Below, piece after piece: positions 1 through 64,000 of a stretch of DNA of 64,000 nucleotides. The notes beneath the pieces were generated by a model. The model ran no database searches, was not told the origin of the DNA, and was given only the letters and a program-made list of their open reading frames with translations. This stretch comes from Ligustrum vulgare (taxonomy: Eukaryota > Streptophyta > Magnoliopsida > Lamiales > Oleaceae): assembly GCA_963555705.1 (NCBI GenBank), contig OY743171.1, positions 15,127,352 through 15,191,351 of the forward strand. Direction: 5' to 3'. Position 1 is the stretch's first letter. The number at the start of each line of letters is the position of its first letter. Position numbers and translations under genes: made by a program.

Positions 1-645
1 AGTCTTCTGTACCTTACTACCAGTAGGCCAGATATATCCTTCAGTGTTGGAGTTTGTGCAAGATATCAAGCCAAACCTAAGGAATCTCATGTTGCTGCTG
101 TGAAAAGAATCATCAGATATGTAAGTGGTACGTTGAATTACGAAATTTGGTTTACAAGAGATACCACTACTCATCTTGCAGGTTTTTCAGATGCAGACTG
201 GGCTGGGAATGTGGATGATCAAAAGAGTACATCTGGAGGATGTTTCTACATTGGGAACAATTTGGTGGCATGGCTAAGTAGAAAACAAAATTCAGTGTCA
301 CTTTCCACAATCGAAGCTGAGTATATAGCAACTGGCAGTTGCTGTACACAACTCCTTTGGATGAAACAAATGTTGGAGGACTATGGAATCTCTACAGAAC
401 AAGCCACTATGTATTGTGACAACACCAGTGCCATCAATATCTCAAAGAATCCAGTCCAACACTCCAGAACAAAACATATTGACATCAGACACCACTTCAT
501 CAGAGAATTGGTGGAACAAAAGATTATCAATCTGGAGCACATACAGACTGATCTACAGCTGGAAAATTTGTTTACTAAGGCCCTCGATACTATCAAATTT
601 GAAATCCTTAGGAAACAAATTGGAGTATCACCTCCTTCTGAATAG
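1..645 (+). CDS. Copia RNase H domain, C-terminal part of pol (partial)
   Basis: An open frame runs from base 1 (codon AGT) to the TAG at 643-645 and continues upstream out of the window. It shows the Copia RNase H signature: SDADWAG, the EAEYIA glutamate, the CDNTSAI aspartate and the TKHIDIRHH end motif. In the retroelement this domain degrades the RNA strand of the RNA/DNA hybrid during reverse transcription. The domain is intact here, whereas the paralogue at 47107-47883 lost one T near 47716 and reads out of frame. It belongs to the same element as the ORF at 1886-3652. Confidence 0.92.
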   Translation, partial: SLLYLTTSRPDISFSVGVCARYQAKPKESHVAAVKRIIRYVSGTLNYEIWFTRDTTTHLAGFSDADWAGNVDDQKSTSGGCFYIGNNLVAWLSRKQNSVSLSTIEAEYIATGSCCTQLLWMKQMLEDYGISTEQATMYCDNTSAINISKNPVQHSRTKHIDIRHHFIRELVEQKIINLEHIQTDLQLENLFTKALDTIKFEILRKQIGVSPPSE

Positions 646-1885
646 GAACATGCATATTTCATTAAAAAAAATCGCATTTGTTTTTCTTTTTGCATTTTGG
701 TTAACTTATCTTATTCTTATATTAAGTAGATCATGTTTTTGTTTACAGATATATCTGAGTGCTTGTGGCTGATAAAGAGACAAATACGTCTGGCTAATAG
801 TAGTCAACATGTCTCCTGATGAATCTAACTAGCACTCAAATCTGGACAATCCTAAGGATAAGTCACTGCTGTCTATGTCATATGGTTGTTACTGGATGAG
901 ATTTCATATTCTGTGTATAGACCTATGATCTAAATCTTGCTTATAGCATTGCACGCATTTTTCTTATTATCCAAGGGCAGGGCTAGTGGAAAAGAAGGCT
1001 ATCTATCCAAGCCAAGTTCATACCCTTTAGCTTCAAAATACGATGATTTGAGATAAATGTCGTAATATTGTAGAAGGGAAAAACCTAGTAAGCTAACTTC
1101 TGGGGATTGTGTGAATCTACCAATCCAAGCCAAGTTCATACCCTTCTTCTAAGCTAAAGGGGAACATACTGTAAGATAACTTCTGGGGATTGTGTGAAGC
1201 TTTTTCCATCTCCAAAAGACATTGTCATACTATAGAAAAAGTCGGCTAGCCAGATTTGAGAAAATGCAGTTTTTATAGATTTTGATCGGTCTTATTGTGC
1301 ATTACGGTGATAAATCGATAAGTCAGGGCAATCATATGATTTTGGATAGTATGTGGATGACTAAGGATTGCTCGGATCACACACGCACATTAATCAACTT
1401 ATTTATGTACGTGGTGGATTGTATACTGCCAGATGTATCTGACTCAACAGATGTCAACAAGTGCTCAGATGTGTCTCAGGTATCCAGATGCATTTAGATT
1501 TTTCTTATTCATGAATTTTTAGATTTTATTCTGAAAATCTTTATTTTTAAGGCAGTATATCGTGGGTTAATATGTGCAAATCTTGCAGAACAAGTCAGTT
1601 GATTGTGGAGCCCAATTTCGGTAATTTAATTGTCTCCTAATTTTCAACAGATTCTGTTTCTATGTTTATCTATTTTTAAGGAAAGAAGTTGACAAGAATC
1701 AGGATTCTCCAGTTACCATAATAAACACCAATTCCTTTTATATGAGAACCCTTCTTAAACCCAAAAACCTCATACGTCTTCATAAACCTCACGTCCCAAG
1801 TTCCAAAAAAAAACCCCAATAATCTCTCAACAAAACCCTAAGTTCCGTCTGCCTCTCTCTCAAAATTCTACACCCATTCCAAGAC
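646..1885 (+). other. Non-coding spacer between pol and second ORF of the Copia element
   Basis: No convincing gene. The spacer contains a short direct duplication: words such as CCAAGCCAAGTTCATACCC and AACTTCTGGGGATTGTGTGA occur twice between about 1000 and 1200. The same spacer follows pol in the other copy (47884-49138), there beginning with a run of about 40 A where this copy has eight. It probably holds the signals for expressing the downstream ORF, but no specific promoter can be identified. Confidence 0.6.
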
Positions 1886-3652
1886 ATGGCTCGAAGCAAG
1901 CAAACCGGAAGGAGGAGAGTCACCAGAGGCGGTGGTGGCATTGAAGAATCACCTCAACCAGACCCATCGAGGATGGGAACTCCTAGCGGCGCCATTGTTC
2001 CTGTATCACCATCCGGCACCAGCCCAACGCCGACTTCACTCTCTACCGCCGGTCCTACTCCAACACCTGCTCTCCCCATGGCCCAAATAAGCCGGAACAC
2101 GCCAATTCTTCCAAAAGGCATGGGCGTAACCTTGGCACCCATATCAGGTAATCTTGGGTCCAGCCATATCTCTCCCTTAGATATTCGTAGTGAACTGGAG
2201 GGAGCACGAAAACTTGCTGCCATGAGAAGTGCAAGAGATGCGAAAATTGGGGGTGAAGACGGTGGAGATGAATCTGATGAAATTGAATCTGGTGATTAAA
2301 AGGAAAAACTAGAGGAGCAGGAAGAGTTTGGGGAGGATGAAAAATCTGAGGAAGACAAGGACTCAGACGAAACTGGGGATGAAGCACCACCAGTAGAGCC
2401 AGAGGAGTCTGAGGATGAAGACGAGTCTGAACAGTCGGAAGAAGAGACTGAAAAGGAGGTTGTAATCCCAGACAAAAAGGAAAAACAAAATGTAGAAGCC
2501 ACTGCGAGTTCGAAGAAGAAAAAGGGTGACACAGCTGCGGGTCCAGTGAGATCCAAGTTTGATGTATCTTCATTCGTCTGCACCCCCATGCAGAAAGCAA
2601 GAGGTATGTTTACCCCATTCAATTTCAAAATTTGGTCGTCTGAGGCATACACTGATTTCCAAAAACACATTTTGGTTAAACGGTTGCATTATGAATCTAG
2701 AGTGACTATAGGCGAATTTGATGATTTTGAGATTGATGATATTGTGTCACACTTTGGGTTGAAGAAATTGACTGATTGTAAGGGGGAGATCAATGAGACC
2801 CTGGTCAAGGAATTTTATGCCAATATCCCTATTGACTATAACTCCAAAAAATGTCTTTTTACCACTTCACTATTTGTTAGGGGACAATTAATTAAGATTT
2901 CTGCAAAAGAACTTAGAAAGTGGTTAGGATTGAATGAGAATGTGGCTGATGAGTATGAATCTATGGAAGCCACTAATGATGAAATTGCAATGGAGTTGTC
3001 AGGGGGTAAAATCACGTGGCCGGTTAAGGGGTTAAAATAATCTCCTAGGTCGGATATTTCCAAGAAATACCAAATTCTTCACAAAATTGTAAATGCAAAT
3101 TTTGACCAACTCATCCATGACTCAAGCTTTAAGAGAGAGTCTGCCAGAACCTTGTTTCTCCTGGGGACTAATTGAAACATAGACCTTGCTGCACGAATCT
3201 GGAACTCAATCACCGGTAGGGTCTCGGGGAGTGGCCCTCGACATGGGAATACTTATCTATTGGTTTACCCTTGGATTATTTCACAGTTTCTGAGTGATCA
3301 GGGTGTCCAGACGCTGGAAGATGATCTGGTGATCACCCCCAAGGTGTTGAACAGGGCCAGATGCAGAAAACCTTTGGAGGGACATACCACTCCCAGGAAA
3401 CAGGTTGTGGATGAGGCTACTGGGACTCAGGATACAACTGGTATAGATGTCAGGATACACCAGCTGGAAGCGAAGAATGTTGGGTTGAAAACAGACATAT
3501 CTGAACTCAGTGTGCGTGTCAAACATCTTGAAGACACACTAGATCAGCTGCTTGGAGGGTCTTCGACAGATGTGGCTCCAGTGGAAGCCAAGGAAAAGAG
3601 GACGGTTGCTCCCAAAAAGCTCCCTGCCTCAAAGAAGCAAAAGAAGACCTGA
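1886..3652 (+). pseudogene. Second (envelope-like/plant transposon protein) ORF of the Copia element, copy A
   Basis: Reading one frame from ATG 1886 gives a protein of about 588 codons, interrupted by three nonsense codons: TAA at 2297-2299, TAA at 3038-3040 and TGA near 3172. Copy B has sense codons at these places (GAA, CAA, CGA), so two of the three are C-to-T changes. The product has a basic, Pro/Ser-rich N-terminus starting MARSKQTGRRR, an acidic Glu/Asp-rich stretch at about residues 120-205, a globular middle (KEFYANIP..., FVRGQ...) and a C-terminal heptad-like coiled coil (IHQLEAKN...). Such ORFs downstream of pol in SIRE elements are called envelope-like, but no signal peptide or membrane segment is visible here. 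The role is unknown. Confidence 0.8.
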
Positions 3653-4033
3653 GCCTGATCTCCACCCTGCCAGTTCCATCTGATCATTTTCAATGCTTTT
3701 GAAACATTTTTCTTATGTTTTGCCTTAAAACCTACTGTTCTTGTGATCACATTTAGGTTGTGAATTTTGCATGCAGGTTTTGTGAAACTTATGGCTTCTC
3801 CTCTTTCTCCGAAAAGGGGGAGTAGTATTTTAGCATGGGCATGTCATATGTCATATCATCTTTTCAATTTTTGCTCTCTATGTGTTGATCTCCTTTACAT
3901 GCATTAATTGATTGTGTTTATAATGATGCACAACCTGAGGGGGAGATTTTTGATAGGGGGAGCTTGTTGATTTCTTGTGATCATTAAAAAGATGATTGGT
4001 TTCGGAAAAATAGAAAAAGCCAAAGAGGGAGAT
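3653..4033 (+). other. 3' untranslated region and polypurine tract of the Copia element
   Basis: This stretch is non-coding. It holds several G-rich strings (GGGGGAG at about 3815, 3940 and 3955) and ends in a purine run, AAAGAGGGAGA (about 4022-4032), directly before the LTR. In LTR retrotransposons this position primes plus-strand DNA synthesis. The matching site in copy B (51275-51285) reads AAAGGGGGAGA. Confidence 0.75.
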
Positions 4034-5312
4034 TGTTAATTTTACATTATTAGCATTTCCTATTTTTCACAAATGTGTAATTTAAGAAAAACTTGATTTA
4101 ATTACTAAATAAGAGTATTTAGTATTTTATTAATTTTAATTAAATTATGCAAATATATCACTCATTTTCGAAATTCATGATATTGTTGGAAAGATTATGA
4201 TCAAGAAATATTGGTTTAATTGGGATGTTAATCTCGAATTCTTGATCTTGATATCTCATGATTTTGGTAAAATTCTTGATGATATATTTTGTGACTATTC
4301 TTGACACTCAAGCTTATCCGTAGATATGGTAAGTCTCATCTTGATAAGGGTCGAGCTTATCTACACAAGGTAAGATTGTTTGGACGAAAATCTTGGTTGT
4401 GAAAATCCTTGTGTAGGCCGAAAATATGGTTCTAATATTTGAGATCCTATTTTATGGTAAGATCTTTTAAGATTTATCATTATCATTGTTTATGGTAAGA
4501 TTTATTTAAGGATAATTATCTTTCCTTTTACTAATTATCTCTACTTTATTTTGCAGGTATTAGAGATCTTGTGCAATAAGGAAACTTGGGAGTCAAGTAA
4601 ACCGAATTGCACTATAAAGAGGAGAAAAATGGGATGTTTTTAAAAAGACGTGAAAAACACAAAATCCGTGTGGTTAATTCAAAATACACGTCCACTTTGT
4701 TAAAGGAGTCAAGAAGCCTATTTTCGTGAGGGACACAAATACAAAAGGTTTCAATTGTGTTGTGACTTCGGTACTCCGGGAAGAGGATTCAATCACTTAG
4801 AGAAGAAAAGAATTTCAGCGTGAAGATCAAATGGGAGGTTTGAATCAAGATCGAACGGGAGTTCGTATTGCTGAAAAGTGTTGCAGATTCAAAGAAAACT
4901 ACTGAAGAGTGGTGGAACGCCAACTCACATTACATGCCATAGAGGGATCAGGGAGTGATCTATTTCTTGGATGTTTGATAAAGTCTATGCGTAGATTTAT
5001 CCTGTAGTTTAGATTGATCTGTATAAACTCTTTCCTTATATAGTGATTGGTTTTTGTCCGCACGAAGTGAGCCGTGGGTTTTCCCTGTTAGGGTTTTTTC
5101 CACGTTAAGCTCAAATTATTGTGTTCTTATCCATTTACTATTCCGCACAATTTATTCTGGTTGTTTACATTTTACTATCCAAATGAATCTGCATTAGCAA
5201 GATTCATCTGGTACTGCACTAAACAAAACTTAACGATTTACTATTAATTGGTTACTGTCCAGACTCATCTGTGACAGTCTGTTTATAAAATTTAGACAAC
5301 CTCAGATTTTCA
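4034..5312 (+). repeat. 3' LTR of SIRE-like element (copy A)
   Basis: 1279 bp, beginning TGTTAATTTTA and ending ATTTTCA, collinear with the LTR at 51287-52564 (1278 bp) and with the interrupted 5' LTR at 39303-42903. It is followed by ATAAG (5313-5317). Ends are fixed by three-way comparison of LTRs and flanks. Confidence 0.93.
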
Positions 5313-5317
5313 ATAAG

Positions 5318-6911
5318 TATTTTTCAGTTTTTACAATTCTATTATAAGTAATTTTCAAGTTTTATAAATATTAAGTAAATTTCAGTTTGATCCTTAAAAG
5401 TAGGGTATTTATGTGAAGAGTCTGTTTCTATGAGAAAATTTTGTCATGGTCCAGTCCGGAATCTTTGGGCTACATATACTCACCCAGGGGAACATCTCTA
5501 AGGTCGGTAAAATATTGACATCGGTAAAATATGGACCTAAAGGAACTCAATTGAGAGCGGAAAGTAGCTATCTCAACGCAAGTGGATTGATTACCTAGGG
5601 CAGCACAATTCAGATAAATGCCTGCAACACGATGCCTACAATACAGAATTACAGAGAATAGTGTCACAGTGGGCCCACCAACTTATGGTTTAAACTTAAA
5701 CAAGAAGTTACCATCATTATTTGTATAGATTATTTTGAAAACTCCTTTATTTATTCTTTTAGCTACAGTAAACCCTAAAAAACTCTCTATAAATAGAACG
5801 GTTTTTATTATTGTGATATATGCCAAATTTGGAGCAAAAACGTTGTTACAATATTTCCAAGAAATAACCATCTTTCTTTCATTGCTTTATCTTTGAATGT
5901 TTTTTCAAATAAACCAAAAATATTGACCTAAGTTGATAAGAAAATTGCCATGTGTCAACGACAATTTTTTACGTCAACACGGTCCTTTGTAATTGCATCA
6001 AAAATCCTTCATCTTTTGTAAAATAAACAAATTGACCCTAGTACACAATTTTGTACAATTTTAGTCCTTCTCATATTTTGCTCCCATCAACTCCGAATTC
6101 AAACTTTTACCTAAAAAGAACAAAATAAATACACAATTAAGTAGAGTCACACTTAAATATTCTATCTTTTATAGCCGCGATAAGTATAAAATTTAATGTC
6201 TCCTACCCCTAACCAGTTGGCTCTCGATTTTTACTTTTCTTCTTTGCTATCGTGGGACTTTTTATCGCAAGGTGTAACTCTGACACACCTTTGTTCCAAC
6301 TTGATTTTGAACTTGACTCTTGTCTTGAATCATGTGTATGAGTCTTGCATCTTCTTCCAACATGTCATGCTTGATTTGGAGCACTTCGAACATGTAGCTT
6401 GAACTCTTGTTGGTTTGAATCAGAAGTTTTTATGTCAAGCCTACTACGATTCTTATCAGTATACGTTTGGGAAAGTGAAACCTGGGGTATACTTGTTATT
6501 CAAGTAGGGTTGCTGTCATTGGTGGATTTTTATAATAGAGTTTCACCCATATCCTACACGATTATGATCTTATGATTTATTTCAGAAGAAGTCAAGTCAT
6601 GGTTTATCGGTTGTTAAAATGCGATCACTCTACAATTATATGACAGTACTTGTCAAAATTATCACAATATTTTGTTTTGAAGTCTATTTTTTGTACTTTA
6701 TAGACTTAAAAACAATATTCCTTAAACTTATTTAAAGTTTTTGTTACGACTTAAAAATTTTGTTACCCCCACATTTCTAGAATAGTCTTGAATTTGTTAA
6801 TTCTTTCACGCGACGAAAGATCAATTCTTTCACTCAATTGAAAGAAAAAATATCCTAATCTTAAACAAAATTGTTCAAGAAGTGATTTTATTATCTCCTT
6901 CAAGAGTATTA
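5318..6911. other. Gene-free flank shared by both duplication copies
   Basis: No gene is supported. ORFs here (for example 5470-5667 minus and 6196-6402 plus) are short, lack recognisable domains and are not consistently kept in copy B. The site TTTTG at 6758-6762 is the empty target of the 3.2 kb insertion found in copy B at 54128-57376. Near 5484 about 110 bp present in copy B is absent. Confidence 0.6.
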
Positions 6912-7408
6912 GGTCTGTTTGATAGCCTTAATTTTCCGTGGAAAAGAAAAAAAAAATTTAGCTTTTCTACTTTACTCCGTTTGATTGCGAAAATTTTTCG
7001 CGGAAACATTTTCCGCGAACCCCACCCACGCGCCCCTTTTCCTTGTTTTGGTGGAAAATATTTTCTTTGGGTTTTGGTGGTTTTTTATTTTCCAAGGTAG
7101 ATGGAAAATTGTTTTCGACACGTTTAATCAATTTTGTTGTTGTTAATTGACTTGTTTTCTTTCCAAAAAATAACATTATCATCATCAAGTACAAATATAT
7201 TTAAAAAGTAAAAAAAAAATTTGATTAAAATAGCAAAAAATTATTTTATTTTCCATGAAAAATAATGTCAATCAAACAATAAAAGTTGGAAAATTCCCTA
7301 CTTTTTCCACTAGAAAATTAAACCAATCAAACACATTAAACTTCTAATTCCCAAGAATTCAATTCCCTAGAATTCATTTTCTTTCCACCCTCACAATCAA
7401 ACGCACCC
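6912..7408. mobile_element. Harbinger/Tourist-like MITE, present only in copy A
   Basis: 497 bp flanked by TTA (6909-6911 and 7409-7411). Copy B at 57538-57540 has a single TTA with no insert. The termini GGTCTGTTTGAT and, as reverse complement, GGGTGCGTTTGAT form an imperfect inverted repeat. A 3-bp TTA duplication with G-rich termini is typical of PIF/Harbinger (Tourist) MITEs. It has no coding capacity for a transposase. The call rests on the filled/empty comparison. Confidence 0.88.
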
Positions 7409-7843
7409 TTAGATCTTTTTCGATTTAGTTTGAATATTACCCCAAAATTTTAAACTTCTCAATTTAATTTTTTCTTGTGAATTGAAATATCCAAAGGCAA
7501 TCCACATTCACATCATTTAGAAGTATGATATATTATTACCCTTTATTAGTAATAATGAAATTCACATATGATATAAGTACTACTTGATATCAATATCAAT
7601 TCTTTAGTTTGTTTTGTGCTTTTCTAAATAGCTCAAACTGGTTCTTGCATGTAAATGTATGCATATATTTTTTTTAATTTGAAATGAATTTTTTTTAAGT
7701 CTCCTATTTTTTTTTTTTTTTTTAATTTAGAAATCTTAAACTTATATTGTGTTGAAAAATTAGATTCTATTCAAAAGAAAAAAATAGATATTTGTACAGT
7801 TTTTTTTAAATAAATTTTATTATTAATTTTTTTTTTTTTACAG

Positions 7844-8060
7844 TCAACGCGACATCATTTGAGGAGCCTGATGTGCCTAAAGATTTATATTGTTTGTTTT
7901 CTTCACAATCAGAAGAATGTCTTTCTCTCAAACACATAAGGGCCTATAACAATATATTTTCATTCAATTTATTTAGAGTAAATCTTTATAAAACCCTTGC
8001 AATCTCAAACAAAGGCGTCTACACATTCCAGCATTTTTACCCCAAGATCGACCAAAATGG
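7844..8060 (+). pseudogene. Helitron helicase-like domain remnant (copy 1)
   Basis: Translation reads SFEEPDV..., then HIRAYNNIFSFNLF, then LAISNKGVYTFQ. This resembles the stretch of plant Helitron helicases preceding the Rep/helicase core, where an IRxYNxxFSFTS-type block is followed by a NxGVYTFR-type block. It follows a T-rich tract ending ACAG, which could be a splice acceptor in this copy only. The fragment has no upstream or downstream continuation of the domain and is surely non-functional. The assignment is from motif resemblance only. Confidence 0.5.
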
Positions 8061-8186
8061 AAGTTTTATTGTAATCGTAATATTACATTTTAGTTCACTA
8101 AAAAATTGCACAAACTATTCATCTTTTACATAAAACGTGCAATTTACATTTCAGTTTATTCAACATTTTCACATTATATACATAGA

Positions 8187-8189
<3 letters not shown>

Positions 8190-8254
<65 letters not shown>
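8190..8254. repeat. (AT)n microsatellite
   Basis: About 65 bp of pure TA dinucleotide. The same place in copy B (58310-58380) is also (AT)n, but the third module copy has (GT)n at 33003-33051. Confidence 0.97.
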
Positions 8255-8255
<1 letters not shown>

Positions 8256-8949
8256 CATTTCAACAATTTTAGTTTTTTTCTTTTAATCTATGGGGTGTTT
8301 GCACAAATACACCAACTTTTAGTATCATAATTAAAATTTACATCATTTTAAAAAATCATTGAAAAATACTTCAATTTTTTTTGTTTTCACTAAAAAAATA
8401 TGTTCATCGTCACAAATATCATATTATGATACTTTTAAAATATCACAACATGATACTTATGATACTTTCAAAAAAAATTGTATCATAACCTGAAGCTCTG
8501 TCAAATTTTTATGATACTTAGGGCGAAATTTTAGTATCACACCTTGATACTTTACAATTTCTTTATGATACTTTCATTATATTCGATTAGGCATTTCATC
8601 AAACACGTTGTAGAATTGGTAAAAACTTGGTTAAAACTCAATGGGACGTCTTTCAATGACACATCAAGCCTCGTCAAGGAAAAGGGAGGTAGCACGGCAG
8701 TGGTGGCACGGTGTTGGTTAGAATATTGTAAGATTTTTAAGAGAGAAAAAAATAAGTAAAAATCAATTAAAATATTAATGTATGTAAAATTCTAATAAGA
8801 GATAAAAATGCAGTATGTAGTGCAATTATCCCAATATTTATTACCTCAAACAACTTCACAAAATAGTATTAGTTCCATGAAGACATTATGCCATCACATT
8901 CATCCTACACCTAAGAAGTGCAATGCACATGCTTACTACTAGTAATTGT

Positions 8950-9634
8950 TAAATGAAAGGTTCTAAAAGGTGTAATGGGTTGCGAAGTGTCGAGGTCGAG
9001 AATCAAGAATTAAAAGTTTTAGCGTATCAATGCGAAGACTATGCGTCATAATGTGTTTCGTATTTTTAATATTATTTCAATTATTTGAGACATTAAATAG
9101 ATTTTTATATAAAAAATATATATTTTTTACATAAGAACTAAATATTCAAAAATACAAAATATATAACAGTAATACTATTTAATTTTAGAATTATTAAAGC
9201 AAAAAAATATAGATTTAAGTTTGTTAATTTTATTTATTATACTATAATTACTTTCAAGCTTTTAAAATATTTTTAACCTATAAAAAATAAGATAAAAATA
9301 ATATTTAAATAACCTATTTGGGAAAGGAAAATCTAACAAGTAAATAAATTACAAATAAAAATAATTTTAAAAAAAAAGGATCAAAAGATTGTACTATAAA
9401 TTAAAACAAAGTTTGATCGCCTATGCGGGTTTATTCGAGATTAGGCTGGATTAAACGCGCATACTCACGCCTATGTGCGAACCATACTATCTAATCACGC
9501 CTAGGCGGTCAACGGAAAAAAATTTGACTGCCTTTTGACCCGCATACCCTTAATTCACAGGCTTTTCATACGCGCCTCGCGCCTAGCCCTAGGTTTGCCT
9601 AGGCTGCACATTTTGTCTCCTTTCAAAACACTAG
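8950..9634. mobile_element. Possible degraded hAT-type MITE
   Basis: The right edge, CCTTTCAAAACACTAG at about 9619-9634, reads on the other strand as CTAGTGTTTTGAAAGG, the terminal style of many plant hAT MITEs. GC-richer inner sequence with CCTAGGCG-like words lies inside an otherwise AT-rich stretch. The left terminus is degraded, and no 8-bp target duplication could be confirmed. A paralogue lies at about 59239-59920. Confidence 0.35.
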
Positions 9635-10555
9635 TTTAATGTATATTAATATATGGTTGCAAACCTAAAACCATACATGGAATAAGGTAGATTAGTCCCT
9701 CTTAACATCATAACATGAAGTCATATTTAAGGATGAACACATTCTTTTTACATCTAAAATGTAGTCTTAACCAATGCGGACAGAGAAAAATACAGAGCGA
9801 AGGTGAGTCCAAGTACAAGTCCAAATCAAGTCCTGATGTGAAGCATAGAGTGTGGGGAGAATTTTATTTGTATAGCGCATTTTATCAACTGCAATGGCAT
9901 ACTTAATGGAACTGTCGATCGAGTTTGATCATGATTACAAAGAACACTGGTGAAGTGATAAGCTAGACCATTGGGGGTCGGATTACAGTGTGTTCCTGAG
10001 TCAGTTATTGCAGCCGTTAAGAACCAAAAATAGAAACTTGAAATTGCACTTAGTGTTACTTACGGGGAGCTTCGACTTGTATTCTTATGTCAAGAAATGA
10101 ACTGATCTATTTTCTTATTGTCCTTTTTTTAGTTAATTTAGAAGACTTAATTTTCTTACTGTCCTAATTCTCGGTTGAACATTAATTGACATGTACACAT
10201 TAGTGTTATTTATTAGGTAAAGAAAAAGGAGGTTTACCTAGTTTTTGTCCCTGTTGCAGTGACATCCTGTGGTATACTTCAATAAAATTTGGGATACATT
10301 GTTTTAGGATAATGAAAAGAGCAAACAAAATTAATTTAAAGGATAAAAAAAGGATCATTGTTTGGACTGAAAAAATTGAAGAAGAATGGAAACAGAGGAG
10401 AATGGATATGCTTTGGCTGCGTTTTGATTCCTTAGATAGCAAAGTGTGTGTGTGTGGTGTTTTTTTTTTTAATTTAACCATCAAGGTAGTAAACAATATA
10501 TTTTACTTAAAATATATCTTTATCTTTATCTTTTTTTTTTTAAATGATCTTTATC

Positions 10556-10597
<42 letters not shown>

Positions 10598-11293
10598 ACA
10601 ATAAAGTGGCCAAATATAACACTACATAGTTTTCCGCCTTTTTAAACTTTCCTAAAATGGAAATTCATGGTTTATAAAGATTAAAAAAAAAAAAGTTGAT
10701 TATCTATGTATAAAAATTGCTTTTATCTAGATTCTAGAGAATATAAACGGTTACTTTGAACATGGTTTTACCTCATTATTAGTTTTGTTATATAATCAAT
10801 TATTAATTAGTTGGTATTTTCAATATGTTTATAATTTGAAATTATGATGTAGAGTTTTAATTAATTATGTGCTATGTTAATAATAAAATAGTATTGAAAA
10901 TAACGTAATTAAAAATGTATATTGTTTTAGAGAACTTATTATTAAAATAAAACAATATTAAAAAGCATATATAACATAATTACAAATGTGCATTGTTTTA
11001 TCAAATAATAAAACAGTATTAAAAATTTATATAACATAATTAGGATTTTTTTTCTTTTTCTTTTGAAAAACTACTTTAGAGCGTCTGCACTGCAAATGCC
11101 TACATAAAGAAGTCTTTCAAGATTTTGATTAATGGTTTGTGTATTTTGTAATCCTTTAACGATAATTATAAATGATTGTCGTCTTTTTTGTGCAATTATT
11201 ACCATTTTCTATGATCACATTTTTTCATTTTTTTAAAATTTTATATTTAATAAGTAATCATTTACAAGTCCCAGCATCGTACGAGGGCGAATA

Positions 11294-11360
<67 letters not shown>

Positions 11361-11395
11361 TACTTTGACAATAATTTTACTGATGTGATTATTTT
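9635..11395. other. AT-rich gene-free tract with microsatellites
   Basis: It contains a (TTA)n tract at about 10558-10596, a (TG)n/T-rich patch near 10447-10470 and (AT)n at about 11297-11356. ORFs here are low-complexity products of these tracts. At the position of the last tract copy B carries (TG)n (61572-61622). ATTTT at 11391-11395 is the left target duplication of the LTR element that follows. Confidence 0.7.
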
Positions 11396-11572
11396 TGTTG
11401 TAAAACAATAGAGAATATAGAGAGAATCAGAGAGAACTTCTCATTAGGTATATTTCTAATGAAATGAAATAGCCCCTATTTATAGGAGGGGACAATGGCA
11501 CAATCGTAATATATAAAGTTTACAGGGATATAATGGTAATGTCATTCACATATTTATATATTATTTATAACA
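11396..11572 (-). repeat. 3' LTR of the LARD-like element
   Basis: 177 bp with TG...CA ends. On the plus strand it is followed by CTCCCCCTT, which is the polypurine tract AAGGGGGAG when read on the element's strand (11573-11581). Confidence 0.92.
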
Positions 11573-11605
11573 CTCCCCCTTGAATGACATATTCCGCAAT
11601 TGCCT

Positions 11606-12312
11606 ACCTCGTTAAAACTTTGCTAAGAAAACCCAGTGGGATAAAATTTGAGCGAAGAAAAAAGAGTACAGCTGCTCCCCCTGATGTTGACCATCATTAA
11701 TCATTGAGTCTAATATCCATCAATGATAAATAGTACAAATCATATACTGAAGTCTGAAGTGTTTCGGTGCTTTAGTGCTTCAGTGCTGCCTCGTTAAAAC
11801 CTTGTCAGTAAAACCCAATGGGGCAAAATCTGAACGAAGGAAAAAGAGTACAGTCGCTGCCTCGTTAAAACCTTGTCATGAAAATCCTGTGGGACAAAAC
11901 CTGGACGAAGGAAAAAGAGTACAGCATGACAGCATGATTCTCCCCCTGAAGTGTGCAATCAAGTATTCATGAACCTTTTGAATAATGATATCATCTTTCG
12001 TCTGGAATGTGTATATATGAAAATCTTCTTGTGTGTAGCCGATATCATAACATTCTTCATAAGATGTGTATGATTTTCTTCATTTGTTGATATCATTCCA
12101 GTATAACAATGTGTTGCTGAATTATAACTTGTTGATAGCTATGATGATGCCTCAAAAACCTTGTTAGGAAAACCCTGTGAGACAACCTCAGCGAAGGGAA
12201 AAAGAGTACATTATTCTCATTAATTTTCATCAATACGCCTCAACTGTTGCCTCATTAAAAACCTTGCTAGGAAAACCCTGTGGGACAAAACCTCAGCTAA
12301 GGGAAAAAGAGT
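11606..12312 (-). repeat. Spaced tandem repeats next to the 3' LTR
   Basis: At least five copies of a unit of about 60 bp, each with CCTCGTTAAAACCTTG- or CCTCATTAAAAACCTTG-like sequence, an AAACCC..GTGGG core and GAAGGAAAAAGAGTACA, occur near 11606, 11789, 11858, 12145 and 12246. Such arrays are familiar from 3' untranslated regions of some plant Copia elements. They have no coding meaning; the plus-strand ORFs over them (11775-11972, 12177-12422) are fortuitous. Confidence 0.8.
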
Positions 12313-12485
12313 GTAACGCGTATTTATTCCTTTTCATGGAATATCACAAGTATATTGATGCAATCTCGTATCTTTTCATCAAACATATCATTCATGATGA
12401 GCTTTATATAAATCGTTCATAGCTCATTTATGATGTCATAACATGCTATATTAAGCAATGTTGTACTAATTTATCGATTGCATCT

Positions 12486-13743
12486 TTCACTTCTGGTGAA
12501 TAATCAAATTTAGAATTCACTTCTGGTGAATAATTAAATATATTCATTCTCATATTCACTTCTAGTGAATAACCAATTTCCCAGATGTCATAAATAGTAC
12601 ACTCCAATTTCACTTTCAACATATTATATCATGGAGTCATTTGTATCATCTTATAGTGATACTAATCTGGGTATATTGAATCTTTCAATGATTTATACAT
12701 GAATGTTCTTGCACTTTATAAACTGCAATTTCTAATTTGCAGGAGCATAATCAATCATTGAAATAGATATCAATTTTTGACATATAATCTACAATCATTT
12801 TACTTGAAATCCCAACGTACCGCGATCAACTGGTACATCAAAGAATACTCTCAAAGTACCGAGATGAGAATCATACATTTTGATCTCACTCATTGGTATA
12901 TCAAAGAGCTCAAGCTAGTGATTTAGATTATAGTCTATCCACCATATGTCATGCCAGTTTAATGAAAAATTTTGCGCGCAACGAGTCGTCTTTTACGACT
13001 GTGAAATATTTTTCATTTGTACATATAATTACTGGCTTTATACATTTAAGTATTTGGACTTCAGGTCCTTGAACAATAATCCCTACATTGGGGTTATATA
13101 CTTGGCCAAAGTATTATAATTTCATCAACCTCATTTTCATAAGAGGGTATGCAGTCGACTTATTTATTGATTCCATTTTAATATAACATAGAGAGATCTC
13201 TGTATATGTTCTATCATCAGGTACCTGAATATCTCATCATTTAGCTATGTCCCTTTTACTCACCATGAGTATTTATCCTCAAAGGGATAATATTAATCAT
13301 TCAAGAGATATTTATTTTTGGAATCGATAGTCATTATGCTTCAGGCATAATTATGCTTCAGGCATAATTATGCTTCAGGCGTGTTTTCCTCATAATGTTC
13401 TCAAATATTATCAATCGGCTAAAATGCCATAACACATGTCATTCTTTTAGAGATATAATCTCAATCATCATATATCTAAGTGCGCTTTGGTGGATTGTAT
13501 ACATATCGCACTTTTACAAATCATAAAGCTTCACAAGCAAATCTTTATTTCATAGTATTGACATGTTTATAAAATATTGCTTTTGAGAACAAGCAGCAAT
13601 AATAACAATCTTCTGGTTCTTTAATGAATGCCATTTTTCATTCTCAATAAATCTCATTATTGAATTGGAATCTAACCAATCATTATAGAACTTCTGGTTC
13701 AACAAGATATTTCACTTGTACATATGTATGAACTTCTGGTTCA
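12486..13743. repeat. Array of micro-hairpins with constant loop and variable stems (left block)
   Basis: Small perfect inverted repeats share a TTCTG/TTCAG/TTCTA loop but have different stems. Examples are TTCAC..GTGAA at 12486-12500, ATTCAC..GTGAAT at 12515-12531 and 12554-12570, GGAC..GTCC at 13056-13068, ATTATGC..GCATAAT at 13333-13351 and 13350-13368, GAAC..GTTC at 13688-13700 and TGAAC..GTTCA at 13729-13743. Stem sequence changes from site to site while complementarity is kept. The block lies on the left of the captured ORFs. Function is unknown. Confidence 0.8.
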
Positions 13744-14029
13744 ATACAGTATTCATTTCATCAGTACGTATTTCTGTACAGTTCAAATCAGTATACCTTT
13801 ATTACTTTTATACCGAAAAATCAGGTACAATATCCAAGGAAATATCTCATGATCTCAATCTTGTCGCCAAATCTTCCCTTTTATCGAAAAAGGTAATGAC
13901 GCATTATCTCACATTTTCAATAATTTATTCCATTATTTCTTGATGGAATCGATATCACTGACACGCGGAGCCACCGCTCTTTTATGCATTTAAATAGATG
14001 ATTTGGGAAGAAGGCTAGATTTATCAAAA

Positions 14030-14410
14030 ATGGATATCATAGTTTCAAATATTCGCAAATATTATTCCAATCTTCCAGTAAATGATTTGAGAAAAATTTA
14101 TCGAATTAGGCTTGAAAGATTGAGGTTGCTGATGGATCATGGCATCCCAGAAGATGTTCGCTGGTTGATCGAAGCAAAAGTTCGATTAGCTGGTGAATTA
14201 CCAGATTCATTTTCTAAGCACAAGCCTGGCTTAGGTAAGAGTACTTTTGCAAAGAAGCGAAGAGCAAAAAGATTAAATAGTTGCTACAAATGTGCTCGAT
14301 GGACATGTGATACCCGTTGTAAGTCAATAGGGTATTCATCTATAAATCGAGATGATAAGATAGACTTCATTAAGGGTGGACTGAGTAAGGAGTCATTGGA
14401 TGATATCTGA
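14030..14410 (+). CDS. Viral-type cysteine-rich nucleic-acid-binding protein-like ORF, captured
   Basis: 126 codons from the first ATG of the frame; the frame is open back to a TAA at 13991 without an earlier ATG. The second half has GKSTFAKKRRAKR (about residues 69-81) followed by a Cys cluster (C85, C88, C93, C97) and a KIDFIKGG-like tail. This arrangement, G-K/R-S-x-x-A-x-(K/R)RRA with nearby zinc-binding cysteines, is the hallmark of the small nucleic-acid-binding proteins encoded near the 3' end of carla-, viti-, tricho- and allexivirus genomes. In those viruses the protein binds nucleic acid and often counters RNA silencing. No other viral gene was recognised nearby. After the TGA the same frame stays open for 54 codons to a TAA at 14573-14575. 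The ORF lies antisense to the host LTR element. Expression is unknown; a plant Cys-rich protein of independent origin remains possible. Confidence 0.6.
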   Translation: MDIIVSNIRKYYSNLPVNDLRKIYRIRLERLRLLMDHGIPEDVRWLIEAKVRLAGELPDSFSKHKPGLGKSTFAKKRRAKRLNSCYKCARWTCDTRCKSIGYSSINRDDKIDFIKGGLSKESLDDI

Positions 14411-14781
14411 TTGACTCTTGAGACACACCCTAGTGGGTATGTGCAGCGTGAGCTACTATCTTTATGGGCTAAATTCATCAGCGATAAAGAGCGTTATAGT
14501 CTCAAAAATATAATAGCAAAAGATCCTGTTTGCCAGGCTGTTATAAACAATGATGTTTTGGCTATACAGCACTAATACAAGGTAAATCATTTGATATATA
14601 TGCACATATAAAATATTTTTCTGTTTCTTTTCACGAGTTTTGATAAAGGCTGGTTAAAAATATTAAATCACCGAAAGGTGAGTAGGGTGATTTTGTCAAA
14701 AGTAAATCTTCACTTTTTCGAAATACGAGTAGTAAATAGTGAAGTTTTTCAAGTTTAAAAAGCCAATGATTTTCATAGTTT
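14411..14781 (+). other. Gap between the two captured ORFs
   Basis: Bases 14411-14575 are an in-frame open extension of the viral-type ORF. Bases 14576-14781 are AT-rich and non-coding, with a hairpin AAATCACC...GGTGATTT at about 14667-14696 (8-bp stem). No LTR-element sequence is recognisable here. Confidence 0.5.
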
Positions 14782-15486
14782 ATGCATCCCAAAATAACAT
14801 TTTCTCGTAAGTTTTTCCTTCCTTATTCTCTCAAAGATGGAAGGACCAAAACTATCTGTGTATTTTGTGGATCAAAAGTAGGAAAAGGTTTTGGGTATCT
14901 AGAATCAGCCGTGGATTTAGGAAAGAAGTTGGGAGAGAAAGGTATCACTCTCGTGTATGGAGGAGGTAGCAGTGGATTGATGGGTTGTGTTTCACAATCC
15001 GCTCTAGCAGAGAAAGCAAGAGTGATAGGTATTATACCTACTCCTTTAGCTGATATTGCAGGAAAAACACGAGGTCATGAAGTACAAACCTTATCTATCC
15101 ATGAACGCATAACTTGCATGTTATATGGTTCTGATGCCTTCATAGCTCTACCTGGAGGTTTTGGTACTTTAGAAGAAATCTTTAATATTACCTCATGGGC
15201 TCAACTAGATCTCCATACTAAGCCTATTGGGCTTTTAAATGTAAACAATTTCTTTGATGGTTTACTAACATTTCTTGATTATGCTGTGAAACAAGGATTC
15301 ATCTCTCCATTTTCTAGGAGAATCCTTATTTCTGCTCCTACTATCGAGGAACTGCTGGATAAGTTGCAATCATATATTTCAATACAAGATCCAGCAGGAT
15401 TTAAGATAGATTGGTCGCAAGGAAGGGGAATCAAGCGAAAATGGAGTCCGGTTAATGTAAATTTATCTTTGGGAACTCTAGAATAG
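14782..15486 (+). CDS. LOG-like: LOG-type cytokinin riboside 5'-monophosphate phosphoribohydrolase (intronless, captured)
   Basis: 234 codons from ATG 14782, complete and without introns. LOG enzymes release active cytokinin bases from cytokinin nucleotides in the cytosol and nucleus. Diagnostic motifs are all present: CVFCGS (residues 26-31), VYGGGSSGLMG (58-68), the HER arginine (107-109) and PGGFGTLEE (124-132), followed by SWAQLDLHTKPIGLLNV. Length fits the family, with a short N-terminal extension and a C-terminal tail (KIDWSQGRGIKRKWSP...) like that of a plant LOG subgroup. Plant LOG genes normally have several introns, so an intronless copy inside an LTR element indicates retro-capture or transfer through an RNA intermediate. 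It lies 371 bp downstream of the viral-type ORF on the same strand, antisense to the element. The intact frame and catalytic residues suggest recent or selected capture. Catalytic function is inferred. Confidence 0.85.
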   Translation: MHPKITFSRKFFLPYSLKDGRTKTICVFCGSKVGKGFGYLESAVDLGKKLGEKGITLVYGGGSSGLMGCVSQSALAEKARVIGIIPTPLADIAGKTRGHEVQTLSIHERITCMLYGSDAFIALPGGFGTLEEIFNITSWAQLDLHTKPIGLLNVNNFFDGLLTFLDYAVKQGFISPFSRRILISAPTIEELLDKLQSYISIQDPAGFKIDWSQGRGIKRKWSPVNVNLSLGTLE

Positions 15487-15700
15487 GTGGTGATAGAGTA
15501 CGGAGTATTCTCACTCTTGAGACACACCATAAATTTCTGGGATTTTATCAATGTTTTAATTTTGTGTACCTCAAAGATTTAAGGTGGTAGAGTATGGAGT
15601 ATTTCTTACTCTTGAAACACACATTTTTCTTTATTTCCTCAAAAGGTCAGAGGTGGTAGGATACGGCTACTCCCGAAACACATCTCTAATTTTGAGGATC
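15485..15700 (+). repeat. Triplicated short repeat downstream of LOG
   Basis: Three diverged units begin near 15486, 15583 and 15648. Each has GGTGGTAGA/GGTGGTGATAGAG, then TACGGAGTATT-like sequence, then ACTCTTGAGACACACC-like sequence. The last part also occurs at about 14412-14427, inside the extension of the viral-type ORF, so related repeats sit on both sides of LOG. Confidence 0.75.
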
Positions 15701-15744
15701 ATAAATGTTTTCCCCTTTTGCATTTTGCATGTATGTCTCGTTTA

Positions 15745-16502
15745 TGCTTCTTCAGGAGCAATAATAATATCATTTCAGTATGTTTAGATGATAATTTTTA
15801 CTTCTTCTGGAGTAAATATGTACTTCTTCTGGAATATATAAGTGCTCGTGCAAGAACTTTTCCAGACACTTATCATCTAATATTCATCTCATAATACTGA
15901 TGAGATTATTTTCACATTAGCTATGTCCGTGCTATCATGTGATATTATCTTATCATACATCAACATTCTCTTGTTGAATAATTTTCATCCACCCATTCAA
16001 ATTCAGATATTGGTAACTTCTGGTACCATTGGATAAAACATTTTTTATCAATATTTATCAACCTTTTGGTAATGATAACTTATGATATCATTTGATAAAA
16101 TATTTTCTAACTTTAGTATTGATAACTTCTGGTATCATTTAATGAAGTATCAGATAACAATAATATTTTATATATATTAACAATAATAATACTGGGGTTA
16201 TACCACCAAGTATATATGTTGACAACAATCCTCTAATATGTTAGAATTAACCAACAATTGAGGTGTTTATATGTATTCAATTGATAGACCGACCATATAG
16301 GCGGAACATAATAAAATAATTAAACCGGCCATATAGGCGGAATCGACATAATGAAATAATTAAACCGGCCATATAGGCGGTATCAATATCATGAAATAAT
16401 TAAACCGACCATATAGGCGATGACATGATATAATTAAAACTGGTAAAGCTAACCATGTAGGTGGTAAAACCAACCATGTAGGTGGCAGCATGATATAATT
16501 CA
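15745..16502. repeat. Array of micro-hairpins with constant loop and variable stems (right block)
   Basis: The hairpins continue: TGCT..AGCA at 15745-15760, TTTACT..AGTAAA at 15797-15816, TCAACA..TGTTGA at 15960-15977, TGGTA..TACCA at 16011-16028, AATGATA..TATCATT at 16071-16092 and TGATA..TATCA at 16120-16137. Loops are mostly TCTTCTGG or ACTTCTGG. From 16288 to 16485 a second family is in tandem with a spacing of about 46 bp: CCG-gccatatagg-CGG several times, then CCA-accatgtagg-TGG, a paired G-to-A/C-to-T change. Confidence 0.82.
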
Positions 16503-16509
16503 ATTACCT

Positions 16510-17712
16510 TTCATGAGTGAGCGAGTCATATCTCTAAATCCAGTCAACGTATTCATAATAGTCCAGGTCGTTACGATAATGAGTTATACTCAACACATCA
16601 CGACTTGGCAACTATTATGTTACTTTTAAATCTTTTAATTTATCATATTGATCACATAATAATGTTAAATAATTTAGAATATATATTCTATTAACACTTA
16701 TCATCATATCATTAATAATGATTAATCAAATTCGTTAAATCACGATTAATATAATTTAACGTATCATCAAGGGTAAAATCGTCCATATTTTAGTATATTG
16801 ATCATATGGATAAATCGAAACCGTCAATAAGTTTAAAATTAAATTTAGAACAAACTTACTTTTAGTCCGAAGTTCAAAATTCCGTCGGAACTGCTCCAAA
16901 AACAGTTTTTAAGAAAACCGCCACGTTCGACCGCCGGAAAATTTCAAAACTGCACAAAACATAAAAGTAAGATCATAGAAAAATCCGAATCATCAAGACG
17001 AACAAACTGCCTTTTGACGTCATCGCCGGAATCCGTTCACGCGCCGCCGCCGGCCGCCACGCGCCGCCGTCAACCGATGGTCGGAAAAATCAACACATCA
17101 CCATTATATGTGCCTCGACGTCCTGAACATGCCCATGATCTCCGTTTCTCCAAAAGACCAACCATTTGGCCAGAATCAGCATTTTTTAGTCCGCCAGCAT
17201 CTTCTTCTCCGGCCAATAACTTCCGTTTTAACCGTCGGATCGGCGCCAAATTTTAGTCGAGTCTTCTCCTAGAAAATACCGTTGATATGCCGCTGGCCGA
17301 TCATTGATCGGAGTTTAGAATCGTCCGAAATAAGCGTTTCAATTTCCGGTCAGATTTCTGTTTTTGCACAGTTTTCAGCTTTTGTTCTCCGGTCGATATC
17401 TTTTGTTTCCGTCGTTGGATCATCCCCAAATTTCAGGCGAGTCTTCTCCTCGACAAGCCTGTTCTGATGGCGGTGGCCGATCGTCGATCGGATCTCTGAA
17501 TCGGCCGGAATCATTCTTTTTCAGTTCGACCAGAAATAGTTTAAAAATTGGATAAATTTTCAGATCTACAATATATAGGTTATTTTCTAAAACCAAAAGT
17601 GTTTGATTTGAGAAAAGGAAACATTGATTAGTAATAATCAGGTTTCTGATATAGAGGTTCATCATTTAGATGCAACTGTAGAGCATACTCCCGTTATATT
17701 ACTCAATTGGTT
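16510..17712 (-). other. 5' internal region of the LARD-like element, no gag recognised
   Basis: AT-rich to about 16900, then markedly GC-richer (about 16920-17530). The GC-rich part includes an imperfect direct duplication of roughly 180 bp (about 17210-17345 and 17395-17520) with TCTTCTCCT and two palindromes, CCGATCattGATCGG and CCGATCgtcGATCGG. Proline/serine-rich ORFs on the plus strand here are composition artefacts. No start of gag or protease motif is visible. Confidence 0.55.
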
Positions 17713-17732
17713 AGAGACTCGTGTTGATAACG
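17713..17732 (-). promoter_or_regulatory. Candidate primer-binding region of the LARD-like element
   Basis: Read on the minus strand, the bases just inside the LTR are CGTTATCAACACGAGTCTCT. The position fits a primer-binding site. It does not match the tRNA-Met 3' end, so the primer may be another tRNA or an internal tRNA fragment. This orientation agrees with the polypurine tract at the other LTR. Confidence 0.5.
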
Positions 17733-17909
17733 TGTTGTAAAACAATAGAGAATATAGAGAGAATCAGAGAGAACTTCTCATTAGGTATATTTCTAATGAA
17801 ATGAAATAGCCCCTATTTATAGGAGGGGACAATAGAACAATCGTAATATATAAAGTTTATAGGGATATAATGGTAATGTCATTCACATATTTATATATTA
17901 TTTATAACA
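17733..17909 (-). repeat. 5' LTR of the LARD-like element
   Basis: 177 bp, nearly identical to 11396-11572, with differences at about three positions. Followed by the target duplication ATTTT at 17910-17914. Confidence 0.92.
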
Positions 17910-18140
17910 ATTTTATTTTTTTATTAGTTATTCACGTGTGCACCAGGTCATTACTTACCAAGTCATTACTTTCGTTAAGTAATTTAACGGTATTATTATT
18001 AACTCAGAATGGCATAATTTATTCCAACCTTTTCAATTAACTCCGTTGTTTTTTTTCTCCCTGGGCGGTCATACCACGGCCGACGCAAGTTTTTCTCGTG
18101 AGCAAGTTCAGCGATTCATTGTCGTAAAGGCACATCAGAA

Positions 18141-20063
18141 ATGGCTTCCAGAACCGCTCCAAGAGGTAAACTTTCATCAATATTCATACACTCATCAAAA
18201 ATATCCAAACGCCCAATTCAACTTCAAACGCCAACCCCAAATGAAAATGTTACAAAAGACTGTAAATTATCCTCAGAAATCAACACCAATGATTTATTAA
18301 CCTCCTTTCATAATATGCTCAAAATGAAACCCTTGCCATACATCACGTCATTTACCAAATTGATGGGCGTTGTTGCCAAAACCAAGAATTATCAAGATGT
18401 GATTTTTATGTATCATAAGATGGTTGACGCTGATATATTTCCTGATTATATAACACTGAATATTTTGCTCAATTGTTATGGTAGCTTGAAAAGGGTTTCT
18501 CTAGGTTCTGCTGTAATGGGTTTGATTATCAAGAGGGGGTATAATCCTGATATTATTACATTTACTTCATTGATTAAAGGGTTCTGTTTGGAAGATAAGA
18601 TTGATGATGCAGTTGTATTGTTGAATAAAATTATTGGATTGGGTTTTCAACCAGATGTTGCAACTTGGACTACATTGATTAATGGGTTATGTAGGAGTGG
18701 CAATGCAGAGGTTGCTCTTAGGTTTTTTAGAGAAGTGGGAAGCAGTAAGGAGAGGTCTGATTTGAGATTTAAGCCTAACGTAATTTCTTATTCCACGCTT
18801 ATTCATGGTCTTTGTAAAGAGGGGTTGGTGGACAAGGGTAAACAATTATTTTTGGAGATGAAGGACAGGGGAATTATGCCAGACGTGGTTACATATGGTA
18901 CTTTAATTCATGGTTTGTGTGACAGCGGGGATTGGGAGGAGGCAAAGCGATTCTTCATTGAAATGGTGGATGATGGCATTCGTCCTAACGTTAATTTGTT
19001 TAATATCTTGATGTACGCACTTGGTAACGAGGGGAAGATTGATGAAGCGTGTGGGTTGTTGAACTTGATGATTCAAAGGGGTGAAGAGGCCGATTGTTTT
19101 ACATTTAATGCATTGATGAATGGGCTCTGCTTAGAGAGTAGGATTGAAGAGGCAAGGGAGTTATTTGATATGATGGAGACTCGAGGCCATAAACAAAATG
19201 TTGAAAGCTACACAGTGTTAATTAATGGGTATTGCAAGTGTCAAAAAGTGGAAGAAGCCATGAAGCTTTTCAAAGAAATGGTATGCAAAGAATACAAGCC
19301 GGATGTAGTTACATTCACCGCTCTGTTGGCTGGCCTATTTCAAGTAGGTAAAGTTGAGGATGCACGAACACTTTTTGCAAAGATGAAAGTCCATGAAGTG
19401 CCTCCGAATTCTGTAACTTATGGTACATTATTCAGTGGACTTTTAAAAAATAATTGCGTTGATGAGGCAATGGAGTTGTTTCACACTATTGAAAGATCTA
19501 GCTTTAACTTTGACATTGGTACCTATAATTGTGTCCTTGATGGATTGTGTAAAGTAGGAAAGATCAAATTAGCCAATGAGCTATTTGCAAAATTGTCTCA
19601 TAAGGGCTTGGAACCAACAATCTTTACTTATAACATCATGATCCGTGGATTTTGTAAAAATGGTGAAATGGAGAAGGCAAACAGTTTGTTACACGACATG
19701 GAAAGGGAATGTTGTGCACCCGATTTGATCTCTTTTAACACGCTTATGCTAGGATTTTGCTCTGATAAAAAGCCATCAAAAGTAGTTGAAATTCTTGTGA
19801 AAATGAAAGAGAGAAATATCTCCCCAAACGAATTCACAGTGTCCATAGTTCTAGATATTTTGTCCAAAGATGAAAACTATTCAAAATATATACGCCTGAT
19901 TCCAAAATTTTCTTCCAAGGCTGAATCAAAGATGAAATGTTGTAATCATGAACTTTTAGCTTCTCAGCCCTCCACTGATTTTAAAGATGTAATCAAGTTC
20001 ATGTTGTTGACGAAACCTGGGAATGCGGAAATGGCGTCAACAAATGATTGCCGGCTTACCTAA
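18141..20063 (+). CDS. P-class pentatricopeptide repeat protein (RF-like)
   Basis: 640 codons, intronless, from ATG 18141. After an N-terminal stretch rich in Ser, Arg and Lys with few acids, consistent with an organelle-targeting peptide, the protein is an almost continuous array of 35-residue PPR motifs from about residue 65 to 570. Repeats such as PDVVTYGTLIHGLCDSGDWE and PNVISYSTLIHGLCKEGLVD are typical of P-class, restorer-of-fertility-like proteins. These bind organellar RNA, usually mitochondrial, in a sequence-specific way through residues 5 and 35 of each repeat. No DYW or E domain is present. The C-terminal tail after about residue 575 is not PPR-like, and its last 12 or so codons overlap a CDT1 relic in another frame. 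This is the best candidate for a functional single-copy gene in the window; promoter elements were not resolved. Confidence 0.93.
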   Translation: MASRTAPRGKLSSIFIHSSKISKRPIQLQTPTPNENVTKDCKLSSEINTNDLLTSFHNMLKMKPLPYITSFTKLMGVVAKTKNYQDVIFMYHKMVDADIFPDYITLNILLNCYGSLKRVSLGSAVMGLIIKRGYNPDIITFTSLIKGFCLEDKIDDAVVLLNKIIGLGFQPDVATWTTLINGLCRSGNAEVALRFFREVGSSKERSDLRFKPNVISYSTLIHGLCKEGLVDKGKQLFLEMKDRGIMPDVVTYGTLIHGLCDSGDWEEAKRFFIEMVDDGIRPNVNLFNILMYALGNEGKIDEACGLLNLMIQRGEEADCFTFNALMNGLCLESRIEEARELFDMMETRGHKQNVESYTVLINGYCKCQKVEEAMKLFKEMVCKEYKPDVVTFTALLAGLFQVGKVEDARTLFAKMKVHEVPPNSVTYGTLFSGLLKNNCVDEAMELFHTIERSSFNFDIGTYNCVLDGLCKVGKIKLANELFAKLSHKGLEPTIFTYNIMIRGFCKNGEMEKANSLLHDMERECCAPDLISFNTLMLGFCSDKKPSKVVEILVKMKERNISPNEFTVSIVLDILSKDENYSKYIRLIPKFSSKAESKMKCCNHELLASQPSTDFKDVIKFMLLTKPGNAEMASTNDCRLT

Positions 20064-20347
20064 GTTATTTGACACAATCTCTTTCTTCTTTCAATCAATC
20101 AAACTCCCTCATTACAAAAGAGGAACTGATGCATAAAATCATAGCTGGCCAGATAGCTGTTGTTGACTGAAGTAAGCTTAATCTTTAGGACTGAGAAGAG
20201 TCTTTTTTGGTATTGAAATTGAGATCAATGCCCATGTTTTACTTTTTGCAGGAGAGCTTGAAGAACAACTCAGATTGCTGCAAGAAGTAGTTCCAAAATG
20301 GATTTATGAAAAGGCTGCATCTAGCGGGGATCTCCTCTTATTGTCAG
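20022..20347 (+). pseudogene. CDT1-like: CDT1-like replication licensing factor, C-terminal exons (relic)
   Basis: Starting inside the PPR tail but in another frame, bases from about 20026 read RQQMIAGLPKLFDTISFFFQSI. After a frameshift near 20104 they read LITKEELMHKIIAGQIAVVD, then a TGA. A GT-starting intron runs from about 20174 to 20251 and ends TTTTTGCAG. The next exon reads GELEEQLRLLQEVVPKWI, then YEKAASSGDLLL. This is the conserved C-terminal domain of plant CDT1, which helps load the MCM helicase. The stop (CGA-to-TGA type), the frameshift and the lack of other exons show it is a dead fragment. Confidence 0.75.
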
Positions 20348-21155
20348 TCTTACAATTTATGTTCCTTAATTATACATAGTTTAAGAGTTCTTAAGAGTGG
20401 TAATGAAAATTCTACATCACTGTATGATATGTAGTGCTATTATGTAAATATTTATTAGTTTCACTACGATCCACACGTAAAATCAAATTCACTTCCAATT
20501 CTTAGAATTCGATTATATGCAGTCAGATTATGGTATCAACTAGCACCAAAGCTGCACTCCTTTTACATGGTTCTTATCAAATAAAAGATGTTTTCATTGT
20601 TCAAATTCTTGTACTAATCACCCAAATTTTGTCTTCCAGTCTAGTTCATTATATTTTGATTGGTGCCATCGTGGCCAACTTGTTAACATTACTATAATGC
20701 CCATGTCAAGTTTTCTAACGACTGCCAGCATTAAACTGTGAAATTATTGTTTGATATAGCTTGTATATTATGTCAATTCTTGAAATAATGCACTGAAACA
20801 TGAGGCAGAGGGTACTATTGGATTTCAGGAGCCCCAGCTCCCGTCTCTAGGCACTAACAATTGGGTGGTGCATCAGACTAAGATCATAGACTTGATGAGC
20901 CAAGGCAGCAGCATAGCGTTTAAGTTGAAAGGAGTTCATCTGGACTTCTGACTATAAGCTGCGTTGAATAAAAAACATTTCTCAGTTCCCATCTAACATC
21001 GAGGTGTTGTCGACAACTACATTTTTCACCAAGTCCAGCAATAACAGTTGGATGTCAATACCATCTTATCTCAACAGGTAAGGCTTCACTCTTTTAATTT
21101 ATAATTATAACCATGGTCCTTGTTATAGAAAAATATTAAAAACTTTGAATTGCAG
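20348..21155 (+). other. No gene seen
   Basis: Intron-like AT-rich sequence between two gene relics. A GC-richer patch at about 20830-20990 shows no open frame that can be named. Confidence 0.5.
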
Positions 21156-21309
21156 ACAAAAAAATAAAACTAGAATTGGAAAAGAGCCAAAACCATTGCT
21201 CGAGAATGGGGTAGGAGCAATAAGAGAAGTGGTGAACAAACTGACTAAAAAAGATGAACAGATTCAAAGAATGGAAAAGCTCAACTTAGTTCTTCAAGAA
21301 AGGGTGAAG
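21156..21309 (+). pseudogene. BOI/SBP1-type RING E3 ligase, coiled-coil exon relic
   Basis: A 154-bp exon-like block lies between a TTGCAG acceptor and AAG/GTGATT donor. It reads KIKLELEKSQNHCSRMG in one frame and, after a one-base shift, REVVNKLTKKDEQIQRMEKL followed by NLVLQERVK. This matches the coiled coil before the RING domain in BOTRYTIS-SUSCEPTIBLE1-INTERACTOR/S-RNase-binding proteins (KEEEIQRMGKLNWVLQERVKSL type). The frameshift and missing RING exon mean it is not functional. A LINE lies a few hundred bases downstream. Confidence 0.6.
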
Positions 21310-21751
21310 GTGATTTTTTTTTTCCCCGTGTGTGTGTGAGTGACTCCGAGACTCGAGATAACGTGTCTTCGCCCTCAATTGGGTCTCCGAAAACACTAGG
21401 TTGTCTTCCGAGCCTTCGGTGCTCATTTTGTTGCTGAGTTGTAAAATTGAGGAAGAGTTTGTAGATTTCAATTTTATCTCGTAAATTGGTTTTTGAAATG
21501 GAATTAGTTGGTTTTTACTTGCAAAAATCTGTTATGCCATGTGGTCATGCCCAATCCGATTGCAGCTGATTGCTGCAAATTGAATTTCAGTGTGCTAATT
21601 GCTAAAAGAACTCATCGTTTACGCCTTCCCAACAGAACATGAAAGAGCAATTATTTAATTCAAGCCAGACTAGGAAACGTGGTTTAAGTATCAATAAGCA
21701 GGTTTAATATTACTTACCTAATGGTCAAATGTAATTTCACCGGTTTTTAGA
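21310..21751 (+). other. No gene seen (left flank of the LINE)
   Basis: Non-coding. The exact 5' end of the LINE was not located; it may begin within this stretch, and no target-site duplication was found by eye. Confidence 0.45.
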
Positions 21752-22102
21752 GTGAATAGCCATACAACTGATAATCTTAATCAAATTGTAATAGATTCTG
21801 ATCATTGGGGAACACCAACCTACTCCAAAAATGAGGTAGGGTTGATCAACAAGGAGAACCCGGGAATGGAGGAGCTACAGAATTCAAATTCTGTCCCTAG
21901 TAATTTAGACTTGAGTCTAGTGCCTTTAAAAAATCAAAAGGAATTCAAATCAAAAGTATCAAATAAGGGGTTTAGCAAAACATACTGCAAGCAGAGTGCT
22001 AAAAGAGGGGTCAGGGAACTCAAAAATCTTCAAACCAACATTAACTACGAAAAGAGTAAGGCAGGTTTTAAGTGTGCAGGGGATACCATAGGTTCCAAAT
22101 GA
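21752..22102 (+). pseudogene. LINE ORF1, C-terminal remnant
   Basis: About 116 codons ending in a TGA that overlaps the ORF2 start (ATGA at 22099-22102). The remnant is hydrophilic and Lys/Asn/Ser-rich with no zinc knuckle. It is assigned by position only. An ATGA junction suggests coupled termination and reinitiation for ORF2 translation. Confidence 0.6.
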
Positions 22103-23059
22103 AGATCATTAGTTGGAATGTGAGAGGTTTGGGAGGGAGGGATAAGAGAAAAGTTGTGAAGGATCTTTTGTGTAAGGAGAAACCTGATGTCGTAACAATT
22201 CAAGAAACTAAGAAGGAGGTAATAGACAAGAGATTGATTGGTAGCATTTGGGGCTCTAGATTTAAAGAATGGACTTTTTTACCATCAATTGGCAAATCTG
22301 GAGGAATATTGATTATGTGGGATTCAAGGATACTCAGGGGTAAAAAAAGTTGTTATGGGTAATTTTTCAGTTACAGTACTCTTACAACCGGTCGGAGGGG
22401 GGGAAGGGTGGTGGTTCTCTGGGATATATAGTCCTTGCCGTTCAAAAGAACGAGGGGAATTTTGGGAAGAACTGGGTGGTCTGTACGGACTAGGGGGTGA
22501 AAGATGGTGTGCTGGAGGTGATTTTAATGTGGTCAGATACCCATCGGAGAAGTTGAATGGAAACAGATCTACTAAAAGTATGAGAAATTTTGATCGTTTC
22601 ATAACAGAGACAGGGTTAAGGGATCTGGCACTATCAAATACACAATTCACGTGGTCAAATATGAGGGAAAGACTGGCGTGTTCTAGGATAGATAGATTCT
22701 TATTTACAGAAGGATGGGAAAATTTGTTTGAGATAGTTAAGCAAGAAGCTCTTGTGAGGGTGACATCTGATCATTGCCCCATTGTAATCGATACGAGCAG
22801 ATTCAAATGGGGTTCTACTCCTTTTCGTTTTGAAAACATGTGGTTAAGGCATAAAGATTTTAACAACAACTGGAAGAGGTGGTGGGATGATTGTGATAAC
22901 CAGAGGTGGGCAGGTTACACATTTATGGAAAAATTGAAAAGAATAAAGGAAGAGTTGAAAGTTTGGAATAAAAAAGAATTTGGAGATGTGAGATTGGAAA
23001 AAAAATCAATCATGAACAGAATTCAGGAAATAGATAAGAAAGAAGACACAAAACATTGA
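22099..23059 (+). pseudogene. LINE ORF2, endonuclease domain
   Basis: It starts MKIISWNVRGLGG, the first motif of the APE-like endonuclease, followed by TIQETK, then GDFNVVRYP, FTWSN, SRIDRFL and SDHCPIV, all motifs of the L1 endonuclease that nicks target DNA. A frameshift near 22338 in a G/A-rich run splits the domain: the first frame stops at 22362, and the second continues in frame to a TGA at 23057-23059. The protein cannot be made as one chain. Confidence 0.88.
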
Positions 23060-23186
23060 AGAAATAGATAGATCTGAAAGAAGAAAGCTAAAAAGAAGAT
23101 TGGAGGAACTCATAATTAGGGAGGAAATATCTTGGAACTAGAAAACAAGGATCACGGGGATTAAGGAATGGGACAATAACTCCAAA

Positions 23187-25790
23187 ATGTTCCACAGGAT
23201 TGCAAGTGGGAGGAAAACAAACAATCTGATCAACAAAATTGAGAGTGATAAGGGATTGATGCTATATACAGAACAGGAAATAGAAAATGAAATCATAGGT
23301 TTTTTTGAAAACATTTTTAAAAAGGAGGTGGTTGCCGATTTTGGCATTGATGGTCTAGATTGGAAGGAGATCGAATTGGGAAGTAAACTGAAGCTGGAAG
23401 AACCATTTACAGTAGAAGAAGTGAAACATTGCCTATTCAGATGTGAAGGTGATAAAGCTCCAGGTCCAGATGGTTTCTCTATGGCAGCACTACAGGAGGG
23501 ATGGGAAGTGATAAAAGAGGATTTGATGAATGTTTTCATGGAATTCCACAAAAATGGTATTGTGAACGTTAGAGTAAATGAAACATTCATATGCCTAATC
23601 CCCAAAAAACTGAATGCAATGTCTATCAAGGATTTTCGACCAATTAGTCTGGTTTCTTCTCTTTACAAAATTTTGGCAAAAGTTCTATCTCTGAGACTGA
23701 AGGTAGTTTTACCAGAAACAATTGATACGGCCCAATGTGCTTTTGTAAAGGGAAGACAAATTTTGGATTTGGTCTTGATAGCAAATGAAATCGTGGAGGA
23801 GTATAGGGTGAAAAAGAAAGAAGGTGTGGTACTTAAGATCGATTTTGAAAAGGCATATGATAAAGTTAGCTGGGAATTCCTTGATTATGTGTTGGAGAAG
23901 AAGGGTTTTGGTGAGAGATGGAGGAAGTGGATAAGGGGATGTTTATCTTCAACAAATTTTTCTGTGATGATCAATGGAAAACCAAGAGGAAAATTCGGAG
24001 CATCTAGAGGCTTAAGACAGGGTGACCCTCTATCACCTTTTTTATTTATCTTAGTTGGAGATGTTTTGAGCAGAATGGTGAACAAGGCCTGTAATGAAGA
24101 TATGATAAAAAGCTTTAAAATAGGAAGGAACAATGTAAGAATATCACATCTTCAATTTGCGGACGACAGTATCTTCTTTTTGGAAAATAAGGATGAGAGC
24201 ATCAATAATCTAATGGCAATTCTTGACATTTTTTCTAAAACCTCAGGACTAAAAATAAATTTGGCTAAGAGTACAGTGGTGGGTTTAAATCTAATGGAAG
24301 AAAGAATTGAACACATAGCACAAAATTGGGGTTATCTTAAGGGTGTGTGGCCACTCAATTACCTCGGACTACCTTTAGGGGGAAATCCAAATGCCTATTC
24401 TTTTTGGAACCCAGTGATAGAAAGAATTGCAAAAAGACTAGAAGGGTGGCATAAAGGTTGTTTGTCACGTGGTGGGAGACTTATTCTTCTCCAATCGGTA
24501 CTGGGAAGTATTCCCACATATTTCATGTCAATCTTTAAAATGCCGAAGAAGGTGACAAAGGTGATCGAGAAAATGATGAGAGATTTTTTTTTTTGGGAAG
24601 GCCAGGGAGAGAATCATAGTGACCATCTAGTCAAATGGGATATCGTGTCGAAACCAAAACAATTTGGTGGGTTGGGAATCGGGAATTTAGAATTGAGAAA
24701 CATGGCCTTATTAGGGAAATGGTTATGGCGTTTCCCCAAAGAATCGGAGTCACTTTGGCACTCCATCATTCTTAGTAGGTATGGCTATCACTCTAATGGA
24801 TGGGATGCAAATATTGGATTGAACTCCACCCTTCGGGCACCATGGAAATCAATTGCAAGAGCTTGGGACAAATTTATGGAAAACATCAAATTTGTGGCGG
24901 GAAAAGGTGATAAAATCCGGTTTTGGCTTGACAAATGGATTAGTGAAAAATCATTTCAAGAGGCCTTCCCTAGACTTTTCCGTCTATCTAACAGCAAAAA
25001 TGCTCTCATTTGTGATATGGTTACCTCTCCATTAGCCTCAAGTCCGGTTTGGAACTTAGTTTTTGACAGGAATCTCAGTGATAGAGAAACTGAAGAATTC
25101 ACTTCCCTACTATATATTCTTGAAAATACCCACATGGATACTTCTTCACCTGATAAAAGAATATGGAATGCCCACCCATCGGGTGAGTTTTCTTGCAAAT
25201 CTTTTTTATATACTTTATCTCAACCAACATGTCACACCTCCTATCCACTTTTTCAATTCATTTGGAAGAGTGTGGTACCCTCTAAGGTTAAAATTTTTGT
25301 TTGGTTGGCTTCTTTGGGAAAGGTGAACACTTGTGACGTGTTGCAATTGAAAAGGCCATATTTGAACATATCCCCCTCACACTGCATTATGTGTAAAAAG
25401 GCGGAGGAGAACATCGACCATATATTACTCCATTGTGCGATTGCTAGAGACATTTGGTGCAGAATTTTGTGTATATTTGGTGAAGAGATGGCATTACCAA
25501 GAAGATGGTCAGAAATGATAGGGATAAAATTTTCATTTGGGGGAAACAACAAGGAAAAAAAGGCGATATGGAAACTAGTTTTAATATCATCAGCTTGGAC
25601 AATATGGACAGAAAGAAACCGGAGGATTTTTGATAATATTGATAGATCGTTGGAGGATATCTGGGATAATATTATTTTCCTTACAGGATTATGGGCCAGA
25701 GCTGCTGGAATTTTTAGTGGTCTAGAACATTTTCTTTTTCGACTGGATCCTAATAGTTCTTTATGTTCCATTGTAATGAATTGTTACTAA
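23187..25790 (+). pseudogene. LINE ORF2, reverse transcriptase and C-terminal domain
   Basis: 867 codons open. Motifs: KAPGPDGF (template/palm entry), FRPISL, IDFEKAYDKV, GLRQGDPLSPFLF and the catalytic LQFADDSIFF. The long C-terminal part includes NYLGLPLGG, GLGIGNL and a zinc-binding RT-associated domain, CIMCKKAEENIDHILLHC. Upstream in the same frame a TAG (23139-23141) cuts the link to the endonuclease. The length of the open RT frame suggests a moderately old insertion. Confidence 0.92.
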
Positions 25791-25918
25791 TCTTGTGGTT
25801 TATTTTTTTTAAGTGTCACAAGTATTCATTGACACTTGTAGTGGATGTCTTGTCCACTATTATATTTGTAACACCATTCTCTTTCTCTTTAATAAAAGTC
25901 TTTTTCTTATCAAAAAAA

Positions 25919-28330
25919 ATAAGAATGATGCTCCAAGGTGGAATAAATTTCTTCAGCATTTTCTCTTCAACAAAAAGACATGGTAAATTTCCTCATGCCC
26001 CAGGCTATTCTCTAAATGATTCATCATGTAAAGAGAATTAGTTGATATTATATTCAAACGTTAATCAAAGTCAAGATTATAACCACTATATAGATTCCAT
26101 TGGAATTAGGTGAGAAGCACTTCTATAAGAGCATGTGGTTTACCATGTTACTTGGCAATTTCCTACTTAAAAAAAAAAAAATGGTCCCTCTGTGAAAGAA
26201 AAAACATAGATGTTTGAGTCGTTCGCTAAAATCAAATACTAAATAATTTTGTTATTGGAGCATATTCCACATATGTTTGTCGATCTTGAATTATTTAATG
26301 GGACATGGTCTCTTTTATTGCTATTTCAGTTTTTTCTACTCTGCTAAATCTACGATGTTTATCTTACGTATAGTTCGACATTTTTGTTGCAGGAATCTCA
26401 TTCATGCCCTCTTTCTGGTGATGTATCCTGTCTTGCATTCTTGTCATCAAACATTCATTAGCATTTACTGAAACATAAAATCCCAGGTAAAGAGATTAAA
26501 AAAATTAATTTTTTTATTAATATTAGCAAATAAAATATCAAAATTGTCCGTTTAGAAGTGTGTGTACTGCTTGGCCTTAGGAAGACCAACAGGACAAATG
26601 TACCCTTATGTTTATTACTAACTCCAGAAATGTACTCCCCTTCCCTTTGGATAATGGAAGATTTTCTGGTATGCGTAATGGTCCTAAATGGCTAAGTCTT
26701 GCACTTCCTATTTGGATTTATTTGAGGTACATGGCAGCTTTTTTTACAGAAAAATAGGCTGTAACCTGTAGGGACATTTATTTTCATCCACCAGACATGA
26801 ATAAGCTTTCATCAAGAAATCAAACACTTTAGATCACTTTTGACACTTGCTCCAGATGTACTCTTACTACCTTTTTACTTCCACCAGCAGAAAAGACTTT
26901 TCAAAGTAAACCTCGAAACCAATTCCCATTTAGTCCACTTTGGTCGAGTCCAATAGTGCATACCAAACATGATCAAATAGACATTGATGTGAAGTAGTAA
27001 TATGAGACAAGTTACACATGTCTGAAGCTAAAAGGCCAGCTAAAGTTATAGATGGTCTATATGGATCACTTGCCACCGACAATTTTTGTAATATCACTTT
27101 GTAATTATTATTATTAATGTGATTATGTTGTAAATTAAGCAAATATTATGAAATATACGAGTTATTCAAACTTCCAACGAGCGTGAACTAGAGCAAGTCC
27201 TGAATTATGAACTAAGAAAGGGATAGTTCGCCAGGAGAAATCGGTTCCGGTTGAAAATCAGCATCAAAGACTGCTACTTAATCGCATTGTTTCACATAAG
27301 AATGTTTTAGCCCTTGTTTTAATGCTCCAGCTTTGTATCCATTTACGTTGTCAATCACGAATTTCATACTTCACGTTCATTCTATCGCTTGCTCACCTCT
27401 GGCACTACATTTTCACCGATAAATCACATTGATCAGTATTCATACAAGTCTTTCCATCTTTGACATGGTTCTAATGTACTGTCATTGTCTACAGGGAGAA
27501 GATCATGACGCCCAGGAAAGAGTAGAAAAGAAAATTAGTGAATGGAAAGGATATTGTATTTCTCATGGAAGAAATGGAAGTGAATGGAAAGGATGTTTTG
27601 ATGTCACCACTTTTGAAACATCAAAATGCTTCCATAGAATCTGAACTTGGAAAGTTGAATGTGTCCAGAATGTTATGGTGTCGTGCTTGAAGGCCAGGCT
27701 ATAGTGAAGTACCTACCCCAACTCAAAAGCGTAAGTCAAGTTTAATACTACTGTGGATATTCCAGTGCAGATTTGATTTTTTTTTTTTTTTGGTGTTATT
27801 CTTTGCTGATTTCCCGCATTTAGAGTTTTTTGAACTTTTTTTTTTTTTTTGGGGGCAAACTGCATCACTCAGTTCTTTAATAGCTTTAGCAAGGGGAATT
27901 AGGAAGTAGTTTTGGTTAATTTATAGTGCATTAATGAAAAGGAAACTGCATTCATATTTCTTCATGCTTTCATTTTTTCTTTTCAATCACTGATTACAAT
28001 CTTTAGTTTTTAATTTGTAAATGTCCATCCGTGTATTATTAGAATTTTTTTAAGACAGACAAACAGCCTTGGGTCATCTGTGTATTATTAGAATTTTTTC
28101 AAGATATTTAATTGCTGCTTCTATCCCTATTTCTTCTTCATCCCTCGTTATTTCTTGAAGCATAAATTACTGAACCCTTTTTGAAGAGTCTATGCCTACC
28201 TTTTCTTTTAATGATTTGGTTGTTATTGTGGCAGATACTTTGGTATTTTAATGGCCTATAGCAATCTTCTAGATGTAAGGATATCTGATGCTAACAATCC
28301 TATGAAATTTTCTTCGTCTAGTTTTTACAG
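25919..28330. other. No definite gene; possible exon remnants
   Basis: Mostly AT-rich non-coding DNA. A block after CAG at about 27495, reading EDHDAQERVEKKISEWKG, is exon-like but could not be assigned. Poly(T) runs occur at 27778-27792 and 27838-27851. A near-identical ATCTGTGTATTATTAGAATT-like word is repeated at about 28027 and 28077. Confidence 0.45.
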
Positions 28331-28481
28331 AAACAAATTTATTGTCTTGCACTTCATGATCAGTTTCTGAAGGAGCGAAAGTCTGGATTTATTGCCACTC
28401 TTATTCGGACGCGGATGCTTTCTCTATATAAAGATTCTTTTTGTCGACCTTATTTGATTGCTTCTGCAAACTGGGTCCTTG
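28331..28481 (+). pseudogene. ARM-repeat/importin-like exon relic
   Basis: A 151-bp open block lies between TTTTTACAG and G/GTGAGC, a good donor. It reads YCLALHDQFLKERKSGFIAT, then LIRTRMLSLYKDSFCRPYL, then IASANWVLG. The last part resembles the importin-beta/ARM repeat proteins of plants (SANWVLGEL type). Only this exon was recognised; neighbouring exons are missing or too diverged, so it is treated as a fragment. The family call rests on motif resemblance. Confidence 0.4.
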
Positions 28482-29885
28482 GTGAGCACTCTCCCTGTAT
28501 CCCTGAGGAGAGGCAATTTCCTTTTCATTTATCTTGTATTGATTACTTCAATCTTGACCTGTCATGAACTATGAAAGATGTTTATTGTGTTCTTTTTGTC
28601 TTGTAGACTGCCTAGATATGTAATCTTACTGATGTGGCAATTATGGTGAGGTATTTCATTATTATTGCTCCTTTATTAAGGTCCTTGAACTATATGGGAA
28701 ATTATTAACTTCAAACAGGCCTCTTTGTTGCAATTTCTATAGTTTCATACTCAAACATCTCCTGTTACATTAGTGCGATGTCTAGGCAATATTAAAAAAT
28801 AATTTGTGGGCGTTTATATTAACCTTTGTTTGGTTTTGCTTTTAAGACAATTTCTTCCTAATTTGAAACTTAAGAGAACCTTTTTTACTTTAGAAATATA
28901 AAAACTGAACATTCTACTGGCATAGATTTCAATGTATTGCTAGATTTGAAGAACAGGGGTCAAGATTATTTTGTATAAAGGCATAGTAGCAAAATTTTCG
29001 ATTGCTTAGTGAAGCCATGTGAAGTGTTGTTGCTTGGCCTAAAAGCTGTATTAGACTTATTTGATGAAGGTGAAACTTATTTACATATGAATTTCAATTT
29101 CTATTGTTGCGGATTAAGTTTTGAAATGATTTGGTTGTGATGAGTATTGATTCTAGATTATTGTTGGTGTAGAGTTGGGGATGGATTTTGGATTGATTTT
29201 ATTGTAGTTTGATGATGAATGAGTTTTTAGTTTATGGTTTAAAGTATTATGGTGGTTGTGAGATCCCTTTATATGTTGGCTAAGTCCAATTTATATGGGG
29301 GGACTTTGTCCAAATTTCTGTAAAGTTTTACAATAGAAAATGATAATTTTAATATTTAGGATGATTTATTTCTACATTTTTGCATTCAGTGCAGTTGGAG
29401 TCCTGATGATTAAACTATTTTAATGTCTTTGCAGATAAAAGTCAATGTTGTAGTTCTCTCACAAGATGGTTTGTCATGGGCACAGTTCAAGTTAGACTTC
29501 AGAAGTCAGGGAAGTACTCATCTTTAATGATGATTTGTGTTGAAAATTGTGATAGTAGCTCCTTTTTGTATGGCTGCTTGTCGGTCTGCTAGAGATGTTG
29601 TTGCAATTTAGAGGGATAGTAAATGTCAAACTTTAGATGTGCAATCAAATAGGTGAAAACCTATATTGTAGATTTTGTTTTAATGTTGGAGAACAAAGTA
29701 CCGTAATTTTTGTTAAGTATTAAAATATATGTGGTATATTTTTCTTTAAAATGCTATTGCATTTTATTTTGAATAGTTGATTTATTTTTATAGCACGCGT
29801 GTTTCATATTTTACATATTACATATATGTTTGAGAAATTTGTGGGTTATCCGTGATATTATCTATATTGATTTACAAAAAATAAA
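28482..29885. other. No gene seen
   Basis: AT-rich. A CAG-preceded block at about 29434-29530 has a short open frame but no recognisable family. Confidence 0.45.
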
Positions 29886-30325
29886 AATAAATGTTAAAGA
29901 TCAACGGTAACGCGCAATGAGTGTTGCTAAAATTATCAACGGCAACGCGCAATGAGTGTTGCTAAAAGTATCAACGGAAACGCGCAAAGAGTGTTGACAA
30001 AAGTATCAACGACAACGCGCAATGAGTGTTGCCAAAAGTATCTACCGCAACATGCAAAGAACGTTGCGAAAGGTCTACCGCAACACACAATGAACGTTGC
30101 CAAAAGTATCAACGACAACGCGCAATGATTGTCTACCGCAACGAGCAGTGAACGTTGCCAAAGGTTTACCGCAACGCGCAATCCATCATTTTGCAATACG
30201 CAATGAACGTTGTCGTATCCTTTCTCTCTACGGCAACACTGCGATTTGCAACATGCACATGAAAGTTGCAAAAGGTCTTTTGCAACATTTTTTGCCCGTT
30301 GCTATAGGCTGTTTTTGTTGTAGTG
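29886..30325 (-). mobile_element. CACTA transposon terminus with subterminal repeats
   Basis: The right edge at 30325 reads on the minus strand CACTACAACAAAAACAGCC, a canonical CACTA-type terminal inverted repeat. TAA follows at 30326-30328 as a possible 3-bp target duplication. Inward lie more than ten imperfect copies of a unit with CAACG(G/A)CAACGCGCAA and ATGAGTGTTGC/ATGAACGTTGC (to about 29886), typical of the subterminal repeats bound by CACTA transposase. The other terminus was not found in this window by eye. Confidence 0.78.
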
Positions 30326-30328
30326 TAA

Positions 30329-31535
30329 TGCTAGTCAGTCCGCGATTTAAATGTTCAAATCTTTAAATTTTAATTTGAAGGCTTAGTTCATCCACTATTC
30401 ATATTAAGATGCAAGATGACAATTCCGAGATCAACTTACATCTTTGTAATGACGCATGATTAAATAATTCCAAGACTAAGTGTTGTTGCATTTAATGAGA
30501 TTGAGGTATGATCTTGGACCTGGTTTGTACATTATCACTTGCTTTAGGGAAAAAAACTGGAAAGTTGTGATGATTTATTTGGGTGAAGTTAATGAAATTC
30601 TATTGAAATTCCTGGATTTACTGACAGGCGGTTAATTGTTTTTCATTAAGTGTCATCTGGTGGAAAGTGGAAAGATTTATTTCTAACATCATGTGCAATT
30701 TCTAGCAATAAATTTATCTTTGTCTTTTTTAGCTCTATACTTTTGTCTCAATTTCTAGAGACTCTATTGAAGTGATGATTATTCGAGTTTATTCCTATCT
30801 GGATTTTGTCTACTCGTGCATACTTAGTTGCGTTATTTAATTACTTAGCTACCAATTAGATAATTAATTACCTTTTGTTGTACTAGAAGATTCAAAATAA
30901 GTTAGATTTTACAAGATTAACACACGGTCAGTAAATGTCAAGAAAAACATGTATCGAATGTGCAATCTTTTTGATAATAGTGCAATTGAATGCATTGCAT
31001 AAGAATTCCGACTAAGAGTATAATCAGGTCATGCTTAGAATATGTTTAATTGATCTTGGGATGTAGATTTAGACATAATTTAATTATTGTTTTTCAGAAA
31101 CACATAAATAACAACAAATTACATGGTTGACAATTGGAAATACGATAATAAAATGTGCATTCAAAAGGCCAATACATTCATTTACATATTTGCTTACGAA
31201 CATAGTTAGATAATTAGTGGTGACTTCAGAAGAAACAAATCATTTTCTTTTGTGTTACAGGTTTGAATTTGATTGCAAACTAATACAATTGGATTTAGAA
31301 CTTATTAATTGTGAGATACTCTATCTCACATTATTACTTGTTAAGGATCTCGTACACTTACGAGATTTATTCGAACAGTGAGCTATTATGAATTCTCTTA
31401 ATGCTTGAGCTGACAATTTAAGATTAAAAAATGAATAAATACCTCTTATTGCTTCTTCTATTCTTATTTTTTTTGGCACGTTCCACGATTGATTTATATT
31501 GAAACCATGATGATTATGCCAAATTCATATAGGGA
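30329..31535. other. No gene seen
   Basis: AT-rich and non-coding on both strands. No repeat unit or domain was recognised. Confidence 0.5.
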
Positions 31536-31536
31536 A

Positions 31537-31683
31537 ATTATATAGTGCCCACTGGGGGCACGTGGCGCCCCTATTGGGGGATTGTCAGGCGGGGCCCACC
31601 GAGCCACGCCTGTCAATGAATGCCCACCTGCCAAGCGGCGGGTGGGCATTGATATGGTGCCTCTTTGGGGGCAACATATCCTT
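31537..31683. repeat. GC-rich multi-hairpin foldback element
   Basis: About 145 bp of GC-rich DNA in an AT-rich setting, made of consecutive inverted repeats. These are GTGCCC..GGGCAC at about 31546, CCCC..GGGG at about 31568, ATTGtCAGGCG..CGCCTGtCAAT (31581-31591 with 31607-31617, one mismatch), AATGCCCACC..GGTGGGCATT (31619-31628 with 31641-31650, extended to a 14-bp stem with a 4-base loop) and TGCC..GGCA at about 31658. Outer ends are also roughly inverted. It may be a small foldback MITE. Confidence 0.7.
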
Positions 31684-32467
31684 TCTGATTCATATATATG
31701 GGAAACAAGCATACTGGTATTTTCTTTGTTATCCAAGGGGGTGGGTTCTCTAATTATCTACACTACCTTAAAAGATAAAATTTGACATCACGATTTTCCC
31801 CCCACATTTTTTGCTCTACACCAAAAATACCCTTCCATTGCCCATTATTATTATTATTATTATTACTATTATTATTATTATTAAGTTAATCAAAACAAAA
31901 TAATTTCGCTCCTCTCGCCCATTACTCTCTGTTGGAAAATCCTAGAAATGCATCTCCATCGCCGCCGTCAGAGAGCTTTGAAACAAACTCCATCACCGCC
32001 TCTCCATTTGAACACCCTAGAAACCAAAAAAAAAAGTCTTTGTCCTCTCCATCGCCGCCATCAAAGAGCTTCCTATACACACCGATCTTTAGGTAACCAA
32101 AGTTAGATCTACCTTAACGTAATGAAACCTGATATCTATTTAGAGAAGAGAATGTTTGGCAGTTTAGATTATTCTTTAAAATCAATTATTTGCTTGTGGA
32201 TTTGGGATTTTGATGGTAATAAAACGACCAGTGAGGGAAGGGGATGACAGTTTTGACTCGATAAAACTAAAAGTATGGATTGAACATTTCAACCTTGAAT
32301 TTTATTGTATTGATTCGACCATCAATATCAGATTGAATTATCGTATTAGTACCTATTTTACTATATTATTTTTCTGTTATCCACAACCATTTTTCTATTT
32401 TCAATTTTTTATATACGATTTAAAACTTATATTCAAAAAAAAATATTTTTCATCTTTAGTTTGTCAT
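31684..32467. other. No gene; short repeats only
   Basis: A (TTA)n tract at about 31846-31883. A direct repeat CTCCATCGCCGCC(G/A)TCA(G/A)AGAGCTT occurs at about 31951 and 32056. The Pro/Ser-coding look of this patch resembles a 5' exon, but no frame stays open. Confidence 0.5.
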
Positions 32468-33001
32468 CTGCTTTTCTAAATATCTCAAACAGGTTCTTGC
32501 ATGTAAATGTATGCATATATTTTTTAATCTGAAATGAATTTTTTTTAAGTCTCCTATTTTTGTTTGATTTAGAAATCTTAAACTTATATTGCGTTGAAGT
32601 ATTAGACTCTATTCAAAAGAAAAAAATAGTACATGTACAATTTTTTTTTAATAAATTTTATTATTAATTTTTTTTTTTACACTCAACGCAAAATCATTTG
32701 AGGAGCCTGATGTGCGCGAAGATTTATATCATTTGTTTTCTTCACAATTAGAAGAATGTCTTTCTTTCAAACACATAAGGGCGTATAAGAATATATTTTG
32801 ATTCAATTCATTTGAAGTAAATCTTGATAAAACTCTTGCAATCTCAAACAAAGGTGTCTACACTTTCTAGCATTTTTACCTCAAGATCGACCAAAATGGA
32901 AGTTTTATTGTAATCGTAATGTTACATTTTAGCTCACTAAAAAATTGCACAAACTATTCATCTTTTACATAAAACATGCGATGTGTAAAAAATAATGTGT
33001 T

Positions 33002-33054
<53 letters not shown>

Positions 33055-33645
33055 TATAACATTTCAACAATTTTAGTTTTTTTTTCTTTTAATCTATTGG
33101 GCTTTTGCACAAATACCTCAACTTTTAGTATCATAATTAAAATTTACATCATTTTAAAAAATCGTTGAAAAATACTTCAATTTTTCGTTTTCACTAAAAA
33201 ATACATTCATCGTCACAAGTATCATATTATGGTACTTTTAAAGTATCACAACATGATACTTATAATACTTTCAAATTTTTTTGTATCATAACCTGAAACT
33301 CTATCAAATTTTTATGATACTTTAGGCGAAACTTTAGTATCACACTTTGATACTTTACAAAATTTTTATGATACTTTCATTATATTCGGTCAGCCATTTC
33401 ATCAAACATGTTATAGAATTGGTAAAAACTTGTTTAAAACTCAATGGGATGTCTTTCAACAACACATCAAGTCTCGTTGAGGAAAATGGAGGTGGCACGA
33501 TGGTGGTGGCGCGGTGTTGTTGAGAATATTGTAAGTTTTTTAAGAGGAAAAAGAAAGTAAGTAAAAATCCATTAAAATACTAATGTAAGTAAAATTCTAA
33601 TAAGAGATAAAAATGTAGTATGTAGTGAAATTATCCCTAATTAGG
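32468..33645 (+). repeat. Repeat module R, copy 3 (diverged)
   Basis: Collinear with 7613-8833 and 57734-59125 but more diverged and with different flanks. The dinucleotide tract is (GT)n at 33003-33051 instead of (AT)n. It ends near AAATTATCCC at about 33636-33645. Confidence 0.85.
32687..32880 (+). pseudogene. Helitron helicase-like domain remnant (copy 3)
   Basis: Same domain block as at 7844-8060, with added nonsense codons (TGA replaces a sense codon after the FSF-like block; TAG after VYTF). More decayed than the other two copies, in line with an older separation. Confidence 0.45.
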
Positions 33646-36600
33646 AAAATGAAAGTGGAAATCCAAGTACTATATTGTAAAGGTCAGAAAGTCTGAGGAC
33701 TCAAAGTGCAATTAAAAGGGGACCAAACAATAATTGAAAGAAAAAAAAAAAGGAAGAAGAAGATGAAAATGGCACCCTTTGCAATCGCATAGGTATATAT
33801 CCTTGCACTTGCAAGACAAAAAATTTCAAGTCTATGGGATTGCAGCAGTTATGCCTATGTGATTGCATAGGCATTAATGTTAGTCGTTATTCATAGTTTG
33901 AGTTTCAATGGGACTCCTATTTTGACTTTAGTAGGGATTTCTACACGTTTTTCACAGCTTTTCTACACCTATAGGCTATAAGTACGTATCATCTCTACAC
34001 AACTCAGAGGAGATCAAGAGAAAATAGAGAGCCATATTATTTTAAAATTCATAGAGTTTCAAAGCAAAAATCAAGAAGAGATCCAAGAACTCTTTGAAGA
34101 TCAAGAAAATGAGATTTTCAGGCAAATGGAATTCAAGATTCAAGATTTACATACTTCACCAAAATTCTTAATTCTTAGTTTCTTACACACTTCGTCCAGT
34201 GAAAATAAACTTGTTTCTTTTTTCACATAGATTAAGAAAATGTAATTAATGTAGTTGGAAATAGGGTAATTATATTACCACTACATTATTTACTTATTAC
34301 ACCACATTATAAATACACAACAAATAAAAAAAATTAATAAATACACCACCATAAATTTACAAATATACACATTGTAATTCAATTAAGAAATTAAAAAATA
34401 AAAGATGAAGTACAATGTGCACCACAGTATTTGATTGTCTTCCATTCTCTTCATCTCAATTATGGAAAATCTTCCACGTCTCTCCTCTTGATGACGGAAT
34501 TTCCCATCATCATCGAAGCTTTAATTTCAACAACAGGTTTCAAAATCTCAAAATAATGGAGAGAGAAAACCAATTTCATTTTTTCATATTAAAATCAACA
34601 GATTCATTCAAAAGTGAAGAAACAATGGGGCATCGACATGTTCAGGAATTTACCTTTAGACTTCTTCTCACCTTTAGACTCCATTAGATCATCAATTTCT
34701 TTGATATCAATATTTAAATTTTATAACCAAATAACCTCTCAAAATCAAAATCTCCCTTCAAAGACAATGAATGCGAATGCGACGGATTGTTGAAGAAAAG
34801 AATTGAAACCCTAGAAGAATAAATGCTCATGTGAATTTATCTCTTCTTCAATAATATTGATGTTCCTTTTGTGTTTTGGAGAAAATTTTCGTAAGAAATA
34901 AAGACACAAAATTCTTGTAGTTATGAAATCATCCAGTGATAAATGCGGGTTTGGATAGGTTTCTCGCCTCTAATGTTTTGTCATAGTTCCTAGTTATGAC
35001 ATCATCCACTGATGAACGTGATTTAGTTTATAGGATCATTTGCAAAATTCTTGTCATCGATAATTTTTTAAGGATTTTATGATTCTTAAGTATTTGAATT
35101 TATTGCTTTTTTTTGGTAGTCATTAATTATTTTCAAGAAACAATTTTTTACGACGAAGATGATGACGCTTGAGGAGGAGGTGGAAGAGAAGGAGGAGGAG
35201 GGTTGTGGTGTAGGTAGAAATTAGGAAGAGATTTTCTCAAAAAAGTGAAAAACAATTGGTTAGATAAATTTAAAAGGTTGTTTATGTCATTTTGTCAATG
35301 TCTATATTTGTAAATAAGGACTATTTTAAAAAATTTGGTGTAGAAAATAAGTTTTGTGGTGGTAACATAGCCACCCTTGGAAATATAATTTTTTCTTACA
35401 TTTTACTAATACATTCCTACATTCAATAACTTAATGAATATGATTACTTTATATTTGTTGATAACAATTGATAATAAGGGTATATTAGAAATCTTAAAAA
35501 TATTTAGATTTTTAATAAGAAAAGTAACTTATAATTTGGGATGGACAAATAAAGAATGCAAGCCTATCTTTATGCATGAGACGGAGGGATTATTCTTTGG
35601 GTAATGTATATATCATTATCTTTTTGTATTGATTCTTCAATCATGTTCCTTTGCTAGATTTATTGTTATGACGAACGATTTAGCTATTTAATTATACTCC
35701 TGCTTCGACCCATAATTTTGGATTTATTTTCTATATTAATTGTATTGGATAGAACAAATTGATTTATTTTCATGAATTGTTTAAACATGATTACTTTCAT
35801 GACATATGTTGCATGTTGATTGAGAAATTGCATGTAGAACAACACTCAATATTGCCTTTCATGAATTGTTTGTTAATTGAGAAATTGCAATTAAACTCTT
35901 ATGGTGTCCTATCTGATTAAACGTCTTTTTTTATTAAATTGTTAATTGAGAGATTAGAAAATAACATTGAATGGTGGGTTAATTAACTAAACCTTCAAAA
36001 GGCATAGAATTAATATTTTAAATTGGATACTTGGATTAACACAATATCAATTTCAAAATATGAATTAAACATGAGCAAGATTAAGTAGTGAAATTGAGAG
36101 TCCTAGCTTGATTACTTGCAATTACAAATATCTTGTTTCCAATTAAGACGAAATAGCTAGGTCCTGCATTTGAGTTCACACATTTTATATATAACAGATA
36201 CACGTAATGCTTTTGGAGTACTAATACTGTTTTTTAAAGTAGCTATATGAAGGGATAATTGGACCATCCACCCTTTTTTCTCCATGCATAAACTAAAATA
36301 TGTCCCCCTTAAAAATCTCACTAAGTTTACATCATTTTCATTTTCTCACCCAATTTATGTCCTAAGTATTATAAGTGTCAATGTGTGATATTAAGATTAG
36401 GGCTCTGAGTATCATAAAAATTTGAATATAATACTTTAAAAGAACGTAAATTTCAATAAATCAGAAGTGTCATAATTCTTGGAAGTATCAAGTTGTGATA
36501 CTTCCTGAAGAACATAAATTTCACTTACGCCATAAAAAGTAAGGTATTTATGTAATTTGCTATTAATTGAATCAATTGCTTAATTTCTCATTTCATCAAC

Positions 36601-37892
36601 TAATATGAAACTCGAATGGTAATTAAGCCTCCGTTTGGTAAATTATTTATAAGCAAATTTATAAATAACACATTTTTCCAAATCATTTTTCGACTACATT
36701 TTATCTCGAAAACGTTACATTCTTTGTTTTAAAAAAAATAAAAAAACTCTTACAAAACAGAGACTAATATTATTTCATTGTTTCCTAATTTTGGAAGTTT
36801 TTCCCATTTAATATTCCCATTGTTTCCTTATTTGAATCCCATTGGATTCGCACGTTCTTATCTACAATTCTATTGCTAATTTTGTTCTTTAATTGGTCCT
36901 TTTTAACTGATTTGATAATTGATCCCTTTATATACTGCCCACAAACTAACAACGTAATCCATCATTCTCTCTTGCTTTGTTTTATTTTCTTCTACTTTTT
37001 TCCTCTTGTTCTTGAACTAAATATTGATCACGTTCTTTTATCTTATTCTATCTACGTTCTACATTTTTTCTTGAACTAATTATTCTTGACTACATTCTTA
37101 AATTCTTAAAGTAAGGATACCATTTAGATTTTGCTTTGTCTTGTCTTGAGCGGCATATATATGCCCCCTCCTATGATGGGAACTGAGAGCATAGGTGTGA
37201 CTAAATCCGCAAATTGTTTGTTTATCTTGATACTAGATTTTTCGAGAAAGTAAATAGCGAATTCTTGATTCAAGAAATATGTTGAGTAAAAAAATCAAGA
37301 AGGCGGAGGAGAATTCAAGAAACTAAACAAAAAGTTGATGAAGGTGAGACTTTTTGTGATGATATTATATATATGCATACATGCTTGCGGTTGTACGTAC
37401 ATAGAACTCACAATTTTCATTTAATTTTATTCATTTTTTGGTTTTAAATTATAGGTCAAAGTTTTTTTTTTTTCCTAGAAAAAGAAAGAACGACTTTTCT
37501 CAATGTGTTGTTCCTTGTAGATTGGTATTTTTATTGATTTTAAAATTCAATTGATGTAAATTTCTGTAAAATCAATATATATAATTAAAATTGACGGTTG
37601 TCTTTTTGTTATATTAATTATCCCATTTACATGCATTCGAAGATTTATATATGACGTTCTTGAACTAATTCTTGATCATATTCTAATAGCATTCGTTAAA
37701 CATGGTCTTTATGGTTTTGAAGATAGCACGAAGTTGAATGGAAGAAGACCTTTATCGATAATCAATCTTCCAACAATTACGAGGAAAAATGTGGTAGTAG
37801 ACTATTTATTTAGCTTTTTATAAGTATAGCATGGTAATATCCTCTACCAACATATAATTGTCTTATTTTTTTCAGTTGATAGTCAGATAGTG
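33646..37892. other. Gene-free AT-rich tract
   Basis: No gene is supported. A purine-rich GA patch lies at 35155-35215. A GTATCA/TGATAC-rich patch at about 36370-36510 resembles the 3' part of module R. ORFs at 34415-34687 and 36873-37079 lack any recognisable domain. Confidence 0.55.
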
Positions 37893-37978
37893 TATGGGAT
37901 GTCATCACAAATGAGGAGGTCTATGATTTTGCTCGGGAATAATATCGTTTATCTCTTTATTTGTCATGACATCCCATA
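37893..37978 (+). ncRNA. miRNA-like foldback (candidate)
   Basis: Two arms pair over about 26 bp: the left arm starting TATGGGATGTCAT at 37893 and the right arm ending ATGACATCCCATA at about 37978. There is one mismatch plus one other mismatched position and a few G-U pairs; the loop is about 34 bases. Stem length and near-perfection are in the range of plant miRNA or MITE-derived siRNA precursors. No match to a known miRNA family is claimed. Confidence 0.35.
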
Positions 37979-38047
37979 TATACCCATTGCTGAAGAAATA
38001 AGGCAGTTTTCTTTTGGTGGACAAACATCACTTATGTGAATCATGTA

Positions 38048-38082
<35 letters not shown>

Positions 38083-38510
38083 AAATGGGATAATTGCACA
38101 GGGTACTCACATTAAACATCAAAACTGAAATTTACTATTCATCAATGAAAAAATGAAAAATACTGATACTTCACAGTTCTTTGTTTCTTCCTTGGCTACG
38201 TTACTTCACAGTTCTTCCCTAGCTGCCTACCAATGACAACCACCAACTCACCGTCACTACCCGCATCAACCACCGCCACCACCCACATTAACCATCGCCA
38301 CTGAACCACCTGTTTAATCTCCATCACCTCTATTGAAATAACATTCCTTGCTAATTCCAAAAAAAATAGAATGGACAAATTAAAACCCGTCAACTCCCAA
38401 TTTGGGTGAGTAATCAAGCTGTCTACTTGATTTTACCTTCGTCAAGAAGAAGAAATTGTTCTTTAAATGTTCAATCTCGCAGCATCAACAACCCAGCACC
38501 ACCACTCACA

Positions 38511-38972
38511 TCAACAACCACCAACCACCACCACCCACATCAACCACCACCGAATCACCACCACCACAGTAACAACTCCCGGAGATTCCGTCAACGGAGG
38601 AAGCCCAAGCTCGTCGTCCGAAGCCTTAAACAAATACCCCAAGTTCGGCTGAGACTCTTTAAAACTAGATTTCAAATCCACCATCAGCAAAGGCGAACCC
38701 ATAATTTCCTCCTTGAGACTCTTCATGAAAGAGTCAAGTTCCTGACTCGTTGTGTAGAACTCCGAATCATCATCACCTAAACTGTCTAATAAATCCTCCC
38801 TTGGCTTCTTAACCTCCGGGAAATCAATCATCGAGTCAGACTCCTTCGACTCATCTCGTCCTCTCTTCTCAATCTTCGCTTCTCTGAAGCACAAACCAAG
38901 CCACAAATAAGTAAAAGAAAGTCTATTGGGATTTTGAAATGAGGTGGTCGGTGTGAAAAATGTAGTGAACAA
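38511..38972 (-). pseudogene. Fragment of an unidentified plant gene
   Basis: On the minus strand a frame reads REDLLDSLGDDDSEFYTTSQ, then ELDSFMKSLKEEI, then QPNLGYLFKASDDELGLPP. The acidic, ordered-looking motifs resemble a conserved plant protein of unknown function, but its name is not certain. The frame then runs into a (CCA)n-type low-complexity tract at 38490-38575 that encodes a hydrophobic string. Only a single exon-like piece is present, so it is probably a relic. Confidence 0.4.
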
Positions 38973-39297
38973 TGTATGGAAAGTGTTTGATTTTATGTTT
39001 GTGACAAAGTATCATAAAAATTTGTAAAAGTATCAAGTTGTGATACTAAAAAAAAGTGTATGAAAACTGTTTGATTTTATGTTGAAAACAAAGTGTCTTA
39101 AAAATTTGCAAAGTATAAAGCTGTGATGCTAGGAAATAGTGAAAAGTATCATACGTATCATAATAAGATACTAAAAAAATTGAAAAAAGTATCAGAATAT
39201 GATACTAAAAAAATTTAAAATTATCATAAGTATCTTACTGTAATAATAACTTAATCATAAGTATCATGTTGTAATACTAAAATATTTGAAAAGTATC
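38973..39297. repeat. GTATCAT/ATGATAC-word repeat patch
   Basis: Dense AAGTATCA, TGATACT and GTATCATAAG words, similar to patches in module R (8400-8570, 33200-33380, 58700-58870) and at 36370-36510. It forms the left flank of the SIRE-like insertion; ATAAG at 39298-39302 is the target duplication. Confidence 0.6.
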
Positions 39298-40225
39298 ATA
39301 AGTGTTAATTTTATATTATTGGTATTTCCTATTTTTCACAAATGTGTAATTTAAAAAAACTTGATTTAATTACTAAATAAGAGTATTTAGTATTTTATTA
39401 AGTTTAATTAAATTATGCAAATATATCACTCATTTTCGAAATTCATGATATTGTTGGAAAGATTATGATCAAGAAATATTGGTTTAATTGGGATGTTAAT
39501 CTCGAATTTTTGATCTTGATATCTCATGATTTTCGTAAAATTCTTGATAATATATTTTGTGATTATTCTTGACACTCAAGCTTATCCGTAGACATGGTAA
39601 GTTTCATCTTGATAAGGGTCGAACTTATCTACACAAGGTAAGATTGTTTGGACGAAAATCTTGGTTGTGAAAATCCTTGTGTAGACCGAAAATATGGTGA
39701 AAATATTTGAGATCCTATTTTATGGTAAGATCTTTTAAGATTTATCATTATCATTGTTTATGGTAAGATTTATTTAAGGATAATTATCTTACCTTTTACT
39801 AATTATCTCTACTGTATTTTGTAGGTATTAGAGATCTTGTACAATAAGGAAACTTGGGAGTCAAGTAAACCGAATTGCACTATAAAGAAGAGAAAAAGGG
39901 ATGTTTTTAAAAAGACGTGAAAAACACAAAATTCGTGTGGTTAATTCAAAATACACGTCCACTTTGTTAAAGGAGTCAAGAAGCCTATTTTCGTGAGGGA
40001 CACAAATATAAAAGGCTTCAATTGTGTTGTGACTTCGGTACTCTGGGAGGAGGATTCAATCACTTAGAAAAGGAAAGAATTTCAGCGTGAAGATCAAACG
40101 GGAGGTTTGGATCAAGATCGAATGGGAGTTCGTGTTGCTGAAAAGTGTTGCAAATTCAAAGAAAACTATTGTGTTCTTGTCCATTTACTATTCCGCACAA
40201 TTTATTCTGTTTGTTTACGTTTTAC

Positions 40226-42761
40226 TGTAGCGCCCCAGTTCTAAATACCCGGTTCACCACTTCATCTTCTGATCTAACTTTTAAAATAATATTTTAACGG
40301 AAGAAATAACTGAAATTCATTTTTGGAAACATAAATAAACTGTAATGGTCGATAAAATTCGAAAACATTTATGAACCAGTTCAAAATAACCAATCGAGCC
40401 ATTAATAATGCAAAACATTAGGCAATACCATAATTTCTCAAATAATTGAAAATCTCAAAAATAGCCAAAGTTTAGAAATACGGATCGTCAAAATAAGATT
40501 CTCAATTATTTAATGACTATTGCCACAATTGTCCATCATCTGTCACCATTTTCGAAATCTGCAAATGTTGTTAAAAATAGACATGAGCATTTTATAGAAA
40601 TACTCAGTAGACTCATCGTCAATTAATTAATCCACATTATAATTGAACACATAAACGCAGGCTCTTTAGAAATCATAGGGTGTGGGTTGCTCTTCTCGTG
40701 CGTTAAAGCACATGACTTCTTTTTGAAAATCATAGACTCTTTAAAATCATAGGGTATGGGTTGCTCTTCTCGTGCGTTAAAGCACATGGCTTCTTTTTGA
40801 AAATCATAGGCTCTTTAAAATCATAGGGTATAGGTTTCTCTTTCTTCTCGTGCACATAAGGCACATATGTTATGCATAACATCATCATTTATCTTGCAAG
40901 ACATTCTCTTCTTTCTTTCTCATGCGTAAAAGCATATAATTTATGACAAGCATAACAACATAAATATTTCATAAGAAATATATTCCCATCTCATTTCATG
41001 AAATAAATTTCACATAAATCACGTAACATACACATTCACATGCAATCATAATTTAAATCAATTAATAGGGGCGAGTCTACAATAAATTTGACGAGTGCAA
41101 AGTTGAGCGGGAAACGACTTCAATCCTTTACTTCTCCGACGCTTCGTCTAGCCAATTAGAAAAAAATAAGTTGAATTAGTCTTTTGAAATTTATAGTTTA
41201 AAAATGATAAATTACAATTTGGGGATTGAAATTGATGATTTGAAAGTTGAGGGACTAAAATGAATACTTTGAAAGTTGAGGGACTAAAATGTAAATTTTT
41301 AAAACTTGGGTTGAAGCTCAAAAATGAATATTAAACTATAGGGCTTGAAATAATCGATTTTAGAAACGAAGGGACTGATTAAAATCATTTAAAAACTTAA
41401 AGGCTGACATGAATTGTTTTAAAACTAAAAGGACTGATTTGAAACATTTTTAAACTTGGGGACCAAGCTGTAATTTTCGAATTTAAAATATTAAAACATA
41501 TCATTACTCTCTCCTTCCCCATTTCAGTCAAAGAAAAGCGAGAGAAGAGAGCGAAGTGCGACGAGGCACCGGTGAGGGTACTTCCGGCGCAACGTCATCG
41601 GCAGGTGGCGGCGTGCGACGGCAAGGGAGGGATTAAGGTTTTGGGGCTGATTGGGTGCGAGAATCGAGGCTAAACCGGGGTTTAGCGCGAAGCTTCTTTT
41701 GCGATTTTTCGGTGAATAGGGCGGCGGTCGAGGTAAGTTTAGGTTTCTGGGGCTATGGGTTCTTCTCTTCTTGGTTTTTGAGTTTGGGTGTGTCCTTGGA
41801 GTTGGCTGCATGAGGTGGTGGTGGCGGTTGTGGTTTGGGCGTGGCGATGATGATGATGGTTTGTGGCAGCGGGGTTGAGGTTGATGGGGATTAGAGAGGG
41901 CAGTGGAGGCGTGTGGTTGGTGGTGGGTTCAAAATGGGTGGTGATTGTGGAGGGGAGTTGGAGGTTGGCGGAGCTGCAGGTGGTTTGTAGTTGAGTTGTG
42001 TGAAGATTGATTTTGGTATTGAGTGTTCAATTGCCAGTGGTGGTCTCTTGGAGGTGGCGGTTGGCAGTGTGGTTCGTTGGTGGTGGTGGTGGTGCTGCAG
42101 GTGGTTTGGGTGGTGGTTCTTGGTCGAGCTTTGGCTGCTTGCTGGAATAAATGGTGGGTGCTGGAATGCTCTGTCTGAGTCATGGTCCTTGCAGTGTTGT
42201 GGTTTTGGGTGGTGATGATGATGAAGGAGGAGGAGGAGGACATTACATTGGCTGCAATGCTGGAAACAGAGTTGGAGGCTGGATGAAGGTGAGGCTGAAC
42301 AGTGGATTGCCGTGAGAGTGAGAGAGGGGGCTGAATTTGGAGTCTGAAGTTGGAGAAGAGTGAATTTGGAGAGGTTGGTAATGTAGAGGTAGGGTGTGGT
42401 ATTGGATGGGATTGATGTGATAGATGGGGGTTGGTAGTATGAGACCTTTACAAGCAACGCACGCAATTCGAGGAAATTCGTACGTGAATTCAACTGAGTC
42501 GAAGAGTGAATATGATAAAATGAACTTGACGTAATTTGGGACTTAAAGCAATTTTGAAAATAATAATCAAAATAAATAATTAAAATCATAAAATTTTTGA
42601 AATTCAGAATTTAATTTAAAATCGGACGAACTTGACATTTCTCGACTTGGCTAGACGAACGCGTCGTGAAGTTAACTTAAAAATGGGCGAGATAGCAGCA
42701 ACACGTTTTTCGAAATTTTAAAATAATTATTTAATCGCGTGGAAAATTCTTGGTCGCTACA
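40226..42761. mobile_element. TG...CA insertion in the 5' LTR, 2.5 kb
   Basis: 2536 bp, starting TGTAGCGCCCC and ending GGTCGCTACA, flanked by TTTAC (40221-40225 and 42762-42766). The uninterrupted LTRs have one TTTAC. TG...CA ends with a 5-bp duplication suit a solo LTR; TGTAGCG/CGCTACA also form a short inverted repeat. It holds tandem repeats (40677-40860) and GA/GT-rich sequence near 41520-42430. ORFs such as 41891-42589 minus are low-complexity. No coding domain was seen. It shares its style with the insertion at 54128-57376. Confidence 0.85.
40677..40935. repeat. Tandem repeats with micro-hairpins
   Basis: Units of about 80-85 bp containing ATCATAGGGTRTGGGTTGCT and CTCGTGCGTTAAAGCACATG occur near 40670 and 40750, with degenerate units near 40825 and 40920. 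Each has a small stem: GTGC..GCAC twice, GTGC-acataag-GCAC, and ATGC-gtaaaa-GCAT, the last with both stem sides changed together. Confidence 0.75.
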
Positions 42762-42905
42762 TTTACTATCTAGACGAATCTGCATTAACAAGATTCATCT
42801 GGTACTGCACTAAACAAAACTTAATGATTTACTCTTAACTGGTTACTGTCCAGACTCATCTGTGACAGTCTGTTTATAAAATTTAGACAATCTCAAATTT
42901 TCAAT

Positions 42906-42917
42906 TGGTATCAAAGC
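42906..42917 (+). promoter_or_regulatory. Primer-binding site (initiator tRNA-Met)
   Basis: TGGTATCAAAGC lies two bases after the LTR end. It matches the tRNA-Met complement TGGTATCAGAGC except for one base. It primes minus-strand synthesis in Copia elements. Confidence 0.9.
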
Positions 42918-42953
42918 GGGTTCACTTCTAGAAAGTGAGATTCGGTTGTCTAA

Positions 42954-44654
42954 ATGGAGAATTTTGCATCTCTTAGGCCACCTCTGTTAACTGGTAGTAA
43001 CTATACATATTGGGAAATTCGTATGGAAATTTTTATTCAATCTATTGATGAGCGTTGTTGGACTTCTATTCTTGAAGGATACACAGCACCCATTGTCACT
43101 GCTAGAGGTGTTGTTACAGCTATAGCTAGAAGCGCTAATACTGCAGATGAATTAGCTAATGCAAATTGAAATTCTAAGGCACTTAACGCTATTGTTTCTT
43201 TGGTTGATCCAGGTCAATTCAGACTCATCTCCTCCTTAAGGACCGGCAAAGAAGCATGGGATGCTTTGAGGAAAGCAAACAAAGGAACCAATGCTGTCAA
43301 AACCTCCAAGCTGCAGATGATCACTCTAGAGTTTGAACAACTATCTATGGATGAGAAAGAAGACTTCAAAAGCTTCTACGCCAGATTTAGTGCTCTCACC
43401 AACTCACCTGAAGCTCTTGGGAAAACCTATTCAAATGAGCAGATTGTACAAAAAATTCTTAGATCTTTACCAGACAGGTTCCATGCAAAAGTGACAGTAA
43501 TTGAAGAAAGCAAGGATCTTTCAACCATGCGAGTTGAGGAACTTGTAGGGTCATTGATGACCTATGAGTTAAATCTAGCCCGAAGAAAGAAAGACAAATC
43601 ACCAGGGATTGCCTTCAAGACGAACAGTGCAAATCCACACGACTCTGGCGAGACTGATGAAGATGAAAATTTCGTACTTCTCACCAAACAATTTAAAAGG
43701 TTCCTCAAGGGCAAACAAAAAGAAAGGTCCACAAATCTTCAAGGCCAGAATGAAAAAATACAAAAACAATGGAGGAAAAATAATTTCTATCCAAAAAATA
43801 ATACTAACTCGTCTAAAGGAAAGCCTAGGAGTCGAATTCAATGCAGAGAATGTGAAAGATATGGACACATAGCAGCTGATTGTCCCAATACTCAAAAGAA
43901 GACCAAGGGAAGGAAGGCCATGAATGTTACATGGAGTGATGGAGACTCAAATGAATCTGAATCAGAATCAGACTGCAGCAATTCCGAAAAACATGTAACT
44001 ACCCTTACTGCTTTACAGCTATCTGGTACTGAATCTGGTAACTCTTCTTATGTAGATGAATTCAGACCAAACACTGAAAACTTGAGAAAGGATCTTCAAG
44101 ATGCAAAAGAGAAGATTCAACTGTTGCAGGCCTTTACTGAGCACAGCAAAGAACAACAACTGGACGTATCTGCAGTTTTAGATGATGAACAAAATGAGGT
44201 AAGCAGGTTAAGTTCAGAACTTGCTAAAGCACAAGACAAAATCAAGAAACTGGCACTTGGATCCGTCCAGCTTGATGAAATCCTGAACAGTGGCAGACCT
44301 GTCAGCGTAAAAACAGGTCTTGGATATGAAGGTAAAGGTAAAAATCATGACCATAAAATAAACTTTGTAAGAAAATCTGGATACAGGTACATGGAACAGA
44401 ATAGAAATCATACAGATGCATCTAACTCTCATCATCATCAATACAATGCGGCTGGGACTCAAAACTTACATCTAGCCAGGAATTATGCAAGAAGACAATT
44501 TCAGCAGAATCTGTACAATCCAGATAAGTCGTCCATAAGAACGTCAAGAAATTTCAACCTCGACAGAGTCGGCAAGATACATCTGTTTTTCAGGTATTCA
44601 GTAATTTTTGTGCTAAATCTGGTCATGATGTATTTAGGTGTCATGAGTACTTGA
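42954..44654 (+). pseudogene. gag of the SIRE-like element
   Basis: ATG 42954 opens MENFASLRPPLLTGSNYTYW, the typical start of Copia gag. A TGA at 43167-43169 (probably from TGG) interrupts; the same frame resumes to 44654. The UBN2-type capsid region spans roughly residues 75-215, and a zinc knuckle CRECERYGHIAADC is encoded at 43842-43883. A Ser/Asp/Glu-rich stretch and a coiled-coil region follow, as in the long gag of SIRE elements. A frameshift near 44580 misdirects the last codons; in the other frame a second cysteine motif (CAKSGHDVFRC) is readable. Confidence 0.9.
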
Positions 44655-46066
44655 AGTTAATCAATTCACACAAAAGAAGACTTGTTTCTAGACAAGAAAA
44701 GAAAATTTGAACGAATGCTTGTGTAGTTCAATTATCTTTGAGTGCTTTGATTCCTAACACATGGTATTTTGATAGTGGATGTTCTAGACACATGACAGGT
44801 GATCTCTCTCTACTAACACATTTTGAAAAAGGCGAAACATGTTCTGTTATATTTGGTGATGGCCAAAAGGGAAAAATAGATGGATCTGGTATCATCAACA
44901 TCAAGGGATTGCCTATATTAACAAATGTCTTATATGTTATAGGGCTTAAGGAAAATTTGATCAGTGCAGGACAATTGTGTGATGATAACCTGCTTGTCAT
45001 GTTTTCAAAAGAATATTGCAAGGTTTTAAGTTTTGACAAGCAGCCTAACCCTTTAAAAAGTGTTTTGTTTAAGGGAGTTAGATCTAGAGACGAATGCTAT
45101 ACACTTGAAAGTCACATAACTTGCAATTCTGTTAAGACCAAAAATGAGAAACTGTGGCATAACAGATTAAGGCATCTAAACAATCATGATCTCATGAAGC
45201 TGACCAGACTACAGGCTGTGAGAGACTTACCCAGCATAAACAATGTTCCAGATGAAATCTGTGGTGATTGTCAAAAGGGTAAGCAAATCAAAAGTCAACA
45301 CAAATCAAGTACATCTATTAATACCTCTCATATACTTAAACTAATTCACATGGATTTGATGGGTCCTATCCAAAAGGAAAGTATTGGTGGCAAGAGGTAT
45401 ATTTATGTGTGTGTTGATGATTTCTCCAGATACACCTGGGTCATGTTTATTCGGGATAAATCTGATACCTTTGATAATTTTGCTAATCTTTTTCAGAAAT
45501 TGAGCAATGAAAAGGCAAACGAACATGTAAGAGTCAAAAGGATCAGAAGTGATCATGGAAGAGAGTTTGAAAACTCCGAGTTTGCTGATTTTTGTATCCA
45601 ATATGGGATCAAGCATGAGTACTCAACCCCAAAGACTCCTCAACAGAATGGAGTGGTGGAAAGGAAAAATAGAACTCTACAAGAAATTGCTCGTGTCATG
45701 CAAAACAGCAACATTTTGCCCACGAAATTTTGGGCAGAAGCCATAAACACTGCTTGTTATATTTTCAATAAAGTCATGCTTAGATCTGGAACAAACCAAA
45801 CTGCATATGAAATTTGGAAGGGTAGAAAACCTAGGGTTGATTACTTTCATGCCTTTGGAAGTAAATGCTACATTTTAAAAGGTAGAGAACACCTAGGAAA
45901 ACTTGACTCAAAATCGGATGATGGAATATTTTTGGGTTATGCTGAAAATAGTAGGGTCTATAGAGTTTACAATCTTAGAACTCAAACCGTTCTTAAGTCA
46001 ATTAATGTGAAAGTGGATGATAGTAATTGTGTAAATTCGGATTTGCAGGTAGCAAATAGTGATTGA
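44655..46066 (+). pseudogene. pol: protease and integrase
   Basis: The frame passes a TGA at 44708-44710 and then stays open from 44738. Protease: WYFDSGCSRHMTGD with the DSG active site. Integrase: an HHCC zinc motif (LWHNRLRHLNNH...CGDCQKGK), then the catalytic aspartates in HMDLMGP and SDHGREFEN and the glutamate in QQNGVVERKN. The frame ends with a TGA at 46064-46066, after which the same frame continues toward RT. Function is lost through the stops. Confidence 0.92.
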
Positions 46067-47878
46067 CTGGAAATTCCACCAAAAGCAAAAGCTGGAACCG
46101 AAAAATCAGAAGAAGAACAGCACCAAGCTGGAAGTCTCAATGATACTGAAGAATCCAATCAGGATGAGTCTGGGCTCCCAGTAATATCTGCAGATCGAGA
46201 CGAATCTGATTACCCAGATACATCTGATATTGCAGAATCAGAAGCATCGAGGCTACCACCTGCTAGGATTCAAAAGGCTCATCCACTTGATAACATTCTC
46301 ACTGATATGTCTAAGAGAAATGTGACCAGAAGGAAATTTGCTGAGATGGGTAACATCTGTCATATGTCTCAAATTGAGCCAAAAAATGTCAAGGAAACTT
46401 TGACGGATGAACAGTGGGTACAGGCTATGCAGGAGGAGCTTAACCAATTTGAAAGAAACAACATCTGGGAGCTGGTTCCACGTCCTAAAGAAGGTAATGT
46501 AATTGGAACCAAATGGATCTTCAAGAACAAGTCAAATAAACAAGGAAATATGGTAAGAAATAAAGCCAGACTTGTTGCTCAATGCTATACCCAGATTGAA
46601 GGGATAGATTTTGACGAAACATTTGCTCCAGTAGCCAGACTGGAATCCATCAGACTGTTGCTAGCTGTGTCCTACTACATCAACTTCAGACCATTTCAGA
46701 TGGATGTCAAAAGTGCCTTTCTGAATGGTGTGCTTAATGAAGAAGCTTATGTGGAGCAACCCCAAGGATTCACAGATCCATCTCACCCGGATTATGTCTT
46801 TAGACTCAAAAAGGTGTTATATGGGTTGAAACAAGCCCCCCAGAGGTATGAAAGGCTCACATCATTCTTGCTAAGCAACGGATAAAAAAGGTTAGGAACT
46901 GATAAAACTCTTTTCATTAAGCATCTAAATCCTGGACTAACTATAGTTCAGATATATGTTGATGACATAGTATTTGGGTCTACATCTAAGTCCAAAATTA
47001 ATGAATTTATAAATACAATGAAAAGAGAATTTGAAATGAGTATCGTTGGTGAGCTAACATTTTTTCTTGATTTGCAGGTACATCAGGATGAATCTGGTGA
47101 AGAAATTTGGAACTTGAAGATGCAAAGGCAATGAGAACTCCCATGGCAACTACTCTAAAACTTTCAAAGGATGACAGTAGTAAGGATGTAGATCCATCCC
47201 TTTACAGAAGCATGATTGGAAGTCTTCTGTACCTTACTACCAATAGGCTAGATATATCCTTCAGTATTGGAGTTTGTGCAAGATATCAAGCCAAACCTAA
47301 GAAATCTCATGTTGCTGCTGTGAAAAGAATTATCAGATATGTAAGTGGTACGTTGAATTACGGAATTTGGTTTACAAGAGATATCACTGCCCATCTTGCA
47401 GGTTTCTCAGATGCAGACTGGGCTTGGAATGTGGATGATCCAAAGAGTACATCTGGAGGATGTTTCTACATTGGGAACAATTTGGTGGCATGGCTAAGTA
47501 GAAAACAAAATTCAGTGACACTTTCCACAGCCGAAGCTGAGTATATAGCAGCTGGCAGTTACTGTACACAACTCCTTTGGATGAAACAAATGTTGGAGGA
47601 CTATGAAATCTCTACAGAACAAGCTACTATGTATTGTGACAACACCAGTGCCATCAATATCTCAAATAATCCAGTCCAGCACTCTAGAACAAAACATATT
47701 GACATCAGACACCACTCATCAGAGAATTGGTGGAACAAAAGATTATCAATCTGGAGCACATACATACTGATCTATACCTGGCAGATTTGTTTACTAAGGC
47801 CCTCGATAGTGTCAAATTTGAAAGCCTTAGGAAATAAATTGGAGTATCACCTCCTTCTGAATAGGAACATGCATATTT

Positions 47879-47883
<5 letters not shown>
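46067..47883 (+). pseudogene. pol: reverse transcriptase and RNase H
   Basis: RT motifs: WIFKNKSN, ARLVAQCYTQ, FAPVARLESIR, MDVKSAFLNG, LKKVLYGLKQAP and YVDD at 46955-46966. The frame is broken by a TAA at 46883-46885, by an apparent deletion of tens of codons between LQVHQDE and NLVKKFG near 47095, and by an extra A near 47113. RNase H is readable from 47107 (GFSDADWAW, AEAEYIA, TKHIDIRHH), but one T is missing near 47716 relative to copy A, so its C-terminus is out of frame. Confidence 0.92.
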
Positions 47884-47924
<41 letters not shown>

Positions 47925-49138
47925 GCATTTGTTTTTCTTTTTGCATTTTGGTTAACTTATCTTATTCTTATATTAAGTAGATCATGTTTTTGCTTGCAGA
48001 TATATCTGAGTGCTTGTGGCTAATAATGAGACAGATACGTCTGGCTAATAGCAGTCAACATGTCTCCGGATGAATCTAACTAGTACTCAAATCTGGACAA
48101 TCCTAAGGATAAGTCACTACTGTCTATGTCATATGGTTGTTACTGGATGAGATTTCATATTCTGTGTGTAGACCTATGATCTAAATCTTGCTTATAGAAT
48201 TGCACGCATTTTTCTTATTATCCAAGGGCAGGGCTAGTGGAAAAGAAGGCTGTCTATCCAAGCCAAGTTAATACCCTTTAGCTTCAAAATACGATGATTT
48301 GAGATAAATGTGGTAATATTGTAGAAGTAAGGGGAAAACCTAGTAAGATAACTTCTGGGGATTGTGTGAATCTACCAATCCAAGCCAAGTTCATACCTTT
48401 CTCCTAACCTAAAGGGGAACATATTGTAAGATAACTTCTGGGGATTGTGTAAAGCTGTTTCCACCTCCAAAAGACATTGCCATACTATAGAAAAAGTCGG
48501 CAAGCCGGATTTGAGAAAATGCACTTCTTATAGATTTTGATCGGTCTTATTGTGCATTACGGTGATAAATTGATAAGTCAGGGCAATCATATGATTTTTG
48601 ATAGTATGTGGATGACTAAGGATTGCTCGGATCACACACGCACATTAATCAACTTATTTATGAACATGGTGGATTGTATACTGCCAGATGTATCTGACTC
48701 AACAGATGTCAACAAGTGTTCAGACGTGTCTCAGGTATCCAGATGCATTTAGATTTTTCTTATTCACGAATTTTTAGATTTTATTCTGAAAATCTTTATT
48801 TTTAAAGCAGCATATCGTGGACTAATATGTGCAAATCTTGCAGAACAAGTCAGTTGATTGTGGAGCCCAATTTTGGTAATTTAATTGTTTCCTAATTTTC
48901 AACAGATTTTTTTTCTATGTTTATCTATTTTTAAAGAAAGAAGTTGACAAGAATCAGGATTCTCCAGTTACCATAATAAACACCAATTCCTTTTATATGA
49001 GAACCGTTCTTAAACCCAAAAACCTCACACGTCTTCATAAACCTCACGTCCCAAGTTCCAAAAAAACCTCAATAATCTCTCAACAAAACCCTAAGTTCCG
49101 TCTTCCTCTCTCTCAAAATTCTACACCTATTCCAAGAC
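47884..49138 (+). other. Spacer between pol and second ORF, with poly(A) expansion
   Basis: Collinear with 646-1885. It begins with a run of about 38-40 A (about 47883-47921) where copy A has eight, a replication-slippage or expansion event. No gene. Confidence 0.7.
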
Positions 49139-50905
49139 ATGGCTCGAAGCAAGCAAACCAGAAGGAGGAGAGTCACCAGAGGCGGTGGTGGCATTGAAGA
49201 ATCACCTCAACCAGACCCATCAAGGATGGGAACTCCTAGCGGCGCCATTGTTCCTGTATCACCATCCGGCACCAGCCCAACGCCAACTTCACTCTCTACC
49301 GTCGGTCCTACTCCAACACCTGCTCTCCCCATGGCCTAAATAATCAGGAACACGCCAATTCTTCCAAAAGGTATGGGCGTAACCTTGGCACCCATATCAA
49401 GTAATCTTGGGTCCAGCCATATCTCTCCCTTAGATATTCGTAGTGAACTGCAGGGAGCACGAAAACTTGCTGCCATGAGAAGTGCAAGAGATGCGAAAAT
49501 TGGGGATGAAGACGGTGGAGATGAATCTGGTGAAACTGAATCTGGTGATGAAAAGGAAAAACCAGAGGAGCAGGTTGAGTCTGGAGATGATGAAAAATTT
49601 GAGGAAGACAAGGACGCAGACGAAACTGGGGATGAAGCACCACCAGTAGAGCCAGAGGAATCTGAGGATGAAGGCGAGTCTGAGCAGTCAGAATAAGAGA
49701 CTGAAAAGGAGGTTGTAATCCCAGACAGAAAGGGGAAACAAAAGTCAGAAGCCACTGTGATTTCGAAGAAGAAAAAGGGTGACACAGCTGCGGGTCCAGT
49801 GAGATCCAAGTTTGATGTATCTTCATTCGTCGGCACCCCCATGCAGACAGCAAGAGGTATGTTTACCCCCATTCAATTTCAAATTTTGGTCGTCTGAGGC
49901 ATACACTGATTTCCAAAAACACATTTTGGGTAAACAGTTGCATTATGAATCTAGAGTGACTATAGGCGAATTTGATGATTTTGAGATTGATGATATTGTG
50001 TCACACTTTGGGTTGAGAAATTGACTGATTGTAAGGGGGAGATTAATGAGACCCTGGTCAAGGAATTTTATGCCAATATCCCTATTGACTATAACTCCAA
50101 AAAATGTCTTTTTACCACTTCACTATTTGTTAGGGGACAATTAATTAAGATTTCTACAAAAGAACTTAGAAAGGGGTTACGATTGAATGAGGATGTGGCT
50201 GATGAGGATGAATCTATGGAAGCCACTAATGATGAAATTGCAATGGAGTTTTCAGGGGGTAAATTCACGTGGCCGGTTAAGGGGTTAAAACAATTGCCTA
50301 GGTCGGAGATGTCCAAGAAATACCAAATTATTCACAAAATTGTAAAGGCAAATTTTGACCAACTCATCCATGACTCAAGCTTTAAGAGAGAGTCTGCCAG
50401 AACCTTGTTTCTTCTAGGGACTAAACGAAGCATAGACCTTGCTACACGAATCTGGAACTCAATCACTAGTAGGGTCTCGGGGAGTGGCCCTCGACAGGGG
50501 AATACTTATCTATTGGTTTACCCTTGGATTATTTCACAGTTTTGGAGTGATCAGGGTGTCCAGACACTGGAAGATGATCTGGTGATCACCCCCAAGGTGC
50601 TGAACAGGGCCAGATGTAGAAAACCTCTGGAGGGACAGACCACTCCCAGGAAACAGGTTGTGGATGAGGCTGCTGGGACTCAGGATACAGCTGGTACAGA
50701 TGTCAGGATACACCAGCTGGAAGCGGAGAATGTTCGGTTGAAAGCAGACATATCTGAACTCAGTGTGCTTGTCAAACGTCTTGAAGACACGCTAGATCAG
50801 CTGCTTGGAGGGTCTTCGACAGATGTGGCTCCAGTAGAAGCCAAGGAAAAGAGGACAGTTGCTCCCAAAAAGGTCCCTGCCTCAAAGAAATTAAAGAAGA
50901 CTTGA
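49139..50905 (+). pseudogene. Second (envelope-like/plant transposon protein) ORF, copy B
   Basis: Starts MARSKQTRRRRVTR at 49139. Stops: TAA at 49337-49339 (CAA in copy A) and TAA near 49694-49696 (GAA in copy A). An extra C in a run near 49869 shifts the frame, and a lost A near 50013 restores it, so the long C-terminal part 50021-50905 is in the original frame. Acidic middle, globular domain and C-terminal coiled coil are as in copy A. Each copy keeps sense codons where the other has stops, so the ancestor had an intact ORF when the duplication formed. Confidence 0.82.
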
Positions 50906-51286
50906 GCCTGATCTCCACCCTGTCAGTTCCATCTGATCATTTTCAATGCTTTTGAAACATTTTTCTTATGTTTTGCCTTAAAACCTACTGTTCTTGTGAT
51001 CACATTTAGGTTGTGAATTTTGCATGCAGGTTTTGTGAAACTTATGGCTTCTCCTCTTTCTCAGAAAAGGGGGAGTAGCATTTTGGCATGGGCATGTCAT
51101 ATGTCATATCATCTTTTCAATTTTTGCTCTCTATGTGTTGATCTCCTTTACATGCATTAATTGATTGTGTTTATAATGATGCATAACCTAAGGAGGAGAT
51201 TTTTGATAGGGGGAGCTTGTCGGTTTCTTGTGATCATTAAAAAGATGATTGGTTTCGAAAAAATAGAAAAAGCCAAAGGGGGAGAT
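50906..51286 (+). other. 3' untranslated region and polypurine tract
   Basis: Non-coding, collinear with 3653-4033. The purine run AAAGGGGGAGA at 51275-51285 abuts the 3' LTR. Confidence 0.8.
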
Positions 51287-52564
51287 TGTTAATTTTATAT
51301 TATTGGCATTTCCTATTTTTCACAAATGTGTAATTTAAGAAAACTTGATTTAATTACTAAATAAGAATATTTAGTATTTTATTAAGTTTAATTAAATTAT
51401 GCAAATATATAACTCATTTTCGAAATTCATGATATTGTTGGAAAGATTATGATCAAGAAATATTAGTTTAATTGGGATGTTAATCTCGAATTCTTGATCT
51501 TGATATCTCATGATTTTGGTAAAATTCTTGACAATATATTTTTTGATTATTCTTGACACTCAAGCTTATTCGTCGATATGGTAAGTCTCATCTTGATAAG
51601 GGTCGAGCTTATCTACACAAGGTAAGATTGTTTGGACGAAAATCTTGGTTGTGAAAATCCTTGTGTAGGCCGAAAAAGTGGTGCTAATATTTGAGATCCT
51701 ATTTTATGGTAACATATTTTAAGATTTATCATTATCATTGTTTATGGTAAGATTTATTTAAGGATAATTATCTTACCTTTTACTAATTATCTCTACTGTA
51801 TTTTGCAGGTATTAGAGATCTTGTACAATAAGGAAACTTGGGAGTCAAGTAAACTGAATTGCACTATAAAAAGGAGAAAAACGGGATGTTTTTAAAAAGA
51901 CGTGAAAAACACAAAATTTGTGTGGTTAATTCAAAATACACGTCCACTTTGTTAAAGGAGTCAAGAAACCTATTTTCATGAGGGACACAAATACAAAAGG
52001 CTTCAATTGTGTTGTGACTTCGGTACTCTGAGAGAAGGATTCAATCACTTAGAGAAGGAAAGAATTTCAGCGTGAAGATCAAACGTGAGGTTTGGATCAA
52101 GATCGAATGGGAGTTCGTGTTGCTGAAAAGTGTTGCAGATTCAAAGAAAACTACTGAAGAGTGGTGGAACGCCAACTGACATTACATGCCATAGAGGGAT
52201 CAGTGAGTGATCTATTTCTTGGATGTTTGATAAATTTTATTCGTAAATTTATCCTATAGTTTAGATTGATCTGTATAAACTCTTTCCTTATATAGTGATT
52301 GGTTTTTATCCGCAGGAAGCGGGCCGTGGGTTTTCCCTGTTAGGGTTTTTCTCACGTTAAGCTCAAATTATTGTATTCTTGTCCGTTTACTATCCCGCAC
52401 AATTTATTTTGGTTGTTTACGTTTTACTATCCAGACGAATCTACATTAGCAAGATTAATCCGGTACTGTGCTAAACAAAACTTAACGATTTACTGTTAAT
52501 TGGTTACTGTCCAGACTCATCTGTGACAGTCTGTTTATAAAATTTAGACAACCTCAAATTTTCA
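51287..52564 (+). repeat. 3' LTR of the SIRE-like element (copy B)
   Basis: 1278 bp, TGTTAATTTTA...AATTTTCA, followed by ATAAG at 52565-52569. This is the complete reference LTR for the window. Confidence 0.95.
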
Positions 52565-52569
52565 ATAAG

Positions 52570-54127
52570 TATTTTTTCAGTTTCTACAATTTTATTATAA
52601 GTAATTTTCAAGTTTTATAAATATTAAGTAAATTTCAGTTTGATCCTTAAAAGTAGGGTATTTATGTGAAGAGTCTGTTTCTATGAGAAAATTTTGTCAT
52701 GGTCGAGTTCGGAATCTTTGGGTTACATATACTCAGCCCATAAAAGAAGGATTCAAATAAGACGAGATTGGCCAATCTTAGATCTTCAACCTTGAACACG
52801 TGATCTTCAGTGAGGTGGTTTCGTTCTTCAACCTGTGGTCTCCGTAAGTTATCACCCAAGGGAACATTTCTAAGGTCGGTAAAATATGGACCTAAAGGAA
52901 CTCAATTGAGAGCGGAAAGTAGCTATCTCAACACAAGTGGATTGATTACCTAGGGCAGCACAATTCAGATAAATGCCTGCAACACGGTGCCTACAATACA
53001 GAATTAGAGAGAATAGTGTCACAGTGGGCCCACCACCGTATGGTTTAAACTTAAACAAGAAGTTACCATCATTATTTGTATAGATTATTTTGAAAACTCA
53101 TTTATTTATTCATTTAGCTACAATAAACCTTAAAAAACTCTCTATAAATAGAACGGTTTTTATTATTGTGATATATGCCAAATTTGGAGCAAAAACGTTG
53201 TTACAATATTTCCAAGAAATAACCATTTTTCTTTCATTGCTTTATCATTGAATGTTTTTTCAAATAAACCAAAAATATTGACCTAAGTTGATAAGAAAAT
53301 TGTCATGTGTCAACGACAATTTTTTACGTCAACAAGGTCCTTTGTAATTGCATCAAAAATTCTTCATCTTTTTGTAAAATATACAAATTGACCCTAGTAC
53401 ACAATTTTGTACAATTTTAGTCCTTCTCATATTTTGCTCCCATCAACTCCGAATTCAAATTTTTACCTAAAAAGAACAAAATAAATACACAATTAAGTAG
53501 AGTCACACTTAAATATTCTATCTTTTATAGCCTCGATAAGTATAAAATTTAATGTCTCCTACCCCTAACCAGTTTGCTCTCGGTTTTTACTTTTCTTCTT
53601 TGCTATCGTGGGACTTTTGTACCTTGTTATCGCAAGGTGTAACTCTGACACACCTTTGTTCCAACTTGATTTTGAACTTGACTCTTGTCTTGAATCATGC
53701 GTATGAGTCTTGCATCTTCTTCCAACATGTCATGCTTGATTTGGAGCACTTCGAACATGTAGCTAGAACTCTTGTTGGTTTGAATCAGAAGTCTTTATGT
53801 CAAGCCTACTACGATTCTCATCAGTATACGTTTGGGAAAGTGAAACCTGAGGTATACTTGTTATTCAGGTAGGGTTGCTGTCATTTGTGGATTTTTATAA
53901 TAGAGTTTCACCCATATCCTACACGATTATGATCTTATGATTTATTTCAGAAGAAGTCAAGTCATGATTTATCGATTGTTAAAATGAAATCACTCTACAA
54001 TTATATGACAGTACGTTTCAAAATTATCACAATATTTTGTTTTGAAGTCTATTTTTTGTACTTTATAGACTTCAAAACAATATTCCTTAAACTTATTTAA
54101 AGTTTTTGTTAGGACTTAAAATTTTTG
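52570..54127. other. Gene-free flank of the element (copy B)
   Basis: Collinear with 5318-6762. ORFs (53552-53872 plus, 52870-53058 minus) have no recognisable domain and differ in length from their copy A partners, arguing against selection. About 110 bp at 52735-52852 is absent in copy A. Confidence 0.6.
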
Positions 54128-56424
54128 TGTAACACCCCAAGTTTAAAAATCTAAAACCTAGGCGTGTTAGCTTCCATTCACATTATATGCGGAATTAAAT
54201 CGTTTACACATTAAAATTTTCATTTTTCTATTATAAAATTTTACAGAAATTTCGGTAGAGTCTCCTCTATAAATTGGACTTAACCAACCTGTAGAGAGAC
54301 AACATAACCGACATAAAATTTAAACAAGATCAACCACATCTCAACTACATTCATCATCTCCAAAACCAATTCATTCAATCCCCAAACTCCTCAACATAAA
54401 TTAAATTCAAATCATGATCTCCATTTAACTAAATGGAGAATTGATAAACTACTAATGAGATAAATAACTTATCAAAATTAAATTCAATAAACAATTAAAA
54501 GAATGGACTAATAAAAATAACCAAAGAAAACATTTATGAAATTTCCAATTCAAACTTCATTTGGAATGAGAAATCGTGGTACTATGCGAGTCTGCCACCA
54601 AATGCTCTCTCCTCTGATCATCTAACTTTCATCACCTGAAATGTTGGGGAGGGATTGGGGTGAGCTAAAGTTCAGTAAGTAAACTTTATGCATGAAATGC
54701 ATGCTTATGACATGAATGCTTTAAAAATTTCATATATGTATCCCCATTTACTTTACTTTCCAAAACTTTCAAACTTTTCGAACTTTCATTTCATTTCAAA
54801 ACTTTCCCTTCATTTCCATCGTGAGCTCACTTGGTGTATCTTCTAGTCAATCAAATAACAGTGGGCAATTCTTATTTGGAACCAGATTAACTTTCACATT
54901 TCCACCGCAAAGCGGCTCATTCACTTCATTCCACCGCAAAGCGGCTCATTCACTTCATTCCACCGCAAAGCGGTTTAACAGTCCACCGTAAAACGGTTGA
55001 ACATTCCATCGCAAAGCGACTTACTGCGCCCCATTTCCCACTCGCATCTTTCATGAACTAGAAGTACACCCATTTTTTCTTAAAAACTTGGGATACATAA
55101 CTTTTGAACAAACTTGCACCTTGACACATTTCTTTCATTTAAAAACATTTGACTTCCCAATTCCGATACCAATGCATGCTTGATGATGCAATGACATGAT
55201 AATGTGCATGCTTGAACATTCTTCATAATAACGTATACTTTCATAAAGTAAATGAAATTCATCAAAGAAAGTAAGTTGCAAACAGTCATTTACACATTCC
55301 ACATTTACATTTAACTTCTATGAAAATAGGGGAAGTTTACTTACTTGACGTCCTTAGTAGTTACCGTTATCTTGATTTGCAAGTGAAAGAGTCCCAGATG
55401 CCCATGACGTCAATGTACCAATTCTCCTAATTATTTTCATCCACTCATACAATACAATTTTTAGTTCGAAACCAAAATTTAAACTCCTAACCAAGGTTAA
55501 AACTTCAATTTAATATATAATTCAGACCAAACGGAACCTTAAGCCATGTCTAACACATTTAACACCATATTCTAAATGAACAATCAATTCAATACACAAT
55601 AGAAAAGTTTTATTCATCTTTTAGTTCAAACTAAAACTCAAAATTACATTACCTAACTTTACAAATTTTCTCAATTAAAATTATAATTATTCATAGTAAA
55701 AATTTCGGAAATATGGTTGTAAACTGAAGATTTACCATTATGGATCAATATTAAATTTAACATTGCTAAAATTTGAAATATGCAAATAATTTATAAACCC
55801 AAATTTCATATCATAACTCAACAATTACCAAACAATTAATTAATTCATAATCTCATCAAATATGAAATATTCACATACTTCAATAAATATGACTCTCAGT
55901 TCACAAACACATTTGAAATTCTTTTTAATGCCAACTAATCCCAAACATACCATATTCAAAACGAACAATAAAATTTCACTGAACATTACAAAGTCACTTT
56001 ATCCTTTTTTAATAGTAACAAAACGCCCAATCGAGATCAAAATCTCAAATTAACCTAAGTGTGACCTTAGGATATGACCAAAACACATAAAACACATATT
56101 CAAGACAAGGAATGAATCTCAATGCACATTAGAAGGTCTTCTCATCTTTTAAATTCAAACTCAAACTCAAAATTCCATAACTTTACAAAATTACTTAATC
56201 GTGATTCTAACAAGTTCACACTTCTAAAAATAACTAATTATTACAAACTTTACCATAAAGTCGTTAACTAAACTTCGAATTTTCACAGCTTTAACGTTAT
56301 ACAATTACAATTAAAATTTCAATAACTCATCAAGGTTCCAAACCAAATTCCCCATTTGACAATCTATGATTTAAAAATCTAAACAAAAATCAAAATCTGA
56401 AACTTTAACTAAAACTTTGGATCG

Positions 56425-56499
<75 letters not shown>

Positions 56500-57376
56500 G
56501 ATCTTTCATTATCGAAATCTGAAATCCAAAAATCTGAAATTGCACACACACACATAAACATCATTAAATCCTTAATTTATGGCAAAATTCGAAAATTAAA
56601 CAAAAATTAAAATCTGAAATTAACCTATAAAAATCTGAATTTTTATATATGAAGTACATACATAAATGTTATTTACATAGAAATCTATATATATACATGT
56701 GTATATCGAAATATGTATGTGTGTGTGCGTGGAAGTGTGTGAACCCGTGTGTGTGTGTGTCCGGTTTCGTGTGTGTTTGCGTGTGAGAGGGGAAGTGAAC
56801 TTACGGTGAGAGGGAGGTGCACGGTGGTGGTGGTGGTGGTGATGGTGGCCGGCTTTGCGAGGAAGGAGAGACCGAGAGGAGAGACGAGCGGGTTGAGAGG
56901 CCGAGAGAGGTGAGATCGGGTGTGAGAGAGAGAGAGAGAGACCGAGTAGAGAGAGATAGCGTGAGTGAGTGAGTGAGGATGTTAAAGGTAGGGTTAGATA
57001 TAAACTTTTGGAATTTGCAAATCAGTCCCTCAAATCTCATAAAATGATAATTAAGTCCAAAACTTCTCATTAAACCCCGAAAGCCTCTAAAACTTACCCC
57101 CAATATCAAATTTAAATGCAATGTGCCACTAACTTAATAAAAAAAGAATTGGCAAGCCTAACAATTAAAATAAACAATTAGATATAGAATTGCATGTAAA
57201 TAATTTATAATTTTTTTTTATTGACACATTGATAGAGACGGCGTACAAGTCCTTCCACTGCAAAATAATTCAAATTATAGACATTAAAGATCATAAATTT
57301 ATAATCTATAATAACATTCACATGAATATTACGTGAAATTTAAAATTGCACGTAAAAATAAAAAAGCGGTCTTACA
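54128..57376. mobile_element. TG...CA insertion, 3.2 kb, present only in copy B
   Basis: 3249 bp, TGTAACACCCCAAG...GCGGTCTTACA, flanked by TTTTG (54123-54127 and 57377-57381). Copy A has the empty site (6758-6762). TG...CA ends with 5-bp duplication suit a solo LTR of a large retrotransposon, possibly Ty3/gypsy; TGTAA/TTACA are also inverted. It contains hairpin repeats (54900-55022), (AT)n at 56428-56496, and GT/GA-rich sequence at 56715-56985. No coding domain was recognised. Confidence 0.87.
54900..55022. repeat. Tandem micro-hairpins with compensatory stems
   Basis: Successive units of about 24-29 bp contain CCGC-AAA-GCGG (three times), ACCGT-AAA-ACGGT and TCGC-AAA-GCGA. The last two differ from the first on both stem sides so that pairing is kept. 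Confidence 0.85.
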
Positions 57377-57960
57377 TTTTGTTACCCCCACATTTCTAGA
57401 ATAGTCTTGAATTTGTTAATTCTTTCACCCGACAAAAGATCAATTATTTCACTCAATTGAAAGAAAAAATATCCTAATCTTAAACAAAATTGTTCAAGAA
57501 GTAATTTTATTATCTCCTTCAAGAGTATTAGATCTTTTTCGATTTAGTTTTAATATTACCCCAAAATTTTAAACTTCTCAATTTAATTTTGTCTTGTGAA
57601 TTGAAATATTCAAAGGCAATCCACACTCACATCATTTAGAAGTATGATATATTATTACCCTTTATTAGTAATAATGAAATTCACATATGCTATAAGTACT
57701 ACTTGATATCAATATCAATTCTTTAGTTTGTTTTGTGCTTTTCTAAATAGCTCAAACAGGTTATTGCATGTAAATGTATGCATATATTTTTTTTAATCTG
57801 AAATGAATTTTTTTTAAGTCTCCTATTTTTTTTATTTTTTTATTTAGAAATCTTAAACTTATATTGTGTTGAAATATTAGATTCTATTCAAAAGAAAAAA
57901 AATAGATATTTGTACAGTTTTTTTAAAATAAATTTTATTATTAATTTTTTTTTTTTTACA

Positions 57961-58150
57961 CTCAACGCGACATCATTTGAGGAGCCTGATGTGCTTGAAG
58001 ATTTATATCATTTGTTTTCTTCACAATCAGAAGAATGTCTTTCTTTCAAACACATAAGGGCCTATAACAATATATTTTCATTCAATTTATTTAGAGTAAA
58101 TCTTGATAAAACCCTTGCAATCTCAAACAAAGGCGTCTACACATTCCAGC
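57961..58150 (+). pseudogene. Helitron helicase-like domain remnant (copy 2)
   Basis: Best preserved of the three: SFEEPDVLEDLYHLF, then CLSFKHIRAYNNIFSFNLF, then NLDKTLAISNKGVYTFQ. No helicase or Rep catalytic motif follows. The T-rich lead here ends TTACAC rather than the ACAG seen in copy 1. Confidence 0.5.
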
Positions 58151-58307
58151 ATTTTTACCCCAAGATCGACCAAAATGAAAGTTTTATTGTAATCGTAGTA
58201 TTACATTTTAGTTCACTAAAAAATTGCACAAACTATTCATCTTTTACATAAAACGTGCAATTTACATTTCAGTTTATTCAACATTTTCACATTATATACA
58301 TAGATTC

Positions 58308-58381
<74 letters not shown>

Positions 58382-58382
<1 letters not shown>

Positions 58383-58548
58383 CCTCTGTTTGGCAAAAAC
58401 AAAAACAAAAAAGTTTTTAAACAACACAATTTTTCAAATTATTTTTTAACCACACATATTTTCTCTTTCCACTTTTCAACCACACATCTTACCTAGAAAA
58501 CATAAAAAAAACATGTTTTTAAACATACAAGTTTTAACAAACAGAGGC
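58382..58548. mobile_element. Small MITE, present only in copy B
   Basis: 167 bp with termini GCCTCTGTTTG and CAAACAGAGGC, a perfect 11-bp inverted repeat, flanked by TA on both sides. It sits at the end of the (AT)n tract; copy A lacks it (TATATAACATTT at about 8248). The superfamily cannot be fixed because the target duplication lies in an AT repeat (Harbinger- or mariner-like). Confidence 0.88.
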
Positions 58549-59125
58549 TAACATTTCAACAATTTTAGTTTTTTTCTTTTAATCTATGGGGTGTTTGCAC
58601 AAATACCTCAACTTTTAGTATCATAATTAAAATTTACATCATCTTAAAAAATCATTGAAAAATACTTCAGTTTATTGTTTTCACTAAAAAAATATGTTTA
58701 TTGTCACAAATATCATATTATGATACTTTTAAAATATTACAACATGATACTTATGATACTTTCAAAAAAAATTGTATCATAACCTGAAGCTTTGTCAAAT
58801 TTTTATGATACTTAGGACGAAATTTTAGTATCACACCTTGATACTTTACAAATTTTTTATGATACTTTCATTATATTCGGTTAGGCATTTCATCAAACAC
58901 GTTGTAGAATTGGTAAAAACTTGGTTAAAACTCAATGGGACGTCTTTCAATAACACATCAAGCCTCGTCAAGGAAAAGGGAGGTAGCACGGTGGTGGCGG
59001 CACGGTGTTGGTGAGAATATTGTAAGTTTTTTAAGAGAGAAAAAAGTAAGTAAAAATCAATTAAAATATAAATGTAAGTAAAATTCTAATAAGAGATAAA
59101 AATGCAGTATGTAGTGCAATTATCC

Positions 59126-61564
59126 CAATATCTATTACCTCAAACAACTTCACAAAATAGTATTAGTTCCATGAAGACATTATGCCATCACATTCATCCT
59201 ACACCTAAGAAGTGCAATGCACATGCTTACTACTAGTAATTGTTAAATGAAAAGTTCTTAAAGGTGTAATGCGTTGCGAGGCGTCGAGGTCGAGAATCAA
59301 GAATTAAAAGTTTTAGCGTATCAATGCAAACACTAGGCGTCATAATGTGTTTCGTATTTTTAATATTATTTCAATTATTTGAGACATTAAATAGATTTTT
59401 ATATAAAAAATATATTTTTTTTACATAAGAACTAAATATTCAGAAATATAAAATATATAACGGTAATATTATTTAATTTTAGAATTATTAAAGCAAAAAA
59501 ATATAGATTTAAGTTTGTTAATTTTATTTATTATACTATAATTACTTTCAAGCTTTTAAAATATTTTTAACCTATACAAAATAAGATAAAAATAATATTT
59601 AAATAACCTATTTGGGAAAGGAAAATCTAACAAGTAAATAAATGACAAATAAAAATAATTTAAAAAAAAGGAACAAAAGATTGTAATATAAATTAAAACA
59701 AAGTCTGATCGCCTATGCGGGTTTATTCGAGATTAGGCTGGATTAAACGCGCATACTCACGCCTATGTGCGAACCATACTATCTAATCTCGCCTAGGAGG
59801 TCAATGGAAAAAAATTTGACTGCCTTTTGACCGGCATACCCTTAATATGAGGCGTTTCATACGTGCCTCGCTCCTAGGTTTGCCTAGGCGGCACATTTTG
59901 TCGCCTTTCAAAACACTAGTTAAATGTACATTAATATATGGTTGCCAACCTAAAACCATACATGGAATAAGTTAGATTAGTCCCTCTTAACATCATAACA
60001 TGAAGTCATATTTAAGGATGAACACATTCTTTTTACATCTAAAATGTAGTCTTAACCAATGCGGACAGAGACAAATACAGAGCGAAGGTGAGTCCAAGTA
60101 CAAGTACAAGTCCAAATCAAGTCCTGATGTGAAGCATAGAGTACTGTGGGGAGAATTTTATTTGTATAGCGCATTTTATCAACTGCAATGGCATACTTAA
60201 TGGAACCGTCGATCGAGTTTGACCATGATTACAAAGAACACTGGTGAAGTGATAAGCTAGACCATTGGGGGTCGAGTTACAGTGTGTTCCTGAGTCAGTT
60301 ATTGCAGCCGTTCTGTTAAGAACCAAAAATAGAAACTTGAAATTGCACTTGGTGTTACTTACGGGGAGCTTCGACTTGTATTCTTATGTCAAGAAATGAA
60401 CTGATCTATTTTCTTATTGTCCTTTTTTTAGTTAATTTAGAAGACTTAATTTTCTTACTGTCCTAATTCTCGGTTGAACATTAATTGACATGTACACATT
60501 AGTGTTAATTACTGTCCTAGTTTTTGTCCCTGTTGCAGTGACATCCTGTGGTATACTTCAATAAAATTTGGGATACATTGTTTTAGGACAATGAAAAGAG
60601 CAAACAAAATTAATTTAAAGGGTAAAAAAGGGATCATTGTTTGGACTGAAAAAATTGAAGAAGAATGGAAACTGAGGAGAATGGATATGCTTTGGCTGCG
60701 TTTTGTTTCCTTAGATAGCAAAGTGTGTGTGTGTGTGTGTGTGTTTTTTTTTTTTAATTTAACCAGCAAGGTAGTAAACAATATATTTTACTTAAAATAT
60801 ATCTTTATCTTTATCTTTTTTTTTTTGAAATGATGCTTTATCTTTATTATTATTATTATTATTATAACAATAACAATAAAGTGGTCAAATATAACACTAC
60901 ATAGTTTCCCGCCTTTTTTAACTTTCCTAAAATGGAAATTCATGATTTATAGAGATTAAAAAAAAAAAAAAGTTGATTATCTATATATCAAAATTGCTTT
61001 TATCTAGATTCTAGAGAATATAAACGGTCATTTTGAAAATGGTTTTACTTCATTATTAGTTTTGTTATATATTCAACTATTAATTAGTTGGTATTTTCAA
61101 TATGTTTATAATTTGAAATTATGATGTAGAGTTTTAATTAATTATGTGTTATGCTAATAATAAAATAGTATTGAAAATAACGTAATTAAAAATGTATATT
61201 GTTTTAGAGAACTTATTATTAAAATAAAACAATATTAAAAAGCATATACAACATAATTACAAATGTGCATTATTTTACCAAATAATAAAACAGTATTAAA
61301 AATTTATATAACATAAATAGGGGTTTTCTTTTCTTTTGAAAAACTACTTTAGAACGTCTGCACTGCAAATGCCTACATAAAGAAGTCTTTCAAGATTTTG
61401 ATTAATGGTTTTTATATTTTGTAATCCTTTAACGACAATTATAAATGATTGTCGTCTTTTTTGTACAATTATTATCATTTTCTATGATCACATTTTTACA
61501 TTTTTTTTAAATTTCATATTTAATAAGTAATGATTTACATGTTTCGTACAACGCACGAGGACGA

Positions 61565-61626
<62 letters not shown>

Positions 61627-61742
61627 TACTTTAACAACGATTTTACTGACGTGATTATTTTATTTTTTTATTAATTATTCACGTGTGCACCAACTCATTA
61701 CTTCTGTTAAGTAATTTAACGGTATTATTAACTCAGAACGGA
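59126..61742. other. AT-rich gene-free tract (copy B)
   Basis: Collinear with 8834-11395 plus 17915-18012. It includes the possible hAT-type remnant (about 59239-59920), a (TG)n patch near 60722-60745, a short (TTA)n at 60845-60865 and (TG)n at 61572-61622. No gene. Confidence 0.65.
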
Positions 61743-61976
61743 GGAAATACATTAAAATACCCTAAAAAACTTACCAATTTTTAAAAATACCCTAACAATT
61801 TTATATCTTTTAAAAATAGCCTTAATCACTATAAAATACCACAAATATCCTTATATATCATATTTCAATTAAACCCATAAAAATTTAGAAAAGTTACAAC
61901 CTAGTCCTTGAAAATTTATTAATTTTGTTTATGATTTTATTTGATTTTTGTTCGCTCATAGTAGCACCCCTCACCT

Positions 61977-61988
61977 TGGTATCAGAGC
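61977..61988 (+). promoter_or_regulatory. Primer-binding site (initiator tRNA-Met)
   Basis: TGGTATCAGAGC, a perfect match to the tRNA-Met complement used by caulimovirids and by many LTR elements. It lies just four bases before the ATG of the first ORF. Confidence 0.8.
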
Positions 61989-61991
61989 CAT

Positions 61992-62276
61992 ATGGCAGAT
62001 CTAAAAGATAAATATTATATGACAAAAAATAAAAATGAATATATAATATATACATTAAGATTTATAATTATGTATACATTAATACTACCCGATAATTATA
62101 AAATAGAAATCTTGATCACTTTAAAAGATTTAGATAAAGATGTAAGAAGAGAAATATATGATCTAATAAATTTCGATATAATAAAAGAAGATTTTATTAT
62201 AAACAAAATATTAGATTTAATCCACAAAGATATACTAGAAGAGTTATATAAAGATTATAAAAATGGATTATCATAG
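61992..62276 (+). CDS. First small ORF of the caulimovirid-like sequence
   Basis: 94 codons, rich in Ile, Lys, Asp and Tyr and mostly helical in look. ATG 61992 follows the primer site directly. The TAG at 62274-62276 overlaps the next ORF, which starts at 62263. In badna-type viruses a small protein of unclear role sits at this place. No family-defining motif is visible. Intact here. Confidence 0.5.
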   Translation: MADLKDKYYMTKNKNEYIIYTLRFIIMYTLILPDNYKIEILITLKDLDKDVRREIYDLINFDIIKEDFIINKILDLIHKDILEELYKDYKNGLS

Positions 62277-62687
62277 AGCGGATCCTCAATTAATTAGATA
62301 TCTAGACATAGAAACAAATGCAAAATTAGATTTAATAGTAGAACAAAGAAGAAATTTAATTAACCAAATAAGAGAAGAAAGAAATATAAAACAACAAGAA
62401 AATTTAAGATTAAAATATTAGAGAAAAAGAGAGAATATTTTGATAAAATCTTAAAACAAATACCAAAAATTCAAACGATTTTAGAAGACAAAGAAAAAAC
62501 TAGAAAAGAAAAATATGATAAAACAAACACATTGGAAGACTATCTAAAATATTATAAAATATATCATAGAAAATCAACGATTGGATCAATAGAGGAATAT
62601 TGTGAATATCAAATAATGAATTATAAAGAAGCAAAATATGAAACAGGACTTATTCTAGAAATCGGACATATTAAAGGAAGAAATTAA
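62263..62687 (+). pseudogene. Second ORF of the caulimovirid-like sequence (frameshifted)
   Basis: ATG 62263 overlaps the first ORF by 14 bases. The frame reads 52 codons to a TAG at 62419-62421; a frame one base away is open across that point and continues to a TAA at 62685-62687, which shares a base with the next ATG (TAATG). A single frameshift between about 62380 and 62420 is the simplest reading. Lys/Glu-rich; no domain recognised. Confidence 0.45.
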
Positions 62688-63256
62688 TGACAGAATTTCC
62701 AGAAATAAAATTTGAAAAACAAATAATAGAAAATATAAGACTTCCAGTTGGATCTTATCAAATAAAAGGAGCTAATACAACTATGTTTCAACCATTAAGC
62801 TCATGGGGAGAATCTGATGGATTTCTTAACATGCAATTAAATTAGATAAGTGCATTTTTATGGCAAACATATAAAAACATATATTTACAAGATAAATTAG
62901 CTATCGAAGAACTACAACAATTAAATATACAGGACATGAATATCAAAGAAAAATTACAAAACATTCAAAATAAACTAACAATACAATTTAAAGAATTAAA
63001 AGAAATGATAGGAGAAGTTAAAAATATAGATGAAGAAATCTTAAAAGAATTTCAAAGAAAATCATGAGAATTAATTAATCAAGATAAAATTGGAATAATT
63101 ATAGAAAAAATAGATAGTTTAAATGAAAAAATAAGAAAAAATGAAAATGAAAAAATCATATCAATAAAAGAAAGAATCAAAAAGCTAGAAATAAAAATAG
63201 ATGATATGTATGACAGACTATTTAAGGTACAAAAAACTCAAAAACCAAGAATATAA
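62687..63256 (+). pseudogene. Third ORF, coiled-coil-rich (broken by two stops)
   Basis: From ATG 62687 one frame continues to a TAA at 63254-63256 with nonsense codons at 62843-62845 (TAG) and 63065-63067 (TGA). The downstream two-thirds has strong heptad-like Leu/Ile spacing, as in virion-associated or capsid-linked proteins of pararetroviruses. Assignment by layout only. Confidence 0.4.
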
Positions 63257-63257
63257 A

Positions 63258-63458
63258 ATGTCTATAAGTGAATATATTGAAGATCTAAAAATATTAATAA
63301 AAACATTAATAAGTGATGTACAAGAAGTAAAAAATGAATTAAAAGAAGTAAGAAATGATATAAATATACTAAAACTAGATATTAGAGAATTCAAAGAAAA
63401 TAATAAAAGCAAAGATAAGAAAATAGACAAAAAAACTCATAGAAAAAGAAATACTTAG
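63258..63458 (+). pseudogene. Fourth ORF, short coiled-coil protein
   Basis: ATG 63258 comes just after the previous stop. The frame is also open upstream from 63201. 66 codons, Lys/Glu/Ile-rich with regular hydrophobic spacing, then a TAG at 63456-63458; a different frame stays open past this point to about 63593, so a frameshift may have truncated it. A virion-associated-protein-like role is a guess. Confidence 0.35.
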
Positions 63459-63639
63459 AATAGGAAAGAAACATTTCGAACAAGAAAAAATTATAATAGA
63501 AGCAGGAAGTATGGATGATGAATTTAGAAGAACCATATTACCAAAAATACTAGAGGAAGAATTAGAATTACAAAAATCTATAGAAAAACTTTAGGAAAAT
63601 TAAAAGCTGAAGAAAAAATTGAAGAAAAACAAGACAAAA

Positions 63640-64000
63640 ATGAATGAAGAGTTAGATTTGCTTATAGAAAATTTTGACCAGTTAAGTATAGAAAATTTTG
63701 ATGAATACCAAGTTTTAATGAATACTGGAGGAGCACCTAACTCTGCTCCATAGGAACTTCTAAACAAGAATTACCAGATCCAGATGAAAGTTATGCACCC
63801 TTATATAGTAAACCACACCGGTAATATTATGATAGAATCAGAGATAGACAACCACCTAGAGGAAATAAATATAAAGATAGGTTTGAACCAAATGATAATT
63901 GTGATAAACATATTAATCATGGAGGAACAAAATTAGATTTAGATTGTAAAATAGACACTAAAAAGCCTTATTAACTTGGGCAGATTCAATGATACTATTC
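63640..64000 (+). pseudogene. Start of a larger ORF (possible polyprotein), broken
   Basis: ATG 63640 opens an acidic N-terminus of 37 codons, ending with a TAG at 63751-63753. Another frame then remains open with Pro- and Arg-rich sequence, and a further one-base shift near 63962 is suggested by the open frame ending the window. In badna-type viruses the large polyprotein begins at this point of the gene order. No catalytic domain is reached. Confidence 0.35.

Follow-up and report, generated by a model that had tools for sequence, protein, structure and literature searches.

We analysed a window of 64,000 nucleotides of Ligustrum vulgare DNA (contig OY743171.1), in which an LTR retroelement carries an ORF for a flexivirus-type nucleic-acid-binding protein (NABP) and an ORF for a LOG-family protein, and the coordinates of all features discussed here are given in Table 1. 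The element has the features of an LTR retrotransposon, namely paired LTRs with TG...CA ends, a target-site duplication, and a polypurine tract ahead of the 3′ LTR. The LTRs are 177 bp each and differ at 3 sites (98.3% identity). No tRNA was assigned to the sequence adjoining the 5′ LTR, where a primer-binding site would lie. Every stop-to-stop frame of 50 aa or more in the element, 39 in all, was scanned against Pfam, 11 of them at E values up to 1 and 28 at E values up to 0.1, and none matched gag, pol, coat, or replicase, nor did any match a piece of a movement protein. The gag and pol domains of an autonomous Copia or Gypsy element were thus found in 0 of the 39 frames. Two frames score above a curated Pfam cut-off, and these are the NABP and LOG ORFs; weak matches below cut-off were obtained for 6 of the 39 frames (E 0.04–0.083), all to unrelated families and none retroelement-like. 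These results bear out the first-pass annotation of this DNA, which had described the element as young, as lacking gag and pol, and as carrying both ORFs antisense to itself. The interior also has a 50-nt unit repeated five times and a 40-nt unit repeated four times, and we saw only this one copy of the element in the window. The element is real and unusual, and is best read as an LTR element with extra ORFs, which is an already known kind.

Table 1. Features of the LTR element and of the two ORFs that it carries (positions in the window).
Feature	Position	Strand	Basis and remarks
LTR element without gag-pol	11396..17909	-	LTR pair, target-site duplication, polypurine tract; 6514 bp; presumed minus-strand transcription
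5′ LTR (by minus orientation)	17733..17909	-	carries TATAAATA box on the minus strand, read from sequence
3′ LTR	11396..11572	-	174/177 identical to the other LTR
Polypurine tract AAGGGGGAG	11573..11581	-	adjoins 3′ LTR
Target-site duplication ATTTT	left copy 11391..11395, right copy 17910..17914	.	5 bp
Flexivirus-type nucleic-acid-binding (cysteine-rich) protein ORF	14030..14410	+	126 aa; PF05515 and PF01623 above cut-off
R1 unit	14369..14432	+	overlaps end of NABP ORF; aligned to R2 and R3
Spacer between R1 and LOG	14433..14781	+	right part AT-rich (composition of 14573-14781); TATAAA at 14607
Intact intronless LOG-family ORF	14782..15486	+	234 aa; PF03641, TIGR00730
R2 unit	15486..15531	+	starts at last base of LOG stop codon
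R3 unit	15577..15622	+	repeat alignment
R4 unit	15637..15682	+	extends to 15699 when aligned with R2

The NABP ORF scores above cut-off on two viral Pfam profiles, Viral_NABP (E 2.1e-9, 38.1 bits with a cut-off of 23) and Carla_C4 (E 1.1e-5, 25.7 bits with a cut-off of 20.9), and because both are passed, we assign it to the NABP family. The first-pass annotation had called the ORF a viral nucleic-acid-binding type and would have given up that reading had no similarity to viral proteins turned up; the two viral families were what the profile search returned. Viral NABPs are recognized by a basic stretch followed by a cysteine cluster, and the ORF has both in the form of KKRRAKR and then C-x2-C-x4-C-x3-C (C85, C88, C93, and C97). 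A coat protein gene, which is the neighbor expected from a flexivirus genome, has no match in the element. The last ~13 codons of the NABP fall within R1, which provides both the end of this ORF and the start of the next frame. With the R1 tail removed, the ORF gives 35.0 bits for Viral_NABP and 26.1 bits for Carla_C4, both still above cut-off, and because the trimmed ORF loses 3.1 bits on Viral_NABP relative to the full ORF, part of R1 may be NABP-like as judged by profile score. We considered the frame past the NABP stop (14411–14572) as the remainder of a longer NABP and rejected it, as it starts within R1, has a TLETH-coding string that occurs again in R3, and has no Pfam match; the frame at 14432–14572 in the spacer has no Pfam match either. 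Single-sequence structure prediction of the NABP was poor (pLDDT 49.0), and a search with the predicted fold returned 17 matches at E ≤ 10, of which 0 reached E ≤ 0.001; both the prediction and the search are uninformative either way. A search against PDB sequences gave two matches at E ≤ 10, the best with E 0.18, which are unrelated.

The LOG ORF is intact and intronless, as had been annotated, and scores above the cut-offs of PF03641 (E 4.1e-34) and of the subfamily-level model TIGR00730 (E 1.7e-47, 161.4 bits with a cut-off of 96.35), while the equivalog model NF058542 is matched at 105.1 bits, under its cut-off of 300. From the structure of CgLOG, a catalytic role is proposed for Arg99 and Glu122, and the adenine site is lined by Met96, Lys100, and Glu121 (PMC4979012). 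The LOG ORF keeps PGGFGTLEE (the PGGxGTxxE motif) and the catalytic residues Arg109 and Glu132, which by alignment are CgLOG Arg99 and Glu122 in a numbering mapped in this analysis, and it retains by alignment the Arg and both Glu of the CgLOG site. At the positions that map to the base-binding Met96 and Lys100 of CgLOG, the window protein has Ile106 and Ile110, where all four other LOGs compared have Met and Lys. Across the 52 columns that are invariant in those four LOGs, 41 are kept and 11 are lost, including 106 and 110. The earlier statement that all catalytic motifs are present therefore stands for PGGFGTLEE and for Arg109 and Glu132 and falls for the two base-binding residues. Judging from the alignment, the Ile changes at these two positions may go with altered or lost LOG activity.

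In a neutral simulation that took the present LOG ORF as its start and ignored indels, the frame stayed open in 12 of 1000 sequences at 70% identity; at 55%, it did so in 4 of 1000. Since so few simulated neutral sequences stay stop-free, selection on the LOG protein was likely present across much of its branch, a result that is silent on where the protein evolved. Codon and dinucleotide make-up was also considered and was rejected as uninformative. Single-sequence structure prediction of the LOG was poor (pLDDT 33.6) and counts neither way, and a PADLOC search with the LOG found nothing. The alignment with other LOGs, whose rows were cut back to the parts that matched, leaves out the first 15 residues of the ORF. 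Read from the sequence, an ATG in another frame is present at 14837, just ahead of the conserved LOG core.

The gap between the NABP and LOG ORFs, which lie on one strand, measures 371 bp as first annotated, and both ORFs end at an R unit. We scored five of the six pairs of R units (R1–R2, R1–R3, R2–R3, R3–R4, and R2–R4, with R1–R4 left out) against simple shuffles of one partner, and each score was reached by 0 of 2000 shuffles, for stretches that were picked after the repeats had been seen. R1 and R2 share an exact stretch of 16 nt; upstream of this core, R1 matches more weakly, with the R2 score reached by 64 of 5000 shuffles and the R3 score by 37 of 5000. No R units were found elsewhere in the element. 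Across the window, a BLAST search for further R units gave chance-level 10-14-mers only (E 1.6 or more), while a pattern search recovered R2 and R3 together with a single site at 35201 that has 3 mismatches, against an average of 0.46 in shuffles. The idea that the spacer is a viral junction with strong structure was rejected because the fold of 14573–14781 is ordinary (z -0.27 on the plus strand and -1.36 on the minus strand).

We then compared the LOG ORF with four solved LOGs, of which 5zbj is presumably the Pseudomonas protein and 1t35 is what we take to be Bacillus LOG (YvdD). The best solved relative in phmmer is Arabidopsis LOG3 at 197.9 bits, followed by LOG8 at 166.1 and Pseudomonas LOG at 159.8 (LOG3 being 2a33 and LOG8 1ydh; PMC4979012). 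The window LOG is identical to LOG3 at 97 of 200 positions (48.5%), to LOG8 at 80 of 181 (44.2%), to Pseudomonas LOG at 86 of 177, and to Bacillus YvdD at 66 of 176, whereas LOG3 and LOG8 are identical to each other at 130 of 183 (71.0%). By these identities the window LOG is well outside the spread of the two Arabidopsis paralogs, and 48.5% and 44.2% against 71.0% make it, in this comparison with LOG3 and LOG8, too distant to have been copied recently from an ordinary land-plant LOG. In a tree of 45 rows it is sister to the two plant LOGs (98/89) with an end branch of 1.55 changes per column, and a tree of 86 rows gives the same sister grouping (99/89, with the bootstrap not settled) and an end branch of 1.33. 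The comparison rows were the best 80 of at least 583 confirmed genome loci plus a viral-database contig (L001), of which the smaller tree used 40 of 81 and the larger all 81, and LOG3 and LOG8 are the two plant LOGs in either tree. At 28 plant-specific columns, the window LOG has the plant state at 7 and the majority non-plant state at 9; the median number of plant states over the 83 non-plant rows listed is 0, and one of these loci, L030, likewise has 7. Taken as sequence evidence, these data place the window LOG perhaps on the plant side, diverged long ago. The earlier wording of a host-derived LOG goes further than these data, which give a divergence far beyond that of the two Arabidopsis paralogs and a plant affinity that is moderate only.

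One explanation of the locus is that the element recently transduced a host LOG mRNA and, independently, a piece of viral RNA, both being functionless chance passengers. The absence of introns in the LOG, the single known copy, the young LTRs with 3 of 177 differences, and the standing of plant LTR elements as established gene transducers (PMC7264820) all suit this account, but the LOG is too far from LOG3 and LOG8 for it, given how close those two are to each other, unless the host LOG is unusually divergent, and we regard it as unlikely. A LOG of bacterial type, with a plant-associated bacterium as the donor to the element or to a virus, would explain why identity to Pseudomonas LOG equals that to LOG3, and why the highest identity among the matches listed belongs to a bacterial locus (L015, 51.2% over 162 columns), slightly above that of LOG3. 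The nine majority non-plant states also fit, and so does the AU test, in which a tree that joins LOG3, LOG8, and L030 and leaves the window LOG apart is not rejected (p 0.648); this constrained tree is in fact 4.08 log units better than the free tree. Set against this are the phmmer preference for LOG3 over Pseudomonas LOG, the sister grouping with the plant LOGs in both trees, and the seven plant-specific states, a number that L030 shares, so that we hold a bacterial source to be very doubtful.

It is also conceivable, though improbable in our judgment, that the two ORFs are one endogenized 3′ segment of an undescribed flexivirus with both an NABP and a LOG gene, the R units being viral, and that the segment is a passive rider in the element. 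Both ORFs are on the same strand with the NABP ahead of LOG, and chrysanthemum virus B has its NABP/CRP gene 3′ of the coat gene, while mandariviruses have theirs in the 3′ part of the genome (PMC9650830, PMC12172455). The long LOG branch is as expected from a fast-evolving genome, the R units were found only here in the window search, and cucumber has an endogenous betaflexivirus replicase sequence beside retrotransposon-like sequence (PMC3136472). However, the 39 frames hold no coat, movement, or replicase match, there is no evident poly(A) run past the LOG in the sequence, and our search of the open-licence literature found no LOG tied to a carlavirus or to Betaflexiviridae. Searches of IMG/VR with single sequences gave 73 pattern matches for the NABP and 8 for the LOG, none of which was confirmed, and a search with the LOG alignment gave 44, of which one contig, L001, was confirmed; two element patterns gave 0 matches there. 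L001 is a 45.7-kb contig whose LOG-like protein (4–537) lies at the contig edge and is 42% identical to the window LOG. Because R1 separates the two ORFs and each ORF ends at an R unit, the arrangement suggests two acquisitions at an element repeat as opposed to one viral fragment, and it is simplest to read R as one of the several internal repeats of the element, with both segments joined to it at R units on two occasions. Were R viral, a single block would fit equally well. The proposal that the two genes arrived together from an RNA virus is not supported, given that the R unit between the ORFs turns up again after the LOG and that coat, movement, and replicase are unmatched.

Our preferred reading, which we hold tentatively and at a probability of about 0.42, is that this is a young non-autonomous LTR retroelement copy that acquired a flexivirus-type NABP and a LOG-family enzyme as antisense accessory ORFs. 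Each segment would have entered as RNA-derived sequence at the element's R repeat, in separate events for the NABP and the LOG, with template switching during reverse transcription as the probable route of entry, and the LOG would by then have evolved for long under protein selection. An antisense transcript would yield a nucleic-acid-binding protein and a LOG. The cysteine-rich proteins (CRPs) of carlaviruses are silencing suppressors, and p12 of chrysanthemum virus B is a weak suppressor and also a transcription factor that causes hyperplasia (PMC12172455, PMC9650830). By analogy with these proteins, the NABP would dampen small-RNA silencing or act as a transcription factor, and the LOG would release active cytokinin and so favor dividing cells, where new copies of a retroelement can be passed on by inheritance; silencing suppression and local cytokinin release could in this way serve the element. 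The stronger proposal, that a retroelement lineage built a host-manipulation kit out of a virus-derived suppressor or transcription factor and a cytokinin-activating enzyme, both antisense and selected for transmission in dividing cells, seems to us a doubtful one.

Parts of this arrangement are familiar from other plant elements, and Steinbauerova 2011 reportedly deals with the LOG (YgdH) domain in plant Gypsy LTR elements. A screen of 121 angiosperm genomes with reverse transcriptase as the marker found LOG (YgdH) in Citrus consensus elements and, when no filter was applied, in poplar, and its 15 filtered extra domains are all in Gypsy elements (PMC9289625). The Citrus and Populus Gypsy elements are thus like the present one in having a LOG-family domain within a plant LTR element, but the section of that paper on extra domains names no viral NABP, whereas the present element is without gag-pol and has an NABP beside its LOG. 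Because its marker was reverse transcriptase, the screen was blind to an element such as this one. The AlkB-carrying Gypsy elements of Phalaenopsis likewise bear an accessory domain that is also present in some flexiviruses, but the domain is AlkB instead of NABP and the elements are large, at 25 kb; in the passages of the paper used here, Betaflexiviridae are mentioned for AlkB only (PMC9289625). Antisense extra ORFs are present in several families and are mostly of unknown origin (PMC7264820). The aORF-3R of Grande, RIRE2, Retand, and PvRetro13 are interior ORFs antisense to their elements, as here, but the review, in the portion on which we draw, reports for them no clear similarity to other proteins or viruses, apart from two that have an SMC domain and a transposase-28 domain (PMC7264820), whereas the present element lacks gag-pol and has two antisense ORFs of known families. 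Compared with the NABPs of carlaviruses, allexiviruses, and vitiviruses (PF05515, PF01623), the window ORF has the same order of basic stretch and cysteine cluster and passes both models, but it is in a plant element, has no adjoining coat match, and takes its C terminus from an R unit. In the open-licence literature we found no LOG joined to a flexivirus, no endogenous element with an NABP, and no viral NABP beside a LOG, while LOG domains in plant Gypsy elements have been published, as have extra ORFs in antisense orientation.

The locus therefore offers an element copy whose antisense ORFs have recognizable families, one of RNA-virus type and one hormone-activating. Should the pair recur in other copies, it would show that retroelements recruit viral counter-defense and growth-hormone genes; should it be traced to a virus, it would mean that a plant RNA virus has a gene for activating a hormone.

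Several other features lie in the window. Two ORFs with matches to Transposase_32 (plant transposon protein), at 2546–3040 and 50021–50905, have translations that are closely similar by eye, and the Pfam cut-off is missed by the former and passed by the latter. A LINE-type ORF with reverse transcriptase and zf-RVT at 23187–25790 is preceded by an ORF at 22355–23059, and Copia-type gag and integrase pieces (Retrotran_gag_2 and rve; ORFs 43200–44654 and 44738–46066) are followed by ORFs of copia-pol look up to 47883. An intact pentatricopeptide-repeat gene of 640 aa at 18141–20063 has its start ~230 bp from the element's right end.
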